Source: an uncultured Ruminococcus sp. (GTDB lineage Bacteria; Bacillota; Clostridia; Oscillospirales; Acutalibacteraceae). From it: 64,000 bases of DNA. The notes under the pieces are model-generated. The model searched no databases and was not told the DNA's origin. It saw nothing but the letters and a program-made list of their open reading frames with translations. The stretch is from positions 1 to 64,000 of the forward strand of contig CADBZY010000009.1 in NCBI GenBank assembly GCA_902799245.1. Direction: 5' to 3'. Below, piece by piece: positions 1 through 64,000 of the stretch. Positions within the stretch are counted from its first letter, which is position 1; each line of letters starts with the position of its first letter. The translations under genes and the position numbers were made by a program.

Positions 1-203
1 GGTTCTACCCCCAGATACCAATATCCTCGCAAGTCCAAATATCATCATAACAAAAAATCTAATTTGTGATTTGCTTCACTAAGTTGTGGATAGTGATTTA
101 AAAATGGCAAAAAATCACTGTAAATGATTATGACCGTTATCATTAATAATGCATGGGTATTTTTTAAGATTAAGAAGTAAAAAAACATGAATGGTTGGGA
201 GAA
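1..203. other. AT-rich left edge, no supported gene
   Basis: No confident coding region. Short open stretches cross the left edge on both strands, one on the minus strand reading as a hydrophobic segment, but none can be identified from about 60 bases. The notable feature is the 17-bp motif at 79-95 (separate entry). The rest is AT-rich leader to the flippase gene. Confidence 0.5.
79..95. repeat. Copy of the MITE terminal repeat
   Basis: CTAAGTTGTGGATAGTG is identical to the right terminal sequence of the palindromic insertion at 18796-18938. By orientation the element would extend leftwards out of the window. It may be a solo end, a second MITE remnant, or one end of the full-length parent transposon. 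The exact 17-base match inside 64 kb is very unlikely by chance. Confidence 0.6.
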
Positions 204-1604
204 ATGAAAAACAGAAATGTAAATCCGATGGTGAAATCCTCGGTAATCTATATTTTAGCAACCGGTTTAGGTGAAGCAATGTCATTCTTGGGTATTATCG
301 TATTCACAAGACTGATGTCGAAGGCCGATTATGGCAATTACAGTACGTACTATGCATTTGTGGCACTTTTTCCTATTTTGTTAGGAGTCAACCTGTATTA
401 TTCATTAAATAACGCTTATATTGATAAAACGAACAAAATAAAGGAATTTCGCAAATCTGTGCTTTTTTTATCCACTTGTACCGCTATATTTATGTCTGTT
501 CTGATAATGACAGTGGGAATATTTTTCGTGAAAAATGTACGGTGGTATGTAATACTTTTTTCACTGTGCCATTCTTATTGCTTTTTCATCATCAATTACA
601 CGATATATTCTGCCAATATGGAAAACGATTATAAGAAAAAGCTATGGTTGCTGATCTTGCCCAATACCATGCAATTTATTCTTTCATTACTATTTATTCT
701 TGCGATACCTTCCCACACTTTTATTGCAAGGGTTGTCGGCAGCGTTATTGGTGTTTGGACGATTGCTGCCGTTTGCTATTTTGGAATCATTCGTTCTCAA
801 GGAAAATTATTTTGTCAGGATGACTGGCATTATGCTTTATGCATTTCTGTGCCGTCTATTCTGATGTCGGTGTCAAACCATCTTTTGCAACAATGTGATA
901 AGATTATGATAACCAACATATGGGGGGCAGAGGAAACCGCTGTTTATTCTGTCATCTATTATCTCGGATACTCGATGATAGCTGTAAATATTGCCATTGG
1001 TCCGGTCAGACAAGCGTGGATATTTAAAAAAATCAGTCAAAATAACTTAGGTCAGGCAAAATGTCTTCAAAAATATTATTTAATGATTTTTATGTTTCTC
1101 GCAGCAGCGATCATGTTGTTCGGAAGAATTGCGTTAAACATTATTGCCCCCCCAGCTTATTGGAAGTACGAATACATTCTGCCGTTTGTAATAAGTGCTT
1201 GTATGATGGTTTTGTATGCTTTTTACACTGAAATTGTCTTGTTTTATAAGAAAAACATGATATTATCTTTAACCATCTTATTAGGTGCTATCATTAACGT
1301 AGTCTTAAATGCAGTTTTTATTCCAAAATTGGGAGCTATAGCAGCTTGTTATACGACTGTAATTTCATACTTCTTAATTTTTCTTTTGACTGGAATAATC
1401 TCTGATCACTACAAAAAAGGCGTATACTCCAAGAAATATTTTGTTATATTCTTGATATGGATTGGAATCATTGCTATGATAGATTATTTCTTTCATAGTG
1501 TTCTTATTGGTTATTACGGTTTATATTCCATTTTATTGGTTGTTATTATTTATTATACAATTCGTCATAGGGAAGAACTGAAGGTTGTTATTAAATCAAC
1601 TTAA
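204..1604 (+). CDS. Wzx-type polysaccharide flippase
   Basis: Multi-pass membrane protein of about 466 residues with roughly 12-14 hydrophobic segments. The N-terminal pattern (GLGEAMSFLGIIVFTRLMSKADYG) is typical of the MVF/MOP polysaccharide exporters that flip undecaprenyl-linked repeat units across the membrane. The reading frame is open from a TTG at 195, but ATG 204 is the more natural start; the GGGAGA just upstream is closer than usual for a Shine-Dalgarno. It is first in the rightward glycan unit, followed by a sialyltransferase-like gene. It is very AT-rich compared with the right half of the window, as usual for transferred glycan loci. The substrate, possibly a legionaminic-acid glycan, is inferred from the neighbouring operon. 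Confidence 0.85.
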   Translation: MKNRNVNPMVKSSVIYILATGLGEAMSFLGIIVFTRLMSKADYGNYSTYYAFVALFPILLGVNLYYSLNNAYIDKTNKIKEFRKSVLFLSTCTAIFMSVLIMTVGIFFVKNVRWYVILFSLCHSYCFFIINYTIYSANMENDYKKKLWLLILPNTMQFILSLLFILAIPSHTFIARVVGSVIGVWTIAAVCYFGIIRSQGKLFCQDDWHYALCISVPSILMSVSNHLLQQCDKIMITNIWGAEETAVYSVIYYLGYSMIAVNIAIGPVRQAWIFKKISQNNLGQAKCLQKYYLMIFMFLAAAIMLFGRIALNIIAPPAYWKYEYILPFVISACMMVLYAFYTEIVLFYKKNMILSLTILLGAIINVVLNAVFIPKLGAIAACYTTVISYFLIFLLTGIISDHYKKGVYSKKYFVIFLIWIGIIAMIDYFFHSVLIGYYGLYSILLVVIIYYTIRHREELKVVIKST

Positions 1605-1686
1605 TTAAATTATCTATATTACGAACTGTTCATTTTTTTGTTTTATAAATAATCTAATCTCAGGACAATAATTGGAGGAAGTTTGT

Positions 1687-2802
1687 TTGAAAAAAAAAGG
1701 TTTAGTAATCATTCATTCACCTAAAGAGTTGCATCAATTCGTATGGTATTACTGCAATAAAGGTAAAAAAATAAACTGGGATGTTCTATGCATGCCAAAT
1801 GGAGAAAAAAAAGAATATATCCATAAACATTGTGAAGCAGCAGGTATTTTCTCGAATGTTATTATTTCGGATAAATCTTTTTTCTGGTCATCAATATTTC
1901 AAAAGATAAAAGTCTTTTTGTCAATGCTATTTTATTTTATTATTGGACAACAAAAGAAGCTTTGCCGCAAATTTCTTAACGCTCTTGTTAGATTAGATGA
2001 TTATGATGAATTAGTGGTCGCTTGTAACACAGGAATAATTGTCGGTTCATGTATTGTGCTTGGAGAAGAAAAAAATGTTGTAATATTGGATGATGGACTT
2101 GGTGAATACCAAGAAAAAACCAAATGGATCTCAATAGACAAACTCCGTTCTCCTTATTATATTGAGGGTTTAATTCTTTCAAGAATGGGATATTGCAGCC
2201 CCGGATTTTTTTATTTTGAGGCAGAAAAAAATTGCACAAAATATTCATATTATCCGGAAAAGATGATATATCGCAATTATAAGAAGATACTTCCGTTATT
2301 CGCCGATGAAGGCACAGATTTAGAACTATATGACAAACTGTTGAGACGAGTTTATCCATTATTGAATAGTTTTAATTTCAATGATGCTGAAGCTATATTC
2401 TTTACGCATCCAATGAAGGATTATTCATCAGATTATGAAAAATATGTCAGACGTTTTGAGGCTTTTGTGAGCAATAAATATTCACGTATTTTTATAAAAA
2501 AAAATCCGTATGAAATAAGTAGTTATGAATTCGACGATCATGTCGTTTGCAAAGAAATAGACAGTTCAATTCCTGCTGAAGTTCTGCTTCCATACCTAAA
2601 AAATTTGGATGTTTATATTCTTGTGTGCAGTTCAATACTAATGTCTACCAAAGCATTAGATCTGAAATTTAGAATAATTGATTTCGAGGGTATTCGTGAA
2701 GAAAATTTAGAAAAAGGTCTTTATAAATATCCATCGGAGAAAGATGTTAGACATTTTTGTGACAATTTCTCGAGCGGTAAATATGAAATTATCGTTATTT
2801 AG
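1687..2802 (+). CDS. Putative sialyltransferase-like glycosyltransferase (GT52/polysialyltransferase type)
   Basis: About 371 residues. The VILDDGLGEY segment near residue 140 and the late pattern IFIKKNP...IPAEVLLPYL...VLVCSSILMS resemble the DDG/DEG, HP-type and acidic-Pro/Ser motifs of bacterial CMP-sialic-acid transferases (GT52 and POLYST families). The second motif is degenerate (KKNP, not KPHP), so this is a tentative family call. A strong GGAGGA at 1674-1679 places the start at TTG 1687, seven bases downstream, rather than at TTG 1672. Codons 2-4 are a run of nine A residues. Its position beside a nonulosonate pathway suggests it transfers legionaminic or a related acid. It is AT-rich like the flippase. 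Confidence 0.55.
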   Translation: MKKKGLVIIHSPKELHQFVWYYCNKGKKINWDVLCMPNGEKKEYIHKHCEAAGIFSNVIISDKSFFWSSIFQKIKVFLSMLFYFIIGQQKKLCRKFLNALVRLDDYDELVVACNTGIIVGSCIVLGEEKNVVILDDGLGEYQEKTKWISIDKLRSPYYIEGLILSRMGYCSPGFFYFEAEKNCTKYSYYPEKMIYRNYKKILPLFADEGTDLELYDKLLRRVYPLLNSFNFNDAEAIFFTHPMKDYSSDYEKYVRRFEAFVSNKYSRIFIKKNPYEISSYEFDDHVVCKEIDSSIPAEVLLPYLKNLDVYILVCSSILMSTKALDLKFRIIDFEGIREENLEKGLYKYPSEKDVRHFCDNFSSGKYEIIVI

Positions 2803-3456
2803 CAATCAAAAAAATGGAAAGACAATTGACAAAGGTAGTATAATAGAAGCATAGAGGTCAGGGCTATGCTGAATAAAGAAGAGCGAGAGTTATTAACAAA
2901 GACTTTTGAAAACAATGATATTACGAGCAGGGAAATGAATGAGCGTCTGGGATTTGGCGTAGATGATAAAACAGTGAAACAGCACGTTGTCAAGCCAGGA
3001 TATCGATATTAAATGAAGTCCGTCTATACTGACGAACCTACGCGTTCCCGATGTAGTTATAAAACGAGTGGCAGATGTTTTGACAAAAGCGGAGGCAAAA
3101 ATCCTCTATCTCCCACTTTACAGCCCCGATGTTAATCCTATTGGTAAATATGGATTAAGATTAAATCCATTCTTCGTAAGTTCAAAACTCGTACTCTTGA
3201 CGCTTTGCCTGACGCCTGCTTTCGAGGCTATTACTTCTTCCGAATGTATCAGCTGGTTAAGTCGTGCTTTTTGTCTTGCAAATTTGCTGGATAGTTATAA
3301 TTGCAGGTTTGCCACCAAAAGAAGAAAAAAAGTCTGTTTAATAAATGGTTATTCAATAGCAGATATTTGATTTTAATACTGACCTTGCGGACATTAGTTG
3401 TAAAAATCGCTGCATAATACCCTTGGTGTTCACAAAGAATAATAAGAGGACTGATT
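2803..3456. other. IS630 remnant region between glycan genes
   Basis: This 650-base gap holds a promoter-like TTGACA/TATAAT pair close together near 2827-2845, the decayed transposase (2866-3294) and about 160 bases of AT-rich spacer before the FkbH-like gene. No intact gene was seen. Confidence 0.6.
2866..3294 (+). pseudogene. Degenerate IS630-family transposase
   Basis: The first part (ATG 2866 to a stop at 3010) encodes 48 residues with an N-terminal helix-turn-helix like that of IS630/Tc1 transposases, ending in a GYRY motif. The sequence then jumps to the C-terminal catalytic end: LYLPLYSPDVNPIGKYG matches the conserved LYLPPYSPDLNPIE block with its DDE glutamate lost. A frameshift near 3155-3160 is needed to continue into KSILRKFKTRTLDALPDA and on to the stop at 3292. 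The middle of the gene is deleted. It separates the glycosyltransferase from the FkbH cassette and is not functional. Confidence 0.8.
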
Positions 3457-5235
3457 ATGGACTATTTTATTTATCCAATTGACAATAAGAGCCTATTAAG
3501 GAAGAAAATCAGAATTAAAAGGGATCTGCTTAGCAAAAGCGATCGTTTTATAGATAAACGTATAGCAGTTCTGGGCGGTTCTACTACGAACGAAATCGTA
3601 GACCAGCTCGAATTGTTTCTGCTCCATTATGGCATCAGACCCACTTTCTATCAATCAGAGTATGCTCAGTATTGGCAGGACGCCATGTTTGGCAATGAAG
3701 AACTTGACAATTTTAAGCCTGACGTCATCTATATACACACAAATTGGCGCAATATAACCGAATTCCCGACTACTTCCAGCTCACGTGAAGAAACCGATGT
3801 TTTGCTTGAGAAGACATATAACCACTTCGCTGTAATATGGGATAAACTTGCGGAAAAATTCAATTGTCCGATTATTCAGGATAACTTTGACCGACCTGCC
3901 TGGAGACTGCTCGGCAACAGTGATATTATTGATCACAGAGGTAGAACCAACTTTATTTCAAGACTCAACCAAATACTTTATCGCTACGCAGAGGTGCATA
4001 AGGCTTTTTTTGTCAATGATGTTGACTATTTAGCTGCCTGCTACGGGCTGGAGGCGTGGAGCAATCCGCTGTATTGGCATATGTACAAATATAGCCTGTG
4101 CCTTGATGCGATCCCCAGTCTTGCGAAGAGCGTTGCCGATATTATCAAAAGCATTTACGGCAAGAACAGAAAGGTGCTTGTCTGCGACCTGGACAATACC
4201 CTATGGGGAGGCGTTGTGGGTGATGACGGCGTTGAAGGTATCCGATTAGGGCCTGAAGTACCCGTGGGGCAGATTTATTCCGAGTTTCAGCAGTATGTTA
4301 AGGAGCTGAAATCCATTGGCGTATTATTGGCTGTCAACAGCAAAAATGATGAAGAAAACGCGATAGCAGGCTTAAATCATCCCGACGGTCCATTGAAACC
4401 TGACGATTTTGTGTCCATAAAAGCCAACTGGGAAAACAAGGACAGAAATATGCAGGCTATCGCAAACGATCTGAATCTCGGTATTGACAGTTTTGTGTTT
4501 ATTGACGACAACCCAACGGAACGTGAAATAATCATTCAGTCAGATTTTGGAGTGGCTGTTCCAGTTATGGATAAAGTAGAGAATTACATCAGAGTGCTGG
4601 ACAGAAACGGTTTCTTTGAAGTGACGACACTGTCTTCTGATGATTTATCCCGGGTTGAAATGTATCAGGCAAACGCAAAACGGGTTCAGTTGCAGGAAAG
4701 CGTAGGAAATTATGATGATTTTTTAAAGAGTCTTCATATGAAGGCAACCATAAGAGCGTTTGAGCCGATTTATATTCAGAGAATCGCTCAGCTAACCAAT
4801 AAGAGCAATCAGTTTAACCTCACCACACTGCGGTGCAGCGAGAGCGATATCAGCAGTATGAGGGAATCTGAGAATTATATCTGTCTTTATGGAAAGCTTG
4901 AAGACAGGTTTGGCGACAACGGTGTGGTAAGCGTTATTGCCGGTCAGATTGAGGATAACCAATTGCATATTAGATTGTGGCTCATGAGCTGCCGTGTATT
5001 AAAAAGAGGTCTGGAAAGCGCGATGCTGGATGCGCTTGTCAGCGATGCCAGGGTAAGAGGGCTCGGACGCATTATCGGGTATTACTACCCCACACCCAAA
5101 AACGGTATGGTGAAGGATTTTTATTCTCGCATGGGATTTGAGAAAATCTCAGAGGACGCAGATGGCAATACAACATGGCGGCTGGGTTTGGATGATTACC
5201 GGTCCCAGGAAACAGCCATAGAAATACGCAGATAA
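3457..5235 (+). CDS. FkbH-like HAD-IIIC family protein (SGNH-like + HAD + GNAT)
   Basis: 592 residues in three parts. An N-terminal SGNH-like region begins with IAVLGGSTTNE (about 36-46). A HAD domain carries motif I VCDLDNTLWGG with Asp244 and Asp246, and a later FIDDNPTERE motif. The C-terminal GNAT-like part contains RLWLMSCRVLKRGLE and a YYPTPKNGMVKDFYSRMGFE end. Characterised FkbH relatives load a D-glyceryl unit from 1,3-bisphosphoglycerate onto an acyl carrier protein and dephosphorylate it. The ACP gene begins 14 bases downstream, which strongly supports this role. Start ATG 3457 follows AAGAGGA. First gene of a four-gene cassette; the product is probably glyceryl-ACP or a related hydroxyacyl-ACP, inferred. 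Confidence 0.85.
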   Translation: MDYFIYPIDNKSLLRKKIRIKRDLLSKSDRFIDKRIAVLGGSTTNEIVDQLELFLLHYGIRPTFYQSEYAQYWQDAMFGNEELDNFKPDVIYIHTNWRNITEFPTTSSSREETDVLLEKTYNHFAVIWDKLAEKFNCPIIQDNFDRPAWRLLGNSDIIDHRGRTNFISRLNQILYRYAEVHKAFFVNDVDYLAACYGLEAWSNPLYWHMYKYSLCLDAIPSLAKSVADIIKSIYGKNRKVLVCDLDNTLWGGVVGDDGVEGIRLGPEVPVGQIYSEFQQYVKELKSIGVLLAVNSKNDEENAIAGLNHPDGPLKPDDFVSIKANWENKDRNMQAIANDLNLGIDSFVFIDDNPTEREIIIQSDFGVAVPVMDKVENYIRVLDRNGFFEVTTLSSDDLSRVEMYQANAKRVQLQESVGNYDDFLKSLHMKATIRAFEPIYIQRIAQLTNKSNQFNLTTLRCSESDISSMRESENYICLYGKLEDRFGDNGVVSVIAGQIEDNQLHIRLWLMSCRVLKRGLESAMLDALVSDARVRGLGRIIGYYYPTPKNGMVKDFYSRMGFEKISEDADGNTTWRLGLDDYRSQETAIEIRR

Positions 5236-5249
5236 AACGGAGGATTCAC

Positions 5250-5492
5250 ATGGAAAGAAAAGAAATTTTCAAGAGACTAGACGAAGTATTTCAGGATGTA
5301 TTTGGTGATGACAGTGTAACTGTTAACGATAAAACCACTGCGTCAGATATTGAAGGTTGGGACAGCTTGCGCCATATCACGCTTTTGACGGCAATTGAAG
5401 ATGAATTTGAAATCAGCTTCTCCTTGGAACAGTCTTTTTCCTTTAAGAATGTCGGCAATATTGTCGACGCTATCATTGCGCTGAAGAACTAA
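5250..5492 (+). CDS. Acyl carrier protein
   Basis: 80-residue acidic protein with the phosphopantetheine site GWDSLRH, the serine being near residue 39, and typical four-helix spacing. Its partner is the preceding FkbH-like protein (14-base gap) and the acyl chain would be passed to the GNAT encoded two genes later. ACPs in glycan loci with an FkbH-like gene are thought to carry short hydroxyacyl groups rather than fatty acids. Strong GGAGG precedes ATG 5250. A general fatty-acid ACP is unlikely because no fatty-acid genes are nearby. Confidence 0.9.
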   Translation: MERKEIFKRLDEVFQDVFGDDSVTVNDKTTASDIEGWDSLRHITLLTAIEDEFEISFSLEQSFSFKNVGNIVDAIIALKN

Positions 5493-5502
5493 GGAGCCGA
5501 AA

Positions 5503-6462
5503 ATGAACAAACTGTATATTGCCATGTACCATTATACTCGGGATATTACTCACTCCCGATATCCCGAAATCAAAGGATTAGATGTTCCTTTGTTCAAGCA
5601 GCAAATTGAATTTTTCAGCCATCACTTTTCCGTGGTTACGACGGAAGATGTGATTGATTCTGTAGAAAGAAACACCGAGTTGCCGGAAAATGCTTTGCTG
5701 CTCACTTTTGACGACGGATATATTGATAATTATACATACGCATTTCCTATTCTTGAAAATGCCGGTATGCAAGGCTCGTTTTTCATTCCGGGCAAGACTT
5801 TTGCAGAACACAAACTGTTAGACGTTAACAAAATTCATTACATATTAGCATCATCGGATATCAACAAACTTCTTTCGGATTTATTGGATAGAATGGATTA
5901 TTACAGAGGACGTGAATTCGATTATCCGGATAACGATACCCTTTTCAACGAATATGCTAAAGCAAACAGATTTGACTGTAAGGAAGTAATCTTTGTAAAA
6001 AGAATGCTTCAAACTGTGCTTCCGGAGCATTTGCGCAATGTAATTTCGAGCGAGTTATTTGCAAAACACATGGGGGTTTCCGAAGAACAGCTCGCATATG
6101 AATTATATATGACAGAGGAACAGATTAGCACATTAAAAAGGCATGGAATGTTTATTGGAATACATGGGTATGATCATTATTGGCTTGGTAGACTGAGTCC
6201 GGAACAGATGGAGCAGGATATCACTACAGCCCTTCGTGTGATGGATCCATTCTTAGACAGGCATCACTGGGTGATGAATTATCCTTATGGAAACTATAGC
6301 GAGGATGTACTAAATTTTATCGCAAAACAGGGAGCCTGTCTTGGTCTTACCACGGAGGTCAGAACAGCTGACTTGAATGCTGACAATCGTTTGACTTTGC
6401 CAAGATTCGACTGCAACGATTTTCCGCCTAAAAGCGAAAACTATAAGAATTTCGTAATATAG
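5503..6462 (+). CDS. Polysaccharide deacetylase (NodB fold)
   Basis: 319 residues. LLTFDDGYIDNYTYAFPIL near residues 66-85 is the NodB motif 1 (TFDDG, catalytic and metal Asp); IGIHGYDHYWLGRLSPEQ around 221-240 supplies the H-x(3)-H metal motif 2. NYPYGNYSEDVL fits motif 3. No signal peptide is evident, so it probably acts in the cytoplasm on a nucleotide- or lipid-linked sugar, or on a small precursor, instead of on finished wall polymer. It lies 10 bases after the ACP and 18 before the GNAT, suggesting that N-acetyl removal and re-acylation are coupled. The substrate is not established. Confidence 0.85.
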   Translation: MNKLYIAMYHYTRDITHSRYPEIKGLDVPLFKQQIEFFSHHFSVVTTEDVIDSVERNTELPENALLLTFDDGYIDNYTYAFPILENAGMQGSFFIPGKTFAEHKLLDVNKIHYILASSDINKLLSDLLDRMDYYRGREFDYPDNDTLFNEYAKANRFDCKEVIFVKRMLQTVLPEHLRNVISSELFAKHMGVSEEQLAYELYMTEEQISTLKRHGMFIGIHGYDHYWLGRLSPEQMEQDITTALRVMDPFLDRHHWVMNYPYGNYSEDVLNFIAKQGACLGLTTEVRTADLNADNRLTLPRFDCNDFPPKSENYKNFVI

Positions 6463-6480
6463 ATTTTCTGAGGATTGATT

Positions 6481-7467
6481 ATGAATAATTATATTATTAG
6501 ATTTGCCAATCAAAATGATACATCTTCCATTATGCAATTTATCAATGATTTCTGGAGAGCAAATCATATTCTTGCTCGTAATCGTGAGTTGTTTGATTGG
6601 CAGTATCTCAGCGACAATAAGCTCCATTTTGTTTTGGGCGTAGATAATGACAATCAGATACAAGGGCTGATAGGATATATTGCATATGATGTCGGAGACA
6701 AAAAAGATATAGCATTAGCTTTATGGAAGTCAAATCCGGGTTGCGGATATCTTGGTGTGCAAATATTGATGTATCTGATCCAAAATGAGCCACATCGTGA
6801 AATTGTCTGCACGGGGATAAATATGCGGACTACAGAACTGGTTTACAGAAAATTAGGATTCAGCATCGGAAAAATGAAGCAATGGTATCGTCTGTCTCCA
6901 AGAGAATGTTATCATATCGCAAGTGTAAAAGACAGCTTTATTCCTCCCATTCATTATTCTGCAGATCTGGATTTTGTCAGATGCAATTCAATTGATGAAC
7001 TCCCCACAGAACTTTTTTCGGACACATCATGTATCCCATATAAGTCAAAAGACTATTTTGAAAGAAGATATTTTGATCATCCGATATATAAATATCTGGT
7101 TTATAGAAGCCATAATAACAACACTCGTTCCGATTCTGTTGTCGTATTAAGGAAAGAGCAGGTAGATGGAAACTGCGTAGTTCGACTAATTGATTATATA
7201 GGAGTTCCTGCTGATTTTGCTTTACTGACTTCTGAACTTGATCATCTTGTCAAACAATATGACGCAGAATACATTGATATGTATGAATTTGGATTATCGG
7301 ATGCGGAGTTAATAAACGCAGGATGGTTATGTGTGGATGAACGTGAAAATATAATACCAAATTATTTTTCCCCATTCGAAGAAAAGAATATTGAGATTTA
7401 TTGCAGTACAACAAATAATAAGGCACTTCTTTTTAGAGGTGACGGCGATCAGGATCGTCCGAATTAA
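6481..7467 (+). CDS. GNAT-family acyltransferase
   Basis: About 328 residues with an N-terminal GNAT fold (IRFANQNDTSSIMQFINDFW; acyl-donor region near PGCGYLGVQILMYL) and a C-terminal extension of about 150 residues without a clear assignment. The length and shape recall GNATs of glycan loci that modify amino sugars. ATG 6481 is chosen over TTG 6475 because GAGG at 6470-6473 lies seven bases upstream. Last gene of the FkbH-ACP-deacetylase cassette, so it may transfer the ACP-bound acyl group to the amine freed by the deacetylase. This is inference; a CoA-dependent acetyltransferase is the alternative. Confidence 0.7.
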   Translation: MNNYIIRFANQNDTSSIMQFINDFWRANHILARNRELFDWQYLSDNKLHFVLGVDNDNQIQGLIGYIAYDVGDKKDIALALWKSNPGCGYLGVQILMYLIQNEPHREIVCTGINMRTTELVYRKLGFSIGKMKQWYRLSPRECYHIASVKDSFIPPIHYSADLDFVRCNSIDELPTELFSDTSCIPYKSKDYFERRYFDHPIYKYLVYRSHNNNTRSDSVVVLRKEQVDGNCVVRLIDYIGVPADFALLTSELDHLVKQYDAEYIDMYEFGLSDAELINAGWLCVDERENIIPNYFSPFEEKNIEIYCSTTNNKALLFRGDGDQDRPN

Positions 7468-7506
7468 TTCGCACCTGCTCAAATAATCAAGTTTGTATAC
7501 AAAAAA

Positions 7507-7538
7507 CCGGATGTGAGGGATAATCGCCCAACATCCGG
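7507..7538. terminator. Bidirectional terminator between the two glycan operons
   Basis: CCGGATGT (7507-7514) pairs with ACATCCGG (7531-7538) across a 16-base loop. On the minus strand the stem is followed by six T, making it a good terminator for the legionaminic operon. On the plus strand the tail is T-rich but weaker. It sits exactly between convergent genes. Confidence 0.85.
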
Positions 7539-7568
7539 CTATGATTTTGTCTTTATTTGTTTGTCTTT

Positions 7569-8342
7569 CTACCCTTTTTCTCTCTTTTCAACTGCTACAA
7601 TATTCTCATAAATCTCAGCAAAATCGATCCTTGTGGCAAACAGATACTTAGCAATCACCTGCATCAGTTCAAAGTCGTTGATATGATCCAGATCCAATAT
7701 GCCCGTGTCTTCCATCATAATCACTTCGCAATATCCATCCAATACGCCCTTCTGAGTTCGTAGAAAATCGGGACGGTAGGCATACATGGATGCGTTCATA
7801 TCAAATATTTCCGGAGCCTGCTGACGTGCCACAAAATCAGAAGCAATTACTTTCTTGTAGCCGTGCTCTGTCTTCATTACCATATTGAAGTAAGGGTTTC
7901 GCCTGGAATCCGTTACGGAAAATGTTACATCAGCATGGCAGGCTTTCTGTTTCTCAATCAAATGAACGATATCTTCCACCTTCCGCAGCGGTGAAGTCAG
8001 ATCGAGATCCACTACCATGTCATAGTGCGTTTGAAATCTGTCTTCCATTTTGACAAGTGTGCTGCAAATAACCGCCGGCTTAGGTACTCTGTCACCGCCG
8101 AGTTCTTCTTCTCTGACGATAATTTCAACATCCACAAAGGGATTATTCTTGGCAATCTCAATCAGCTTTTCGCTGTCCGTATTCACCGCGACATCAATGC
8201 GGTCTTCCTTGTTGCTTTTTTTGTAAAGTTCGATTGCTGAAAAAGTATAATAAGGCAGAGGATATCCCAAAAAGTCTCTGATGTTTTTTTCAGGAATCCC
8301 TTTTGAACCGGCTCTGCCACAAATTGTCATTAGTATATTCAT
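7569..8342 (-). CDS. legF: CMP-legionaminate/acylneuraminate cytidylyltransferase
   Basis: 257 residues. The N-terminal ILMTICGRAGSKGIPEKNIRDFLGYPLPYY is the nucleotide-binding signature of NeuA/LegF enzymes, which couple CTP to a nonulosonic acid. VVDLDLTSPLR and the FSVTDSRRNPYFNMV segment are also family-typical. It is the last gene of the nine-gene minus-strand operon and performs its last step. LegF is preferred over NeuA because the operon contains LegB/LegC/PtmE homologues of the legionaminic rather than the N-acetylneuraminic route. The sugar specificity cannot be read from sequence alone. Confidence 0.85.
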   Translation of the reverse strand: MNILMTICGRAGSKGIPEKNIRDFLGYPLPYYTFSAIELYKKSNKEDRIDVAVNTDSEKLIEIAKNNPFVDVEIIVREEELGGDRVPKPAVICSTLVKMEDRFQTHYDMVVDLDLTSPLRKVEDIVHLIEKQKACHADVTFSVTDSRRNPYFNMVMKTEHGYKKVIASDFVARQQAPEIFDMNASMYAYRPDFLRTQKGVLDGYCEVIMMEDTGILDLDHINDFELMQVIAKYLFATRIDFAEIYENIVAVEKREKG

Positions 8343-8359
8343 AAGTTCACCTCAAATTA

Positions 8360-9301
8360 TTACATTACTATTCCTTGCGTGAGATTCATGGTCTGAACAG
8401 CTTCAAAAATCGTGCTGTCTGAGGCTGCGCCCGCAGCGATCTCCAGGAAGTGCCTTAATTCTGCCTTTTGAAAGTCATCACGGCTTTCCTCAAAGGAAAT
8501 TATTTCGCCTGACTTCAAAAATCGAATCTCATTTTTTATCAAATCGGCAATGATCGTATCATCCTCAGTGAAAAGCATACATTCTCTTACTGTGCTTCTG
8601 CCAAAATAATCCAGATGAAGTTCGACAAATTTATCGTCGTATTCAGCCATATACAAAGCGGTATCTTCCACGTCAATTTCAAGATTTGTTTTTTTTCCGC
8701 TCATGTAGACAACTTTCTTCGGCTCACCAAAAAGAAATTTCAGATAATCCCACTCATGGATCAGATCAATACTGACGCCGCCGCCAAGCACCTTCTGCGC
8801 ACTATAGGTACTGCGGTAGTCCTGCCCCGGTCTCCATTCGGGAAGATAGCTTGATGAAATGGCTCTGACGCCTATAATGTGATGATCAGCTACATATTGC
8901 TTCACATATTGAATCACCTTTTTATATCTCAGCGGACACGCTACATAACAGTTGACGTCATTCAGATAGGAAGAATTTTGGGCTTCGGATAAACGCCCGA
9001 CAGAAGAAACCGGTTTTTCAATGAAAAACGATTTCGCTTTATCATGAACCGCGTTAAGCGTAGACATATGATATTCATTGGGATTGGTGATAAAGATGGC
9101 GTCGTACTGATCCAATTCATCGGGACTTGTATAAACCTTATGAATAAGTGATCCTACCGTCAGCCCTTCTAACGTGTTCTTCCTGCGCACTACATCAATT
9201 TCCGCCTCCACACCGTTTTCCGACAATATTTCTGACAGATTTCTGATGTGCCGCTGCGCGATGGAACCAACGCCAATAAAACAGTATTTTTTGATAGCCA
9301 C
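8360..9301 (-). CDS. Gfo/Idh/MocA family oxidoreductase (first copy)
   Basis: 313 residues. N-terminal Rossmann motif CFIGVGSIAQRHIRNL and the FITNPNEYH and FIEKPVS segments of NAD(P)-dependent sugar dehydrogenases are present; the middle of the protein has the usual GGGVSIDLIHEWDYL motif. It is next to a second family member (6-base gap), so the two may form a pair. Oxidoreductases of this family accompany many nonulosonate clusters; their reaction is unproven. It may alter a side chain of the nonulosonate, or supply a precursor. Confidence 0.8.
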   Translation of the reverse strand: MAIKKYCFIGVGSIAQRHIRNLSEILSENGVEAEIDVVRRKNTLEGLTVGSLIHKVYTSPDELDQYDAIFITNPNEYHMSTLNAVHDKAKSFFIEKPVSSVGRLSEAQNSSYLNDVNCYVACPLRYKKVIQYVKQYVADHHIIGVRAISSSYLPEWRPGQDYRSTYSAQKVLGGGVSIDLIHEWDYLKFLFGEPKKVVYMSGKKTNLEIDVEDTALYMAEYDDKFVELHLDYFGRSTVRECMLFTEDDTIIADLIKNEIRFLKSGEIISFEESRDDFQKAELRHFLEIAAGAASDSTIFEAVQTMNLTQGIVM

Positions 9302-9307
9302 TGTCCA

Positions 9308-10279
9308 CTATGCCTCCATCTTATCAATCCAAACCAAAACCTTTTCATCGTCCTCAAAGCCGTATGAAGTATTTTCATTTTTTTCAACGGCAGAGAAGAA
9401 AGTGATGATTTCTTCCTGATAGGCATTTTCTACAATCGTTGCCTGATACCCGTTTTGGTGTTCATACTCTGTGTAAAGGTCGATTTTTTTCATCTCGCCC
9501 TGTTCAAATTTCTGCAACCCTTCCGGTGTACCGTTCCAGTTGATATAGAGATGCTCTCCATAGATTTCAAGATTTCTTACCGCTTTTGGACAGACAACGT
9601 CTACATGAAGCGTTCCCTTATGTCCGTTTTCATGCTCGATCTGAATCACATAGTTGTCGTCATAATCGATTTCCAGGCTGCTGCTGCGATCATGGAGAGA
9701 AGTGATGCTTTTGATCGGTCCAAAGACCTGAACGATCCACGGCAACTCAATTGCCATAATCTCGCGGCAGCCGTTGGTTCTTTTGTCTCCCACAAAAAAC
9801 TGCTTATAGCTTTCCCACGGATGCCAGTCGGGAAGATACTGCCCGACATGATAAGAATAGTTCAGAGCTTTTGCGTAATCATGTACTTGTGAAAAAATGT
9901 ATTTAATTTCTTCTCTGTACAAAAATGTTGACGACAAAAACAGCACCTTGTTCTTTTCTTTTGCCAAAGTAATATTTTCCTGGTAATAATCATTGATCAG
10001 ATTAATTTCGGTGAATACATTCAACCCGTTTTTCAGACAGTGATTGATAATTTTTCCATGAGAAACGGGAGATGTGCAGACAAAAACACAGTCAACGGCA
10101 TGTGTTGATAGCGCATCCTCTAAGGAAGAAAATGTTTCCAAACCGAATTGCTCGCTGACCTGTATTCTGCGTTCTTCACTGAAATCAACACCATAGATGT
10201 TCTCAACAGTATTCAATTGTTTCATTAACCGGATTCTTCTTTTTCCCATGGAGCCTAAGCCTATTACTACAACATTCAT
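9308..10279 (-). CDS. Gfo/Idh/MocA family oxidoreductase (second copy)
   Basis: 323 residues, starting VVIGLGSMGKRRIRLM (Rossmann GxGxxG) with FVCTSPVSHG following. The catalytic EKP motif of the family appears altered (FTEINLINDYY), so the classical Lys is not obvious: activity may differ from that of the neighbouring copy. The start codon overlaps the end of the upstream LegG gene by four bases, showing translational coupling. Its specific role in legionaminic metabolism is not known. Confidence 0.75.
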   Translation of the reverse strand: MNVVVIGLGSMGKRRIRLMKQLNTVENIYGVDFSEERRIQVSEQFGLETFSSLEDALSTHAVDCVFVCTSPVSHGKIINHCLKNGLNVFTEINLINDYYQENITLAKEKNKVLFLSSTFLYREEIKYIFSQVHDYAKALNYSYHVGQYLPDWHPWESYKQFFVGDKRTNGCREIMAIELPWIVQVFGPIKSITSLHDRSSSLEIDYDDNYVIQIEHENGHKGTLHVDVVCPKAVRNLEIYGEHLYINWNGTPEGLQKFEQGEMKKIDLYTEYEHQNGYQATIVENAYQEEIITFFSAVEKNENTSYGFEDDEKVLVWIDKMEA

Positions 10280-11445
10280 ATTTTTCCTCCAAAACTGACG
10301 TCATAGAATTTCTTCTTAAGATCAATATTTCCTTTCATAACAACGTCAATCGCTTTTTCGGCAATTTTCACTGCCGCGTTTCCATCTCCGTAAGGACTTA
10401 CCACCTGTCGGCAGATTTCTTTGTGTTCCGGCGAAAGCGCAGTATGAATGGCTTCCGCTATTGAAGCAGTGTCAGGCTGACAATTAATGATGCTTTCTGA
10501 TTGCAGCCGTCCACGCTGACGGTCTCCGATATTCACTGTAGGAACGTGAAACGCCGGTGTTTCAATAATTCCGCTGGATGAGTTGCCGAGAACAAACGCA
10601 CTGTATTTCATCAGTGACAAATACCTACGTACACCGAGAGAAGTGAACACATGCAGATTTGGCATCGTCTTTTCCGCTTCATCGAGCAGGTCATTGATTC
10701 TCGCACCGCCCTGATCGGCGTTGGATTTCGTGACAATAAACTCGATTTCATTAAATTGATTGATTGCCCGCAAAAACTCTTTTATCTGCTCATCTACCCC
10801 ATTGCCTTCCATGGTAACTGGATGATAGGTGCAGACAGCGTATTTACAATCAGATAAGCCGATGCTGTGAAGTGCTTCCTCTTTGCTCATATTGGCGACT
10901 GTAAGTATATTGTCGATACTGGTTGAGCCATAATTGAACACGCGATCCGGACATTCACCGAGCTGAATCACTCTTTTTTGGCTGTCTATATTCGTGACAA
11001 AATGCAGATAACTGATTTTGGTAATAGAATGACGAATCCATTCGTCCAAGGCACCTTCTGTCGTATCTCCGCCACAAAGATGAAATACGGGAGTTCGAGT
11101 ATTGCCTGCCGCGGCTGCGATAGCGAGAGTTTCATACCGATCGCCCAGCAGAATAACGGCGTCAAATCGTTCAGCGACAAACAAATCCGTAAATCTGACA
11201 AGGGCATCCGCTTGATTGGCTGAGATATCCTTTTCCGTGTCGGACTTGACAGAAATGGGAATTTTATAATCAATTCTGTCGTCAATTTCTCTGATCGTTA
11301 ATCCGTAACTTTCGGTCAGATGAGTTCCCGTAACAATAAGGTCAACTTTTATTCTGTCGCATTCATATTGTCTCAGTGCTTTTATCACCGGAGACAATAA
11401 TCCGTATTCCGCTCTTGTTGCAGTAACCACCGCTATTTTTTTCAT
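10276..11445 (-). CDS. legG: Hydrolysing UDP/GDP-sugar 2-epimerase (NeuC/LegG)
   Basis: 389 residues. VTATRAEYGLLSPVIKAL at the start, VTGTHL, GDRYETLA and CGGDTTEGALDEWIRHSITK are signatures of NeuC-type hydrolysing 2-epimerases. In the legionaminic pathway LegG releases 2,4-diacetamido-2,4,6-trideoxymannose from its nucleotide. GNSSSGIIETP near the C-terminal part fits the nucleotide-binding site. The gene overlaps LegI by four bases. It is a standard-length member and probably functional. Confidence 0.85.
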   Translation of the reverse strand: MKKIAVVTATRAEYGLLSPVIKALRQYECDRIKVDLIVTGTHLTESYGLTIREIDDRIDYKIPISVKSDTEKDISANQADALVRFTDLFVAERFDAVILLGDRYETLAIAAAAGNTRTPVFHLCGGDTTEGALDEWIRHSITKISYLHFVTNIDSQKRVIQLGECPDRVFNYGSTSIDNILTVANMSKEEALHSIGLSDCKYAVCTYHPVTMEGNGVDEQIKEFLRAINQFNEIEFIVTKSNADQGGARINDLLDEAEKTMPNLHVFTSLGVRRYLSLMKYSAFVLGNSSSGIIETPAFHVPTVNIGDRQRGRLQSESIINCQPDTASIAEAIHTALSPEHKEICRQVVSPYGDGNAAVKIAEKAIDVVMKGNIDLKKKFYDVSFGGKI

Positions 11446-12434
11446 AGTTCTATCAGCTCGTCCTCTTTAAAATCACGCACTGCTCTTGTTCCGAGTACCT
11501 CAAACCATTTCATCGGGCTTACTCCGCTGCCCGGTCTTTTTACAGTAATATTATCCTCGGTTAGTATTTCTCCTGCCATAATATCTCTTAATGCAACAAT
11601 GCTCTTGCGGGCAATGACTATATTCTTTCTTTCCGATGGAGAAGGCGTTTTTTTGCCTGTTCCTAATGCGGCTTCTATGTTTCGTATGCTTTGAACCATT
11701 GCAGCCAGTTCATCCGGTTGCAGGCTAGCTTTGTGGTCGGGACCTTCCATATTCCGATCAAGGGTAAAATGCTTCTCAATCACCGTTGCGCCCATTGCAA
11801 CCGCCGCAACGGGAACTTCTATTCCCTTTGTGTGATCGGAATAGCCGACCTCCAAACCGAAAGTCTCCCGCATTGTCTGCATTGCTCTGAGGTTGACGTC
11901 CTCAAAAGGTGTCGGATATTCGGTATTGCAATGAAGCAGCGTAATCTCTTTTGTTCCGTTTTCTTTAAGAACCTTTATCGCCGCTTCAATTTCGTGCAAT
12001 TCACACATACCTGTAGACATGACGACCGGCTTTCCTGTTTTCGCCAACGCAAGAAGGTAGGGAAGATTGGTGATTTCTCCGGAAGGGATTTTCCAGAACG
12101 GCATATCAATAGCGTTGAGAAATACTATACTCTCAAAGTCAAAAGGGGTCGAGAGAAAACAAATTCCCACCTTATCACAGTAGGCTTTAAGCTGAATGAA
12201 CTCGTCATAAGAAAGTTCTAATTTCCTGAGCATATCCTGCTGTGAACTGTCGCCGGTTGTTGCTTTTTGGTACTCCGCTTTTTTAGCAGTATGTGAAACC
12301 AGATTGGTCGATTTGAAAGTCTGAAATTTTATGCAATCGACTCCTGCGGATTTAGCTGCATCAACTAATTGGCACGCAATTGCAAAACTACCGTTATGAT
12401 TGACGCCTGCCTCCGCAATAATATATACACTCAT
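11442..12434 (-). CDS. legI: N-acetylneuraminate/legionaminate synthase (NeuB/LegI)
   Basis: 330 residues. IAEAGVNHNGSFAIACQLVDAAKSAGVDCIKFQTFK is the NeuB TIM-barrel start, and STPFDFESI, PSGEITNLPYL and YSDHTKGIEVP are conserved in enzymes condensing a 6-deoxymannosamine derivative with phosphoenolpyruvate. The C-terminal 60 residues form a SAF (antifreeze-like) domain beginning near RKSIVALRDIMAGE. The start overlaps the stop of the NeuD-like gene at 12434, so translation is coupled. Confidence 0.9.
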   Translation of the reverse strand: MSVYIIAEAGVNHNGSFAIACQLVDAAKSAGVDCIKFQTFKSTNLVSHTAKKAEYQKATTGDSSQQDMLRKLELSYDEFIQLKAYCDKVGICFLSTPFDFESIVFLNAIDMPFWKIPSGEITNLPYLLALAKTGKPVVMSTGMCELHEIEAAIKVLKENGTKEITLLHCNTEYPTPFEDVNLRAMQTMRETFGLEVGYSDHTKGIEVPVAAVAMGATVIEKHFTLDRNMEGPDHKASLQPDELAAMVQSIRNIEAALGTGKKTPSPSERKNIVIARKSIVALRDIMAGEILTEDNITVKRPGSGVSPMKWFEVLGTRAVRDFKEDELIEL

Positions 12435-13063
12435 TATTCAATCACCTTACATGGATTTCCGTATGCTTTTACCTTATCCGGAATGTTTTTGACTACAACA
12501 CTTCCGGCGCCGATAACCGATTCAGAACCTATCGTAATAAGTTGCCGGACAACACTTCCCGCTCCAACATGCGAATCATCTCCGACAGTAACCTGCCCGC
12601 ATAGAACAGTTCCAGGACTGATGTGAGCAAAGTCACTGATAACACAATCATGCTCAACGACCGCTCCGGTATTGATGATAGAACAGATACCTACCGACGT
12701 GCCTGCATTAATGACCGCTCTCTTTCCAAGAAATGTTCCTTCCTTTATTTCAACATTCTTTGCGATTATTGCGGAAGGATCAATGATCACCGGAACATTA
12801 AGATTGTATGACTTGACCATCTGATAAAGCTTCCTTCTGACAGCAGTGTTGCCTACACTGCCGACTGTAATAAAAGCCTCTGTCCATCCATCTTTAATAA
12901 GTCCAGGAATATCATTATCCGCACCGATGACAGACACGCCCAGATAAGAATGATTATTGGTATCAACAATTCCGATCTCGTCATATAATCCAAGAGCTAT
13001 GACACTATCAACAACAGAATGGCAGTGTCCTCCACCGCCAATCAACATAATCTTTTTTTTCAA
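12434..13063 (-). CDS. NeuD/PglD-like sugar N- or O-acetyltransferase
   Basis: 209 residues. The N-terminal PglD-like Rossmann part (IMLIGGGGHCHSVVDSV) is followed by a left-handed beta-helix with hexapeptide repeats (AHISPGTVLCGQVTVGDDSHVGAGSVV). The VVEHDCVISDFAHISPG segment has the catalytic His of this class. In the legionaminic route an enzyme of this family (LegH) acetylates the C4 amine after LegC, which this gene could supply; an O-acetyltransferase like NeuD is the alternative. It is placed between ptmE and legI. Confidence 0.75.
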   Translation of the reverse strand: MKKKIMLIGGGGHCHSVVDSVIALGLYDEIGIVDTNNHSYLGVSVIGADNDIPGLIKDGWTEAFITVGSVGNTAVRRKLYQMVKSYNLNVPVIIDPSAIIAKNVEIKEGTFLGKRAVINAGTSVGICSIINTGAVVEHDCVISDFAHISPGTVLCGQVTVGDDSHVGAGSVVRQLITIGSESVIGAGSVVVKNIPDKVKAYGNPCKVIE

Positions 13064-13079
13064 CCTATGATCCTCCGGA

Positions 13080-14129
13080 TTACTCCCCGTACAGTCTCTT
13101 CCTCATTTTCTCCAACTCAGACAATTGCCCCATATCCAGCCATTCGCTTTCGCTGACGGGAAACACCGATACCTTGCGCCCCTTCTGCCGCTGCTTTTCG
13201 ACAATCTCAGGAAATCCGACAGCCGTGTCATCCTCGATGTCCTCCAGCACTTCCGGTTCTACGACATAAATGCCGGTGTTGGCAAGGACTGAGATAACAG
13301 GTTTTTCTCTAATCTTTTCTATCTTGCCGTTGATGCCCATTTCAATGACGCCATAAGGAATGGGATAATATTTGTAGGCGCAGATCATGGTAATGACATT
13401 CTGGTGCTTACGATGAAACTGAAGAATCCTCTCATAATTGGCAAGCAGCAGATTGTCGCAGTTGGTGAAAAAGAAAGTGCTGTCAATTTTGTCCCGAAGA
13501 AGGCTGAGTCCGCCGCCAGTTCCTAACGGCTTTTCCTCGTCATACCAATGAATGTGATAATGTGCTTCATTTTCCGAAAAATACGCCTTCATCAGTTCTC
13601 GTTTGTAGTTGACAATAATATGAAACTGATCACAGCTGTAGCTCTGATATTCTTTCATAATGTGTTCGATAATAGGATAATCACCCACCGGTATCAAAGG
13701 CTTGGGAAGCACTCTGGTATAAGGATCCAATCGGGTTCCTTTTCCTCCGGCGTTGATTACCACAGGAATATGAAGCGGCGTGCGCTGTGTTCTGGCAGGC
13801 ATTTTGCCGATATACAAATCCACCATTCTGCCTTCGTCGTTACAAATCGGAATGGCAATTAATTTTTTGTTATCATAAAGAGTGACGGCTTCCTCGAACG
13901 TGTGGGCGAATTTGGGATCAGGGTGGGCGGCCTTCTGCACATTGTCATCCAGATGACCTCCTGCCAACAGAAAGCGGCGAACATCTCCGTCCGTCAGACT
14001 GTATTTTAGCCTTGTCTGTTCATCGGTAAGAAACAGGATGCCAGATGAGTTAATATCTATTTTGCGCATCGCTTCCGCAACGGAGAGATCACATGTGCCG
14101 ATAAATTTTTGAAATTCCAGATTATCCAT
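13080..14129 (-). CDS. ptmE: CBS-domain nucleotidyltransferase, glucosamine-1-P guanylyltransferase type (PtmE)
   Basis: 349 residues. Residues 1-115 resemble a paired CBS region; the nucleotidyltransferase begins near residue 123 with VVINAGGKGTRLDPYTRVLPKPLIPVGDYP, the G-x-G-T/S-R...K motif. PtmE of Campylobacter has this architecture and makes GDP-glucosamine, diverting amino sugar to legionaminic rather than wall precursors. Its presence therefore suggests a GDP-linked route here. The start overlaps legC by eight bases. The nucleotide (GTP or UTP) is inferred from architecture. Confidence 0.75.
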   Translation of the reverse strand: MDNLEFQKFIGTCDLSVAEAMRKIDINSSGILFLTDEQTRLKYSLTDGDVRRFLLAGGHLDDNVQKAAHPDPKFAHTFEEAVTLYDNKKLIAIPICNDEGRMVDLYIGKMPARTQRTPLHIPVVINAGGKGTRLDPYTRVLPKPLIPVGDYPIIEHIMKEYQSYSCDQFHIIVNYKRELMKAYFSENEAHYHIHWYDEEKPLGTGGGLSLLRDKIDSTFFFTNCDNLLLANYERILQFHRKHQNVITMICAYKYYPIPYGVIEMGINGKIEKIREKPVISVLANTGIYVVEPEVLEDIEDDTAVGFPEIVEKQRQKGRKVSVFPVSESEWLDMGQLSELEKMRKRLYGE

Positions 14130-15297
14130 TTGCCAGCTCCCTAAGCAGCTGCTTTATCTCGTTTGCGACATAATTGATTTCCTCTTCCGTAATCTGCGTA
14201 CTGCAGGGAATATTCAATATTCTGGAGGAATAATAAGGCGCCTTTTCCAATTGGTAGGTATCATCGTCACGATAAGGCTTCTGCTCGTGGATCAGACCCC
14301 ATACCGTTCTGGTCTGGATAGCTTTTTCATGAAGCCGTTTGACGATTTCTCGCATGGAAGCTTTAATTCTCGAAGTGTCAATCTTCAATGAATAAAACCA
14401 CATATTAGAAAAAACTCCATCTCGGAAAGGCATCAGCTCCGCCAGTTCAAAGCCTTCAAACGCTTTCAGATAAAGATCATAATGATGCTGTTTTCTTCTG
14501 ATAAATTCGGGAAGTTCCTCCATCTGAGCCACTCCGAGAGCCGCCTGCAGATTGGTCATACGGTAGTTGTATCCCACTTCATCGTGAATGAAGAACTGCG
14601 CGTCATCCTTTGCCTGCGTGGAGAGATAGCGCAAATGATCGACCGTGTCGGAATCGCTTGCAGTCAACGCACCGCCGCCGCCAGTCGTGATGATCTTATT
14701 GCCGTTGAAGCTGTAGGCGCCGAAATGACCGATGGTACCGGCAAATTTTCCAGCAAATCTTCCGTCTGTGTAATAAGTACCCAGAGCCTCCGTTGCGTCT
14801 TCAATAACAGAAAGGTTATATTCAGTTGCTATATCCATGATCGACTCCATATCAGCCATGTTGCCGAAAACATGAACGACAATGATCGCCCTTACGGCAG
14901 AACCTTTATATGTCAGAATTCCGTCTGAAAACACACATTCCTTTTCACAGAACTGACGCAGCTTGACTGGATCCATGCAAAGAGTGTCGTCGCAATCCAT
15001 AAATACCGGCTTGGCAAACTGATATTTGACAGGATTAACCGCCGCGATAAACGTCAGGGTCGGCACGATCACCACATCACCCGGTTCCACGCCGGATTCC
15101 CTGAGTGAAAGATGAAGCGCGGATGTTCCACTCTGACACGCCGCAACATTGTTTACATGCAAAAACTCCGCCATTTTCTTTTCCAGCTCATTGACATAGC
15201 TGCCCGCGGTAGAGACCCAGCCCTGCTCCACCGCGTCCATTACATAATTTTTCTCATTTCCTTCAAAATTGGGAATGGAAAGAGGAATAAAATTCAT
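14122..15297 (-). CDS. legC: DegT/DnrJ-family PLP aminotransferase (LegC)
   Basis: 391 residues. The PLP lysine is in YSFNGNKIITTGGGGAL (Lys201), preceded by VIEDATEALGTYY (the cofactor-ring Asp). CQSGTSALHLSL (54-65) binds the phosphate. It follows legB by 24 bases and would aminate the 4-keto sugar made by LegB at C4, with glutamate as the usual donor. Sequence and context fit LegC of the Campylobacter legionaminic pathway; PglE/PseC-like relatives with other stereochemistry cannot be excluded. Confidence 0.85.
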   Translation of the reverse strand: MNFIPLSIPNFEGNEKNYVMDAVEQGWVSTAGSYVNELEKKMAEFLHVNNVAACQSGTSALHLSLRESGVEPGDVVIVPTLTFIAAVNPVKYQFAKPVFMDCDDTLCMDPVKLRQFCEKECVFSDGILTYKGSAVRAIIVVHVFGNMADMESIMDIATEYNLSVIEDATEALGTYYTDGRFAGKFAGTIGHFGAYSFNGNKIITTGGGGALTASDSDTVDHLRYLSTQAKDDAQFFIHDEVGYNYRMTNLQAALGVAQMEELPEFIRRKQHHYDLYLKAFEGFELAELMPFRDGVFSNMWFYSLKIDTSRIKASMREIVKRLHEKAIQTRTVWGLIHEQKPYRDDDTYQLEKAPYYSSRILNIPCSTQITEEEINYVANEIKQLLRELANG

Positions 15298-15321
15298 GCT
15301 GATTGACCTTCCTTTTCTGCC

Positions 15322-16530
15322 TTACATTTTGCTGTCAAGCGATTTTCCGGTTTCAATATGCTCGAAATTCGGCAGATAATCTTTCATAATAGAAACAACT
15401 TCTCCCTTAGTTGTTTTATCCTTTTCAAACACATCGTTTAATTCTTCATAGAGTCTTTGCACCTTTCCCTTGTCAGGAATCTGTTTGCCGACGATTACGC
15501 CTAAGGCCTTGAAGCGCTCCATATCGGCGGTCTCGGTGTCGGTCACAAATTCCTCAAAAGGCTTTTCGCCCGATGTATCGGAAACAGAATAATGAACCGG
15601 ATACATATTGCTTCCGTTTTTGAGTTCCTCTGCTTTTTCGACAGCTTCTTCATCGGAACTGCATTCCAGAACTTCATAGCCGTGAGCATGAAGCAGTTCG
15701 GTGGCGATGGCGTCAAAGGTCATCATCTGCGCTTCTTGCAGTTTCGGAAAGAAGATAGCCCGGTTTTCTCCCAGCATACAGGACAGCATACAAATCTGAC
15801 CGCTTTCTTCGGGCGAAACGAAATATCTTCTGACATCAGACGGCGCGCCTAACGGCTGTAATTTCTGTATTCTCGCAAGGAAACCAGCGGGAAGCGAACC
15901 GTTGGAAAAAGCAACATTGGCAAAACGTGCGGTCTTAACCGGGAACTTGTCCGAATAACTGAAAATCAGGTCCTCCATGATCCGCTTGGAAGCCCCCATA
16001 ATATTCACCGGATTGGCTGCCTTGTCCGTTGAAACGCAAAAGTATTCTTCCGGTGGATATTCTGAAAGCAGGTCGAGCAGCAGCTTGGCGTGAAGCACAT
16101 TGTTCTGAAGAAGAGCTTCAACGGAATAAATGTCCTTTTCTGATCGAACATGCTTATGAGCGGAAAAGTTTCCGACAATATCAAAGCCGCCTCTGCTGAT
16201 GAACATCTTTTTGAATACCGGAGAGGCAAAATCCATCGGGTAGGGAATATAATCCTCCGGCACATACATTCCTTTGGTAGATCGCAGGTCACGGGTCAGT
16301 TCCGCCAGCGCGTTTTCATTGGTGTCCACTACCACAAGTGCCTTTGGCTGAAACGGCAGCACTGCTTTTATAAAGGACGACCCGATACTTCCTGCGCCGC
16401 CGATGACGAGAACGGATTTATCCTTAATTTTTTCAGACAGAACATTTCGATTCGCTTCAATATCCGAAAGAAACATTGACCCCGGTCGCTTGGTAACATA
16501 TTCTGAAATAAATTGATTCAGATTAAACAT
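15322..16530 (-). CDS. legB: NDP-sugar 4,6-dehydratase (LegB)
   Basis: 402 residues, extended SDR. The cofactor motif GGAGSIGSSF is at 44-53; STDKAANPVNIMGASKRIMEDL contains the TDK and M-x-x-x-K elements of the FlaA1/PglF/LegB dehydratases. The first enzyme of the pathway and first gene of the operon, converting NDP-GlcNAc to the 4-keto-6-deoxy sugar. ATG 16530 follows GGAGG. A promoter at 16644-16672 lies about 115 bases upstream. Long for a PseB (about 330), matching LegB-like proteins that carry a C-terminal extension. Confidence 0.85.
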   Translation of the reverse strand: MFNLNQFISEYVTKRPGSMFLSDIEANRNVLSEKIKDKSVLVIGGAGSIGSSFIKAVLPFQPKALVVVDTNENALAELTRDLRSTKGMYVPEDYIPYPMDFASPVFKKMFISRGGFDIVGNFSAHKHVRSEKDIYSVEALLQNNVLHAKLLLDLLSEYPPEEYFCVSTDKAANPVNIMGASKRIMEDLIFSYSDKFPVKTARFANVAFSNGSLPAGFLARIQKLQPLGAPSDVRRYFVSPEESGQICMLSCMLGENRAIFFPKLQEAQMMTFDAIATELLHAHGYEVLECSSDEEAVEKAEELKNGSNMYPVHYSVSDTSGEKPFEEFVTDTETADMERFKALGVIVGKQIPDKGKVQRLYEELNDVFEKDKTTKGEVVSIMKDYLPNFEHIETGKSLDSKM

Positions 16531-16643
16531 ATATTTCCTCCATTTTCACCAAAATCGAATGCTTTCCAACTAATCACCAGAAAACATCGTGCTGCGAAAG
16601 CAAACATTTTATTTCTATATATGTAGCAAATAGCAATACTCAT

Positions 16644-16672
16644 AGTGTAGCAGACTTCACATAAAAATGCAA
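16644..16672 (-). promoter_or_regulatory. Sigma-A promoter of the legionaminic operon
   Basis: On the minus strand, TTGCAT (16667-16672) and TACACT (16644-16649) are separated by 17 bases. This leaves a leader of roughly 105 bases before legB, in which no riboswitch is seen. Confidence 0.65.
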
Positions 16673-16797
16673 GTATAAAAAAGCTGAAATTGTTACATAA
16701 TAAATAAATATACCCGCTTACTCAGACTTTCACATAGAATATCGCCAAAATATCTGATAATACATAATTATCTCCCCTCTCACATCGCGTACACAAG

Positions 16798-16983
16798 CAC
16801 AGCGAATTCCTTTCCGAAATGGTTGTCCGACTGTGCGACGACCCCGACATCCGCGACCCGATCAAATTCCTCCGGGCCAGGGAGATCGTGCATTACCAGC
16901 CGTTTCGGTGAAGCGCTCCGCCTGACCACCGACCGGCTGGACGCGAAGAATTTCTACGCCTTCCATCCGGCGTTTGACGAGTG
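16798..16983 (+). pseudogene. 3' remnant of a CotJC-type manganese catalase (copy 1)
   Basis: The stretch reads EMVVRLCDDPDIRDPIKFLR (16816-16875) followed by AREIVHYQ. It then, after one extra base, continues RFGEALRLTTDRLDAKNFYAFHPAFDE and stops at 16981. That is the C-terminal end of manganese catalases / CotJC spore-coat catalases (E-hxH-QRFGEAL). Everything upstream is missing and the frame is broken by a one-base insertion near 16900, so this is a dead fragment. It is followed by its terminator. A related fragment lies at 22886-22993, on the other side of the broken surface-protein gene. Confidence 0.8.
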
Positions 16984-17000
16984 AGATATATAAAAAAGAA

Positions 17001-17042
17001 AAAATCCTCTCTGTTTTCATTCCGAAAGACAGGGAGGATTTT
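17001..17042 (+). terminator. Terminator of the catalase remnant (copy 1)
   Basis: AAAATCCTCTCTGT pairs with ACAGGGAGGATTTT across a 14-base loop, followed by more T. It lies 20 bases after the remnant's stop codon. Confidence 0.85.
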
Positions 17043-17098
17043 TTCAGCAGATTGGAGGATCCTCTGTTTTTGGGTAAGCGTCAAGTTTATATCCTTCA

Positions 17099-17135
17099 CC
17101 GTGCCGGATGATATTCCTGAAATCATCCGGCACGG
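17099..17135. terminator. Strong hairpin between catalase remnant and surface pseudogene
   Basis: CCGTGCCGGATGAT (17099-17112) is perfectly complementary to ATCATCCGGCACGG (17122-17135). There is only a weak T-rich tail on the plus side and none on the minus side, so it may be a minor terminator or a 3'-end protector for the minus-strand surface gene. Confidence 0.5.
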
Positions 17136-17182
17136 GCTTCTTTATCTGCATCGCGGTTTATTTGATGCTTACTTGTATATCG

Positions 17183-18805
17183 TTATCTCGCTCTTCGTTT
17201 CCTGAGAACCGTGCCGATGGCCAACATGGATAGTATCGCAAAATTGAAGGCAAATACCATTGGCATGGCGCTTTCTCCTGTTCCGGGAGAGAGCGGCTTG
17301 TCAAGATCTTTATCCGGATCAGGAGAAGTCTTCTTTGTCCACTGAGCAGTCAGTACGATATTGCTGTCCACATCAATCACATCGCCGCCGGTAAGCAGTC
17401 CGTTCGCTGCGTATGCCCTCGGCGCGATAACCGTTCCTTTGCCGCCGGGAGCGGGATTCGGGTCAGGATTGGCCTTTGTCAGTTTCCAGCCGGCGAACGT
17501 ATACCCGGCTCTGACGTATTTAAGCTCGGGGGCGTCGTTGGCGAAAACCGTGTGGTTTGCCTTGCCGTCCGCGCCTACGGTGACACTGAATTGGTGCGGT
17601 GTGCCGAGATCTTCGGTGTAGCCCGCGTCGCCTTCCTTGAGCCCGCTTCTGTAGGTGATGGTGTAGACTTCCGGCGGAGGAACGGTACCGTCCATGAAGC
17701 GTCCTGTCAGAAGCACATCCGATTCCGGCATGGTAAATTTTCCGGAAGCCGGCAGTGTCAGATTATCCGGCGATTCCACATTCCAGCCGTTGAAGGTGTA
17801 TTCGTCATCGGTGAGAACCGGCGCAACCGTCACTTCGTCGCCGTTGTGGTATTCCTTCGGTTGGTAATCATCGCCGTCAAGGGTTATTTCATCGCCGTTG
17901 ACGTCATACGCCTTGTAGCGGACGGTATACTTGCCGAGGAATTCCGCCACAAATATCACCTCTTCATCTGGCATGGTGAATCGGCCGTTTTCGTCAATCG
18001 AAAGACCGGATGGAGATTGGAGCTTCCAGCCCTTGAATTCCGCGTTTTCCTTGGTCGGGTCGGTCACGCCTGCGCCCTTGATCACTTCCGTGCCGTAGGG
18101 CTTGGTCTGCCTTGCGTGTTCGGTATCGCTGACCATGTAGATGACCGCGTGAGAATTCTTTCTGTATTCGCCGGTGATCACCACATCGCTTTGCGGCATG
18201 GTGAATTGTCCGGTTTCGTCGGTCGAAAGACCTGTCGGCAGCGTCCAGCCTTCGAAGGTGTAGCCTTCAATCGCCGCGGGCGCATCCTTAAACGGCACTT
18301 TAGCGCCCTTGGCAAAGCGCTCGGGTGCGTAGGCTGCCGGAAGGGTGTATGCCGCGCCGTCCTTGGTCGCGGAATAGCTCACCTGGAAGGTCGGTTCAAA
18401 TTCTGCTGCAAATATTACGTCGTCATCCGGCATGGTGAATCGGCCGTTTTCGTCAATCGGAAGACCGGCGGGAGATTGGAGCTTCCAGCCCTTGAATATC
18501 GCGTTTGTCGCGGTCGGGTCGGTTACGCCTTCGCCCTTGGTGACGATCGTGCCGTAGTCGTGATTCTGGCTGTCATATTCCGCACCGTCCACCTCATAGA
18601 TGACCTTGTGGGGATTCGGGGTAAAGAAGCCGGTGAATTCCACATCGCTGTCCGGCATGGCGAAGGTCTTCTCTCCTCCCTCGGACTCCGTGATGGCAAG
18701 CCCCGCGGGTTGGTTGACACTCCAGCCGCTGAATGTGTAACCCGGTGCGGTGGGTTCCGGCTCGACAGCGATTCCCGTCTGACCGGTTTCATAATCACTA
18801 TCCAC
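17183..18805 (-). pseudogene. C-terminal segment of broken InlB B-repeat surface protein
   Basis: 540 open codons with repeated units of the Listeria-Bacteroides (Flg_new) type: Y-x-F-x-GW followed by a TMPDSDV-like strand, six or seven times. The C-terminus has a wall-anchor layout: SPGTGES, then a hydrophobic segment (MVFAFNFAILSMLAIGTVL) and the charged tail RKRRAR; SPGTG is a variant of LPxTG. The apparent GTG start at 18805 is inside the MITE insertion, so it is an artefact. The segment was once fused in the same frame to the next segment (18914-19708). Confidence 0.85.
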
Positions 18806-18938
18806 AACTTAAGCACTCCCCCAGTCGCTACGCGACAGCCCTCTCAAAGAGGGAGCCATTTTTTGCCTCCCTCTTTGAGGGAGGTGGCACGCCGCAGGCG
18901 TGACGAAGGGAGTTTATTTCCCTAAGTTGTGGATAGTG
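18796..18938. mobile_element. 143-bp MITE-like palindromic insertion
   Basis: Terminal inverted repeats CACTATCCACAACTTA (18796-18811) and its complement (18923-18938) bound an element flanked by perfect 10-bp direct repeats GTTTCATAAT (18786-18795 and 18939-18948). Inside, CCCTCTCAAAGAGGGAG and CTCCCTCTTTGAGGGAG form a long internal palindrome with a GTCGC/GGCACGCC decoration, a type I recall as common in gut Firmicutes. It has no coding capacity. Removing the element plus one direct repeat (153 bp) restores a continuous reading frame, IDRDYET-GQTG, in the surface protein; insertion adds an in-frame stop at 18914-18916. Confidence 0.85.
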
Positions 18939-19708
18939 GTTTCATAATCCCTGTCGATCGGCAGCGCGGACATTCCTTCCGGCGCGTTGCCGGTCAGCGT
19001 GTAGGACACGGTGTGTCCGTTGGTCCAGACAGCGTAAAGCTCCGCGCGGAAGCAGTCCTCGACGGGATTATCGCAGGCGGAGAGCGGTACCCATACGCCG
19101 GAATCGGTGCGCTTAAGCAGCGCCGCGTTTGAATCGGCGTTTTCTGTCTTGCTCCAGCCCTTGAAGACATAGCCTTCGCGCTTCGGAGGTTGGGAAGTCA
19201 TCTCGCCCTTGTCGCTGAATATCTTCGTGTCGCCTTCGCGGTTGAATTCCGAGGCGTCGCTGAGATCACCGGGATTCTTCGTCGGTATATTCGTCACGGT
19301 ATCGCCGCCGGCGTTCGCGTGGAACATCACGGAGTATTTAGCTTCCCAGTTGGCGACCAGCCGGAACCGGTAATCGCTTGTATCCTCCATGATTCTGCTG
19401 TGGGCGATGCGGAAGGCGTCCTGTCCGTAGCTGCTCACGGGATAATCGTGGGTCTTATCCTGGTTGTATTGATTGTTCCAGTGCAGCTTCCAGCCTGTGA
19501 AGACATAGCCCCTGGCTTTCAGATCGCCCTTGAGCAGCGGATAGTAGCCCGCGCGGTTGTTTTCGCCTTCACCGAAGGTGACAAGGCTGTTCATCTCATA
19601 CTGCGTGTAGACAAACACCCAATCCCCGTCCACCAGATTTGCGGAAGGCATATTGTCGCTGAGGTATTCGCCGCCGGTCAGCGCCTCCTCGTTTGGTTCA
19701 TCCGACAA
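18914..19708 (-). pseudogene. Middle segment 2 of broken InlB B-repeat surface protein
   Basis: 264 open codons of Flg_new-type repeats (GYVFTGWKLHW, GYVFKGWSKTEN). It reads through IDRDYET into the MITE and stops there. Its 5' end is joined to the previous segment through a frameshift at about 19700: the upstream frame ends GYYFVG-stop, and this frame resumes SDEPNEEALTG. GTCGGATG occurs once at the junction; a tandem copy would give GYYFVGWSDEPNEE, so an 8-base slippage deletion is the likely lesion (inference). Confidence 0.85.
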
Positions 19709-21368
19709 AGTAATAGCCCGTGCGCTTGGGTGCGCTTGCGCGGAAGACCTTGGTGCCGGTGCCGCGCCAGTTCTTGTATTTCACGAGGGAACTGAAATGA
19801 TTGTTATCCGCATACGGCATATTGGTCACCGTGTCGGTGGTGCCGGGGTTGAAATGCACTTCGAACTGCGGCTCCCAGACGGCGTAGAGGTCAAATTCCA
19901 TATCCACGGCGTCGTTGCGGTTGAACCATGTGCCGTAGATACCGTAGCCCTTGCTGAATGTACCGTCGCTGTTGAAGCGGTATCGGTAGGGACCGGACAG
20001 GCGCTTGCCATCCTCGTTGTTCGCCTTGCGGTAGTAGTGCATATCCCAGCCGACAAATCGATAGCCTGCCGCCTGGAGTCGGTTGTGCTTGAGGGGATAA
20101 TAGCCCTCGACGAAGTTCGACGAAATGCCTTCTTCTTCAAGAACGTCCTCCCACTCGCCGTCTTCATTGACAGGAAGGGCGCTGAGTCCGTCGTTCGCCG
20201 GTTCGTCTATGTGGGTGATGTAGTTCTCGGAGGTTGGCTTTCCGTCGCCTCCGAGGTTCTTGTTGTATTTGAGGACGAACGTCCTGCGAGGTTCCCATCT
20301 GGCTTTGAGATAAACAACTGTGGGAGGTTTGACGGTGTTGGAACTGGTCTTGAACCAGCCGCTGTAAAGACCGACGTTGCTTGTCACGTCGGAAACATTC
20401 AGTTCTTTCGTCTCGGTCAGCTCGTAATGTCCCGGGAAGGCGGTTTCCGTTTCCGTCAGGTCGAGCACTTTGTCCTCGTCCGTTTCGGTCCCGTCCGGTT
20501 TGAGCGCGTAAGCCTTCACATCCCATCCGCGGAAGATGTAGTGATCGGACTGGAGCATACCGTTTTTCACCCGCAGATAGGACGAGGTTCCGCTGGTGAA
20601 GTAGTTCTCGCTGTTTTTGATGTCGTCCTCGTCGAGAACCTCCGTCCATTCCCCTTTGTCCCTGTTCCACATGGCATCGGTAAGCCTTGTGTCCTCTTTG
20701 CCGAGGTAATGACCCTGCGGGTAGTCATCCTGTTTGAGGCCGGGACGGTTCACCTGGTAGATGAAGGTGTAGGTGTTGAGCGGTTCCCACACGGCATAAA
20801 GCTGTGTGTAGAAATAGCCTTGCTTCTCGCTGTCGTAAACCGGATGGGTGCAGGTCGAACTGTTGACGCCCACGTAATTGGTACTGGTATCACTCAGAAT
20901 TTCGCTGCTGCCCGGTTTCGTATCGGCATTCAGGCTCCAGCCGCGGAAGTTGTATTTCGGGCGGGCAGGCTTGGTGTAGTTGATCGCTTTTCTCTCGTCC
21001 GTATCTTTTCTGTATGACCAGACATTGGCACTGTTTCCGGTGGTCTGATACAAAAGTGACGCAGGGGTGAAATTGGTGACATTATCCACTTCATTTGCAG
21101 GGACATTCATGTCAAACTTCACCATGCGCTGCATGTCATAGAGCGCGGTGATGATAAACAGCCTGTCGTAATTTTTATCCAGATCGCCGTTGTAAATGCC
21201 GTGTTGGAATTCGCCCGAGGCGGGTACAGTAAACGTCGTCCCCTGATTGGATTTATAACCGTAGGTGACGTCGTCATAGGTGACGGTGACATCGGCCGTT
21301 TCAGCGGTCTCCGTGGAATAATCCACGACCTTCCAGCCCTTGAATCGATAGCCCGTTGCGGTAGGCAT
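19698..21368 (-). pseudogene. Middle segment 3 of broken InlB B-repeat surface protein
   Basis: 556 open codons made of repeated WEP-x-F-x(n)-Y-x-F-x-GW units (e.g. HYIFRGWDVKAY, GYRFVGWDMHYY), typical of large secreted adhesin-like proteins. The true upstream coding sequence continues in this frame as NGGNKYLKLKNG before the first Met, so the ORF start is not a translation start. It is separated from segment 4 by a frameshift near 21395-21405. Confidence 0.85.
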
Positions 21369-21382
21369 ACCGTTTTTCAGCT

Positions 21383-22576
21383 TCAGGTATTTATTACCGC
21401 CGTTAGTGAAAACATGTCGTCCGTGATCTGGTTTTCATATATGCTGAAGACCCACTGCCCCAGCGGGCTGTTATTCAGAGCGGGATAGAAGTCGGCGTCA
21501 GCCAGTCCCTGATAGGTGCCGACATAGTAATCCGGCGTCATTTCCTCGTTGCCGTTCACCTTCTGCGCCCTTTTGAGTCCGGCGTCATGGACGTTGCCGT
21601 CGTTGCGGTTGAAAATGAAGGTGTAGAGTGTATACCTGTGCCATACGGCGTAGAGATAGACCGTGTTGTCATGGCTGTCCGCAATGTTGCCGGCCGTCAC
21701 GTGATCTGTTCCGTTATCACCGCCCAGTATTCTGCCATCGTAGTTATACTTCCAGCCCTTGAACTGATATCCGTTTGCGCTCAGGCTTCCCGGATAATAA
21801 CCGCCGCTTTCGAATTGGTCGTATGTCAGGGTCACGGACTGCGTGTCGGGATTATACCCGGTGGGAATGTCGGTAATTTCACTCTTTACCCTCTGACCTG
21901 TCTTTTTGTCGATCATATAGTGGAAGTCAAAGATAAAGGTGTAGGACTGCGGCACCCATTCGCCGTAAAGCTTCAGAATCGCGCGTTTGTTGGTGTTGCC
22001 GTAATAATTGTGATCAAATCCGGACAGAGGAATGGAGGTGGATTTTCCGCCTTCCGGTTCCGTACTCCATTGATCTACTACATATCCTTTTTTGGTGCTT
22101 GCGTTTTTATAGACGATGAACTCATAGATATTGCTCTGGGGCGTATCCTTCTGCAGCTCGAAGATAGCGCTGGTCGTGCGGGTGGTAGGATAGCTGCCGT
22201 TGTTGCCCTTTACATAATAGCTGACGTCGTAACAGATGTTCCACTGGGCATACAGAGTAATGTCCTCGCGGAATCCGGTCTGTGTTCCCGTATCGTAAGA
22301 CGTTCCGCCGAAATCAGACGCTGTATTCCATTCAAGCAGGTAAACATCCTTGTAAAGATTGTAATTCTCCGACGAGATCGGACGGGTACTGTCGGCTTTT
22401 TCCTTGTTCAGCAGGTTGCCCTTGCTAGTCAGGGAAAAGCTCTGCGGATCGACGGACACCGTTTCGGAAAAGTCCACTTCCGAATCCACATAGGTGACCT
22501 CGATCTTTTCCGTCCAGACGGCGTAGTATTTCACTTCCCACGCACCGTTATTGTAAACGGCGCTGCCGGTATCCAT
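21383..22576 (-). pseudogene. N-proximal segment 4 of broken InlB B-repeat surface protein
   Basis: 397 open codons of B-repeats (YYAVWTEK, GYVVDQW, GYQFKGWKYN). It ends by frameshift (DDMFSLTAVINT-stop where DDMF plus NGGNKYLK is expected). Upstream a proper gene start exists in another frame: GGAGG, then ATG at 22692, MNNMKRNDSS... and a signal-like RRRILMLSAIITWIPAA, which then leaves frame at about 22580. So the N-terminus seems to be joined to mid-protein sequence by a deletion and frameshift. Confidence 0.8.
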
Positions 22577-22692
22577 GTTATAATGGCAGAAAGCATCAAT
22601 ATCCTGCGCCGGATGCCGATCGGCAGAAGCCTGCCTCTTCCTCCTTCGCGCACCTTACAGCCTGAACTGTCGTTCCGTTTCATGTTGTTCAT
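22577..22692 (-). pseudogene. Orphaned start and signal peptide of the surface protein
   Basis: ATG 22692 is preceded by GGAGG at a good distance and encodes MNNMKRNDSSGCK followed by a basic stretch and a hydrophobic signal-like segment ending PAA. It is out of frame with the B-repeat segment that begins at 22576. This is what remains of the original 5' end of the surface gene. Confidence 0.65.
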
Positions 22693-22789
22693 AATGATAC
22701 CTCCGTCTTACCATGACAAACCAATCACTGCATTGATTTTTGATAATATGTTGATGGAATTACTACAAAACTGACACCATTTATTAAAA

Positions 22790-22818
22790 ATTATATCATA
22801 AATGGTGAAAAAAGTAAA
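22790..22818 (-). promoter_or_regulatory. Surviving promoter of the broken surface gene
   Basis: On the minus strand TTTACT (22813-22818) and a perfect TATAAT (22790-22795) are 17 bases apart, about 95 bases upstream of ATG 22692. The promoter looks intact although the gene is dead. Confidence 0.65.
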
Positions 22819-22885
22819 TACTTTTTATCGTTTTTTTTACCAGCCATCAGAAATAATTCTCCGGAGTCCTCTTCTGTCGGGCATT

Positions 22886-22993
22886 CCCGCCGGTTCGTTT
22901 CAATCAGACGCTTCGGTGAGGCGCTCCGCCTGACCGCCGACTGCCTTCACGCGATGAAATTCTACGCCTTCCATCCGGCGTTTGTCAAATGAT
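22886..22993 (+). pseudogene. 3' remnant of a CotJC-type manganese catalase (copy 2)
   Basis: From about 22908 the plus strand encodes RRFGEALRLTADCLHAMKFYAFHPAFVK and stops at 22991, the same C-terminal motif as copy 1 (RFGEALRLT...FYAFHPAF). Upstream, catalase sequence is absent or out of frame. It diverges from copy 1 (TADCLHAMK versus TTDRLDAKN), so it is not a recent duplicate. Both copies are on the plus strand, at the two ends of the minus-strand surface gene. Confidence 0.75.
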
Positions 22994-23013
22994 GTCGGTC
23001 TAACAAAAAAATC

Positions 23014-23052
23014 ATCCTCTTTGTCGGTTCTCAGCGAATCGGCAGAGAGGAT
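23014..23052 (+). terminator. Terminator of the catalase remnant (copy 2)
   Basis: ATCCTCTTTGTCG (23014-23026) pairs with CGGCAGAGAGGAT (23040-23052) with G-U pairs allowed, followed by ATTTCTTT. It resembles in position and ATCCTCT core the terminator of copy 1. Confidence 0.7.
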
Positions 23053-23251
23053 ATTTCTTTCACTTCCTCATGGAAGCGCTGCCGCACAGGCTTGGCTCCC
23101 GCCCTGTGCGACAATGTTATATTTCTCCTACATAGTATTTTTATACAATAATATTTTACAATTTCATGACAGTTATTGCAAGGGCTTTTTATGTATATTT
23201 CGTGAGAAAAAGGATATGCCAGAACGCAAGAGTTGCGTAATGAATATGGCT
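23053..23251. other. Spacer with an unassigned hairpin
   Basis: About 200 bases without coding sequence. CGCACAGG (23084-23091 region) and CCTGTGCG about 11 bases later can form a hairpin, with no T tail on either strand. Nothing else is recognised. Confidence 0.4.
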
Positions 23252-23600
23252 TTATCTCACAAACGGATATTCCACACGGTTATCCAGCAGCGCGTCGTAG
23301 GCGTTGACCTTGCGGAAGGTGTTGCCCAGCATTTCACGCTCCCTGTAGGAGCGCAGTTGTTCCATATCGAAATTTGCGTAGAACAGACCTTCCGTTTCCT
23401 CGTCGGCGAGAAGAAGGGTGTTGTCGATGCATTCCCCGTTTTCATTCCAGCAGATAGGGGAGAAGGCGCAGGAATGACCCGCGTTTTTTCCGTTCGGATT
23501 CGCCATGGCGACGCCGCACATATTCTCATAGGCTCTCGTGGAAAGCGCCTGCACGCGCGGTTTCATGCTTTCGCAGTCGTTGGGGACGAGAATGATCAGA
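23252..23600 (-). pseudogene. C-terminal fragment of a nitrilase/carbon-nitrogen hydrolase
   Basis: About 115 residues: IILVPNDCESMKPRVQALSTRAYENMCGVAMANPNG matches the catalytic-cysteine-distal region of carbon-nitrogen hydrolases, continuing SCAFSPICWNENGE...LLLADEETEGLFYANFD. The N-terminal 150 or so residues, with the catalytic Glu and Lys, are missing. The expected ILVPN-x-C is retained, but a fragment of this length cannot be an active enzyme. Codons before about 23600 do not resemble the family. Confidence 0.75.
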
Positions 23601-23633
23601 CGTCGTTTGGAATAATAATGACGCAAGGCTGTT

Positions 23634-23666
23634 TTTCATCCTTTTTGGGAAAGAAAAACAGCCTTG
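23634..23666 (+). terminator. Orphan terminator
   Basis: CAAGGCTGTTTTTC pairs perfectly with GAAAAACAGCCTTG over a 5-base loop and is followed by TTTTTTGTCTTTT. No plus-strand gene precedes it; its stem is nearly the same as that at 37124-37163. Confidence 0.85.
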
Positions 23667-23732
23667 TTTTTTGTCTTTTATCTTTTCATCGACGGCTTGT
23701 GGTGTGACGTTTTCTACAAATGCAATGTTCTG

Positions 23733-26564
23733 CTAACAGAGCTTATCGCCTATTACACGCCAAGCGCTTGTATCATTTGTGTCATTTCCTTTAAGTCCAA
23801 TCCATATAGTGGCTTTAAAGGTCTTGCCGTTATTCTCATAGGTACTCCAGCTGTTTGTGTAAACAATATGCTGCTCCGGCTTGTTTTTGTAGTCGGAATT
23901 AATCGTTTTGCCGGTAAACGGATTCACCGGATGATCGATTACCCCCGAAAAAGCTAATGTCGGTGTATCTGCGTTGGTCATAAACGTATCGTCTGTTGTG
24001 AGCTCCCGACTGTCAAAATCCTTAACCAGCAGCAGTGATTTAAACAAATTCACATCATTGAATACGTTGTATTTTGCCGAATTGTCGTCGTCGAAATTCA
24101 TCTCAGGAAACGATAGAAATGCTCCGTGATCAGAAACGATGATGATTTTTGTGTTGTCATACACATCGTTTTCACGCAGATAATCAAACCATTTTCCGAG
24201 CTGAATCATTGACGCCATATTGCACTGATAGTGCATCATATGATTCAAATCGCCGATTGACATCTCATCTCCTGACAGCGAGTATCGGATCTGATGTTCT
24301 GCCTCATAGCTTGTGTTATCAATCTCGTGAGCCGGCTCATAGGCGGGTTCCTGGAGTAAAATCGGGTAATGCGTGGTGTCATTGCTGATCATGGTAAATG
24401 TGCCCTGTCCGCTGTCACAGACTCGCGTGATGGTTGGATAGTTTCTTAAGGCGTCGTATGCCTCGAAGAATTTCAGGTTTGCCCCGACCAAGCCGTCGCC
24501 GCTTGCTTGATAGAGATTCCGGATCAGTTGTACAGAAGCATCATTATCCAGATTGGCCTGATTGTAATAACCAGAATTATACAGTGTCTGATGCAGCAGC
24601 AGCGGAGAGGAACGGAAAAGACCGTAGGCGTAAAAATTTCGGTTGCGCAGATTATTGGTGTTTTTGCTGATTTTTTCCAAACTGTCTTCGGAAAAGAATC
24701 TGCCGTTGGTAATGTATTTGTTGATTTCCGGATAGTCATTGTATATGCTCAGATCAGGTATCCACTTATATCCGGCATATGTCGGGTCACAAACGGTGGC
24801 TTTATATCCGTTGGCGGAAAACAGGACGGGCATCACTTTTAAAGCTTCGTTTTGTTTCTCCGCCAGACTTTCATTCGAACGCTTGTCGTTTTCCTCGGGA
24901 ATATACTCATATCCGCCGAAAAGTCCCGGAGTGCCGACGTTCGTATAATTACCGTATGAAATGGTGTTGGGATAGTAGGTAAATCCGGCAAATTGTTCTC
25001 GCAGTTCAGGCTTTTCCTGCATTATGTATGGAAAATAGGTGTTGATTGCTCTATCCAGCATTATAATGACAACATTCTTGCCTGTTTTATCAAGTGTAAG
25101 CACTGCCTGATTCGTTTTTGAATTGTTTCCGTCTGATTGATTTAAGAAACTGGACGAAAGGCCATTCCTCAGTGATGTATAACTGGATTGAATATGGAAG
25201 ACATTTACGCACGACATAACCAGAATGCTGATACATCCGGCCACGCAAACCGATTTGACAATTGACGCGCGCTTGATGCAGATCAGAATAATTACAGCAG
25301 CGATAATGAATAATACTGCGAGATTAAGAGCTATTTGCAGACCGGAATTGATAAGCACATTGTCATATATTAATTCGGACGACATGTTTCCGTAGTTGTT
25401 GCCGAAAAACATATAATTCACGATGGATGCAGCTGCCATAATAGCCGAACCGACGCTGATAATCTTTTGGATGGAAGATGTGGAAAGGCGGTAAAAAATA
25501 TTCATCCAGACTGTAAATGTTCCTGCTGCAAGAATAAAAGCGTGAAATACATATCTCAATGGAGAATGGAGATTGTTAATATCGACAAATTCATCCGGTG
25601 ATGCATTGATGACAGCCGACGGGATCAGTAAGCCTGTCAGAATCGTCATAAAAACGCAGGCAACAAAAAAAATAAAATGATCGGTTCCGGTGGCCTCCGG
25701 CATAGAAAACAGGGACTTGCGTTTTTTCAGGAATAAATGCAATGCTAAAGGCACCAGCATGAGCAACAGAGCGAATATCGCAAAGTTTTGCTTACGGGCT
25801 GTGTTGAAGGGTTCTATAAAAAGAATATACGGCAACGAAGCAATGGAGATGACAGCGCTGATGATGCAGAGTACCAGTTTAGGATTACGAATCTTATAAA
25901 AGATATTCTTGATCAGTGAAAAGATATTATTCAGCGTCCAGTAAAACACAAGACCGGAAGGCGAATCGTATAAAAGAAGAAGGAAGATGACTGCCAGTCC
26001 GAAAGTCTGCAGCTTGGTTTTCAATGGCATCCCTTTTGTATAGATAACGGCGGATACCAGGTTGATCGCAGTCATGAGCAGAGGAAGGAGATTCAACGAA
26101 TGGCCCGCAATGTGAAGCAGACCGTCCGGCATACACAAATCAGAAATAGGCCCGAAACTGGCGTATCGCAGGCGATCTAAACCGGAGAGATAATTGTATG
26201 CCGCAATGAAAAAAGGAATTTCCAGAAGAAGCGATAACGATCCTTTCAATCCGTAATACGGCTTATAATTGTTCTGGCGGTAATAGGTCTGGAGCATCAT
26301 GAAGCGTTCGTCGCCTTTGAATGCTTTTTTGATGTGCGCTACACCGGGCTGCAGTTTCTGTGTGCGAAGCTTTTCTTCCTCCTGCATGGCATCGGCACGT
26401 CTGTATAACGGCAATGTGAGAAAATTAATTGCGAGACTCAATGCGATAATGGCAATTCCCTCGTTATCCGTAAAGCGCAGCATGTAAGCATATACAACGT
26501 CAAATAAGAGCCAAAGCGGCTCGATTATCAGATCATATAACACTGTAAAAATTGCCATTTTCAC
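23733..26564 (-). CDS. YidC-like insertase fused to a sulfatase/LTA-synthase-like domain
   Basis: 943 residues. Residues 1-225 are clearly YidC/Oxa1: LWLLFDVVYAYMLRFTDNEGIAIIALSLAINFLTLPLYRRADAM, later YGLKGSLSLLLEIPFFIAAYNYLS and PSGLVFYWTLNNIFSLIKN. Residues 230-460 are about seven more membrane segments. From about 495 a periplasm-type alkaline-phosphatase fold begins: NVVIIMLDRA (metal Asp504), YTNVGTPGLFGG (candidate nucleophile Thr541 or Thr545), NDTTHYP (His732) and IIIVSDHGAFL (Asp812-His813), as in LtaS-type sulfatases. YidC inserts membrane proteins; such a fusion could link insertion to a phospho- or sulfo-transfer on surface glycans, but this is unproven. GTG 26564 or ATG 26558 may be the start. 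Confidence 0.85.
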   Translation of the reverse strand: MKMAIFTVLYDLIIEPLWLLFDVVYAYMLRFTDNEGIAIIALSLAINFLTLPLYRRADAMQEEEKLRTQKLQPGVAHIKKAFKGDERFMMLQTYYRQNNYKPYYGLKGSLSLLLEIPFFIAAYNYLSGLDRLRYASFGPISDLCMPDGLLHIAGHSLNLLPLLMTAINLVSAVIYTKGMPLKTKLQTFGLAVIFLLLLYDSPSGLVFYWTLNNIFSLIKNIFYKIRNPKLVLCIISAVISIASLPYILFIEPFNTARKQNFAIFALLLMLVPLALHLFLKKRKSLFSMPEATGTDHFIFFVACVFMTILTGLLIPSAVINASPDEFVDINNLHSPLRYVFHAFILAAGTFTVWMNIFYRLSTSSIQKIISVGSAIMAAASIVNYMFFGNNYGNMSSELIYDNVLINSGLQIALNLAVLFIIAAVIILICIKRASIVKSVCVAGCISILVMSCVNVFHIQSSYTSLRNGLSSSFLNQSDGNNSKTNQAVLTLDKTGKNVVIIMLDRAINTYFPYIMQEKPELREQFAGFTYYPNTISYGNYTNVGTPGLFGGYEYIPEENDKRSNESLAEKQNEALKVMPVLFSANGYKATVCDPTYAGYKWIPDLSIYNDYPEINKYITNGRFFSEDSLEKISKNTNNLRNRNFYAYGLFRSSPLLLHQTLYNSGYYNQANLDNDASVQLIRNLYQASGDGLVGANLKFFEAYDALRNYPTITRVCDSGQGTFTMISNDTTHYPILLQEPAYEPAHEIDNTSYEAEHQIRYSLSGDEMSIGDLNHMMHYQCNMASMIQLGKWFDYLRENDVYDNTKIIIVSDHGAFLSFPEMNFDDDNSAKYNVFNDVNLFKSLLLVKDFDSRELTTDDTFMTNADTPTLAFSGVIDHPVNPFTGKTINSDYKNKPEQHIVYTNSWSTYENNGKTFKATIWIGLKGNDTNDTSAWRVIGDKLC

Positions 26565-26684
26565 TTATCCTCATTTCTTCTCCGGATGCTGCACATATGC
26601 ATTGGATGTGTTTGCGTCGACCGTCATTGCATTCTGTATGGTACATATTTTCTAAAAAAAATAATTCAAATAATCGTCTGAATC

Positions 26685-26713
26685 ATTATATAGTATCAAA
26701 TTATAAAAATCAA
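26685..26713 (-). promoter_or_regulatory. Promoter of the YidC-sulfatase gene
   Basis: On the minus strand TTGATT (26708-26713) and TATAAT (26685-26690) are 17 bases apart, about 120 bases upstream of the gene. The 26565-26880 gap otherwise is AT-rich, with nothing else recognised. Confidence 0.6.
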
Positions 26714-26880
26714 TCGTTTATTTATTTTTTTGTAAATATGTATTAATCGCTTGCTCTCCGGTAATTAGTTTAAATGAACGGATTATTTGTAATACTAAAT
26801 AATCAAAATGAGATGGAAGCTGTATAAATTGCCGATTTGTACTGGCGGATCAAAACTGAATGAGAAGAGAAAAAGAAAAA

Positions 26881-26898
26881 GCCGCCGGGAAAGGCGGC
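26881..26898 (-). terminator. Terminator of the TetR gene
   Basis: GCCGCC and GGCGGC pair over a six-base loop. On the minus strand a T-rich tract follows, 70 bases after the TetR stop codon. Confidence 0.85.
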
Positions 26899-26964
26899 TG
26901 TCAGTATGGGATGGATGAATAGCGGAATGACTGATACCTAAGGGCGGTATGGGGAAATTTCCGG

Positions 26965-27537
26965 CTAAAGCTGGGATCTGAGAATATCCGCAAGCTCGTC
27001 GGCGGTGTCGGCTTTCAGGCGGAATATGCGGCGGAAATCCTTTGCAAGCTGTTCGTCCATGCCGCTTTCCAGCCATTCTATTATCACGCCGAAGAAAAGG
27101 CATTTGTAATACCCTACAATTAAAGACTTGTTGCGGGAAATGAGGGACTGGTCTATTTCGCCCTCGGCGGCAAGCGCGTCGATGTATTGGGAGATGAAAT
27201 ACTCGCCGGTCTTCATCAGATACCGCTCGAATACGTCCCGGCTTACGGAGCGGTAGATGTGCATGATCGCCCGTTTCCGGTGGGAGGCAAAATCCTCGAT
27301 GGCATCGAAGCATTCCACGATGGAATTGACCGAGGAATATTTTTCTATTACGGCGTCGGATTCTTCCCTGATGATTTCCTCCAGCAGCGAGGGAAGATCC
27401 TGAAAGTGATAGTAGAAGGAATTGCGGTTGATGCCGCATTCCTCCACGATATTTTTGACGGTTATTTCGCTGAACGGACGCTCCTCCAGCAGTCTGAGAA
27501 ATGTCGCTTTGATCGCTTCACGTGTGAATTTCGCCAT
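26965..27537 (-). CDS. TetR/AcrR-family transcriptional regulator
   Basis: 190 residues. The N-terminal helix-turn-helix ITVKNIVEECGINRNSFYYHFQDLPSLLEEI (residues 24-54) is a clear TetR motif; the C-terminal half is an all-helical ligand domain. It is transcribed divergently from the MMPL transporter operon and so probably represses it. A palindrome CAGACA-N13-TGTCTG at 27687-27711 in the shared region is a candidate operator. The ligand is unknown. Confidence 0.9.
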   Translation of the reverse strand: MAKFTREAIKATFLRLLEERPFSEITVKNIVEECGINRNSFYYHFQDLPSLLEEIIREESDAVIEKYSSVNSIVECFDAIEDFASHRKRAIMHIYRSVSRDVFERYLMKTGEYFISQYIDALAAEGEIDQSLISRNKSLIVGYYKCLFFGVIIEWLESGMDEQLAKDFRRIFRLKADTADELADILRSQL

Positions 27538-27686
27538 TGTGTTTACGATGTCCCCTTTATATGAATCACTGTTGCATATCTATTCCGCTTTGCGGCTGAT
27601 TATTCCATGATACAGATTTCATTTTACATTCTATCATAATGTAATTCAATCTGATTATTGTAAACAATTCAGCCGCGGGCAAAATT

Positions 27687-27711
27687 CAGACATTTGACCG
27701 TCGTTTGTCTG
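27687..27711. promoter_or_regulatory. Candidate TetR operator
   Basis: CAGACA (27687-27692) and TGTCTG (27706-27711) form a perfect 6-bp inverted repeat with 13-base spacer, in the 302-base intergenic region between the TetR gene and the MMPL gene. No other strong palindrome stands out there. The operator function is inferred. Confidence 0.4.
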
Positions 27712-27839
27712 ATTTTTATACATTTGCGCGAGATGTGTCTATTGATACCTCAAGCAAAAAAACATATCATTGTCATGATAACAAATTTATCGCAGCAAAC
27801 GGGCAATGCCCGCGACAGTTTTATTTTGGAGGTATTGAT

Positions 27840-29912
27840 ATGAACGGATTCGGGAACCTGGTGGTAAAGCACAGAAAGCTGATACTGCTCTGTGCTGTGG
27901 TACTGCTTGTCCCGTCGGTGATAGGCATGGCGCTCACCAGAATCAATTATGATATGCTGAATTATCTTCCCGACGACATCGAAACGATGAAAGGACAGAA
28001 CATCCTTCAGGAGGATTTCAACAAGGGCGCGTTTTCGATATTGATGGTGGAAGGCATGGCGCCTGAGGAAGTATCCGAACTGAAAGGACAGATCGAAAAG
28101 GTCGATCATGTCACCAGCGTCGTGTGGTACGACAGTATTTTCGGCTCGAATATTCCCATAGAATTTCTCCCCAGCAAGATCTACGACAAATTCAACAAAG
28201 GCGACACCACGCTGATGGCGGTATTCTTTGACACGTCCACCAGCGCCGACGAGACGATGAACGCGATTGGCTCCATTCGCCGCATAGCGGGCAGCAAATG
28301 CTTTGTCACCGGCATGTCGGCAATGGTCACTGATTTAAAGAACTTATGCGAAAAGGAGGAGCCGATTTACGTCGGTATAGCGGTGCTGTGCTCCGTCGTC
28401 GTAATGATGCTCTTCCTCGATTCCTTTATCATTCCGCTGGTGTTTCTCGCCAGCATAGGCATGGCCATTCTGCTCAACCTCGGCACGAATATCTTTTTGG
28501 GTGAGGTTTCCTACATTACCAAGGCGCTGGCCGCGGTGCTGCAACTGGCTGTGACGATGGACTATTCGATATTCCTCTGGAACAGCTACAGCGAGCAGAA
28601 GAAAAAATACCCTGACAACAGGGAACAGGCAATGGCACAGGCTATTGCAGCGACTCTCACGTCTGTGATCGGCAGCTCGATTACCACCATCGCCGGATTC
28701 CTTGCCCTTTGTTTTATGACATTTACGCTGGGTCTGGATCTCGGCATCGTGATGGCGAAGGGCGTTGTGTTCGGCGTGATTGGCTGCGTGACAACGCTTC
28801 CTTCCATGATACTGCTGCTGGACGGGCTGATCGAAAAGACCCGTCACAAGGCGCTCATGCCCAAGATGGACGGAGTGGCCGGCGGAATACGGAAGGTGTT
28901 TCCGGTATTCATCATCCTCTTTGTGATCATCGCCGGCCCCGCGTTTTACGGTCAGAGCAAGGCAAGCGTCTATTACGATCTCGGCGCTACGCTGCCGAAG
29001 GATATGGAATATGTCATTGCGACCAATAAATTGCAGGACGAATTTGACATGTCCTCTACCCATATGATACTCGCCGACGCAAATCTCCCGGAGAGCGACG
29101 CGCGGGACATGATCAATGACATCAAGGGCGTCAAGGGCGTCAAGACCGCCATAGGACTGGATTCGCTGATAGGCAGCAGAGTCCCTGAAAGCGTCGTTCC
29201 CGATTCCCTTCGTGAAATACTCAAGGGCGACAGGTATCAGCTGATGCTGGTGACGTCCGAGTACAAGGTCGCCACCGATGAAGTAAACGATCAGATAGAT
29301 GAGATTAACAGTGTGATTAAAAAGTACGATAAAAACGCCATGCTGATAGGCGAAGCGCCGTGCACGAAAGACCTCATCAGCATCACCAACCGCGATTTTC
29401 AGGTGGTGGACGCCATATCGATTGCAGCGATATTCGTGATTATCGCCATTGTGTTACGCAGCCTTTCGCTGCCGTTTATTCTGGTTGCCGTGATTGAATT
29501 TGCCATATTCATCAATCTCGGAATACCCTACTATACCGGCACGCAGCTTCCGTTTATCGCGCCAATATGCATCAGCACCATTCAGCTGGGCGCGACGGTG
29601 GACTACGCCATTCTCATGACGTCACGCTACAAGTTAGAGCGTGTTAACGGCGCAGACAAAAAAACGGCGATCAAGACAGCGCTCTCCACAAGTATCGGCT
29701 CCATAACGGTCAGCGCCCTGGGCTTCTTCGCCGCGACCTTCGGAGTGGCTATGTATTCCGATGTGGACATCATAAGCTCGCTCTGTATGCTGATGGCAAG
29801 AGGCGCGCTGATCAGCATGTTCTCTGTGATACTTGTATTGCCCTCGCTCTTCATGGTCTTTGACAGACTCATCTGCAAGACCACGGCGGGTATGAGAACG
29901 ATCTCAAACTGA
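27840..29912 (+). CDS. MMPL/RND-family membrane transporter
   Basis: About 690 residues from ATG 27840, which GGAGG (27828-27832) supports; the longer frame from 27705 has no Shine-Dalgarno. It has two halves, each with one helix, an extracytoplasmic loop (residues about 30-190 and 380-550) and a group of five membrane helices, the usual MMPL topology. VSYITKALAAVLQLAVTMDYSIFLWNSYSE and ISTIQLGATVDYAILMTSRYKLE contain the D-Y pairs used for proton coupling in the family. It is paired with the following heptad-repeat protein and regulated divergently by TetR. The exported substrate is unknown. Confidence 0.9.
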   Translation: MNGFGNLVVKHRKLILLCAVVLLVPSVIGMALTRINYDMLNYLPDDIETMKGQNILQEDFNKGAFSILMVEGMAPEEVSELKGQIEKVDHVTSVVWYDSIFGSNIPIEFLPSKIYDKFNKGDTTLMAVFFDTSTSADETMNAIGSIRRIAGSKCFVTGMSAMVTDLKNLCEKEEPIYVGIAVLCSVVVMMLFLDSFIIPLVFLASIGMAILLNLGTNIFLGEVSYITKALAAVLQLAVTMDYSIFLWNSYSEQKKKYPDNREQAMAQAIAATLTSVIGSSITTIAGFLALCFMTFTLGLDLGIVMAKGVVFGVIGCVTTLPSMILLLDGLIEKTRHKALMPKMDGVAGGIRKVFPVFIILFVIIAGPAFYGQSKASVYYDLGATLPKDMEYVIATNKLQDEFDMSSTHMILADANLPESDARDMINDIKGVKGVKTAIGLDSLIGSRVPESVVPDSLREILKGDRYQLMLVTSEYKVATDEVNDQIDEINSVIKKYDKNAMLIGEAPCTKDLISITNRDFQVVDAISIAAIFVIIAIVLRSLSLPFILVAVIEFAIFINLGIPYYTGTQLPFIAPICISTIQLGATVDYAILMTSRYKLERVNGADKKTAIKTALSTSIGSITVSALGFFAATFGVAMYSDVDIISSLCMLMARGALISMFSVILVLPSLFMVFDRLICKTTAGMRTISN

Positions 29913-29947
29913 TCTGATATTCAATATTTAAAAGGTGGTTGTTATAT

Positions 29948-32020
29948 ATGAAGAATTCAATGACAAAAGGCCTTCGTGAAAAGGCAGGCAATATCTCGAA
30001 AAGAACAATGGCCGTCGCTCTGGCAGCGGCGCTGATTCTTTCCGCTGCCGCCGGCGCGGGAATTCATTCCCTGCTGACCGTTCCCGCAAGGTCTTCGGTG
30101 GAGGCAGCGCAGCAGGTGAAATCCGAGAGCGAAGCCACGGCGGAAAAGGACGAAACGGTTTACGTCATTGCCGACGCAAGCGGCAATCCACAGAAGGTAA
30201 TCGTCAGCGACTGGCTCAAAAACGAGCAGAAAAACAACAGCATTGCGAGTATCGGCGACGACGGCAACGGCGGCTATACCATAGACTCGGACAATTCCTA
30301 TTCGTGGGACGCGCAGAGCGGCGAGCTGGACGACAAGTCAAATCTTCCTGTCAGTGTAAAGCTGACCTATCTGCTGGACGGCAAGGAGATGTCCGCGGAG
30401 GAAATAGCCGGCAAGAGCGGTAAGGCGACCATCCGCTTTGACTACACCAACAATCAGAAGCAGACCGTGTCCATTGACGGCAGGGATGCCGATATTTATG
30501 TGCCGTTCACGGTTGTCACCGGCGCTGTGCTGGACGACAGCGTGTTCAGCAATATCGAGGTTTCCAACGGCAAGGTAATCAATGACGGCACAAGGAGTAT
30601 TGTCATAGGCTTCGCGCTGCCCGGAATGCAGCAGAGCCTCGACTTGAACAGGGATGCCGTTGAAATTCCCGACAGCATAGAGATCACCGCCGACGTCCGG
30701 AACTTCTCGCTCACCACAACGCTCACGATGGTGACAAACGATGTTTTCAACGAAGCGGCGAGGGATTATGAGGAAAAGAAAACCGAGAAGGGCGATGAAG
30801 ACGTATCGCTCGACACACTCACCGGAGGAATTACCCGGCTGGCGGACGGTTCATCGGCTCTTTATGACGGAACAAGTCAGCTTCTCGAAAAGTCCGGTAT
30901 GCTGATTTCCGGAATCAATCAGCTTGCGGCAGGCGGACAGCAAGTCAGCGGCGGCGTGAACACGGTGCGCCAGACATTGCAGCTCCTTTGCAGCAAAAAC
31001 AGCGATTTGCAGGACGGTGCTTCCAGAGTATTCGACACCCTTCTCTCCACCGCGCGGAAACAGGTACAGGCTGCGGGCATGGATTGTCCCGAATTGACCA
31101 AGGAAAATTACGTACAGGTGCTCGGCGCGATCAGCAGCGGTCTGAGCGAGGAGAACATCCGCGCGCTGGCGGAGCAGGCGAGACCGGAAGTGACCGCGAA
31201 GGTGGAAAGCGCCGTGCGCGATAATGTCGCAGCGCAGGTGGAGGCAAACAGCGATGCCATCCGGCAGCAGGTGACGGCAGGCGTGGAACAGCAGGTTCGC
31301 GGTCAGGTGATGGAAGGCGTGCTGGGCAGCATGGGCTTGACCGCCGAACAGTACCAGGGGGCAGACGAAGCCACCAGAGCCGCCATCGACAGCAACGTCG
31401 ACGCGGCCACGCAGCAGCAGATGCAGTCGGAACAGGTGCAGCAGACCATTCAGAGCACCGTTGAGGGCAAGAAGCAGGAGCTGATTCAAAGCAAACTGCA
31501 AAGCACGGAAGTACAGGGGCAGATCAGTGCGATAGTTGACTCGGAGATCAACAAGGCGCTTGCCGAAAAACTGCCGGCAGCCAAGGAAGGTCAGAAGAGC
31601 ATTCAGGCCGCCATCGAGCAGCTGAGCGCTTACAACCAGTTCTATCAGGGAATCATAGCGTACACCAACGGCGTGAAGTCGCTGTATGACGGCACCGCGC
31701 AATTGCAGTCGGGAGCGCAGCAGCTGAGCGACGGACTTGACAAACTGAACGGCAGCACAGACGCGCTTACCGAGGGAGTCACAAAGCTCAATGACGGCGC
31801 CATGCAGCTTTCTGACGGCATGAAGCAGTTCAGGGAAGGCAGTCTTGGCAAACTGGCGAGTCTGTCAGGCGGCAGCGCAGGTGATCTGAGCGCGAGATTC
31901 AAGGCGCTGCGCGACGTGTCCGAAGCGTACAAGAGTTATACGGGTTTGCCGGAGGGGGAGAGCGGAAAGGTGAAATTCATCTACCGCACAGACTCCATAG
32001 AGGCGCCGGACGCAGAATAG
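29948..32020 (+). CDS. Secreted/membrane protein with X-X-X-Leu-X-X-Gly heptad repeats
   Basis: About 690 residues starting at ATG 29948 (AAGGTGG 12 bases upstream). After a basic N-terminus a hydrophobic signal/anchor (AVALAAALILSAAAGAGIHSLL) precedes a beta-rich domain (about 60-260). Then come heptads such as LADGSSALYDGTSQLLEKSG, a long Ala/Gln-rich coiled coil (400-560), and LQSGAQQLSDGLDKLNGSTDAL near the end. YhgE/Pip-like partners of MMPL pumps show the same heptads. It is 35 bases downstream of the transporter, so it is probably its accessory. Role uncertain. Confidence 0.8.
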   Translation: MKNSMTKGLREKAGNISKRTMAVALAAALILSAAAGAGIHSLLTVPARSSVEAAQQVKSESEATAEKDETVYVIADASGNPQKVIVSDWLKNEQKNNSIASIGDDGNGGYTIDSDNSYSWDAQSGELDDKSNLPVSVKLTYLLDGKEMSAEEIAGKSGKATIRFDYTNNQKQTVSIDGRDADIYVPFTVVTGAVLDDSVFSNIEVSNGKVINDGTRSIVIGFALPGMQQSLDLNRDAVEIPDSIEITADVRNFSLTTTLTMVTNDVFNEAARDYEEKKTEKGDEDVSLDTLTGGITRLADGSSALYDGTSQLLEKSGMLISGINQLAAGGQQVSGGVNTVRQTLQLLCSKNSDLQDGASRVFDTLLSTARKQVQAAGMDCPELTKENYVQVLGAISSGLSEENIRALAEQARPEVTAKVESAVRDNVAAQVEANSDAIRQQVTAGVEQQVRGQVMEGVLGSMGLTAEQYQGADEATRAAIDSNVDAATQQQMQSEQVQQTIQSTVEGKKQELIQSKLQSTEVQGQISAIVDSEINKALAEKLPAAKEGQKSIQAAIEQLSAYNQFYQGIIAYTNGVKSLYDGTAQLQSGAQQLSDGLDKLNGSTDALTEGVTKLNDGAMQLSDGMKQFREGSLGKLASLSGGSAGDLSARFKALRDVSEAYKSYTGLPEGESGKVKFIYRTDSIEAPDAE

Positions 32021-32044
32021 ACTGTACCTCAACATTCACATAAA

Positions 32045-32088
32045 GGCACAGGCGGAGATGAATGATTCAATCCATCTCCGCCTGTGCC
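32045..32088 (+). terminator. Terminator after the MMPL operon
   Basis: A perfect 16-bp stem GGCACAGGCGGAGATG / CATCTCCGCCTGTGCC with a 12-base loop sits 25 bases after the stop codon. The T-run is weak. Confidence 0.75.
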
Positions 32089-32177
32089 GCGGTTATCCTT
32101 TGTTGACATACGCCTGTGGGTATGATATATTATACCCTGTAATCTTTAGTTTCTGGCAAAGGACGGAAAGGCGCTAT

Positions 32178-34214
32178 ATGGTAGATAATGGATTTGTATC
32201 GGTTTTGATGGCTTTTGTATTTTTGCTCATATTGGTGAGTGTGTCAGGCTGTGTTGCCGTATTCTTCAGGAGAAAATGGGAAGAGTCCATTGCTCCGGTT
32301 ATTTTTTCCGTGATTCTGACGGTGTATTTTTCGGGGCTGTTGTTCGATGATCTGTCCGTCGGTGTGCTGTTTGTCAAAGCCGTTGCGGTTTTATCGGCAG
32401 CGGCTCTCCTTTTCCTGCTTTATGAGGCAAGGAGGAATAAGGAAACAATGGATAAGATTCGGCAGTCTGTCAGACAGTATTGCATGACTCCCGGATTGAT
32501 TTGCTGGCTGATCATGTTTGTGATAATATACGTTGTGTATTGCAACAAAATAATCGCCGGCTGGGATGAATTTTCCCACTGGGGTCTGGTAGTCAAAAAC
32601 ATGTTTGTGTTTGACAAATTCGGCAATTACGCGGAATCCACCACTTCCTTCCGGGATTATCCTCCCGGTACCGCGCTGTGGCAGTATTTTACCGCTAAAG
32701 TATTCAGCCGGAACCTCGGTGAGAATCACATTTATCACGCGATGGGCTGGCTGATTATTTCCCTGCAGGCGTCGTTTCTCCGGTTCTTCTCTTTCGATAC
32801 GGCAAACAGCCCGTTTTCCGTCAGGAGCGGCGCTCAGGAGGGGATTGTCAGAAGAGCCGGAAACGTGGCGAGGCAGATTTTCTCCCATAAAAAGATGCGG
32901 GAGGCTTTCTTTGCCATGCTGCTGATCATGTTTGTGCCTTTGCTTTTCACGCAGTATATCTTTATCTATTTCAATTCGATCTATGTCGATATTATCCTCG
33001 GAATTCTGTTTGCTTACATACTGGCTTCGGGATTTTCCGAAGAAAGATTTGACGCTTTTTTCTACATCAGCGTATTTCTTTCCGTATCCGTTCTTTGCCT
33101 GATCAAGGCGATCGGCGTATTTCTGGCCGTTGCGGCGCTGTTGATCATTGCGGGATATAAGCTGACAGAGATCAGGCAGACCGGATTGCGTCAATCCCTG
33201 CTACCGGTTTCTCTGCTGACCTTATCGGGAATCACCGGTCTGCTTATCGGAAAAGTTTCGTGGTCGGTTTACTTGAAGCTCACCCATACGCCCAAGGCGT
33301 GGAACACAAAGCCCCTGACACTGTCCAATATTCTTGCGCTTGCCAAGGGGAAGGGCCAGGCCTACCAGTATCTCACCGTCAAGAATTATTTCAAAGCGAT
33401 ATTCGAGTGGCCGATCGGCATATTCGGAACATATATCGGCTGGCTGACGATTCTGGCGGTTTCGCTGATTATTCTCCGCAGAAAGCGCAGGAACAGAGAA
33501 AATGCGAAAAAAGCAACCTTTTATCTGTCCGGCTGTTTTGTTTTCGCGGTTATCTACGCAATCGGACTTCTGGCGCTTTATATGTTCACGTTTACCGAAT
33601 CTGACGCGGTCAGCACGGCGGCCTTCAACCGATACCTTTCCACGGTATTTGTCGGGACATTCGTCTTTCTTGCGTTCTGCCTGATGACCTTCTTCTGGGG
33701 CGCGGTTTCCCGGTTGAAGCGGCCGATTGCCGTGCTGTGCGCCGTATTCTTCGTGTTCGGACTGTCACGCCAGTACATGAGATATAACAAAGAGGAAAAA
33801 GTCAGAATCGCGTTTTTATCCGTGTGGGATTCCGCTGCAAAAAACCTTGATTTTGACTATAAAAAGGACAATATCTATTTCATCTGTCAGAATTCAGACG
33901 GGCAGGAATACTGGTTTTTCCGATACGCCATCACCCCTGTGAACACCAATTCCGGCGGTGCCGGCGATTCAAGCCCGTGGAGTATAGGCACGCCGTATAA
34001 TGCCGGAGACGCATGGACAAAGGATATTTCCTGCGCGGAGTGGCAGTCGATACTGAATGACGGAAAGTACAATTATGTGTTCCTGTACAGGGTTGACGAT
34101 CAGTTCAGGGAGCAGTTCGCGGACGCCTTTGAAAACCCTGACGAAATAGGCTCTCAGCGGATCTACAAAGCCCAAACTGAAAACGGCGTTTCAATGCTTT
34201 CTCTTGTTAATTAA
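32178..34214 (+). CDS. Multi-pass membrane protein, glycosyltransferase-C-like
   Basis: About 678 residues with roughly 12 hydrophobic segments. An extracytoplasmic loop IIAGWDEFSHWGLVVKNMFVFDKFG near residues 120-145 recalls the Asp/Glu-bearing first loop of GT-C glycosyltransferases that use polyprenyl-linked sugars; the soluble C-terminus is about 120 residues. ATG 32178 follows AAAGG. It follows the terminator of the MMPL unit, so it is probably separately expressed. No family could be fixed from sequence. Confidence 0.6.
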   Translation: MVDNGFVSVLMAFVFLLILVSVSGCVAVFFRRKWEESIAPVIFSVILTVYFSGLLFDDLSVGVLFVKAVAVLSAAALLFLLYEARRNKETMDKIRQSVRQYCMTPGLICWLIMFVIIYVVYCNKIIAGWDEFSHWGLVVKNMFVFDKFGNYAESTTSFRDYPPGTALWQYFTAKVFSRNLGENHIYHAMGWLIISLQASFLRFFSFDTANSPFSVRSGAQEGIVRRAGNVARQIFSHKKMREAFFAMLLIMFVPLLFTQYIFIYFNSIYVDIILGILFAYILASGFSEERFDAFFYISVFLSVSVLCLIKAIGVFLAVAALLIIAGYKLTEIRQTGLRQSLLPVSLLTLSGITGLLIGKVSWSVYLKLTHTPKAWNTKPLTLSNILALAKGKGQAYQYLTVKNYFKAIFEWPIGIFGTYIGWLTILAVSLIILRRKRRNRENAKKATFYLSGCFVFAVIYAIGLLALYMFTFTESDAVSTAAFNRYLSTVFVGTFVFLAFCLMTFFWGAVSRLKRPIAVLCAVFFVFGLSRQYMRYNKEEKVRIAFLSVWDSAAKNLDFDYKKDNIYFICQNSDGQEYWFFRYAITPVNTNSGGAGDSSPWSIGTPYNAGDAWTKDISCAEWQSILNDGKYNYVFLYRVDDQFREQFADAFENPDEIGSQRIYKAQTENGVSMLSLVN

Positions 34215-34353
34215 CTGAAAATTGATATGTGACGGAAGCGGATTGTTGGCCGTACAAATCATAAGAATTAGTAGTATGTTTACATATTCGTAATAAAGCA
34301 GTCCAAAAGCTGTGCCATAATAATTCATATAATGTAATTTGAGGGGCAGTATC

Positions 34354-35277
34354 GTGTTCGGATATATACGCATCTACAAGCCGCAATTGAGAATATGCGA
34401 ATACGAGACCTATCGCTCCGTGTACTGTACGCTGTGCAGATACCTCGGCAAACAGTTGGGCATTCCCGCCCGGCTGCTGCTCAATTACGATTATACCTTC
34501 ATGGCAATGCTCATGATAGCGCTCAGCGGCGAAAAGCCATGCTTTGAACAGGGCCGGTGTGTTGTCAATCCCATGAAGAAATGCGGCCATTGCCGTACCA
34601 ACGCCGAAGCCTTCCGGTACACCTCGGCGCTCACCGGCATCATGTTCTATTACAAACTGAAGGACAGCATAGCCGATTCCCGCGCGGGCAGGAGAATGCT
34701 TTACCGCACGCTGCAGCTCTATGCCTCGCACGTGCGCAGGAAGGCAAGGAAGCTCTATCCCGAAGAGGACGCTATGGTCAGTCAGTACATAACGCGGCAG
34801 TTTGACGCGGAACGCAGAGCGAAGGAAAGCGGTGAAATCATCGTCGATGAGCTTTGTGAGCCGACCGCCGACGTGCTGTCCGCCTTTGCCGAAAGGCTTT
34901 CGCAAAAGGAGAGCGACAAAGTTGTACTCAGACACTTCGGGTATTTCATGGGGCGTTGGATCTACATGATCGACGCGCTCGACGACCTTTCGGACGACCT
35001 GAAGGACGGCTCCTTCAATCCCCTTGCCCTTCAATTCGGACTGACAGCCGACGACGCGGTCAATAAAACCGAGCGTTGGGAGCAGGCGAGGATTTTCGGC
35101 AACGACAGTCTGAATATGTCGGTCGCCGAAGCCGTCAGATATTACGAGCTGCTCGACCTGGGCGAATTCAAGCCGATTGCCGACAATGTCATGTATCTCG
35201 GCGTGTCCGAGGCACAGAGAAACGCACTTTTTCCGCCTGATAAAAAAGGCGCAGAAATTCAGATAAGAATCAAATAA
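34354..35277 (+). CDS. DUF5685-family protein
   Basis: About 307 residues beginning MFGYIRIYKPQLRICEYETYRSVYCTLCRYLGKQLG, the typical opening of DUF5685 proteins. Cysteines form pairs (CTLC, CGHC), suggesting metal binding. It has no signal peptide. GTG 34354 is preferred (GAGGGG seven bases upstream). The adjacent DnaJ-domain gene (19 bases later) recurs with this family in Clostridia. Function unknown. Confidence 0.75.
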   Translation: MFGYIRIYKPQLRICEYETYRSVYCTLCRYLGKQLGIPARLLLNYDYTFMAMLMIALSGEKPCFEQGRCVVNPMKKCGHCRTNAEAFRYTSALTGIMFYYKLKDSIADSRAGRRMLYRTLQLYASHVRRKARKLYPEEDAMVSQYITRQFDAERRAKESGEIIVDELCEPTADVLSAFAERLSQKESDKVVLRHFGYFMGRWIYMIDALDDLSDDLKDGSFNPLALQFGLTADDAVNKTERWEQARIFGNDSLNMSVAEAVRYYELLDLGEFKPIADNVMYLGVSEAQRNALFPPDKKGAEIQIRIK

Positions 35278-35296
35278 ATACAGGAGTTGAAGAAAA

Positions 35297-35968
35297 ATGA
35301 ATGATCCGTATGCAGTACTTGGTGTTTCTTCAAGCGCGTCTGACGATGAGGTAAAGACCGCCTACAGAAATCTTGCCAAAAAGTATCATCCCGACAATTA
35401 CGCCAGCGCGCCTGACGTTGCAGACCTTGCCGCGGAAAAGATGTCGCAGGTCAACGAGGCTTATGACGCAATCGTCACCGCACGCAAAAACGGCACCCCG
35501 ATCGGCAGCACGTCCAATGCGGGTACAGGCGCAACCACTTCGGCCGGCAATGACTACGGCTCATTCCAGGGCACACAGCACACCGACTTTGCCGACGTGC
35601 GCAATCTTTTCAGCGCCGGCAGAATCACCGACGCCGAGCTGGTGCTCGACGGAGTGCCGAATTCCCGCAGAAACGCCGAATGGTACTTCCTCAAGGGCAG
35701 TGTGCTCTATCGCAGAGGCTGGATTGATCAGGCCTACGCCTACTTCCAGACCGCCGTCAACAAGGCTCCCAACAACGCCGAATACCGCGCGGCTTATACA
35801 CAGGTTTCCCAGCAGCGCACAGGCAGAACCGCCGGCTATAACTACAGCGGCAGAAACAGCGGTTCCTCGTGCGGCAGCGGCTGCGGCCCCTGCTCTACCT
35901 GTATGGGTCTGCTTTGCGCCGACTCCTGCTGCGAATGCTTCGGCGGCGACCTTATTACCTGCTGCTGA
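35297..35968 (+). CDS. DnaJ-domain protein with Cys-rich tail
   Basis: 223 residues. A J domain (1-65) starts [33 protein letters not shown] with the HPD motif near residue 33. A Gly/Thr linker and a TPR-like helix pair (about 95-160) follow. The last 40 residues are extremely Cys-rich: [29 protein letters not shown]. Such tails may bind metal or lipid-anchor. It probably works with the DUF5685 protein and DnaK, inferred from pairing. Confidence 0.85.
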
Positions 35969-36019
35969 CGGTTTCAGGCATTGTTACTTTACTCAATCAG
36001 AAAGGCACATAGACTTCAG

Positions 36020-36056
36020 AAGGCAACACCCGCGTTTTTTGGTCAGGTGTTGCCTT
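36020..36056 (+). terminator. Terminator after the DnaJ gene
   Basis: AAGGCAACACC (36020-36030) pairs with GGTGTTGCCTT (36046-36056). A T-rich tail follows, which fits a Rho-independent terminator. Confidence 0.85.
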
Positions 36057-36085
36057 TATATTCATCAAAAGGGGCTGATCGGATT

Positions 36086-36631
36086 ATGAACGCGGGAAAG
36101 ACATCTTCCAAGATCGCTCTATGCGGCATATTGACCGCTCTGAGCGTCGTCGCCATGATTATCGCGGGATTCATGGGAATACTGACCTACGCCGCGCCGA
36201 TGATCGCCGGAGGCGTTCTGATCTTTCCGGTAAAACAGTACGGCAAGGGAACGGCGTTTACGATGTTCGCGGCGGTATCTCTGCTGGGATTGATGCTGAT
36301 ACCCGACAAGGAAATGGCGCTGTTTTATGTGCTGCTGTTCGGGCATTATCCCATCATCCAGCCTTCGCTCAACCGCCTCGGCAAAAAGCCCGCGAGAGTG
36401 CTGGTGAAAGCGCTTGTATTCAACGTCGGAGCCGCTCTGTCGGTGCTGCTTGCAAAGCTGATATTCGCTATTCCAATATTTGACCCGGACAAACCGATCT
36501 GGCTGCTGGCTGCGGCTTATCTGGTGATCGCCAACATCTGCTTTGCGCTCTACGACAGCGCTTTGCTGGGTTTCTATACCCTGTACGACGTGCGCCTCGC
36601 GCCGCTGCTCAATAAGCTGTTTAATCTGTGA
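36086..36631 (+). CDS. Small membrane protein, ECF-like
   Basis: About 181 residues from ATG 36086 (AAAGGGG 11 bases upstream); five or six hydrophobic segments, KIALCGILTALSVVAMIIAGFMG at the N-terminus resembling the start of ECF transporter S components. No specific vitamin motif is recognised. It precedes the GNAT gene by 28 bases, so the two are probably cotranscribed. Confidence 0.6.
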   Translation: MNAGKTSSKIALCGILTALSVVAMIIAGFMGILTYAAPMIAGGVLIFPVKQYGKGTAFTMFAAVSLLGLMLIPDKEMALFYVLLFGHYPIIQPSLNRLGKKPARVLVKALVFNVGAALSVLLAKLIFAIPIFDPDKPIWLLAAAYLVIANICFALYDSALLGFYTLYDVRLAPLLNKLFNL

Positions 36632-36659
36632 AGTGAAAAAGATACAGGAGGAATTCACA

Positions 36660-37115
36660 ATGAGTTATTCCATCATTCGCCTGTGTGACGTGCCGGAATG
36701 GAAGGAACGCGCTGCCGGATGGTTCCATGAAAAATGGGGTGTTCCGAAGGAAGCCTATCTTGAAAGCATGGAGGCGTGTTTAGCGCGGAACGCGGACGTG
36801 CCGCAATGGTATCTCGCGGTGGAAAATGACAGAATCATCGGCGGTCTGGGCGTCATTGAAAACGATTTTCACGACCGGAAAGATCTTGCGCCCAATGTCT
36901 GCGCCGTCTACACAGAGGAAAGCGAACGCGGGCGTGGAATCGCCGGCGCGCTGCTGCGCTTTGTCTGTGAGGACATGGCGCAAAGAGGCATCCGCACGCT
37001 TTATCTGGTGACGGACCACACCTCTTTTTATGAGAGATACGGCTGGGAATATCTCTGCATGGTGCAGGGCGACGACGAACCGGATCTGACGAGAATGTAT
37101 GTTCATCGGATGTAA
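36660..37115 (+). CDS. GNAT-family N-acetyltransferase
   Basis: 151 residues; the acetyl-CoA motif is VCAVYTEESERGRGIAGALLRFVCEDMAQRG (residues 79-109) and the fold ends YERYGWEYLCMVQ. AGGAGG precedes ATG 36660. Standard short GNAT; the substrate is unknown. Confidence 0.8.
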   Translation: MSYSIIRLCDVPEWKERAAGWFHEKWGVPKEAYLESMEACLARNADVPQWYLAVENDRIIGGLGVIENDFHDRKDLAPNVCAVYTEESERGRGIAGALLRFVCEDMAQRGIRTLYLVTDHTSFYERYGWEYLCMVQGDDEPDLTRMYVHRM

Positions 37116-37123
37116 AAAAATAC

Positions 37124-37163
37124 AAGGCTGTTTTTTGACCTCAAAAGGACGAAAAACAGCCTT
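37124..37163. terminator. Bidirectional terminator between convergent genes
   Basis: AAGGCTGTTTTT and AAAAACAGCCTT pair over 16 bases, followed on the plus strand by GTTTTATTTG and on the minus strand by TTTTTTTACA. It serves the GNAT (+) and the ECF S (-) genes, and has nearly the same stem as the orphan at 23634. Confidence 0.85.
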
Positions 37164-37183
37164 GTTTTATTTGTTTCTGTTAT

Positions 37184-37696
37184 TTACTGCTCCTGCGTCA
37201 AAGAACGCCTGAGCACCATGATCAGCGGGCAGATCAGAACACCGCAGAAGAAATTGCTGACGCCGTGTACCGCGTCCCACGGCAGCCCCGCGATGATCCA
37301 AGCGACAGTTCCCCGAAAATCCAGTCCGAAGAACAGCGCCTGCGACGGAGCGTATAAAGTCCCGTAAAGGAACCCGTGCGCTGCGCATACACACATATAG
37401 ACGATCGGCTTCCATTTATCCGGAATGTTTTGCGGCAGCAGCATTGTCGCTCCCCAGAGCACCGTCCAGAGATACAGGTGAGGAATCCACCACACCGCGA
37501 AGCCGGAAAACAGTCCCAGCAGAAAAACAAAAAGATAAATCGGATAGAGCGCCTTTCTTCTGTAAACCACCGTCATCGAAACGGTAAACACGCCAAGCAG
37601 ATGTACGTTAGGCAAAACCTCCAATGCGATCTTGGAGGCGTACATCAAAGCGCCCAGCATACCGAACAATGCGATTTCTTTAACGCTGAGCTTCAT
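37184..37696 (-). CDS. ECF transporter S component, probably for cobalamin
   Basis: 170 residues with about five or six hydrophobic segments; KEIALFGMLGALMYASKIALEVLPNVHLLGVFTVSMTVVYR is a typical S-component N-terminus. It follows a DUF4430 lipoprotein gene (the first base of its start overlaps the previous stop region) behind a cobalamin riboswitch, which indicates B12 or precursor uptake. The energising module (EcfA/A'/T) must be encoded elsewhere. Regulation by riboswitch is the main evidence. Confidence 0.75.
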   Translation of the reverse strand: MKLSVKEIALFGMLGALMYASKIALEVLPNVHLLGVFTVSMTVVYRRKALYPIYLFVFLLGLFSGFAVWWIPHLYLWTVLWGATMLLPQNIPDKWKPIVYMCVCAAHGFLYGTLYAPSQALFFGLDFRGTVAWIIAGLPWDAVHGVSNFFCGVLICPLIMVLRRSLTQEQ

Positions 37697-38184
37697 TATT
37701 CCTCCACTTTGAACGTATACTCCGCGCCTTCCGTTATTTCGGTGGAATCAACGCCGGTCATGGCGTATTCACCGTTGATATAGAATGCCCAGTACTTTCC
37801 GTCGGTGTTATAATCCACCGTTACGCCGTTTACCGTTTTGACATACAGACCGTAGGTGCTTTCCTCACCGGCGATAAGCTCTAACTCCAGCAGAGCCGCG
37901 CCGACGGTTTTCTGCTCCGTGTGAATCTCGAAGGCGGTTTCCTTGCCCTCTTCGTCGACTACCTTAAAGGAGAAGGAAGTCTGTCCCTCGCCAAGCGTTT
38001 TGACGTCGGTGGCGGCGTCTGTCTTGGCGTCAGTCTGCGATACGGCTGCCGCACTCGATGTGTCCTGCTTGTCCGCAGCGTCGTTTTTGGTGTCTTTGCA
38101 ACCGGTTGTAAACAGTGCCATAGCCGCAATCAGCACGATACAAGCGATGAAGGACAACGATTTTGAAAACAGTGTCTTTTTCAT
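37696..38184 (-). CDS. DUF4430-domain lipoprotein
   Basis: 162 residues. Signal peptide with lipobox ALFTTGC, then a low-complexity Asp/Ala/Thr linker, then a DUF4430 domain (about 75-162; FSFKVVDEEGKETAFEIH...YWAFYINGEYAMTGVDSTEITEGAEYTFKVEE). The domain resembles the C-terminal domain of transcobalamin/intrinsic factor, consistent with a surface corrinoid binder. It is translated from the B12-riboswitch mRNA with the S component. Confidence 0.8.
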   Translation of the reverse strand: MKKTLFSKSLSFIACIVLIAAMALFTTGCKDTKNDAADKQDTSSAAAVSQTDAKTDAATDVKTLGEGQTSFSFKVVDEEGKETAFEIHTEQKTVGAALLELELIAGEESTYGLYVKTVNGVTVDYNTDGKYWAFYINGEYAMTGVDSTEITEGAEYTFKVEE

Positions 38185-38199
38185 AGTTGTACAACTCCT

Positions 38200-38420
38200 A
38201 AAAAAATAAATTATCCCTCAACCGGCGTTCGCGGTTTTTTACAGGGATTGTCTGCCATCGGATATTTCGACTCGATGCTTTTGTTTTCGCCTTCTCAGGA
38301 TGAAGGAATCCCAATGGCCTTTCTCTGACTGCGGCGTCAGATAAGAAAACAAAATTGATAAATAGATCGCATCTCACGGCGACGGGCTCGTACAGGAATT
38401 TCACCTGTTTCCCCGAATGA
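38200..38420 (-). ncRNA. Cobalamin riboswitch
   Basis: Minus-strand leader of the DUF4430/ECF-S genes. It has the cobalamin box-like GGTGAAATTCCTGTACGAGC, followed by CCGTCGCCGTGAG, then GCCATTGGGATTCC and the distal GTCGAAATATCCGATGGCA region, in consensus order. At the end a hairpin ATCCCT/AGGGAT with inner AACCG/CGGTT (38213-38248) and a T-rich tail forms the terminator used in the OFF state. The promoter is directly upstream. Confidence 0.85.
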
Positions 38421-38427
38421 CTTTGGT

Positions 38428-38456
38428 ATTATAGCATACTATCCGTTAAATTGCAA
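38428..38456 (-). promoter_or_regulatory. Promoter of the cobalamin riboswitch operon
   Basis: On the minus strand TTGCAA (38451-38456) and TATAAT (38428-38433) are exactly 17 bases apart; the transcript would start a few bases before the riboswitch. Confidence 0.8.
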
Positions 38457-38532
38457 GTGTATTTCTTTATCGTGAATATCTCTTATTATCCATAAAAGTT
38501 TTTAATAAAACGCCTGTAATTTGTATTTATAC

Positions 38533-38560
38533 TTGCAATTCTGAGAAAATATGTTAAAAT
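38533..38560 (+). promoter_or_regulatory. Promoter of the EEP-family gene
   Basis: TTGCAA (38533-38538) and TAAAAT (38555-38560) with a 16-base spacer precede ATG 38612. Confidence 0.55.
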
Positions 38561-38611
38561 AAAAGAGGCAGATGGATTTACAGAAAAACGAAAGACAGGA
38601 GAAATGAAAAA

Positions 38612-39691
38612 ATGAAAAACAAAGCATTGAAAAAAGTGTTGGTATCATTCGGCGTGCTTCTGGGTGCTGTTGCCGTTTTTGTCGCCGGATTTTTGGTGTT
38701 TGCGAGCGTGACGACGCTGCCTGTCCAGGACATCGAAGCGATGGAGATCAACGGAAACGTTACCGGGAAGGTCGATAAAAACCGGGAAATACAGCTGTTG
38801 ACATGGAATATCGGTTATGGCGCGCTGGACGAAAGACAGGACTTCTATTATGACGGCGGCACAGGTGTGGACGGCGAATCCGCGGAGGTCGTGCAAGCCA
38901 ATATCAAAGCCATAAAAGACAAAATCAAAGAAGTCGATCCCGATGTGTTTTTCTTGCAGGAAACAGATATTGATTCCCAAAGATCCTTTCATTATAACGA
39001 AAAGGCTTCATTCGAGGAGGATTTTAAGGGAGACACATATCAGAACAGCTTTGCCCGCAATTTCAAAGCGGGTTTTATCCCCATTCCCCTCAATCATCCG
39101 ATGGGGAATGTGGAAGCGGGTATCGCCACTTTTTCCAAATTCCAGATAACCTCGTCCACCAGGGAACAGCTTCCCATTCCCTTTAGCTGGCCGGTCAGCT
39201 TGGTCAATCTCAAAAGATGTCTGCTGATCAACCGTTCCCCTGTTTTGTTCAGCGACAAAGAATTCGTCACCGTCAATCTGCACCTGGAAGCGTATGACGA
39301 CGGCGAGGGGAAAACAAAACAGCTCCGGCAGCTCATGGATTTTATGCAGGAAGAATATGACAAGGGTAATTATGTGGTGGCGTGCGGAGATTTCAACCAG
39401 ACATTCTCCAACAGCGACGTATCGAAATATCCGAAGATCGTGGATTGGGAATGTCCCGTGATTGATGTCAGTGATTACCCCGACTTTACATTCAGCATGG
39501 ACGACAGTGTGCCGACCTGCCGGTCTTTAGACAAGCCGTATTTTGACAGCGACAAGGCAACCCATCAGTACTATATGTTGGACGGCTTTATCACGAGCAA
39601 CAATATCAAGGTAAATTCCGTGAAAACGATTGATTTAGGCTTCAAAAACACCGACCACAACCCCGTCGTGATGTCTGTGACGCTTGATTAG
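38612..39691 (+). CDS. Membrane-anchored endonuclease/exonuclease/phosphatase-family protein
   Basis: 359 residues. A single N-terminal membrane anchor (VLVSFGVLLGAVAVFVAGFLVFA) is followed by an EEP fold: LLTWNIGYG (metal Asn), FFLQETD (catalytic Glu), VTVNLHLEAY, VVACGDFNQTF (Asp/Asn), NTDHNPVVM (Asp-His). Members include DNases and phosphodiesterases/sphingomyelinases; extracytoplasmic location suggests a phosphoester substrate outside the cell. Substrate not determinable. Confidence 0.85.
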   Translation: MKNKALKKVLVSFGVLLGAVAVFVAGFLVFASVTTLPVQDIEAMEINGNVTGKVDKNREIQLLTWNIGYGALDERQDFYYDGGTGVDGESAEVVQANIKAIKDKIKEVDPDVFFLQETDIDSQRSFHYNEKASFEEDFKGDTYQNSFARNFKAGFIPIPLNHPMGNVEAGIATFSKFQITSSTREQLPIPFSWPVSLVNLKRCLLINRSPVLFSDKEFVTVNLHLEAYDDGEGKTKQLRQLMDFMQEEYDKGNYVVACGDFNQTFSNSDVSKYPKIVDWECPVIDVSDYPDFTFSMDDSVPTCRSLDKPYFDSDKATHQYYMLDGFITSNNIKVNSVKTIDLGFKNTDHNPVVMSVTLD

Positions 39692-39775
39692 GGCTTGCGG
39701 AATGGACGATTGTGGCTGCTGGTTCTTCAAGAGAACTGCGCGAAAGATTTTTGGCAGCGATTCACTGTCTGAATG

Positions 39776-39804
39776 TTGACGAATGACAAAATATGTGGTA
39801 TATT
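39776..39804 (+). promoter_or_regulatory. Promoter of the TM2 gene
   Basis: TTGACG (39776-39781) and TATATT (39799-39804) are 17 bases apart upstream of ATG 39837. Confidence 0.65.
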
Positions 39805-39836
39805 GAAATCAAATTCTTAATGGAGATGGTTTTAAT

Positions 39837-40097
39837 ATGGATAATAACAATCCTCAGGTAATTGTGGTCAACAACCCTGCCGTTTACACCAGCCCGAAGA
39901 GCAGAATCGTTGCGCTCCTGCTCTGTTTTTTCCTCGGTATCTTAGGAGGACACTGTTTCTATGTGGGAAAAGCAGGCATCGGAATACTTTATCTGTTTAC
40001 CGGCGGTCTTTGCGGTCTCGGCGTGATTATCGATTTTATCAGAATCCTTGCCGGTACGTATACCGACGGCAACTCCCTTCCTATCAGAAATTGGTAA
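39837..40097 (+). CDS. TM2-domain membrane protein
   Basis: 86 residues: two hydrophobic segments with the TM2 signature LCFFLGILGGHCFYVGKAGIGILYLFTGGLCGLGVIIDFIRI. Small membrane proteins of this family have no agreed function. It is monocistronic, bounded by its own promoter and the alaS leader. Confidence 0.85.
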   Translation: MDNNNPQVIVVNNPAVYTSPKSRIVALLLCFFLGILGGHCFYVGKAGIGILYLFTGGLCGLGVIIDFIRILAGTYTDGNSLPIRNW

Positions 40098-40145
40098 ACG
40101 GTTGGGAAAAGAAAACAAAAAATTGTTTTCTATGCAAATTCACCC

Positions 40146-40174
40146 TTGACAATCGTTTGATTAAGGGATATAAT
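40146..40174 (+). promoter_or_regulatory. Promoter of alaS
   Basis: TTGACA (40146-40151) and TATAAT (40169-40174) are 17 bases apart, a consensus sigma-A promoter just upstream of the T-box leader. Confidence 0.85.
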
Positions 40175-40184
40175 CAAACTTACA

Positions 40185-40490
40185 ATTTAAAACACAAGCA
40201 AATTATGCGTGTTCGGGAAAGTTATTCCACCTGCCCTCAGAGAGCGAGGTCCACGGCTGCAAGGCTTCGCGGGTGAATGCGGAGTGACGGCCGCCCGAAT
40301 CCACGTCTCTGCCATGCAGGATGTGCAAACGCTCCGGCGATGAGTCGGACGTGCGTCAAGCGTTAATTGACAAAAAGCGGCTCACACGTTTCTTCGGAAC
40401 GTCGGGCAATTAGGGTGGTACCGCGGCTCCGTTCGTCCCTGTTTTTCCCTTTGGGAAGGCATGGCAGACGGAGCTTTTTGTATTGCCGAA
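40185..40490 (+). ncRNA. T-box leader (tRNA-Ala) of alaS
   Basis: The invariant T-box core AGGGTGGTACCGCG is at 40412-40425. GCTCCGT (40426-40432) pairs with ACGGAGC (40468-40474), which is followed by TTTTT, giving the terminator; the T-box sequence forms the competing antiterminator when uncharged tRNA binds. Stem I lies between about 40195 and 40310; the GCG in the GAATGCGGAG segment is a candidate alanine specifier codon, consistent with the downstream gene. Confidence 0.9.
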
Positions 40491-40533
40491 ATAATAGAAT
40501 TTTCTTATAGCTAAGAAAGGATGACAAGAAAAA

Positions 40534-43167
<2,634 letters not shown>

Positions 43168-43195
43168 GTCTGTTGCATATACGCCATCAGAAAAG

Positions 43196-43216
43196 AGCAC
43201 AGAATGATTCTGTGCT
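43196..43216. repeat. Perfect hairpin after alaS
   Basis: AGCACAGAAT, one base, then its complement ATTCTGTGCT. There is no T-run, so it is a 3' stem-loop rather than a good terminator; it also marks the left boundary of the MATE remnant. Confidence 0.55.
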
Positions 43217-43224
43217 GCTGACGG

Positions 43225-43533
43225 AGGGAAATCCCGGAAGCCATTGGCATCGGCATACGGCAGACGCGTGTGGAATCGCTTTTCTTCTGCCTGCTGGCGT
43301 ATTCCCACTGTATAGCAGGCGTTTGCAGAGGCGCCGGGAAGGCGTTTGTGCCTATGTTTGTCATGCTGTCGGTGTGGTGTGTGCTGCGCGTTGCCGTCGT
43401 CACGGCTGCGATGCATATTTCACACAATATTCTGCTGCTGTTCTGTGTCTATCCGCTGACATGGTTTATCAGTTCGGTCATTTATCTGATTTACTACCTT
43501 CGTTCGGATTGGATACACGGCTTTGAGCATTAA
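43225..43533 (+). pseudogene. C-terminal remnant of a MATE efflux protein
   Basis: From about 43227 the frame reads EIPEAIGIGIRQTRVESLFF, then CLLAYSHCIAGVCRGAGKAFVPMFVMLSVWCVLRVAVVTAAM and YPLTWFISSVIYLIYYLRSDWI, matching the last three helices of MATE multidrug exporters. The remaining nine helices are missing. An ATG at 43270 gives an 87-residue open frame, but a functional protein is improbable. Confidence 0.7.
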
Positions 43534-43550
43534 AACTGGAATATAACCGC

Positions 43551-43593
43551 AAAAAACCGTATCGGCTATGGAAAGCAGCCGATGCGGTTTTTT
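43551..43593 (+). terminator. Terminator after the MATE remnant
   Basis: AAAAAACCGTATCGGCT pairs (with G-U) with AGCCGATGCGGTTTTTT over a 9-base loop. The remnant is dead but its terminator survives. Confidence 0.85.
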
Positions 43594-43655
43594 GCGCGGA
43601 GTGGGATGATTGCAGAATCAGCCGTAGTGCAGGGCGGACAGCAATTCAGTTTTTT

Positions 43656-45872
43656 TCAGACAGAACGTAAAACCCCCAAAGCAGGCGTTGCCGCCGCTTT
43701 GGGGGTAGTAGTAGTAGTAGTTGTTGTTGTTGTTGTCGCGGGCTTGCTGAATGCCCACATGTTGCGAATCTGACCTCTTATATCGCTGTATTTCCAGAGC
43801 TTGTCTGAGTTTATGTAACTGTTTGAATCATTGACCTTGATTTTGCCGTCAACGTAGTCAGTAAGTACTATGTAATGGCCGCCGGTAGTGAAGTAGCCCT
43901 TGCTCATAATGGCGATAATCGGAGTTCCTTTTTTGAGCTGTTTTTTTATGGCATCCTCGCTGTTGGAGACCTTTGTCACCTTCATGCCGAGCTTGGCGCC
44001 GCCTTTGTCCATCAGGCTCCACGAGGAACCGTTGCCGGGAATGCAGTAGCCGTTCTTTATGGCGAACTGCGCCATTTTGCGGGGGGTGAGAGTGGTGTCT
44101 TTGAGCACGTACATCGAAACCATTGACAGCGCGGTGGGGCCGCAGCCGCTTGTCCCGACGCAGCCGGTGCCGTATTTGTCATAGCCCCAGCGTTCGTCCC
44201 ACTGCATAAACAGCGGAACGGATTTGCAGTCCTTGTATTCCGTCAGGTTGAAGGTAATATTCTTGTAGCTGTCCTTGCGGATAGGGTAATTGAGTACAAA
44301 TGAAGCGGCTTCCTTGTTGCGACCCAGAAGGCTGACCAGGTATGACGGATAGCCCGCGGTGTCTATTGTAACGGTGATTGTCTTGGATGTCACCTTTTTG
44401 CCTACGTTGTCGGAAACAACGCACTTGACCTTCATGTTATGCCATGAGGCTTCGGAGATGCCGCTGACGATCGGGGAGGTGTTTTTGCCGAATTTACTCC
44501 ATGTTGTTTCGCCGTCTTTTTTGATGTACCACTGATATTTCAGACCGATGCCCGAAGCGGCTACCTTGAAATCGGCGCTCTTTTGGATTTTGACGCAGAC
44601 GTCTTCCGGCTGCGTGGTGATGCTCAAGGGAGCGTTGACCGTGATTTTTGCGGGGACAGTCTCCACTGTCCGGTCAACGTTTCCGGTGATAACGCACTTG
44701 ACGAGCATTCCTTCCCATGTGTTGTTGACCTTTGCGGTGGTCTCGGAGGAGGTGCGTTCGTCCCATTTGTTCCATTCGGTCTGTCCGACCTTTTTGTAAT
44801 ACCAGCGGTATCGGACGTCTAATCCTGTCGCTTCTGCTTTGAATGTCACGGGGCTTCCTGTATCGAGGGTCATGTCCTCCGGCTGGGTGACAACGGTGAG
44901 CGGCGCGTCCACACTGACCCTGATGCTGTCGGTGGTGACAGTTTCGCCTGTGCTGTCGGTGATAACGCATTGAAGCTGCATACCCTCCCACGTCTTGTTG
45001 GCGACGGCGGAGGTGACGGCGGAAATATGTCCCTTCCACAGAGTCCAGAAGGCAAAGCCTTCTTTCTTGAAATACCACTGATATTTCAGACCGCTTCCGA
45101 CGGCTTTTACGGAAAATTCAGTTGTTTCCCCTAAAACAGCCATAGTGTCCGATGGCTGACGTACTATCTGGAGAGGAGCTGTCACTCTGATTCTGGCGGG
45201 ATTTGAGATGACGGTATTTCCTTCGCTGTCAGTCACTTCACAACGGATGAGCATACCGTCCCACGTTACATTGGCTGTGGCGGAGGTTTTGGCTGTGATA
45301 TGCCCTTTCCACTCGACCCATGTGTCGGAATTGTCCTTTTTGAAATACCACTGATATTTCAACCCGTCGCCCACTGCCTTGACGGAAAATTCGGTTTTTT
45401 CGCCCGCCTGCTCAACGGTGTAGACAGGATGACGCACTATCTGGAGCGGCGCGTTGACCTTGACCTTGGCCGGATCAGAGGTGACGGTATTTCCGTCGCT
45501 GTCTGTTATTTCGCACCTGACCAGCATACCGTCCCATGTCACGTTGGCGGTCGCTGCGGTCTTGGCCGTTATGTGCCCGTTCCACGCCGTCCATGTGTCG
45601 GCGTTGTCTTTTTTGAAGTACCACTGGTATTTGAGACCGCTTCCCGATGCCCTGACGATGAAAGTGGTTTCCTGACCGGGCTCGGTTGTGACATCGGCAG
45701 GCTGTAATGTGACGGTTATCGCGTCATTTGTCCCGGCGGAGGCCGTGACATTATCGGTCGTGCCTGAGGCGGCCACCGCAGGCGCAGAGGGAATATAGGC
45801 TGTGGCAAGCAGCATGATCAATGCTGTGGCGCCCGCGAGGATTCTTTTTTTCAGCTTACTGTCTCTTTTCAA
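43656..45872 (-). CDS. Secreted Ig-like repeat protein with C39-like cysteine peptidase
   Basis: 738 residues. TTG 45872, signal peptide (LAGATALIMLLATAYIPSAPAVAA), five Ig-like repeats of about 88 residues (about 50-520; core LKYQWYFKK...W..W.GHI...WDGM-x-x-x-C), then a Peptidase_C39_2-type domain: SGCGPTALSM (Cys577), GGHYIVL (His666), KVNDSN (Asp682) with the MQWDERWGYDKYG opening. These extracellular papain-fold enzymes cleave peptides or peptidoglycan-type bonds. The tail is 11 threonines then PKAAATPALGVLRSV, coded by triplet repeats and the terminator stem (43673-43705). Confidence 0.85.
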   Translation of the reverse strand: MKRDSKLKKRILAGATALIMLLATAYIPSAPAVAASGTTDNVTASAGTNDAITVTLQPADVTTEPGQETTFIVRASGSGLKYQWYFKKDNADTWTAWNGHITAKTAATANVTWDGMLVRCEITDSDGNTVTSDPAKVKVNAPLQIVRHPVYTVEQAGEKTEFSVKAVGDGLKYQWYFKKDNSDTWVEWKGHITAKTSATANVTWDGMLIRCEVTDSEGNTVISNPARIRVTAPLQIVRQPSDTMAVLGETTEFSVKAVGSGLKYQWYFKKEGFAFWTLWKGHISAVTSAVANKTWEGMQLQCVITDSTGETVTTDSIRVSVDAPLTVVTQPEDMTLDTGSPVTFKAEATGLDVRYRWYYKKVGQTEWNKWDERTSSETTAKVNNTWEGMLVKCVITGNVDRTVETVPAKITVNAPLSITTQPEDVCVKIQKSADFKVAASGIGLKYQWYIKKDGETTWSKFGKNTSPIVSGISEASWHNMKVKCVVSDNVGKKVTSKTITVTIDTAGYPSYLVSLLGRNKEAASFVLNYPIRKDSYKNITFNLTEYKDCKSVPLFMQWDERWGYDKYGTGCVGTSGCGPTALSMVSMYVLKDTTLTPRKMAQFAIKNGYCIPGNGSSWSLMDKGGAKLGMKVTKVSNSEDAIKKQLKKGTPIIAIMSKGYFTTGGHYIVLTDYVDGKIKVNDSNSYINSDKLWKYSDIRGQIRNMWAFSKPATTTTTTTTTTTPKAAATPALGVLRSV
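43673..43705 (-). terminator. Hairpin inside the 3' end of the C39 gene
   Basis: CCCCCAAAGC (43673-43682) pairs with GCTTTGGGGG (43696-43705), followed on the minus strand by TTTT. It lies within the coding frame, about 15 codons before the stop, next to (ACA)5(ACT)5. Confidence 0.6.
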
Positions 45873-45917
45873 ACAAACGCACCCACTCTTTTTCTTTCAT
45901 TCAAGAATGAATTAGTA

Positions 45918-45935
45918 AACGGATTATTATCCGTT
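45918..45935. promoter_or_regulatory. Palindrome in the leader of the C39 gene
   Basis: AACGGAT-N4-ATCCGTT, perfect 7-bp arms, in the roughly 110-base leader between the minus-strand promoter and the C39 gene. Possible regulator site or hairpin; the regulator is unknown. Confidence 0.4.
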
Positions 45936-45993
45936 ATCTTGGGGAAAAAGCCTTCTAAATCTTTCCATTTCTGCTAATTACAACTATTTAAAA

Positions 45994-46022
45994 ATTATAA
46001 CAGAATTATTACAAAATGTCAA
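45994..46022 (-). promoter_or_regulatory. Promoter of the C39 repeat-protein gene
   Basis: On the minus strand TTGACA (46017-46022) and TATAAT (45994-45999) are 17 bases apart, a consensus pair in the 389-base divergent intergenic region. Confidence 0.8.
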
Positions 46023-46193
46023 TTCAAATTAGTGTTGAGTATTTTTATTCTTTTTGTTTAAATTTTTGTACAATTATGCCTCGATAAGCGAGATTTATCT
46101 TTATAATAATAAATATTGAAGAAAAAAGATTGTTTATATAGAATGCATCAGAGAATCCATTCAAAAGGTAATTTGCAACGAAATTTACATATC

Positions 46194-46222
46194 TTGACAA
46201 ATATTTATGTTCATATTATAAT
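46194..46222 (+). promoter_or_regulatory. Promoter of the 46262 operon
   Basis: TTGACA (46194-46199) and TATAAT (46217-46222) with a 17-base spacer precede the TTG start at 46262. Confidence 0.8.
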
Positions 46223-46261
46223 AACAGCAGAAATCTGTTGAAGAAATAGGAGGTCATTCTT

Positions 46262-46756
46262 TTGCGTATTGCTGTATTTCTGATGGAATGTGCTGTGAGC
46301 GTCATTCTCTTTACCTGCGCGATAATGATACCGCTTTGCAGAAATCCTGTCTGGTGGATTCACGATTATCCCAAGGATATACAGGAGAAGTATTTTGAAA
46401 CGCACGAGAGAATTCCGACGCAGCCGCTCAGCGCGCCTGTGCTTCTTAAGAAAGGCATGGCTCTGCTGATCTGCCTCGCGCTTTTTGTGGGATTGGCGCT
46501 GCTTGCCGGTGCGAGGAATTTTTGGTCGGCGTTTTCGGCAAGCTACGGACTCTGGCTCGTGATTGACTGGTACGACTGCTTCTTTCTCGACTGGGTGCTT
46601 TTTGCCAATCTGAAAAAGGTAAGGCTTCCCGGAACGGAGCATATGGACAAGGCGTATCATCAGAAAAAATATCATTTTGTACATTCGGTTTACGGCATGG
46701 CGCTGGGGTTGGCTCCCTGTCTGCTGTGCGGATGCATCGTGGCATTGATGGTTTGA
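46262..46756 (+). CDS. Hypothetical membrane protein
   Basis: 164 residues with four hydrophobic segments and a cytoplasmic loop WWIHDYPKDIQEKYFETHERIPTQPLS between the first and second. AGGAGGT lies eight bases before TTG 46262. First gene of an operon with a flavin reductase and a GNAT protein. No family recognised beyond small conserved membrane proteins of Clostridia. Confidence 0.7.
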   Translation: MRIAVFLMECAVSVILFTCAIMIPLCRNPVWWIHDYPKDIQEKYFETHERIPTQPLSAPVLLKKGMALLICLALFVGLALLAGARNFWSAFSASYGLWLVIDWYDCFFLDWVLFANLKKVRLPGTEHMDKAYHQKKYHFVHSVYGMALGLAPCLLCGCIVALMV

Positions 46757-46784
46757 CGGTATACACAGGAGGTAATATAAGAAA

Positions 46785-47477
46785 ATGAAGATATTAATAT
46801 TAAACGGCAGCCCAAAGGGTGAAAACAGCGACACCATGCACATCACCCGCGCATTCATCGAGGGCATGAAGGAAGCGGCGGAGCATGAGGTACGCATCAT
46901 CAACGCCGTTGAGAAGCATGTGGAATACTGTACCGGCTGCTTTGTCTGCATGTTTAACGGCGGCAGCTGTATGCACGACGACGACATGAAGGAAATACTT
47001 GACGAAATACTGAGCAGCGATCTGCTGCTTGTCAGCTTTCCTCTGTACTGCTACGGAATGCCGGCGCCGCTGAAGGCCATCATAGACCGCACGCTTCCAC
47101 TGTCCTCTATGGCAATGCAGAAGGTGGGGGACAGGTACGAGCATGTCGGACAGGCAGACGTCAGCCGCCTGAGAACTATGATGATCTGCGGCTGCGGATT
47201 CCCGAACAGCAAGCACAATTTCGAGCCTGCCGTCGATCAGTTCAGACTGCTGTTCCACGGCGACAGCACGGTAATGACCGTTCCGGAAAGCCCTTTGTTC
47301 AGCGTATCTTCTGCCGACGTGGTGACGGTTCCGAGACTGGAGATTGTGCGCAAGGCCGGCAGACAGTTTGCCGAAAGCGGAACTATCGACGCGGCGCTGC
47401 TGAATGAAATCGGTTCGCCCATGATTCCCGATGAGCAATACGCCGCGATCGTAAACGCCGGAGTCAACAAGGAGTGA
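46785..47477 (+). CDS. NADPH-dependent FMN reductase-like flavoprotein
   Basis: 230 residues with flavodoxin-like fold: ILILNGSPKGENSDT (FMN phosphate loop) and the CTGCFVCMFNGGSCMHDDDM cluster, which resembles the Fe-S site of iron-sulfur flavoproteins (Cys pattern C-x2-C-x2-C-x6-C). FPLYCYGMPAPLKAIIDR is the conserved flavin-ring loop. Probable cytoplasmic redox enzyme; partner unknown. GGAGG upstream of ATG 46785. Confidence 0.85.
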   Translation: MKILILNGSPKGENSDTMHITRAFIEGMKEAAEHEVRIINAVEKHVEYCTGCFVCMFNGGSCMHDDDMKEILDEILSSDLLLVSFPLYCYGMPAPLKAIIDRTLPLSSMAMQKVGDRYEHVGQADVSRLRTMMICGCGFPNSKHNFEPAVDQFRLLFHGDSTVMTVPESPLFSVSSADVVTVPRLEIVRKAGRQFAESGTIDAALLNEIGSPMIPDEQYAAIVNAGVNKE

Positions 47478-47482
47478 AAGCC

Positions 47483-48358
47483 ATGGCTGAATTTGTTACC
47501 TACACACCTGCCTGTTATCAGGCTGTCTGCGATTTTCTGACGGAACTGAATCGGGACGAGAAGAATCACATCAACTGGAACTGGGCGAGATTTGAATGGA
47601 TGGCTGAGCACCCGGAATTTGACAAGAGTCTGATGGATTCCATCGGCTTGTGGACAGACGGCGGAAGGGTCGTCGGCGCCGCCATCTACGACATGTATTT
47701 CGGCGAGGGCTTCTGCGGCGCTTTGCCGGCGTACGATGATCTGTACCCCGAAATTCTTGCGTACGCGTACGATTATCTGAGGGACGACGCGGGATTCGGG
47801 TTTGTGGTTTGCGACGATGACACAGGGCTGGCCAAAGCGGCCAGGCATGCTGGATTCGCTCCAGCGGAACAGACCGAGACAATGATGAGAATCGATCTTG
47901 ACCGTGAATGGAATGCGGCACTGCCGGAGGGCTTTGCTTTCGCTCAGCTGGATCCGGCTAAGGAACTGTATGATTTCCTGTGGCTTCTGTGGCAGGGATT
48001 TGACCACGGCACAGACAGAGCGGCATTTGAACGGGAAAACGAAACGGATCAGCCAATCGAGCGGCTGCGTGCGCATTTCAACCCTTATCTGAGCGTTGCT
48101 GCCGTTGACAGGTCGGGCGAAAAGGCGGCTTACTGCTGTCTGTGGTACAGCGACGCCACCGATTACGCCTATGTGGAGCCGGTCTGCACGGTTCCGGCTT
48201 TTCGCGGAAGGGGCATTTCCAAGGCTGTTATCTATGAGGCGCTGCGAAGAGCCAAGACGCTCGGCGCGAAAAGCGCCTATGTCATTTCGAACATGGAATT
48301 CTACCGCAAGCTGGGATTTGAGACCGATAAGACCTTTACCTTCTGGTGGAAAAAGTGA
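47483..48358 (+). CDS. GNAT-family acetyltransferase (tandem domain)
   Basis: About 291 residues. The C-terminal half carries the acetyl-CoA loop VCTVPAFRGRGISKAVIYEALRRAKTLG, the N-terminal half a degenerate GNAT fold. ATG 47483 is supported by AAGGAG just before; the frame from 47474 overlaps the previous gene. It may be co-translated with the flavoprotein. Confidence 0.8.
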   Translation: MAEFVTYTPACYQAVCDFLTELNRDEKNHINWNWARFEWMAEHPEFDKSLMDSIGLWTDGGRVVGAAIYDMYFGEGFCGALPAYDDLYPEILAYAYDYLRDDAGFGFVVCDDDTGLAKAARHAGFAPAEQTETMMRIDLDREWNAALPEGFAFAQLDPAKELYDFLWLLWQGFDHGTDRAAFERENETDQPIERLRAHFNPYLSVAAVDRSGEKAAYCCLWYSDATDYAYVEPVCTVPAFRGRGISKAVIYEALRRAKTLGAKSAYVISNMEFYRKLGFETDKTFTFWWKK

Positions 48359-48485
48359 TTTTTGCAGTTTAACCGCTGATTTCTGCACCTTACCGAAAGT
48401 CTGTTGATTTTTCTTTGAGGATTTGTTACAGTTAAATCATCCGGTAGATGATACAAAAAACATTTTCAAGGAGGTTCATTTACCA

Positions 48486-49292
48486 ATGAAAAAAGGATTG
48501 AACGCAAGCCAGATTAAGCTGATCGCCATTATCGCCATGACAATTGACCATCTGACGTGGACGTTTTTTCCGGGACAGGATACCACATGGTATGTTTACG
48601 CCCTGCATATCATCGGCAGACTGACTGCGCCGATTATGTGGTTCTTCATCGCTGAGGGCTGTCACTATACACACAATATCAAAAAGTACGCCGGCAGGCT
48701 CTTTGGCTTTGCCATTATCTCGCACTTTGCGTACAATTTTGCCTTTGGCATTCCGTTTGTCCCTTTCTCGAACGGCAGCTTTTTCAATCAGACAAGCGTT
48801 ATGTGGTCGCTGGCATGGGCGGTCGTCGCCATTGCCGTGGCTCGTGTTGAAAAGCTCCCGTGGCTGGTCAAGGTGCTTCTCATCGCACTGATCAGTGTCA
48901 TCGCTTTCCCGTCCGACTGGTCGAGCATTGCGGTGATGTGTCCTCTGGCGCTGTACAGCGATCGCGGCAACAAAAAGAAACAGGCGTTTGACATCGTGTT
49001 CTGGTCATTTATCTACGCCGCTGTCCACTTCTTCTTCCTTGACAAGGCTTACGGCGTCTTGCAGATGTTCACCTTCATTTCCATTCCGGTTCTTCTGCTT
49101 TACAACGGCGAACGCGGCGGCAGAAAGTCCGGCAGACTGCCGGAAGGCACAGGGGAAGCGCTTGCTCCGGCGACAAAGGTTTCTCCTCTGGTAAAATGGT
49201 CATTCTACATCTACTATCCCGCGCACCTTGTTGTGGTGGGAATCATCAGGGTGTTTCTTTACGGCTGGGATAAGCCCCCGATCTTCGGATGA
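48486..49292 (+). CDS. TraX-family membrane protein
   Basis: About 268 residues, nine or so hydrophobic segments. LNASQIKLIAIIAMTIDHLTWTFF and LHIIGRLTAPIMWFFIAEGCHYTHNIKKYAGRLFGFAIISHFAYNF are the TraX signature; TraX-type proteins are implicated in acetylation of pilin and related surface acyl transfers. AAGGAGG supports ATG 48486. The role in this organism is unknown. Confidence 0.85.
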   Translation: MKKGLNASQIKLIAIIAMTIDHLTWTFFPGQDTTWYVYALHIIGRLTAPIMWFFIAEGCHYTHNIKKYAGRLFGFAIISHFAYNFAFGIPFVPFSNGSFFNQTSVMWSLAWAVVAIAVARVEKLPWLVKVLLIALISVIAFPSDWSSIAVMCPLALYSDRGNKKKQAFDIVFWSFIYAAVHFFFLDKAYGVLQMFTFISIPVLLLYNGERGGRKSGRLPEGTGEALAPATKVSPLVKWSFYIYYPAHLVVVGIIRVFLYGWDKPPIFG

Positions 49293-49321
49293 TCAATTCA
49301 TTCTCCCATCGATTACATCTC

Positions 49322-49379
49322 AAACAGGCGGAAGGCTTCACATCCGGATTTGTTCAGGTGGGATGTCTTCCGCCTGTTT
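49322..49379. terminator. Terminator after the TraX gene
   Basis: AAACAGGCGGAAG (49322-49334) pairs with CTTCCGCCTGTTT (49367-49379), followed by TCTGT. Confidence 0.8.
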
Positions 49380-49516
49380 TCTGTATGATAAATACAAATG
49401 GCAAAAACAACAGTCTTTATTGATGTTTATGGGGTGACTTGATATAATTTTATATATTGACTCTATCCATTGATGAATTGTGTCACTGAAATAACACAAA
49501 TTGACGGAGGATGTTT

Positions 49517-50068
49517 ATGAACAGGACAAACCGGCGCATCGCCGAGGAATCAAAGCAGAAAATCGGAAACGCCCTTTTTACACTGATGAAGGTGTACCAT
49601 TTCAGGGAGATCACGGTAACGCAGCTGACGCAGGAGGCGGAGCTGTCGCGCAAGACCTTTTACCGTCTTTTCAATGATAAGGATGAAGTGCTGAATATTG
49701 TTTTTGACACCTTGTTCTGTGAGTTTTTTGCGCAGATTAAGACACGCAATATCCGGCATTACTGGGATCTTGTGCAGCTTTACTTTGATTTCTGGGAGAG
49801 CCGGAAGGAGATGCTTTTCCTGCTGGGCAAAAACGATCTGCTGGGTCGGATGTTTGAATACGTCTATCGCAGCGCGGAGAAGATATTTATCGCCGTGCGC
49901 ACATCTGAAAAAGCGGAGGAGTTTGCGGAGCCGCTGCCCTATCTCCTGGCTTACAGCGTGGGCGGTATGCACAGTATGCTCATCAAATGGGTAGAGTCGG
50001 GAATAACAGTGCCTTCCTCCGTGCTGACGGCACAGTTAAAGGCGGGATTTACATCCCCGGAATTATGA
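49517..50068 (+). CDS. TetR-family transcriptional regulator
   Basis: About 183 residues. The helix-turn-helix REITVTQLTQEAELSRKTFYRLFNDKDEVLNI is typical. GGAGG is five to six bases before ATG 49517 (ATG 49511 touches it). It sits alone between two terminators, so its targets may be elsewhere or the neighbouring surface genes. Confidence 0.85.
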   Translation: MNRTNRRIAEESKQKIGNALFTLMKVYHFREITVTQLTQEAELSRKTFYRLFNDKDEVLNIVFDTLFCEFFAQIKTRNIRHYWDLVQLYFDFWESRKEMLFLLGKNDLLGRMFEYVYRSAEKIFIAVRTSEKAEEFAEPLPYLLAYSVGGMHSMLIKWVESGITVPSSVLTAQLKAGFTSPEL

Positions 50069-50117
50069 CCCGGAGCGGCGTCGCTGTCAATGGCTGGGGA
50101 TGAAAACGGATCATTTA

Positions 50118-50165
50118 GCGGAAGGAAATGCTGCTGCGTGAGGTGTGTCAGCATGTCCTTCCGCT
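50118..50165 (+). terminator. Terminator after the TetR gene
   Basis: AGCGGAAGGA (50118-50127) pairs with TCCTTCCGCT (50156-50165), followed by TTTTTTT. Confidence 0.85.
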
Positions 50166-50325
50166 TTTTTTGTTCCGTATAAATCTTGATTCAGTTTGTG
50201 ATTTGAATGAAACAGTTATGACAATGCTGTAAATTAGAGGCGTTTTTAGCCGGTAACTTGATTACAAAATTGTAAATTGTGCAGAATTAACCATTGAAGT
50301 ATTAATATTTTGTTAAATTAATATG

Positions 50326-50354
50326 TTGAACTTTTTACATGTTGGTGATAAGAT
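50326..50354 (+). promoter_or_regulatory. Promoter of the papain-like repeat gene
   Basis: TTGAAC (50326-50331) and TAAGAT (50349-50354) are 17 bases apart. The 50166-50325 stretch is AT-rich with nothing else recognised. Confidence 0.5.
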
Positions 50355-50417
50355 AATTCATATATCATTTTCTTGATCAGAAACCGTTTTTATGGTACAC
50401 ACAGGGAGGGACATTTC

Positions 50418-52592
50418 TTGAAGAAGCGCATGGTATCCTTTTTTCTTCTTACCGCATTGCTGACGATTTTGCTTCAGAGCGGCGTGGTCGGAATCACTGT
50501 CCACGCGGAGTCACTGGGGCTGAGTCAGCAATCGGGAACAATCAGCACCGCCAAGGCGATTGACCTTGCCCAGATACAAAAGGTGAGCAAGTTAGCCGCA
50601 AGTCAGACAAGCAGCGAATTTGCGGGAAGACTCAACGATGCTCTGTTCAAAGCCACCTACAGACCTACGGACATCGGCGGAAGCGACTGGGTGAAGGATA
50701 ATAAGGGCAGAGAAGGTATTACCTATGTTTTTGATCCCGGTTTGGGGACAACAATATCATTGGGAACACCGGCATGGGGATGTTTTTCATATGCCGTATA
50801 TTTTTCCCAATACGTAAGAGGCAGCAAGGGCACTGTGGTTGGCATCTGCAAGGATTCTATCCCTACCGTAGACCAAATTAAAAAGCTGTTCGCCGATTAT
50901 GCCGATCCCGGCGAACATATCCGCTTTTTCTACAAGACGCCCGGCGGCTATGAGAGCGTACATTCGGTGGCTTTTCTTGCCAGCGACAGCGAGGGCTTCT
51001 ATTTTTCGAGTGAAGATGGCGACGGCTTGAAGATAACCGTTCATTACTGCACGTACAGCCATTTTCTGACGGCTCTTCGGGTGCAAACCGGAGAATTCAC
51101 GCTGAAAATTTACGACACCAACGGGGGCAAGGACGGTAAAAACGGTACGACAATTACCAAAACAGATACGTCCACGGGCAATAACAGTGTAAGCGCAACC
51201 TCCAAGCCGACGCCGAGATATACTCCCGATACTTCGGAATACAAGGAATCCTACAGCCGCTTGCTGATGTGGAGAAGCTCCAGCAGCCTTATGGTCGGAA
51301 ATGACATCAGATATATCCAGGCCTGTCTGTATTATTTAGGATATAACATCGATATTGACGGATGGTACGGAAGCGGCACGGCGGGCGTTGTCAGACAGTT
51401 CCAGACGCATTACGGCCTGACGGCTGACGGTGACGTCGGTCCCAGCACGTGGTATGTCATTGAAAAGGCTGTCGCGGACAATCCGGCTCCCGGAGTGCTG
51501 AAAATCAGTACGCAACCCAAAGATGTGACCGCAACCGTCGGCAGCACAGTGAAATTCACCGTTTCCGCTGTCGGCTCCAAACTGAGCTATCAGTGGTACT
51601 ATAAGAAATCATGGGAAACCGAATGGACGTTGTGGGGCGGACATACTACCGCTTCTACCACGGCAATAGCTAACGCCACCTGGAACGGAATGCAGGTTTA
51701 CTGCAAGGTGACAGACGGCTCGGGAAAGAGCGTCAAATCCAATACAGCCGTCATCAGCATCGCGCAGGAGCTTAAGATAACCGAACAGCCAAAGAGCAGA
51801 ACCATCAGTCTCGGCGATACAATGACAATCTCTGTGAAGGCACAGGGCTTCGGTCTCAGCTACCAGTGGTATTACAAAAAGAAGGGGCAGACCGTCTGGT
51901 CGGTATGGAACACAAGAACCCACGCGAGCGAAACCGTCACTCCCAATTCCACATGGAACGGAATTCAGCTTTACTGCAAGGTAAGGGATTCTCTCGGAAA
52001 TTACGTAAATTCCACATCAGCGGGAATAACGGTTATCACGCAGCCGTTGAAGATTACGTCCCAGCCCAAAAGCAGGGAAATCGAACTCGGCACTACGATT
52101 ACACTCTCACTCAAGGCGGAAGGTGTCGGTCTGAGTTACCAGTGGTATTACAAAAAGAGAGGCACGACCTCGTGGGTCAAGTGGAATACAAGAACCCACG
52201 CGTCCGAGACCGTGACCCCGAACGCCACATGGGACGGCATACAGCTTTACTGCAAAGTCAGGGACGCGGCGGGAAAGACGCTGAATTCCAATGTCGCCAT
52301 TGTCACAGTGAATGACAATTCTCTCAAGATCCTCGCCCAGCCCAAGAGCACCGCCATAACACTCGGAGACGCCATTACCGTATCGGTCAAGGCACAGGGT
52401 ACGGGTCTGAGCTATCAGTGGTACTACAAAAAGAGAGGTACAACCTCGTGGACGCTCTGGTCAGGGCGCACAAGAGCGACCGAAACCGTTACGCCCAACG
52501 CCACATGGGACGGCATACAGCTTTATTGCAAGGTGAAGGATTCCTCCGGCAAGACCGTGAATTCTGATGTGGCCATTGTGGTTATCAATTGA
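50418..52592 (+). CDS. Secreted papain-like + peptidoglycan-binding protein with Ig-like repeats
   Basis: About 724 residues from TTG 50418 (GGGAGG eight bases upstream). Signal peptide to about residue 30 (GITVHA). Residues 80-230 look like a papain/CHAP-type cysteine domain: GTPAWGCFSYAVYF (Cys122), ESVHSVAFLAS (His182), SSEDGDG (Asp200). A PG_binding_1 domain (about 265-350) contains LMVGNDIRYIQACLYYLGYNIDIDGWYG...VRQFQTHYGLTADGDVG. Four Ig-like repeats follow to the end. Likely acts on or is held at the cell wall. The catalytic assignment is by pattern only. Confidence 0.8.
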   Translation: MKKRMVSFFLLTALLTILLQSGVVGITVHAESLGLSQQSGTISTAKAIDLAQIQKVSKLAASQTSSEFAGRLNDALFKATYRPTDIGGSDWVKDNKGREGITYVFDPGLGTTISLGTPAWGCFSYAVYFSQYVRGSKGTVVGICKDSIPTVDQIKKLFADYADPGEHIRFFYKTPGGYESVHSVAFLASDSEGFYFSSEDGDGLKITVHYCTYSHFLTALRVQTGEFTLKIYDTNGGKDGKNGTTITKTDTSTGNNSVSATSKPTPRYTPDTSEYKESYSRLLMWRSSSSLMVGNDIRYIQACLYYLGYNIDIDGWYGSGTAGVVRQFQTHYGLTADGDVGPSTWYVIEKAVADNPAPGVLKISTQPKDVTATVGSTVKFTVSAVGSKLSYQWYYKKSWETEWTLWGGHTTASTTAIANATWNGMQVYCKVTDGSGKSVKSNTAVISIAQELKITEQPKSRTISLGDTMTISVKAQGFGLSYQWYYKKKGQTVWSVWNTRTHASETVTPNSTWNGIQLYCKVRDSLGNYVNSTSAGITVITQPLKITSQPKSREIELGTTITLSLKAEGVGLSYQWYYKKRGTTSWVKWNTRTHASETVTPNATWDGIQLYCKVRDAAGKTLNSNVAIVTVNDNSLKILAQPKSTAITLGDAITVSVKAQGTGLSYQWYYKKRGTTSWTLWSGRTRATETVTPNATWDGIQLYCKVKDSSGKTVNSDVAIVVIN

Positions 52593-52603
52593 ATATTCTG
52601 ATG

Positions 52604-52655
52604 AAAAACGTCGACGCAATTCCTGCTATATTAGAGGAATGTGTCGGCGTTTTTT
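52604..52655 (+). terminator. Terminator after the papain-like gene
   Basis: AAAAACGTCGACGCAATTCCT folds onto AGGAATGTGTCGGCGTTTTTT (52635-52655), with a short loop. The next promoter begins immediately after. Confidence 0.85.
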
Positions 52656-52657
52656 GA

Positions 52658-52687
52658 TTGACACATGCGATGCAGCGGTGCTATAAT
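52658..52687 (+). promoter_or_regulatory. Promoter of the methionine-gamma-lyase-like gene
   Basis: TTGACA (52658-52663) and TATAAT (52682-52687) are 18 bases apart. Confidence 0.75.
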
Positions 52688-52741
52688 ACATATTGACAAT
52701 TGCAACACGGTTATCGGGACTATTCAATGAAGGAGAATACA

Positions 52742-54043
52742 ATGAAACAGAACAACGGCGCAAATGGAAGAAAATTTTTTGATATAGACGACAGGCTTCT
52801 GGCGCTTGCCGAACAGACCGAGCAGGACATAAAACCCGCTAAAGAACGCACAGAGAACATTGCATTTATCAATCAGCAGAAGGTGCTTGCCGCTTTCATC
52901 CATAACGGAGTAGGGGAGAGCTGCTTTACTTCTTCCACGGGCTACGGTTACGGCGACGTCGGCAGAGATAAGCTCGAGCGGGTATTTGCCGAAGCGATGG
53001 AATGTGAGGACGCTTTGCTCCGCCACAATTTCATGTGCGGCACCCACGCGCTGACAGTGGCGCTTTTTGGGGTGCTTCGTCCTGGCGACACCATGCTCTG
53101 CGTCACGGGAATGCCTTACGACACCATTCAGACAGTGATAGGCATCAGCAAGCAGCCGGCCAGCGGATCGCTGAAGGACTTCGGCATCGGATTTAAGAAG
53201 GTGGATCTGCTCCCCGACGGAAGCGTTGATATCGAAGGCGCTGTCAATGCCCTGCGGAGCGACAGCTCGGTAAAGATGGTCTACATTCAGCGTTCGAGAG
53301 GCTATTCCCTGCGCCCGTCGCTCACAGTGGAGCGGATTGAGGAAATTGGCGGGGAGGTCAGAAAAGTCAGACCCGAGGTCATTATCATGGTGGACAACTG
53401 TTACGGCGAATTCGTGCAGCTGACAGAACCCTGTGTTCACGGCGCCGATCTGATGGCGGGTTCGCTCATCAAGAATCCCGGCGGAGGGATTGCTGCCACG
53501 GGCGGATATATAGCCGGACGTTCCGACCTTGTGGAGTTGTGTTCCTACCGCCTTTCCACGCCCGGCACAGGCAGGGAGGTCGGCTGCACGCTGGGACATT
53601 CGAGGGAGATGTACATGGGGCTGTTTTCGGCTCCGCATGTGGTGGGAGAGGCCATTAAAACGGCGCTGTTCTGCTCGGGGCTTTTTTCCAAACTCGGATA
53701 TGATGTTACGCCTCAGCCGAATGAGCTTCGCGCCGACATTATTCAATCCGTCATGCTGCGGGAGCCGGAAGCGCTGATCGCCTTCTGTCAGGGAATACAG
53801 AGCGGTTCGCCCGTCGATTCGATGGCGCTGCCTGAGCCGTGGGACATGCCGGGATATGACAACAAGATTATCATGGCGTCCGGCTCCTTTACGCTCGGTT
53901 CGTCGATAGAGCTTTCCGCCGACGCGCCCCTGCGCGAGCCTTTCGCTGTCTGGATGCAAGGCGGGCTGAATTACGCCGCGGGAAAGACCGGCATTCTCAT
54001 TGCCGCGCAGCGTATGCTTGACAAGGGGCTGATCAGACTTTAA
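52742..54043 (+). CDS. Methionine gamma-lyase/aluminium-resistance-type PLP protein
   Basis: About 433 residues. This Alum_res/YnbB family is PLP-dependent: HNFMCGTHALTVALFGVLRPGD (phosphate/ring region), VDNCYGEFVQL and MAGSLIKNPGGGIAATGGYIAG with the probable Schiff-base Lys. Homologues are annotated as methionine gamma-lyase-like; actual substrate is uncertain. AAGGAG precedes ATG 52742. It precedes the SGNH gene by 12 bases and so is co-transcribed with it, an odd pairing of metabolic and surface genes. Confidence 0.85.
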   Translation: MKQNNGANGRKFFDIDDRLLALAEQTEQDIKPAKERTENIAFINQQKVLAAFIHNGVGESCFTSSTGYGYGDVGRDKLERVFAEAMECEDALLRHNFMCGTHALTVALFGVLRPGDTMLCVTGMPYDTIQTVIGISKQPASGSLKDFGIGFKKVDLLPDGSVDIEGAVNALRSDSSVKMVYIQRSRGYSLRPSLTVERIEEIGGEVRKVRPEVIIMVDNCYGEFVQLTEPCVHGADLMAGSLIKNPGGGIAATGGYIAGRSDLVELCSYRLSTPGTGREVGCTLGHSREMYMGLFSAPHVVGEAIKTALFCSGLFSKLGYDVTPQPNELRADIIQSVMLREPEALIAFCQGIQSGSPVDSMALPEPWDMPGYDNKIIMASGSFTLGSSIELSADAPLREPFAVWMQGGLNYAAGKTGILIAAQRMLDKGLIRL

Positions 54044-54055
54044 CGAAGGGAAGGA

Positions 54056-55618
54056 ATGAGCTTACCGGTGAAATCACGGAGAATTTCAGCAATACTGCTC
54101 GCAGTGGCAGTCTTGCTTATGATGTCGGTAGGGTGTTTCACATCCTGCCAGAGGGAAGACTGCGGCAGTCGTGTTCCTTCGGTTTACAAGTACGGAAGCA
54201 ATCACGGATCATCTGACGAATCGGAGTCTGAAAATCCGTCGGCGTCAGGGGAGGATACATCGGACGAGGTGTCATCGCAGGAGGAAGTATCCTCTGAGGA
54301 AACGGAACCGTCTTCCACGACAGAGCCGCCAAAGATCACGACACAGCCAAAGAGCGCCGCGGTGTCCAAGAACAGTTCCGTCAAGATTTCGGTCAAGGCA
54401 AAGGGAAAAGGATTGAAATACCAGTGGTATTTCAAAACCGACGCCGAAACCGATTATTCCGCTCGGAAGGGGCTTACCCACGCCTCCGAGACGGTAAAGC
54501 ATGACGGCACATGGAACGAGCTGCGCTGTTACTGCCTTGTTACGGACAGCGCAGGCAATACGGCGGCATCCGACGCGGCGATCATCACCTTGGAGAAACC
54601 GATGAAGCTGCTGGCCGTGGGGGACAGCATTTGCAGAGGCGGACGCAATTCCCGCAAGGGCTTTGTCGGCGATCTGGGGCTTCCGTATGTCAATTTAGGT
54701 CAGAACGGCGCCACACTTTCCACCAAAGAGACGGCTGTCACCAATATTCCGGAACAGCTGGCGGGAGTAAGCGATTACACACCGGATATTATCATTGCTG
54801 ACGGCGGAGTGAACGATTACATCTACAATGCTCCGCTGGGAAAAGTGCCGACAGCGATGGCTGCCAGTGTCAATAAGCTGAGCGATGATGATCTCGCCAC
54901 GGCGATGGGCGGTTTGCAAAAGCTGTTTGTTCTGATGAGAAGCAATTTCCCCCATGCAAAGCGATATTTTGTCATCACGCACAAAACCACCCAGAGAGTT
55001 CCCAAGGTAGAGAACGGTAAATATGTATATACGGACAACGATAGATATGTTGACTGGACAGTTACCAAAAACAAGGCGGGATATACACAGAAGGAGCTTC
55101 ATGACGCTATTGTTTCCTGCTGTAAGGTGTATGGCGTCGAGGTCATAGACATTTACCAAAACAGCGCCCTCAATACCGCCGATCTGACGTATTGCAGCGA
55201 CACGTCGTATTTTGACGATCCCACGGTCACAGACAGGGAATGTGTCGATATCGACGGGGTTCACCCTCTTGACAAAGGATACAGCGAGTATTATCTTCCT
55301 TTGATACGCAAACAGATCAAGACGACCCCGCAGGCGGCTGCGTTTCCGCTTGAAATACTGATTCAGCCGACCAGCAAGGGCATTACGCTCGGAGATCCGC
55401 TGACGGTTTCGCTCAAGGCGAGCGGTACCAAGCTGAGCTATCAGTGGTTTTATCAAAAGGCGGGTCAGACCTCTTTCTCGGAGTGGAAGGGTCGTACACA
55501 CGAGTCTGAAACCGTTACACCCAACGCGTCCTGGAACGGAATCCAGCTGTACTGTGTTGTCACTGACAGTCAAGGCGAAACGGTAAAGTCCAATATCATT
55601 ACGGTGACGGTGAAATGA
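54056..55618 (+). CDS. Lipoprotein/secreted SGNH hydrolase with two Ig-like repeats
   Basis: 520 residues. Hydrophobic signal with Cys27 (SVGC) as a plausible lipobox. An acidic Ser/Glu stalk (51-90), one Ig-like repeat (91-180), then an SGNH hydrolase (183-420): LLAVGDSICRG (Ser191), GGVNDYIYN (Asn253), DIDGVHPLDKGY (Asp400, His403). A second repeat closes the protein (430-520). SGNH enzymes remove acyl groups from sugars or lipids; an O-acyl glycan on the surface is a possible substrate (inference). Confidence 0.9.
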   Translation: MSLPVKSRRISAILLAVAVLLMMSVGCFTSCQREDCGSRVPSVYKYGSNHGSSDESESENPSASGEDTSDEVSSQEEVSSEETEPSSTTEPPKITTQPKSAAVSKNSSVKISVKAKGKGLKYQWYFKTDAETDYSARKGLTHASETVKHDGTWNELRCYCLVTDSAGNTAASDAAIITLEKPMKLLAVGDSICRGGRNSRKGFVGDLGLPYVNLGQNGATLSTKETAVTNIPEQLAGVSDYTPDIIIADGGVNDYIYNAPLGKVPTAMAASVNKLSDDDLATAMGGLQKLFVLMRSNFPHAKRYFVITHKTTQRVPKVENGKYVYTDNDRYVDWTVTKNKAGYTQKELHDAIVSCCKVYGVEVIDIYQNSALNTADLTYCSDTSYFDDPTVTDRECVDIDGVHPLDKGYSEYYLPLIRKQIKTTPQAAAFPLEILIQPTSKGITLGDPLTVSLKASGTKLSYQWFYQKAGQTSFSEWKGRTHESETVTPNASWNGIQLYCVVTDSQGETVKSNIITVTVK

Positions 55619-55639
55619 GAAAATAACATAAAAAGCAAT

Positions 55640-55688
55640 AGCTCCCTGTCGGTGCAGGAACATTGATATGTTCTGACCTGAGGGAGCT
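55640..55688. terminator. Bidirectional terminator between convergent repeat-protein genes
   Basis: AGCTCCCT (55640-55647) pairs with AGGGAGCT (55681-55688), followed by TTTTTTTA on the plus strand. It serves the SGNH gene and borders the stop of the minus-strand gene. Confidence 0.8.
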
Positions 55689-55692
55689 TTTT

Positions 55693-57708
55693 TTATTCAA
55701 GTATAGTTACGACCGATGGTTTTGACTCCATTGTGTCGCCGTATGCGTCGGTTATGACGCACATGACCTTCATTCCATCCCATGTAGGGTTGGAGATGGC
55801 GGAGGTATATGCGGTGTTGTGTTTCTTCCACATGTGCCAGCGGCCCGTACCCTTCTTTTGGTAATACCATTGATAACGCAGCCCTTTTCCCTGCGCGATC
55901 ACGGAGAAGTCTGTCAGTTCATAAGCCCTGACCGTTACGCTCCGGGGCTGTCTGAGAATATCAAGCGCGTCTGTGATCCAGACATCGGCTGTGTCGGATG
56001 AGATGGTTTTTCCGGTGCAGTCGGATACGTCGCAGCGCACCTTCATTCTGTGCCAGTCCCTCTCGGCGGGAAGCTCGGCTGACTGTCCGTTCTGCCCTTT
56101 CCAGCTGACCCAGACATCTTTGCCTTTGTCCATTCGCATCCATTGGTATTTCAGATCTCGCCCGGATGCTTTTACAGTGAATTTCACTTTCTCGCCTGAC
56201 GGAGCGGATATATCCTTGGGGGAGGATGTCAGCGTCAGAAGGTTGTTGACCGTAATAACGGCGACCTTTGAGAACACGGCGGGGCAGCCGTCTGCGGTGA
56301 TCATACATCTGAGCTTCATCCCGTGCCATGGGCTGTCAGCCATTCCGACAAATTCGCTGCTCGTCTGTCCTGCGAGCTTTTTCCATCCGAAACCGTCGCC
56401 TTTGTCGCCGTACCACTGGAAATGTGCTCCGTCCGCGTCTGTCGCCGTGCGTAGGATGACTTTTTCGCCCGGGCTTACCGTTGTATCCTTTGGCTGGAGC
56501 GTGATATTGATTTTGTCATTAACCGTGATGTCGGTGGGGAGCGACGTAGTTTTGTTTCCCGAGCGATCTGTCACCTCGCAGCGCAGTTTACCGCCCGAGA
56601 GCGCAGGAAAAGCAGTCAGCGAAATATCCGACCCTGTGTGCCCGGCGAGCGGAAACCACACGTTGGATTGACGCTGTCTGAAATACCATTGGTATTTTAA
56701 TCCGTCGCCGGAAGCCCTGACGGAGAAAGTCATTTTTTCTCCGGTCTTTGCGGCAACAGGCTGCGGAGAAAGAGTGACAGCCGGCGAGCCGTAACGGCTT
56801 ATCGCCGCTTTTTCCGTAATAACTGTGCTGCCGCCGGGACAGCTCAGTGCGCAATAGTACTGGGTCTGGTTTTCTGATTCTGATGTGGTAATGGAAAGAT
56901 CCGATTCGTTGCGGTCTTTCATCCTGATTCCGTATTTTGTCTCTTTCGGAACGCTGAACCACTGATAGTGAAGCCCCTCTGTGCCTCCGTTTACCGAAAG
57001 CCTCGCGGTCCCTTCGGCTGACAGCACCGTGCTTTCAGGCTGTGAAAGCACGGTTGGCGAGTCGATAACGGTGATGGAGGCGGGATCAGAGGATACCGAT
57101 CCTCCGGTGCTGTCGGTGACAATACAGAAAACCTGCATACCGTTCCAGGAATTATTGGAGACAGCTTCTGTTTCGGGATACGTATGACCTCTCCATTTTG
57201 TCCAGAAGAAGGAATTGCTTTTTTTGTAATACCACTGGTATTTCAATTGACTTTCTCCGCTCGCTTCGACGCGGAAATAGGCCGTTTCTCCGAGATTGAC
57301 CGTAACGCTGCGGGGCTGCGAGCAGATGACAGGCGCATTCCCGAGAGAGATCAGCGCGGCGCGTGTGGCTATGGAACGGTTGTATTTATCTTTAATACAG
57401 CAGTATACCCTCATTCCGTTCCACGTCTCGTTGGCGATGGCGAAGGTCTTTGGCGTGTCGTGTCCTTTCCATATCTTCCAACCCGAAAAATCGTATTTCT
57501 TGTAGTACCACTGATATGTAAGCCCCTCACCCTGGGCGGACGCTTCAAAGGCAACATTCTCACCGGCTTGGGTCTGAATATCAGACGGCTGCGCGGTAAT
57601 CACAGGAGCAGCATAATATTTCTCGTCAGTTCCGAAAAAACAGCCGCAGAGGATCAGCGCAAGGGCTGTTGCTGCGGCTGCCGCTTTCATGACTATTCGA
57701 TTCTTCAT
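55693..57708 (-). CDS. Lipoprotein composed of seven Ig-like repeats
   Basis: About 671 residues from ATG 57708 (684 if ATG 57747 is used, which overlaps the upstream gene). Signal peptide AAAAATALALILCGCFF with a possible lipobox LCGC. Seven repeats of about 88 residues run to the end, ITAQPSDIQTQAGENVAFEASAQGEGLTYQWYYKKYDFSGWKIWKGHD being the first. No catalytic domain, so it is probably an adhesin, scaffold or spacer at the surface. It is downstream of the DUF3298 gene in an operon. Shine-Dalgarno is weak for both starts. Confidence 0.8.
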   Translation of the reverse strand: MKNRIVMKAAAAATALALILCGCFFGTDEKYYAAPVITAQPSDIQTQAGENVAFEASAQGEGLTYQWYYKKYDFSGWKIWKGHDTPKTFAIANETWNGMRVYCCIKDKYNRSIATRAALISLGNAPVICSQPRSVTVNLGETAYFRVEASGESQLKYQWYYKKSNSFFWTKWRGHTYPETEAVSNNSWNGMQVFCIVTDSTGGSVSSDPASITVIDSPTVLSQPESTVLSAEGTARLSVNGGTEGLHYQWFSVPKETKYGIRMKDRNESDLSITTSESENQTQYYCALSCPGGSTVITEKAAISRYGSPAVTLSPQPVAAKTGEKMTFSVRASGDGLKYQWYFRQRQSNVWFPLAGHTGSDISLTAFPALSGGKLRCEVTDRSGNKTTSLPTDITVNDKINITLQPKDTTVSPGEKVILRTATDADGAHFQWYGDKGDGFGWKKLAGQTSSEFVGMADSPWHGMKLRCMITADGCPAVFSKVAVITVNNLLTLTSSPKDISAPSGEKVKFTVKASGRDLKYQWMRMDKGKDVWVSWKGQNGQSAELPAERDWHRMKVRCDVSDCTGKTISSDTADVWITDALDILRQPRSVTVRAYELTDFSVIAQGKGLRYQWYYQKKGTGRWHMWKKHNTAYTSAISNPTWDGMKVMCVITDAYGDTMESKPSVVTILE

Positions 57709-57727
57709 TATGTGATTTCTACGCCGC

Positions 57728-58765
57728 TCAGAACTGGACTTCAACATAATCTCCGAGGGCGTGGTTCACTTCAAGAATGAGCACAGGATCGCCGTTCACG
57801 TCGAGATAGGAGTTGCAGTTCGTCTTGCCGCTGACGGTGTATTTGCCGCCGGAATTTCTGATTTTTATCATGTTTTCTACCGAAAGGGTATTCTTGATTG
57901 TTTCTTCGTTAAACTGACTGAAATAATCAATGATATTCTTTTTGGTGACACCGTCGGCACTTCTTGTGAGCGTCCATGTGTCGTTGGTGATGGCGTCCGC
58001 CGCCTTGTCCATATTCACCGATTCAGAGGGAATAACCGTGTTGCCCGTGGCGAGGTCAATTGTAATGGCATAAGCACAGGAATATCCGTGGGCAGCGCCG
58101 CTGTAAAGGCAGCTCTCGCGGAATACAATGCTGAGGGTATCCTTTGTTTTGTATTTTACCTCATAGGTGCCTTTGAATGTTTCGATAGCGGCATCCTTGA
58201 GCGCGCCGGTACAAAGTTTTTTGAAGTAATCGTTGTAGAAGCTCTGCATATCTTCGTCATAAAGACCGGTGATCTGCGGGTATTTGTATTTGAGCTTGCC
58301 GTCATCCGATGTGTAATTTTTGTATGTCACCTTATACTTGTTGTTCAGCTGAGGCGCGGGCTGTGTGGTGGTGGTAGTCGTGGCCTTAGTGGTGGTTGCC
58401 TTGGTAGTGGTTTTGGTTTCGGTCGGTTTGGCTGTCGTTGTTTTTTTGGTAGTGGATTCAGTGGTTGTGGTGGTGGTCTTTTTTGTTTTTGAAGGCGCGG
58501 TTGTAGTGGTGGTGGTTACGTCCTCGTAGTCTCCCGATTTCGTCTTATTCCCGTCATCGTCCTCTTCGTCGCTGTCGTCAAATTCGATGATATTTGGGCC
58601 GTCCTTTGCGCGCGTCGCCTGCGAGGTGCTGCGGGTTTTCCCGGTGTTCTTTTCTTTCTTCTCGTCGCTTCCACATGCCGCAAGACCCGAAAGCAGCGCG
58701 ACAGATATAAGCAGCGCCAATGCTTTTTTTGAAAAGCTGTGTTTGGAAAATCTGATTTCTGACAT
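57728..58765 (-). CDS. DUF3298/DUF4163-type lipoprotein with Thr-rich linker
   Basis: 345 residues. Signal peptide with lipobox LLSGLAAC, then an acidic segment (FDDSDEEDDD) and a low-complexity Thr/Lys linker of about 60 residues (about 85-140). The C-terminal 205 residues form a DUF4163/DUF3298 fold (VTYKNYTSDDGKLKYKYPQITGL...YGYSCAYAITIDLATGNTV), as in RsiV-type extracellular lysozyme-binding or sensor domains. GGAGG before ATG 58765. Middle gene of the three-gene surface operon. Ligand unknown. Confidence 0.8.
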   Translation of the reverse strand: MSEIRFSKHSFSKKALALLISVALLSGLAACGSDEKKEKNTGKTRSTSQATRAKDGPNIIEFDDSDEEDDDGNKTKSGDYEDVTTTTTTAPSKTKKTTTTTTESTTKKTTTAKPTETKTTTKATTTKATTTTTTQPAPQLNNKYKVTYKNYTSDDGKLKYKYPQITGLYDEDMQSFYNDYFKKLCTGALKDAAIETFKGTYEVKYKTKDTLSIVFRESCLYSGAAHGYSCAYAITIDLATGNTVIPSESVNMDKAADAITNDTWTLTRSADGVTKKNIIDYFSQFNEETIKNTLSVENMIKIRNSGGKYTVSGKTNCNSYLDVNGDPVLILEVNHALGDYVEVQF

Positions 58766-58787
58766 GACATTTTCCTCCTGTTGTAAA

Positions 58788-59705
58788 TCAATTATCTGTT
58801 TTTGCCATATGTTCGCTTATGGCAAGACCCCATTTTTCCACCTCATCGCAGTGGTCTGTGATCCCTACGTAGTAGGCGTCGAGATCGGAAAAATCGTTGA
58901 AGATTTCTTTGGAGTCGCACACCGTGTACATAATATCGTTTGTATAAATGCTTTCTAAATGTTCGACGTATTCCGAGGGAATGAATTCGTTGGCATAATA
59001 CAAATCATGCGCCCCGAAGCAATGCATCATCTCATGGGCGTAAGACGCCGGCTTTGTGAGAAAATAATCGTCAAACCGAATATATATATTGCAGAATTCA
59101 ATGTAGTAATCGGGAGAACAGGAATACCCTAAATACCACGGATTGACCTGATTGGTGTAATCCGTATTGAAGAAGAAGAAATAGATCACATTGTCGGCGG
59201 AATATGTGTTTCTGAGTGTTTCTGTGTCAACGTTCTTTTCTACCCATTCCTTCTGAACATTGTACATATCGCCGTATTCCGTGACAAGAGATTCCTCAAA
59301 TGAGGCGGTGTAATACAGATCAGGATACAGCTCCCAGTCCCAGATAAACTCTGCGTCCGAGCCGTATCTGGCGGCCTGTTCGGTGAGATAAGCGGTGCTG
59401 ATGCTCAGATTGTCGAGAGTGTCGTAGATCATCTCGTTGTCCTCTTGGGAGTTTGCGTTCCATGATGTTCCGGCGTCGTCGGTGAATATCGAAACGATGA
59501 CGGTGCGTCCCCGAAGGGAACCCGCCGACCCCTGTCCGCCGTCATAGAAGGAAACGTATTGATTGTATGGTTCCGAGGAAGTGTCTGAATATGATATGAC
59601 CGGATCCGGTTTGTGATAACCGGATTTAGAGGAATTTCCACAGCCTGTTACACTGATAACCGCTGCCATTCCGCAAAGCATCAAAGCTCTTAAACAGTTC
59701 ATCAT
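58788..59705 (-). CDS. Zincin-type secreted metalloprotease lipoprotein
   Basis: 305 residues. Signal with lipobox VISVTGC. HEMMHCFGAHDLYY contains HExxHxxGxxH/D, the metzincin-like zinc motif, preceded by YFFFFNTDYTNQVN and a region binding the substrate. A nearby MYTVCDSKE may be the Met-turn. First gene of the operon with the DUF3298 and seven-repeat proteins; a surface protease that could trim neighbours or host proteins. The Shine-Dalgarno (AGGAG) is further from the start than usual. Confidence 0.75.
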   Translation of the reverse strand: MMNCLRALMLCGMAAVISVTGCGNSSKSGYHKPDPVISYSDTSSEPYNQYVSFYDGGQGSAGSLRGRTVIVSIFTDDAGTSWNANSQEDNEMIYDTLDNLSISTAYLTEQAARYGSDAEFIWDWELYPDLYYTASFEESLVTEYGDMYNVQKEWVEKNVDTETLRNTYSADNVIYFFFFNTDYTNQVNPWYLGYSCSPDYYIEFCNIYIRFDDYFLTKPASYAHEMMHCFGAHDLYYANEFIPSEYVEHLESIYTNDIMYTVCDSKEIFNDFSDLDAYYVGITDHCDEVEKWGLAISEHMAKTDN

Positions 59706-59888
59706 TTTTTTGATATGGATCGACTCCTGACTGATTCATATTCGGCTTCAATGATATTTTATAACAAAACTCTCCTAAAGTAAATATTAATTAAAGCATT
59801 GTAATCCCGCAATCAAAAAATGTAAATATTTTTTAAACGTTCGGTTAATATTATAAAAATTATGTAATGACATCGTTACACCGTTACA

Positions 59889-60485
59889 TTATTTGCGGAA
59901 GTAATCGTAGAATTCCTCCGGCGTCATACAGTCGTTGATGACGCCCAGCAATGCTTTGGCGGTCATTTTTTCGGGAAGTCCGAGGTGCCTGAGAAGCCTC
60001 GCCCTTTCCGTCGCGCTGTTTTCTCCGCCGGAAAGCCCGCAGCGGTAAAAATCCGCCTGCGTGATGGTTTGCCTTTCCTTATCGGACGGCTGAATCGTCG
60101 GGGATTCTTCGCACGTCACACCTGCCCTTTGAAGCGCTGCCAGCAGCGCCTCGGTAGACATTCCTTCCACGCCCAATTTGCCTTCCTTGGAAGGGAACGC
60201 CTTGCGGCGTTCCTTGCCGAAAACGTCGGGAATATAGGCGTGCCTGATGCGTTCCGGCGGAATGCAGGAGCGCAGGTGGTTGCGTATGACAAAGCCCGCT
60301 GAATCGCTGTCGGTGATCACCAGCAGACCGCGCGTTTCCGCAAGCCGCCGCAGCAGGTTCATTTTTTCTTTGTCCTTGAATATCCCGAAGCCGTCGGTGG
60401 TGATGATAAGCGCGTCAATCAGGGAGGATAGTCTGATTTTGTCGTACTTGCCTTCCACGATGACCGCTTCTTTGATTTTTATCAT
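59889..60485 (-). CDS. TOPRIM-domain protein, RNase M5/DUF4093-like
   Basis: About 198 residues from ATG 60485. EAVIVEGKYDKIRLSS (Glu of the TOPRIM motif) and LVITDSDSAGFVIRNHL (DxD) are the TOPRIM signature; the C-terminus resembles DUF4093. RNase M5 matures 5S rRNA in Firmicutes; this protein may be a relative. The start overlaps the holA stop (ATGA), so they are translated together. Confidence 0.8.
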   Translation of the reverse strand: MIKIKEAVIVEGKYDKIRLSSLIDALIITTDGFGIFKDKEKMNLLRRLAETRGLLVITDSDSAGFVIRNHLRSCIPPERIRHAYIPDVFGKERRKAFPSKEGKLGVEGMSTEALLAALQRAGVTCEESPTIQPSDKERQTITQADFYRCGLSGGENSATERARLLRHLGLPEKMTAKALLGVINDCMTPEEFYDYFRK

Positions 60486-61549
60486 CTTGCCGCATCCGCT
60501 GCCGCGAACATTTCGGCAAGCAGCTTTTCCATAAGTATTTTGCCGTCCACGCGGCTGCTTTTCAGTGCCGCGTCGGTGCGGCAGAGCATGGAGCACCAGT
60601 TCCTGAGCAGCGAAACAGAATACCTGCGGCAGTCGCGGAAGGAAAAGCTCAGCCGCTTCTCCTTGCCCTTGTATTCCTCGCCGAACAGCGCCGCCATGTC
60701 GTCCGCGTTTTTTCTTTCGCCAGAAGCGAGCTTGGCGCGGTAGAGGTCGATAAAAGCGCCGGACATGATGGCCAGCACCGCAACCGGCTCGGTGCGCTCG
60801 TCAAACAGCTCTTCCAATATGCGGTAAGCGTCCCCGCGTTTGCCGGAAATGACGTTGGAAGCCAGCATGTACGCCTTCACATCGACGCTTTGTGTGGTGT
60901 TGGCGTCGATGGCGGCGCGGGTGATTTTGCCCTCGCCCTGCGCGCTGCATAAAGAATGCAGCTTGGCAAGTTCGCTGAGCAGGTTGGTGATGTCGCTGCC
61001 GCAGCGTTCCACCATGTAGGCCGCGTCGGCTCGGCTGATTTTCGCGCCGGTATTACCTGCTTCGGTCAGCAGAATGTCCGTTATTTCGGCGGCTGTTGGC
61101 GTTTTGCAGTTGATCACCGTACCCGCTTTTTTGATGAGACTGCGCATGGCGCCCTGTTTGTCGCCGCTCTTGGCGCTTGCTTTTACCGATACGTTGAAGA
61201 AGATCAGGACGCAGCTTTCGTTGCTTCCCACGGAGCCGAGGAAGGACTCCAGTTTGCGGTACTGTTCCGCGCTGATGGCTGCCGCGTCCATGTCCTTGAC
61301 AACCACCATGCGGCGCTCCGCCATCATCGGCAGCGTTTCTGCAGCGGCGGCAATTTCATCCACTGTGCAGTCAGAGCCGTCGAATTCCGTGTAATTGAAT
61401 TCCGGCAGCACGTCCGGCATGTATTTCCCTTTCAGCATTTCCAGGCTGCTGCGCCGCAGATAACCGTCGTCGCCGGCAATCAGGTAGACCGGCGACGGCT
61501 TGCCGGTAGCGATATGCCCGCCTAACGCGCTGTAATTGATCTCCGCCAT
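60482..61549 (-). CDS. holA: DNA polymerase III delta subunit
   Basis: 355 residues. PVYLIAGDDGYLRRSSLEMLKG is the family start, followed by the AAA-like core (VVVKDMDAAAISAEQYRKLESFLG), NCKTPTAAEITDILLTEAGNTGAKIS, and the C-terminal helical domain. It loads the sliding clamp as part of the clamp-loader complex. Its promoter is at 61583-61611. Normal length for the family. Confidence 0.9.
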   Translation of the reverse strand: MAEINYSALGGHIATGKPSPVYLIAGDDGYLRRSSLEMLKGKYMPDVLPEFNYTEFDGSDCTVDEIAAAAETLPMMAERRMVVVKDMDAAAISAEQYRKLESFLGSVGSNESCVLIFFNVSVKASAKSGDKQGAMRSLIKKAGTVINCKTPTAAEITDILLTEAGNTGAKISRADAAYMVERCGSDITNLLSELAKLHSLCSAQGEGKITRAAIDANTTQSVDVKAYMLASNVISGKRGDAYRILEELFDERTEPVAVLAIMSGAFIDLYRAKLASGERKNADDMAALFGEEYKGKEKRLSFSFRDCRRYSVSLLRNWCSMLCRTDAALKSSRVDGKILMEKLLAEMFAAADAAR

Positions 61550-61582
61550 TGTTTCAGACCTTTCGATTTTTGGTATACACTA

Positions 61583-61611
61583 AGTATAAATTTCTATTTT
61601 AGGGTTGTCAA
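61583..61611 (-). promoter_or_regulatory. Promoter of holA
   Basis: On the minus strand TTGACA (61606-61611) and TATACT (61583-61588) are 17 bases apart. Upstream lie TGACGCAT...ATGCGTCA (61616-61641) and two direct CGCAATTG repeats. Confidence 0.8.
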
Positions 61612-61747
61612 GGGATGACGCATATTTTCTTGGATGCGTCACGCAATTGTGCTATCTTACCGCAATTGCAAGAATGATAAATTCACTTGACTGACCTGTT
61701 AACGGTACTGTTTTCGGTACATTTAACCGCAGATAATGTTGTTTTAA

Positions 61748-61776
61748 TTGACATCTTATTCACTTTTTGGTATAAT
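61748..61776 (+). promoter_or_regulatory. Promoter of sbcD
   Basis: TTGACA (61748-61753) and TATAAT (61771-61776) with a 17-base spacer, 51 bases before the sbcD start at 61827. Confidence 0.85.
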
Positions 61777-61826
61777 AAAGCATAGAACAACCTTCATTAA
61801 GTAAACCAAAAGAGAGGTTCAGCACT

Positions 61827-63077
61827 ATGAAATATCTGCATGTTTCCGATCTCCATTTCGGCAAAGTGATACACGGCGTATCCATGCTGGAAAACGGAGA
61901 TCAGCCCCACTGGGCAGACAGATTCCTTGCACTGGCGGAGGAAGTCAGACCCGACGCCGTGGTGATAGCCGGAGACGTTTACGACCGCAGTTCGCCCTCC
62001 GGTGAAGCGGTCACGCTGATGAGCCGTATGCTTGTGGGGCTGGAATCGCTGGGGATCGCCGTGCTGCTGGTTGCCGGCAATCATGATTCAGGGCCGCGTC
62101 TGGCATTTGCAAGCGAGATACTCGCGCGGCAGAACATACATATTGCGGGACGTGTCAAACGGAAGATGGAACGCGTCATGCTGCGTGACGGATTCGGCGA
62201 GGTGCATTTCTGGCTGATGCCCTATGTATTCCCGGCGGCGGTCGCGCAGGTGCTTGGCGATGAAGAAATACGCGATTATGACACCGCTGTGCGCAGGCTT
62301 ATCGCGGAGCAGGAGATCGACACTTCCGTGAGGAATGTCATTATTGCCCACCAGAATGTCACCGTCAACGGCAAGGAAATGGAACGCGGCGGTTCGGAAA
62401 GCGCCGTGGGCGGTGTGGGACAGGTGGGACATTCCGCCTTTGACGGCTTCGATTACGTCGCGCTGGGGCACATTCACGCGGCTTACAAGGTGGGGCGTGA
62501 AGCCGTCCGTTACGCGGGTTCGCCGCTCTGCTATCATTTCGATGAAACCCTCCGTCCGGCAAAAGGCCCGATTCTGGTGGAAATGGGAGAGAAGGGCAGC
62601 GATCTGCGCATGGAAACGCTGCATATAGAGCCGCTTCACCCCATGCGCATCATGAAGGGCGAAGCCGGCGCACTGTATGAGCAGGAGCTGGCGCGAGGAA
62701 CAAGGGGAGAATACCTGAAACTGATCATCACAGACAAGCCCATGACGCCCGAAATTTCCGACAGATTCCAGGCACTTGCCGAGAGCCGGGGCAGCGTGCT
62801 GATGGAACGGGTGTCTGAATTCCGGCACATCTCCGCTGAAACGGAAACACCTGACGGCGTGGTCGTCAGAGAAAAATCACTGGAAGAACTGTTTGCGGAT
62901 TTCTATCAGCAGCGCGTCGGAGAAGAACCGGACGATAAAGATTTCCGGCTGCTTCACTACGCCGGTGAGCTGCTGAGAAACACCCCCTTCGAGGGCAGCA
63001 AGGCGGATGTTGCGGACGAAAAGCTCAAAAACCAGCTGCTGACATTTCTCATGAAACAGGAGGAAAGCAAACAATGA
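61827..63077 (+). CDS. sbcD: Exonuclease SbcD
   Basis: 416 residues. MKYLHVSDLHFGKVIHG, VVIAGDVYDRSSPSGE and LLVAGNHDSGPRL are the Mre11/SbcD phosphoesterase motifs (metal Asp/His/Asn), with VALGHIHAAYKV near residue 215. With SbcC it forms the nuclease that resolves hairpins and double-strand breaks. GAGAGG precedes ATG 61827. The stop overlaps the sbcC start (ATGA). Confidence 0.95.
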   Translation: MKYLHVSDLHFGKVIHGVSMLENGDQPHWADRFLALAEEVRPDAVVIAGDVYDRSSPSGEAVTLMSRMLVGLESLGIAVLLVAGNHDSGPRLAFASEILARQNIHIAGRVKRKMERVMLRDGFGEVHFWLMPYVFPAAVAQVLGDEEIRDYDTAVRRLIAEQEIDTSVRNVIIAHQNVTVNGKEMERGGSESAVGGVGQVGHSAFDGFDYVALGHIHAAYKVGREAVRYAGSPLCYHFDETLRPAKGPILVEMGEKGSDLRMETLHIEPLHPMRIMKGEAGALYEQELARGTRGEYLKLIITDKPMTPEISDRFQALAESRGSVLMERVSEFRHISAETETPDGVVVREKSLEELFADFYQQRVGEEPDDKDFRLLHYAGELLRNTPFEGSKADVADEKLKNQLLTFLMKQEESKQ

Positions 63078-64000
63078 GACCTGTAAAATTGACTATGAAG
63101 GCGTTCGGCTCCTTCGCCCGGGAGACGGTTGTGGATTTTGACAAGCTGGGCGGCGGACTGTATCTGATTGTGGGAAAAACCGGCGCGGGCAAGACGACCA
63201 TTTTCGACGCGATTTCGTTTGCGCTTTTCGGCGAGCCGAGCGGTTCCGAGAGAGACGCCAAAATGTTCCATTCCGACTTTGTGCCTTTGTCAGAGGATAC
63301 CGTTGTCAAACTGAGCTTTGTTCACAATGGGAGACAATATCTGGTTGAAAGAAACATTCATTTCAAAAAGAACCGGGAAACCGGTAAGTATAAATTCGAT
63401 AAGATAGATGTCGTACTTACCGGCGAGGGAATGGCTCCAGTCGAAGGTGCTAACAAGGTAAAAGATAAATCCGAAGAGATTCTCGGTATGAACGGCGACC
63501 AGTTCCGCCGGATTGTCATGCTTGCGCAGGGCGAATTCCGCGAATTCATGAAATCTGACAGTGAGGCAAAAAACAGAATACTCGGCAAGCTGTTTGACAG
63601 CACGGAATTTGTGCGTTATCAGAGCCTTCTCAAAGCCGCGCGCGACGATCTGAACGGCAGGGTCAGGCAGCAGAGTGACAGTATCAACAACGCAATGAAG
63701 CACTTTACCCTGCCGGACGGCGAGGAAGAATCCGATTATCTTCCCGGCAATCCACATCTGGAGGAAAATCTGCGCGGTCTTGCGGCGCGTGAGCAGGAAA
63801 AGCTGACAGAGCTTCAGACGGCCTGTGAGCAATGGAACAAGGCGGTAGGCGAACTGAACACACGCAAGGGCGCGGCGGAGACAAACAATTCCCTGTTTGA
63901 CGAACTGAGCCGCAAACGGGAGCATCTTGCGGCGCTTGACACGCGGAAAGAAACGGTTGCGGAGAACCGGAGGATGTATGAATCCGCTGAAAAGGCGCAG
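63074..64000 (+). CDS. sbcC: Exonuclease SbcC (5' part, cut by window end)
   Basis: The first 309 codons are present. MRPVKLTMKAFGSFARETVVDF and the Walker A LIVGKTGAGKTTIFDAISFALFG (GKTGAGKTT at 34-42) identify the N-terminal ATPase lobe; the Q-loop MLAQGEFREFMKS follows, and the coiled coil begins after residue 200. It continues beyond the window. Translation is coupled to sbcD by a 4-base overlap. Confidence 0.95.
   Translation, partial: MRPVKLTMKAFGSFARETVVDFDKLGGGLYLIVGKTGAGKTTIFDAISFALFGEPSGSERDAKMFHSDFVPLSEDTVVKLSFVHNGRQYLVERNIHFKKNRETGKYKFDKIDVVLTGEGMAPVEGANKVKDKSEEILGMNGDQFRRIVMLAQGEFREFMKSDSEAKNRILGKLFDSTEFVRYQSLLKAARDDLNGRVRQQSDSINNAMKHFTLPDGEEESDYLPGNPHLEENLRGLAAREQEKLTELQTACEQWNKAVGELNTRKGAAETNNSLFDELSRKREHLAALDTRKETVAENRRMYESAEKAQ

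Follow-up and report, generated by a model that had tools for sequence, protein, structure and literature searches.

The four-gene cassette at positions 3457–7467 of the window (the whole 64,000-nucleotide stretch of DNA analysed here) probably remodels one N-acyl group of a legionaminate-type sugar in the cytosol, before the transfer of this sugar to a surface polysaccharide. The constant core of the system is a deacetylase plus a GNAT-fold N-acyltransferase, and the FkbH-like protein with its acyl carrier protein (ACP) represents one acyl-supply module among several that can be exchanged. What the analysis shows is the order of the genes, their intact motifs, the folds, the recurrence of the arrangement and a history of the GNAT, not of the deacetylase, that follows the module. 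Bacterial surface nonulosonates bear many N-acyl groups; to our knowledge, the enzymes placing the unusual ones are not known for most groups. For the glyceroyl group, there is one published hypothesis (PMC3068675). The features of the locus are as follows:

195–1604, plus strand: Wzx-type flippase (PF01943, 40.3 bits)
1672–2802, plus strand: polysialyltransferase-like glycosyltransferase (PF07388, 22.2 bits, just under the cut-off of 23.3)
3457–5235, plus strand: FkbH-like protein, 592 aa, with FkbH_N, HAD-IIIC phosphatase and C-terminal acyltransferase regions (TIGR01686, PF21211)
5250–5492, plus strand: stand-alone ACP, 80 aa (PF00550)
5503–6462, plus strand: cytoplasmic CE4/NodB-type deacetylase, 319 aa, helices inserted at about residues 100–215 (PF01522)
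6475–7467, plus strand: tandem-GNAT N-acyltransferase, 330 aa, start TTG 6475 or ATG 6481 (predicted fold)
7507–7538, no strand: hairpin CCGGATGT...ACATCCGG in the gap separating the convergent operons (identified by reading the sequence)
7569–8342, minus strand: CMP-nonulosonate cytidylyltransferase, PtmB/PseF-like (PF02348; PseF model 71.9 bits, below its equivalog cut-off)
8360–10279, minus strand: two Gfo/Idh/MocA oxidoreductases (PF01408)
10276–11445, minus strand: NeuC/LegG-like UDP-sugar 2-epimerase (TIGR03568, 406.5 bits)
11442–12434, minus strand: NeuB/LegI-like nonulosonate synthase (TIGR03569, 514.9 bits)
12434–13063, minus strand: NeuD/PglD-family sugar N-acetyltransferase, LegH candidate (TIGR03570, 191.5 bits)
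13080–14129, minus strand: CBS plus sugar-1-phosphate nucleotidyltransferase, PtmE-like (nucleotidyltransferase models, all below equivalog cut-offs)
14122–15297, minus strand: LegC-family aminotransferase (TIGR04181, 443.6 bits, cut-off 420)
15322–16530, minus strand: LegB-like NDP-sugar 4,6-dehydratase (FnlA/PseB models below cut-off)

The cassette consists of four intact open reading frames with intergenic gaps of 14, 10 and 12 bp. An earlier note on this DNA had described four tightly spaced, one-strand genes beside a nonulosonate operon, and the reading frames, the 10–14 bp gaps and the operon models bear this out. The cassette converges on the operon instead of forming part of it, a point against the proposed remodelling. 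Judging from its sequence, the hairpin between them is a possible two-way terminator; it is absent from the output of the terminator scan, whose loop limit is exceeded by its loop. A role in anti-phage defence was rejected, as PADLOC gave no match.

In the minus-strand operon (7569–16530), the LegC, NeuB, NeuC and NeuD models all exceed their cut-offs, and its gene content is that of a predicted legionaminate-type pathway. The Gfo/Idh/MocA oxidoreductases are conserved in related nonulosonate clusters (L014, L016, L017, L032, L035; surveyed loci bear L numbers). The flippase is indicative of a surface polysaccharide locus, and the glycosyltransferase possibly uses the CMP-nonulosonate. Neither a flagellin (PF00669) nor an MptE/Maf-like protein (PF01973) turned up in the search of the genome, which rules out flagellin as the target in the present genome, so the flagellin parallel drawn previously does not carry over. 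Hence, the modified nonulosonate is probably destined for the surface polysaccharide.

The FkbH-like protein, the sole FkbH of the whole genome, scores 281.5 bits with TIGR01686 (curated cut-off 146.65) and 41.2 bits with Pfam FkbH_N. Its DLDNT sequence at 244–248 conforms to the HAD-IIIC DxDxT/N motif of the FkbH subfamily, and D244, D246, N247 and T248 of this motif, along with C137 and C512, are invariant across 32 homologues. In keeping with the accepted role of FkbH-type enzymes (e.g., PMC7489565), the protein is predicted to charge the ACP with glyceryl taken from 1,3-bisphosphoglycerate. The ACP scores 30.1 bits with PF00550 (cut-off 20.8), and its phosphopantetheine attachment motif D38-S39 is invariant among 47 relatives. 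A survey of 391 Clostridia genomes yielded 20 close FkbH homologues, each with an ACP nearby. Since most of these FkbH-anchored loci lack the deacetylase and the GNAT, the idea that FkbH is the conserved anchor was rejected.

The window FkbH belongs to a supported clade (100/100) with those of L009 and L043, both deacetylase–GNAT loci. In these nearest relatives, the ACP is adjoined by an FkbM-domain methyltransferase, the methyltransferases of the two loci belonging to one gene cluster; L043 also carries legionaminate-type genes and flagellin. The predicted product of L009 and L043 is an O-methylglyceryl sugar, which would be a close parallel to Campylobacter jejuni. Neither the window cassette nor the nonulosonate operon contains an FkbM-type methyltransferase gene, therefore plain glyceryl is predicted here. 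There is no aminopeptidase-like gene in the window cassette either, the deacylase there being CE4. An aminopeptidase-like deacylase was also considered for the FkbH-ACP-x-GNAT loci of the same order and was rejected, as the intervening position is taken by MaoC and SDR genes. Our guess is that FkbH-ACP-MaoC-SDR makes lactyl-ACP; a literature search on this particular route gave no support.

The deacetylase scores 70.6 bits with PF01522 (cut-off 23.1) and retains the CE4 motifs T68-FDDG, H221/H225 (HxxxH) and Y260-PYG, which are invariant in its relatives. Its N-terminus was scanned and no hydrophobic or signal segment was found; in the predicted structure, the N-terminal residues already belong to strand 1 of the barrel. 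Thus, the cytoplasmic location claimed earlier stands, secretion having been named there as a refuting observation, and an extracytoplasmic deacetylase of the PgaB/IcaB type was dismissed, as it would have an export signal. The model (pLDDT 91) features a CE4 barrel with an extra helical insert; the nearest solved folds are PplD, PgaB and IcaB, and the match to 6dq3 has a TMt of 0.80–0.83.

The protein encoded at 6475–7467 had no Pfam, NCBIfam or PDB match by sequence, therefore its structure was predicted (pLDDT 92.3). The model is a tandem GNAT fold resembling Eis, N-myristoyltransferase (NMT) and MAB_4324, with Z of about 15 to the Eis and NMT chains. The conserved C-terminal DGDQDRPN tail (alignment A1) can be aligned to the C-termini of Eis and NMT, the last residues being modelled at low confidence. 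A homologue from L149, the same kind of locus, exceeds the Pfam GNAT cut-off. The predicted role of the tandem GNAT is the transfer of the ACP-bound acyl group to the amine that the deacetylase exposes; for its use of acyl-ACP and an amino nonulosonate, the agreement between tree and module described below is the sole line of support.

In a deacetylase-anchored scan of 84,980 species genomes, 36 close homologues (52–77% identity) were detected in Lachnospiraceae, Eubacterium, Ruminococcus, spirochaetes and the archaeon Methanomicrobium mobile, with near-duplicates among their loci (L022/L025, L033/L034). A GNAT relative was situated within 7.5 kb of the deacetylase in 28 of the 36 loci; 25 of the 36 had nonulosonate genes no more than 10 kb away, a count that includes looser markers, e.g., a lone LegC-like aminotransferase. 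The remaining 11 had no nonulosonate gene within reach; several of them, not all, are short contigs. A NeuB/NeuC neighbour was found in none of the 44 loci of distant CE4 homologues (20–38% identity) from the same scan. Counting the GNAT-anchored surveys described below, which contributed L149 and L183, all four families came together in ten loci (the window, L009, L010, L014, L016, L032, L039, L043, L149, L183). The association, for which the earlier note had suggested a neighbourhood search for co-occurrence with leg/neu genes, recurs far above chance. The gammaproteobacterial L149 has the gene order neuA-neuB-neuC-CE4-FkbH-ACP-VOC-GNAT; the survey flagged one in-frame stop in the matched stretch of its GNAT, which is covered by an open frame of 329 aa. 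In L183, CE4-GNAT-FkbH-ACP adjoins flagellar rod genes. Since both L149 and L183 carry another CE4 subfamily, distantly related to the window deacetylase, the four-family combination was, as far as these sequences indicate, probably assembled more than once.

The supply genes vary between the 36 close deacetylase loci: FkbH was present in 7 and an AMP-forming ligase in 15, both together in none. The ligase loci usually carry an ACP, and in other deacetylase loci (L008, L012) a 3-hydroxyacyl-CoA dehydrogenase is found instead. For 23 matched loci with a deacetylase, a GNAT and a labelled module, module changes were counted on trees and compared with 500 label shuffles. The GNAT tree required 2 changes vs. 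a shuffled mean of 6.9 (0 of 500 shuffles as low); the deacetylase tree of the same loci required 6 vs. 6.8 (about 170–185 of 500 as low). Larger locus sets agree with this result. In the same loci, the median identity to the window protein was 66% for the deacetylase and 35% for the GNAT; the GNATs from FkbH loci were closer to the window GNAT (p = 0.007), the deacetylases were not (p = 0.9). Both the tree and the identity patterns are as expected for a deacetylase that meets a constant sugar and a GNAT that meets a varying acyl carrier. One exception is the GNAT of L010, which falls in the ligase clade, the locus having FkbH. A partial alternative is offered by the frequent adjacency of GNAT, FkbH and ACP genes: linkage alone can yield part of the tree agreement. 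Of the earlier proposal, the deacetylate-and-reacylate logic is thus favoured by co-occurrence and the non-secreted deacetylase; the idea of the four genes as a unit gave way to the deacetylase–GNAT core.

We infer the catalytic steps, the sugar position and the kind of acyl group as follows. The FkbH-like protein would dephosphorylate 1,3-bisphosphoglycerate and put glyceryl on the ACP, and the CE4 deacetylase would strip an N-acetyl group from the nonulosonate, either as such or in its CMP form. The C5 group is the most likely one, by analogy with the C. jejuni product, which keeps N7 acetylated. With this amine free, the tandem GNAT would then take glyceryl from the ACP and attach it there; the resulting N-glyceryl sugar would be heavier by 46.005 Da than the N-acetyl form. 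The acyl-supply module would be exchanged between lineages, i.e., FkbH-ACP or an AMP-forming ligase with ACP, and probably an acyl-CoA type as well. There is about an even chance that this represents a general modular route, in which a cytoplasmic CE4 opens a nonulosonate amine and a fast-evolving, Pfam-less tandem GNAT re-acylates it from the adjacent module. The groups so attached would be glyceryl, possibly lactyl (with MaoC and SDR), and hydroxybutyryl-like ones (with ligase or 3-hydroxyacyl-CoA genes).

The deacetylase and the GNAT could instead act on another N-acetylated sugar of the same polysaccharide (a nucleotide HexNAc or a lipid-linked repeat unit), the nonulosonate operon being a mere neighbour. 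The flippase and the glycosyltransferase of the window locus speak for this option. It was also considered in the light of four GNAT-anchored surveys of about 390 genomes each, yielding 22 loci not selected via the deacetylase, 20 of which carry FkbH or a ligase. Twelve of the 22 lack CE4, and the same 12 lack nonulosonate genes, so the GNAT family serves further targets. However, CE4 tracks the nonulosonate genes in this set, being present in 7/7 nonulosonate-linked vs. 3/15 other loci (Fisher p = 0.0007, or p = 0.003 with L147, a cluster cut at the edge, counted as non-nonulosonate), and in L016, L017, L031, L035, L039 and L148 the deacetylase lies inside a nonulosonate cluster or at its edge. 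Overall, a different sugar substrate appears unlikely.

Still less probable is a route in which glyceryl is attached directly to an intermediate of the pathway that has a free amine, this step replacing that of LegH, with the deacetylase making a separate free-amine form without exchange at the same position. Direct non-acetyl acylation of a 4-amino sugar is part of the route proposed for QuiNAc4NHb in Acinetobacter (PMC3628348), but the operon retains its own NeuD-family acetyltransferase, and the deacetylase and GNAT co-occur in 28 of 36 loci, in many of them as neighbours. Finally, FkbH-ACP might feed an extracellular O-acylation of the MBOAT type, its position beside the deacetylase and GNAT being incidental. 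An MBOAT transferase, instead of the deacetylase and GNAT, is the usual partner of FkbH-ACP (18 of the 20 FkbH-anchored Clostridia loci), and four MBOAT genes located elsewhere in the genome could use glyceryl-ACP. Yet the window contig carries no MBOAT gene, and the FkbH clade shared with L009 and L043 points to the deacetylase–GNAT context, making this reading very improbable.

If cytosolic exchange of the N-acyl group of the nonulosonate is true, the acyl group becomes predictable from the gene beside the GNAT, and defined N-acyl nonulosonates could be made with enzymes of the GNAT family. Module swapping could then explain how bacteria diversify their sialic-acid-like surface sugars, and one carrier-protein module, FkbH-ACP, would be reused for antibiotics, in MBOAT loci and for amino-sugar acylation. 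The Cj1295 idea (see below) would also be testable in a simple four-enzyme set.

Several known systems share parts of this arrangement. PplD, PgaB and IcaB, which have the CE4 fold and motifs in common with the window deacetylase, are secreted or surface-bound enzymes with polymer substrates; by comparison, the window enzyme is apparently cytoplasmic, and about 110 of its residues form a helical insert. The O-antigen of Y. ruckeri O1 carries a 5-N-(4-hydroxybutyryl) nonulosonate. The genes found only in this serotype comprise a legionaminate cluster, an ACP, an AMP-dependent synthetase, a 3-oxoacyl-ACP reductase and a polysaccharide deacetylase, listed without a functional link (PMC5552943); this set, which lacks FkbH, matches the ligase variant of the deacetylase–GNAT loci. 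The same pair of an FkbH-like protein (FkbH/OzmB type) and a stand-alone ACP makes glyceryl-S-ACP from 1,3-bisphosphoglycerate in polyketide pathways (PMC7489565), where the product enters tetronate or methoxymalonate extender units, not an amino sugar. The literature search on deacetylase plus FkbH in nonulosonate loci gave nothing further than PMC7489565, PMC5552943, PMC3628348 and the two reports on C. jejuni cited next.

According to the hypothesis of Hitchen (2010), Cj1295 removes the 5-N-acetyl group of pseudaminic acid and a methylglyceroyl group replaces it; the di-O-methylglyceroyl product was detected as a CMP-sugar, hence it is made before transfer (PMC3068675). The Cj1295 locus also holds an fkbH-domain gene, cj1302 (PMC7099621). 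Thus, the earlier remark that no description of such a four-gene system was known needs amending: both loci combine nonulosonate genes with an FkbH-domain gene and a proposed swap of the 5-N-acetyl for a glyceroyl-type group, and the FkbM-domain methyltransferases of L009 and L043 parallel the di-O-methylglyceroyl group. In C. jejuni, the deacylase is aminopeptidase-like, the sugar is pseudaminic acid and the target is flagellin, whereas the window has CE4 and a legionaminate-type sugar. What is new relative to C. jejuni is the unrelated deacylase, the defined candidate genes for the carrier and the transferase, and the visible swapping of modules.

The cassette, comprising genes for an FkbH-like loader, an ACP, a deacetylase and a GNAT transferase, is immediately adjoined on its upstream side by a degraded transposase remnant, the first of the following features of the window:

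2841-3370: IS630-like transposase remnant, degraded (weak DDE_3 match)
8360-10279: two Gfo/Idh oxidoreductases, adjacent to each other
17183-21368, minus strand: large ORFs with repeated domains
38240-38450, minus strand: cobalamin riboswitch (RF00174, 43.9 bits)

The GC content of this AT-rich region is 31-44% vs. 50.6% in the remainder of the window, consistent with horizontal acquisition. Cross-domain transfer likely accounts for a related locus of the archaeon Methanomicrobium mobile (L011), as suggested by its gene set: deacetylase (68% identity), GNAT, ligase, formyltransferase-like protein and ACP.

The Gfo/Idh pair is kept across nonulosonate clusters. By eye, the large ORFs appear surface adhesin-like; at its C-terminus, the last of them has a membrane segment and, behind it, a basic tail.

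The gene sets of related loci in other genomes vary. Two gammaproteobacterial deacetylase-GNAT loci (L147, L148) harbor a fused LuxE-LuxC, an iron alcohol dehydrogenase, a ligase and an ACP, which could yield a 4-hydroxyacyl group. GNAT loci L175-L179, featuring ACP and ligase without nonulosonate genes, additionally possess LuxE/LuxC relatives (L175, L177, L178, L179) or an SDR and two transketolase-like halves (L176, L178); perhaps, both the acyl group and its target are different there.

In other loci (L007, L014, L016, L032, L039, L089-L091), FkbH-ACP is followed by MaoC and SDR genes, and one might speculate that glyceryl-ACP is dehydrated and reduced to lactyl-ACP. Finally, an MBOAT transferase accompanies FkbH-ACP in 18 of the 20 FkbH-anchored Clostridia loci (L122-L141), possibly representing a dlt-like cassette for glyceryl export.

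Follow-up and report, generated by a model that had tools for sequence, protein, structure and literature searches.

A YidC-fold protein fused to an EptA/LtaS-type catalytic domain, a probable surface-decoration phosphotransferase of Clostridia

The locus examined here lies in the window, by which we mean the whole 64,000-nucleotide stretch of DNA that was analysed, and it raises the question of why one open frame should carry both a YidC-type core and a sulfatase-like domain, and what such a protein would do. The frame runs continuously from a GTG start to a TAG stop, with an in-frame ATG two codons after the GTG, and the plus strand over the same interval is crowded with stops. Using Pfam we assigned residues 36–223 to 60KD_IMP (YidC, PF02096; E 4.3e-22, 79.3 bits against a cut-off of 35) and residues 496–825 to Sulfatase (E 7.7e-7, 29 bits against a cut-off of 25). 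An earlier note on this DNA had described a 943-residue frame that joins a YidC core, additional helices and an LtaS/sulfatase fold, and this layout is borne out by the Pfam and fold matches, with a catalytic domain of the LtaS/EptA type. The fusion is real, and its features are listed in Table 1.

Table 1. Features of the fusion gene in window coordinates, with the evidence for each.
Feature	Positions	Strand	Evidence
Whole fusion gene, 943 aa and stop	23733..26564	minus	open frame; full-length relatives
YidC-like core, aa 3-225; five predicted TM helices and cytoplasmic C1 hairpin	25890..26558	minus	Pfam, AlphaFold, structural matches
Asn47 codon; aligns with the conserved positively charged residue of the YidC groove (E. 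coli R366)	26424..26426	minus	alignments
Two extra TM helices, aa 228-279	25728..25883	minus	missing from short variants of other genomes
EptA/PbgA-type membrane part, aa 288-460, five helices	25185..25703	minus	hydropathy, charges, PbgA/YejM alignment over aa 288-943
Alkaline-phosphatase-superfamily domain, aa 490-943, predicted extracellular	23736..25097	minus	Pfam, AlphaFold, charges, structural matches
Asp504, metal ligand, invariant	25053..25055	minus	alignments
Thr541, candidate nucleophile, 37 residues past Asp504 in 65/65	24942..24944	minus	alignments
His732, invariant, candidate donor- or acceptor-site residue	24369..24371	minus	alignments
Asp812-His813, metal ligands, SDHG motif, invariant Asp-His	24126..24131	minus	alignments

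An AlphaFold model of the fusion, built with 65 relatives, had a mean pLDDT of 87.9 and a pTM of 0.71. In this model residues 3–225 superimposed on B. halodurans YidC (3wo7_B; Z 18.6, rmsd 2.9, 209 residues) and on E. coli YidC (6al2_A; Z 18.5, rmsd 3.1, 199 residues), so that with these YidC/Oxa1 insertases (B. halodurans YidC2 and E. coli YidC) the fusion shares the five-helix core and the C1 hairpin, matched at about 3 Å, as well as a PSGLVxYW..N motif. Residues 288–943 aligned with PbgA (6xlp) at Z 19.8 and rmsd 13.6, a deviation that is expected if the domains sit at different angles, and the Foldseek matches included LtaP and LtaS. Most of the structural matches listed fell to one domain, and weak or missing matches of the other parts of the fusion therefore prove nothing.

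Hydropathy analysis gave seven spans downstream of the YidC core, and Lys/Arg-rich stretches were found at residues 56–101, 222–229, 279–294 and 429–437, a charge pattern which would place the catalytic domain outside the cell. Residues 408–477 are one long helix in the AlphaFold model and two spans by hydropathy; a single span in this region would put the catalytic domain inside the cell. Other genomes encode a shorter form of about 860–876 residues, which in all eight examples examined is without just a two-helix piece near residues 233–287; since two spans are lost together, parity and orientation would stay the same. These short variants reveal where a YidC module is joined to an EptA/PbgA-like module that is complete in itself; the membrane helices of the latter precede a catalytic domain that is predicted to face outside.

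The YidC-like part itself departs from canonical insertases at the groove. In our alignment the groove position is Asn in 65/65 fusions and N in seven and S in one of the eight short variants, whereas 20 canonical YidCs, picked by BLAST as the best-scoring of the 39 related genomes with a match, have R (16/20) or K (4/20) there. The NCBIfam insertase model TIGR03592 scored the fusion at 81.4 bits, below its cut-off of 84.3. The earlier note had proposed looking for a separate canonical yidC, and one is indeed present in the same genome (403 aa; PF02096 158 bits, TIGR03592 152.8 bits against the same cut-off). Unlike the YidC/Oxa1 insertases, the fusion thus combines an invariant Asn for the groove Arg/Lys with an attached catalytic domain, falls under the insertase cut-off and is additional to a canonical yidC. 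The note had itself named the lack of the groove arginine as evidence against its reading, and with Asn in every aligned fusion the label "YidC insertase", taken as a function, finds no support.

In the catalytic domain D504, T541, H732, D812 and H813 are identical in 65/65 long forms, an alignment chosen by hand from 115 matching ORFs, and in 8/8 short forms; the metal ligands that had been called recognisable from the sequence (D504, D812 and H813) are thus kept throughout. The fusion has the Thr nucleophile and Asp/Asp-His ligands of the membrane-bound, EptA/LtaS-type phosphotransferases of the alkaline phosphatase superfamily, roles which are assigned by motif and by analogy with LtaS and EptA. 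Enzymes of this type draw head groups from lipids via a Thr intermediate. With EptA/MCR-1, PbgA/YejM and LtaS the fusion shares membrane helices followed by an outer catalytic domain and the Asp/Glu, Thr, Asp-His ligand pattern; unlike them it has a YidC-fold front piece, and identity to them is low, at 10–17%. In addition, unlike LtaS, it has no match to the LtaS model NCBIfam NF053595 at E values up to 10, and two other proteins of the genome match that model weakly (86–92 bits versus 970). When the catalytic part was aligned by profile with the two LtaS-like proteins of the genome, no usable alignment resulted (probability 0.5), and a motif-spacing scan found the Glu-to-Thr pattern in only one of the two, where the distance is likewise 37 residues. 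The formylglycine sulfatase signature, CxPSR or SxPSR, was found in 0/65 fusions. We therefore reject a sulfatase proper, and the sulfo-transfer half of the "phospho/sulfo-transfer" suggested in the note falls away.

We assessed the genomic setting of the fusion in a scan of named genomes, which gave 388 confirmed stretches encoding a relative. The best 80 of these 388 stretches correspond to 78 loci, so that near relatives are over-represented in the sample. Of these 78, two (L072 and L084), where no fusion frame was picked, were left out. A protein of about 419 residues with a PF04464 domain lies near the fusion in 61 of 79 loci (97 fusion frames), one gene before it in 43 copies, one gene after it in 17 and two genes before it in three. 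This partner is on the strand of the fusion in 63/63 copies and one gene away in 60 of them, with a median gap of 1 base over 66 adjacent pairs. Likewise, among 40 related genomes the partner family occurs in the same 10 as the fusion, once per genome, alongside one to five fusion matches, some of which are contig fragments. The association of fusion and partner is strong, and one partner for several fusions fits a shared donor, as would be expected if each fusion served a separate acceptor.

TagF (3l7k_D, E 3.9e-13) was the best structural match to a model of the partner (pLDDT 87.4); the protein scores 51 bits with PF04464, whose cut-off is 22, and a profile of it picks up Cps3D and TarL. 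The fold and the PF04464 match are those of the TagF/TarL/Cps3D CDP-polyol phosphotransferases. The partner departs from them by having just one catalytic domain, which is short, a membrane helix at the N terminus and an invariant motif, YIDPGTGSML, and by being tied to the fusion. TagF acts on polymers and not on lipids, so that a lipid acceptor for the partner would be an extrapolation.

Genes for donor synthesis form the second recurrent feature. In 41 loci with full flanks the partner is present in 35, a donor-synthesis gene lies within six genes in 27, and both are present in 26; nine have the partner only, one (L121) has donor genes only, and five have neither (L067, L073, L075, L078 and the window). 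Across the 79 loci we found a kinase in 26, a nucleotidyltransferase (NTase) in 23, an EamA protein in 15 and a BCCT transporter in four (L106 among them), with none of these beside the window copy. These genes are mostly on the strand of the fusion (kinase 27/29, NTase 20/22, EamA 14/15, BCCT 4/4, NTase-PLP protein 7/8), against a same-strand background of 350/607 for other neighbours, and the order NTase-kinase-EamA-PF04464-fusion recurs at L085, L110, L111 and L119, and at L100, where a kinase precedes the array as well. At L086 the NTase matches the pneumococcal-type CTP:phosphocholine cytidylyltransferase LicC (1jyk, E 1.3e-38) and choline kinases (3dxq, 5e-50; 4r77, 1.6e-39) come up as matches for the kinase.

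Other loci point to other head groups. At L149 the fusion, with partners on both sides, is preceded by a triple fusion of two nucleotidyltransferases and a PEP mutase, and farther along lie genes for an iron alcohol dehydrogenase and for a phosphonopyruvate decarboxylase that scores above its cut-off; by its gene content this neighbourhood is a CMP-phosphonate pathway. In the source genome of the window, one fusion-partner group, on contig C12, is preceded by a 614-residue protein with a LicC/PntC-like nucleotidyltransferase and a threonine-phosphate-decarboxylase-like domain (1jyk and 6pd1, E 3.6e-12; 6oux, E 9.4e-48), and a PEP mutase is encoded on contig C1, apart from the fusions. This variety of donor genes, for choline, for phosphonates and in the form of the C12 protein, suggests that the module goes with several activated phospho- and phosphono-groups. 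L156 departs from this link to synthesis genes, having an MttB-like methyltransferase nearby together with a corrinoid protein.

These cassettes resemble, in part of the loci, the lic system (LicA kinase, LicB transporter, LicC and LicD) in that genes for a kinase, a transporter and a LicC-like protein adjoin the fusion on its own strand, and differ from it in that PF04464 and the fusion stand in place of LicD; no LicD-type gene was recognised in the fusion cassettes. LicD was found elsewhere in 13/20 genomes searched, where the fusion-partner pair is thus not needed to explain decoration, and it was absent from the other seven (L106, L111, L110, L091, L077, L093 and L113), whose completeness is not given. 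Locus L149 likewise shares with the Pnt pathway of phosphonate tailoring (PEP mutase, Ppd and PntC; PMC6697681, accessible part) a PEP mutase-nucleotidyltransferase fusion and Ppd. Unlike our loci, the pathway described there has LicD-like transferases, and the accessible part of that paper, which states that transfer steps of phosphonate tailoring are still missing from knowledge, contains no occurrence of YidC, sulfatase or glycerophosphotransferase.

Computation thus gives, for this fusion, its architecture, an intact active site, a neutral groove, a predicted topology and a linkage to partner and donor-synthesis genes. On these grounds we consider it highly probable that the fusion decorates the surface as a phosphotransferase linked to CDP- or CMP-activated groups, and is not an insertase. 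In the route that we propose, cytoplasmic enzymes would make an activated head group, which may be CDP-choline or else a phosphonate or amino-alcohol phosphate linked to CMP or CDP. The TagF-like partner, which one N-terminal helix anchors in the membrane, would move phospho-X onto a membrane lipid of the inner face; the YidC-like domain, with its neutral polar groove, would carry the lipid head group across the membrane; and the outer catalytic domain would take phospho-X on Thr541 and hand it on to a glycan of the cell surface. The one partner would be shared by several paralogous fusions, including the copy in the window, and these paralogues would differ in acceptor. The accessible part of PMC10491306 reports that E. 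coli YidC scrambles lipids in vitro, which indicates that a YidC fold can move lipids, and it is this precedent, the Thr chemistry of EptA and LtaS and the one shared partner that together lead to the chain. What we infer here is that a lipid intermediate exists and passes through the groove, that a surface glycan is the acceptor, and that the group is transferred and not hydrolysed off. The alternative offered in the earlier note, a YidC part recruited as a lipid-handling anchor, here beside a phosphotransferase, fits best. Against the chain, the window copy and a second copy of the source genome, on contig C8, stand alone; of the 41 full-flank loci, five, the window among them, have neither partner nor donor genes, and nine have the partner but no donor gene. 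We regard the chain as a whole, from CDP-X or CMP-X through the partner, lipid-P-X and the groove to Thr541 and a surface glycan, as about evenly poised. More tentatively, an Oxa1-superfamily domain that lacks the insertase charge may be a dedicated lipid head-group translocator in cis with a lipid-using enzyme, fed by a TagF-like partner for which CDP-choline or CMP-phosphonate would be the starting material of the donor lipid, and this would constitute a third route to surface phosphocholine and phosphonates beside LicD and the PE/PG-fed EptA and LtaS.

The alternative that survives best, though we think it unlikely, casts the partner as a substitute for LicD that loads phospho-X onto a lipid-linked glycan inside the cell, with the fusion acting downstream as a flippase or polymer-level transferase whose donor would be PG or PE, as in LtaS and EptA, and whose YidC-like part would be an anchor or a glycan-lipid flippase. 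The TagF-like fold of the partner, the CDP-X genes that adjoin it and the LtaS/EptA/PbgA-like build of the fusion would all suit this arrangement, which however leaves unexplained why the two families co-occur in the same 10/40 genomes and why there are several fusions per partner.

It is improbable that the fusion is instead a hydrolase, trimming phospho-substituents from surface glycans or lipids in the course of remodelling. The closest structural neighbours of residues 493–943 are in fact hydrolytic, namely a phosphonate monoester hydrolase (4uph, Z 21.6) and choline sulfatase (7ptj, Z 20.7), followed by EptC (6a82, Z 19.0) and MCR-1 (6a7w, Z 18.8). Nevertheless, the Thr nucleophile, the absence of CxPSR and the PbgA-type membrane part argue for a transferase, and the loci link the fusion to synthesis genes and not to breakdown genes, L156 excepted.

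We give still less credence to the idea that the YidC part still works as an insertase, reserved for the insertion or folding of the enzyme fused to it or of a partner surface protein, even though the complete five-helix core with its C1 hairpin closely matches solved YidCs. The accessible part of PMC8920935 describes the groove Arg as "strictly conserved" in all YidC homologues and as mattering for groove hydration, and reports that E. coli YidC tolerates its loss if residue 517 is hydrophilic or aromatic; by alignment the fusion has Trp at this place in 65/65 sequences. However, S. mutans YidC2 also has Trp at the 517-equivalent and, in the same source, is inactivated by neutral replacement of R73. 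With a groove that is neutral in every aligned fusion and precedents that are mixed, an insertase function of the YidC-like part seems doubtful, and the canonical yidC of the genome and the donor-synthesis neighbours of the fusion further oppose it. Finally, an assembly or frame error fusing two genes, a possibility named in the earlier note, is rejected as next to impossible, since independent full-length copies occur at three other places of the source genome and in many other genomes, the frame is continuous, the active site is invariant on both sides of the junction among relatives, and no support for an error was found.

The catalytic domain and the chemistry of the pathway both belong to known kinds. 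What is new, as far as we searched, is the neutral-groove YidC-fold piece at the front, together with the tie to a TagF-like partner: we found no description of a YidC-sulfatase fusion in the titles and abstract openings of the open-access PMC literature, a set with most subscription journals outside it, and the fusion is undescribed in the accessible parts of PMC10491306, PMC8920935 and PMC6697681. Evolution seems to have stripped the insertase charge from a YidC fold and tied that fold to a lipid-using enzyme. Surface phosphocholine of bacteria binds host C-reactive protein and antibodies. If the proposed function holds, a protein that would now be read as a "YidC insertase" or a "sulfatase" would be the last step of phosphocholine or phosphonate decoration in gut and rumen Clostridia. 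It would also provide a natural test of lipid scrambling by YidC-type proteins, as discussed in the accessible part of PMC10491306.

The fusion family is widespread in Clostridia. Besides its presence in 10 of the 40 related genomes, the source genome included, it was found in 8/245 genomes in one even draw of the class. A search of plasmids with the fusion returned nine partial YidC matches and no record covering 80% of the protein, and one with the PF04464 partner returned no match. Among the best 80 stretches there were rumen and gut Lachnospiraceae, Oscillospiraceae, Butyrivibrio, Mediterraneibacter and Mogibacterium, as well as records named Eggerthellaceae and Chloroflexi. The source genome (3.03 Mb, 84 contigs, 98.8% complete) has four fusions, of which two flank a partner gene on C12, one is on C8 and the fourth, on C9, is the copy in the window. 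This last copy and the one on C8 share 74% identity, and no partner or donor gene adjoins either. Elsewhere fusions also occur in tandem arrays, with up to four in a row at L048.

At L012, one of the loci carrying the fusion or a relative of it, a single bifunctional protein combines a LicC/PntC-like nucleotidyltransferase with a threonine-phosphate-decarboxylase-like domain, and this enzyme may start from a phospho-amino acid, with no need for choline, to form CDP-ethanolamine or a related compound. It is related to T. denticola PntC, although the two differ in domain build. At another such locus, L106, one chain unites a DNA-binding domain of the winged-helix type with a LicC-like nucleotidyltransferase and a choline kinase. 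Similar frames of ~590 residues do the same, and these three-domain proteins are perhaps CDP-choline enzymes that regulate themselves.

At locus L149, two nucleotidyltransferase domains and a PEP mutase are joined in one protein, which adjoins an iron alcohol dehydrogenase and a phosphonopyruvate decarboxylase, and this gene set is likely a hydroxyethylphosphonate route. At locus L156 the partner-fusion pair has as neighbours a BCCT transporter, a nucleotidyltransferase, an MttB-family methyltransferase and a cognate corrinoid protein, which hints that surface decoration is linked to methylamine or betaine use.

Within the window, the 124-aa frame immediately downstream of the fusion gene matches a carbon-nitrogen hydrolase profile below the cut-off and only at positions 189-255 of 256, and is probably a gene remnant. 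Four successive frames have the look of a single very large surface protein that is split across them, and Listeria-Bacteroides-type repeats occur in at least one of the four. The window also holds a nonulosonic-acid (sialic/legionaminic-type) synthesis cassette.

Coordinates of the features in the window and at the fusion or related loci
Feature	Location	Strand	Content
Nonulosonic-acid cassette	window 7569-16530	-	NeuB, UDP-GlcNAc 2-epimerase, CMP-sugar synthase-like, DegT aminotransferase, PglD-like, Polysacc_synt_2
Four successive frames	window 17183-22576	-	
124-aa frame	window 23252-23626	-	
Bifunctional protein	L012:8663-10507		
Three-domain protein	L106:4640-6433		
Phosphonate gene set	L149:2852-6976		
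Methyltransferase gene set	L156:10370-15853
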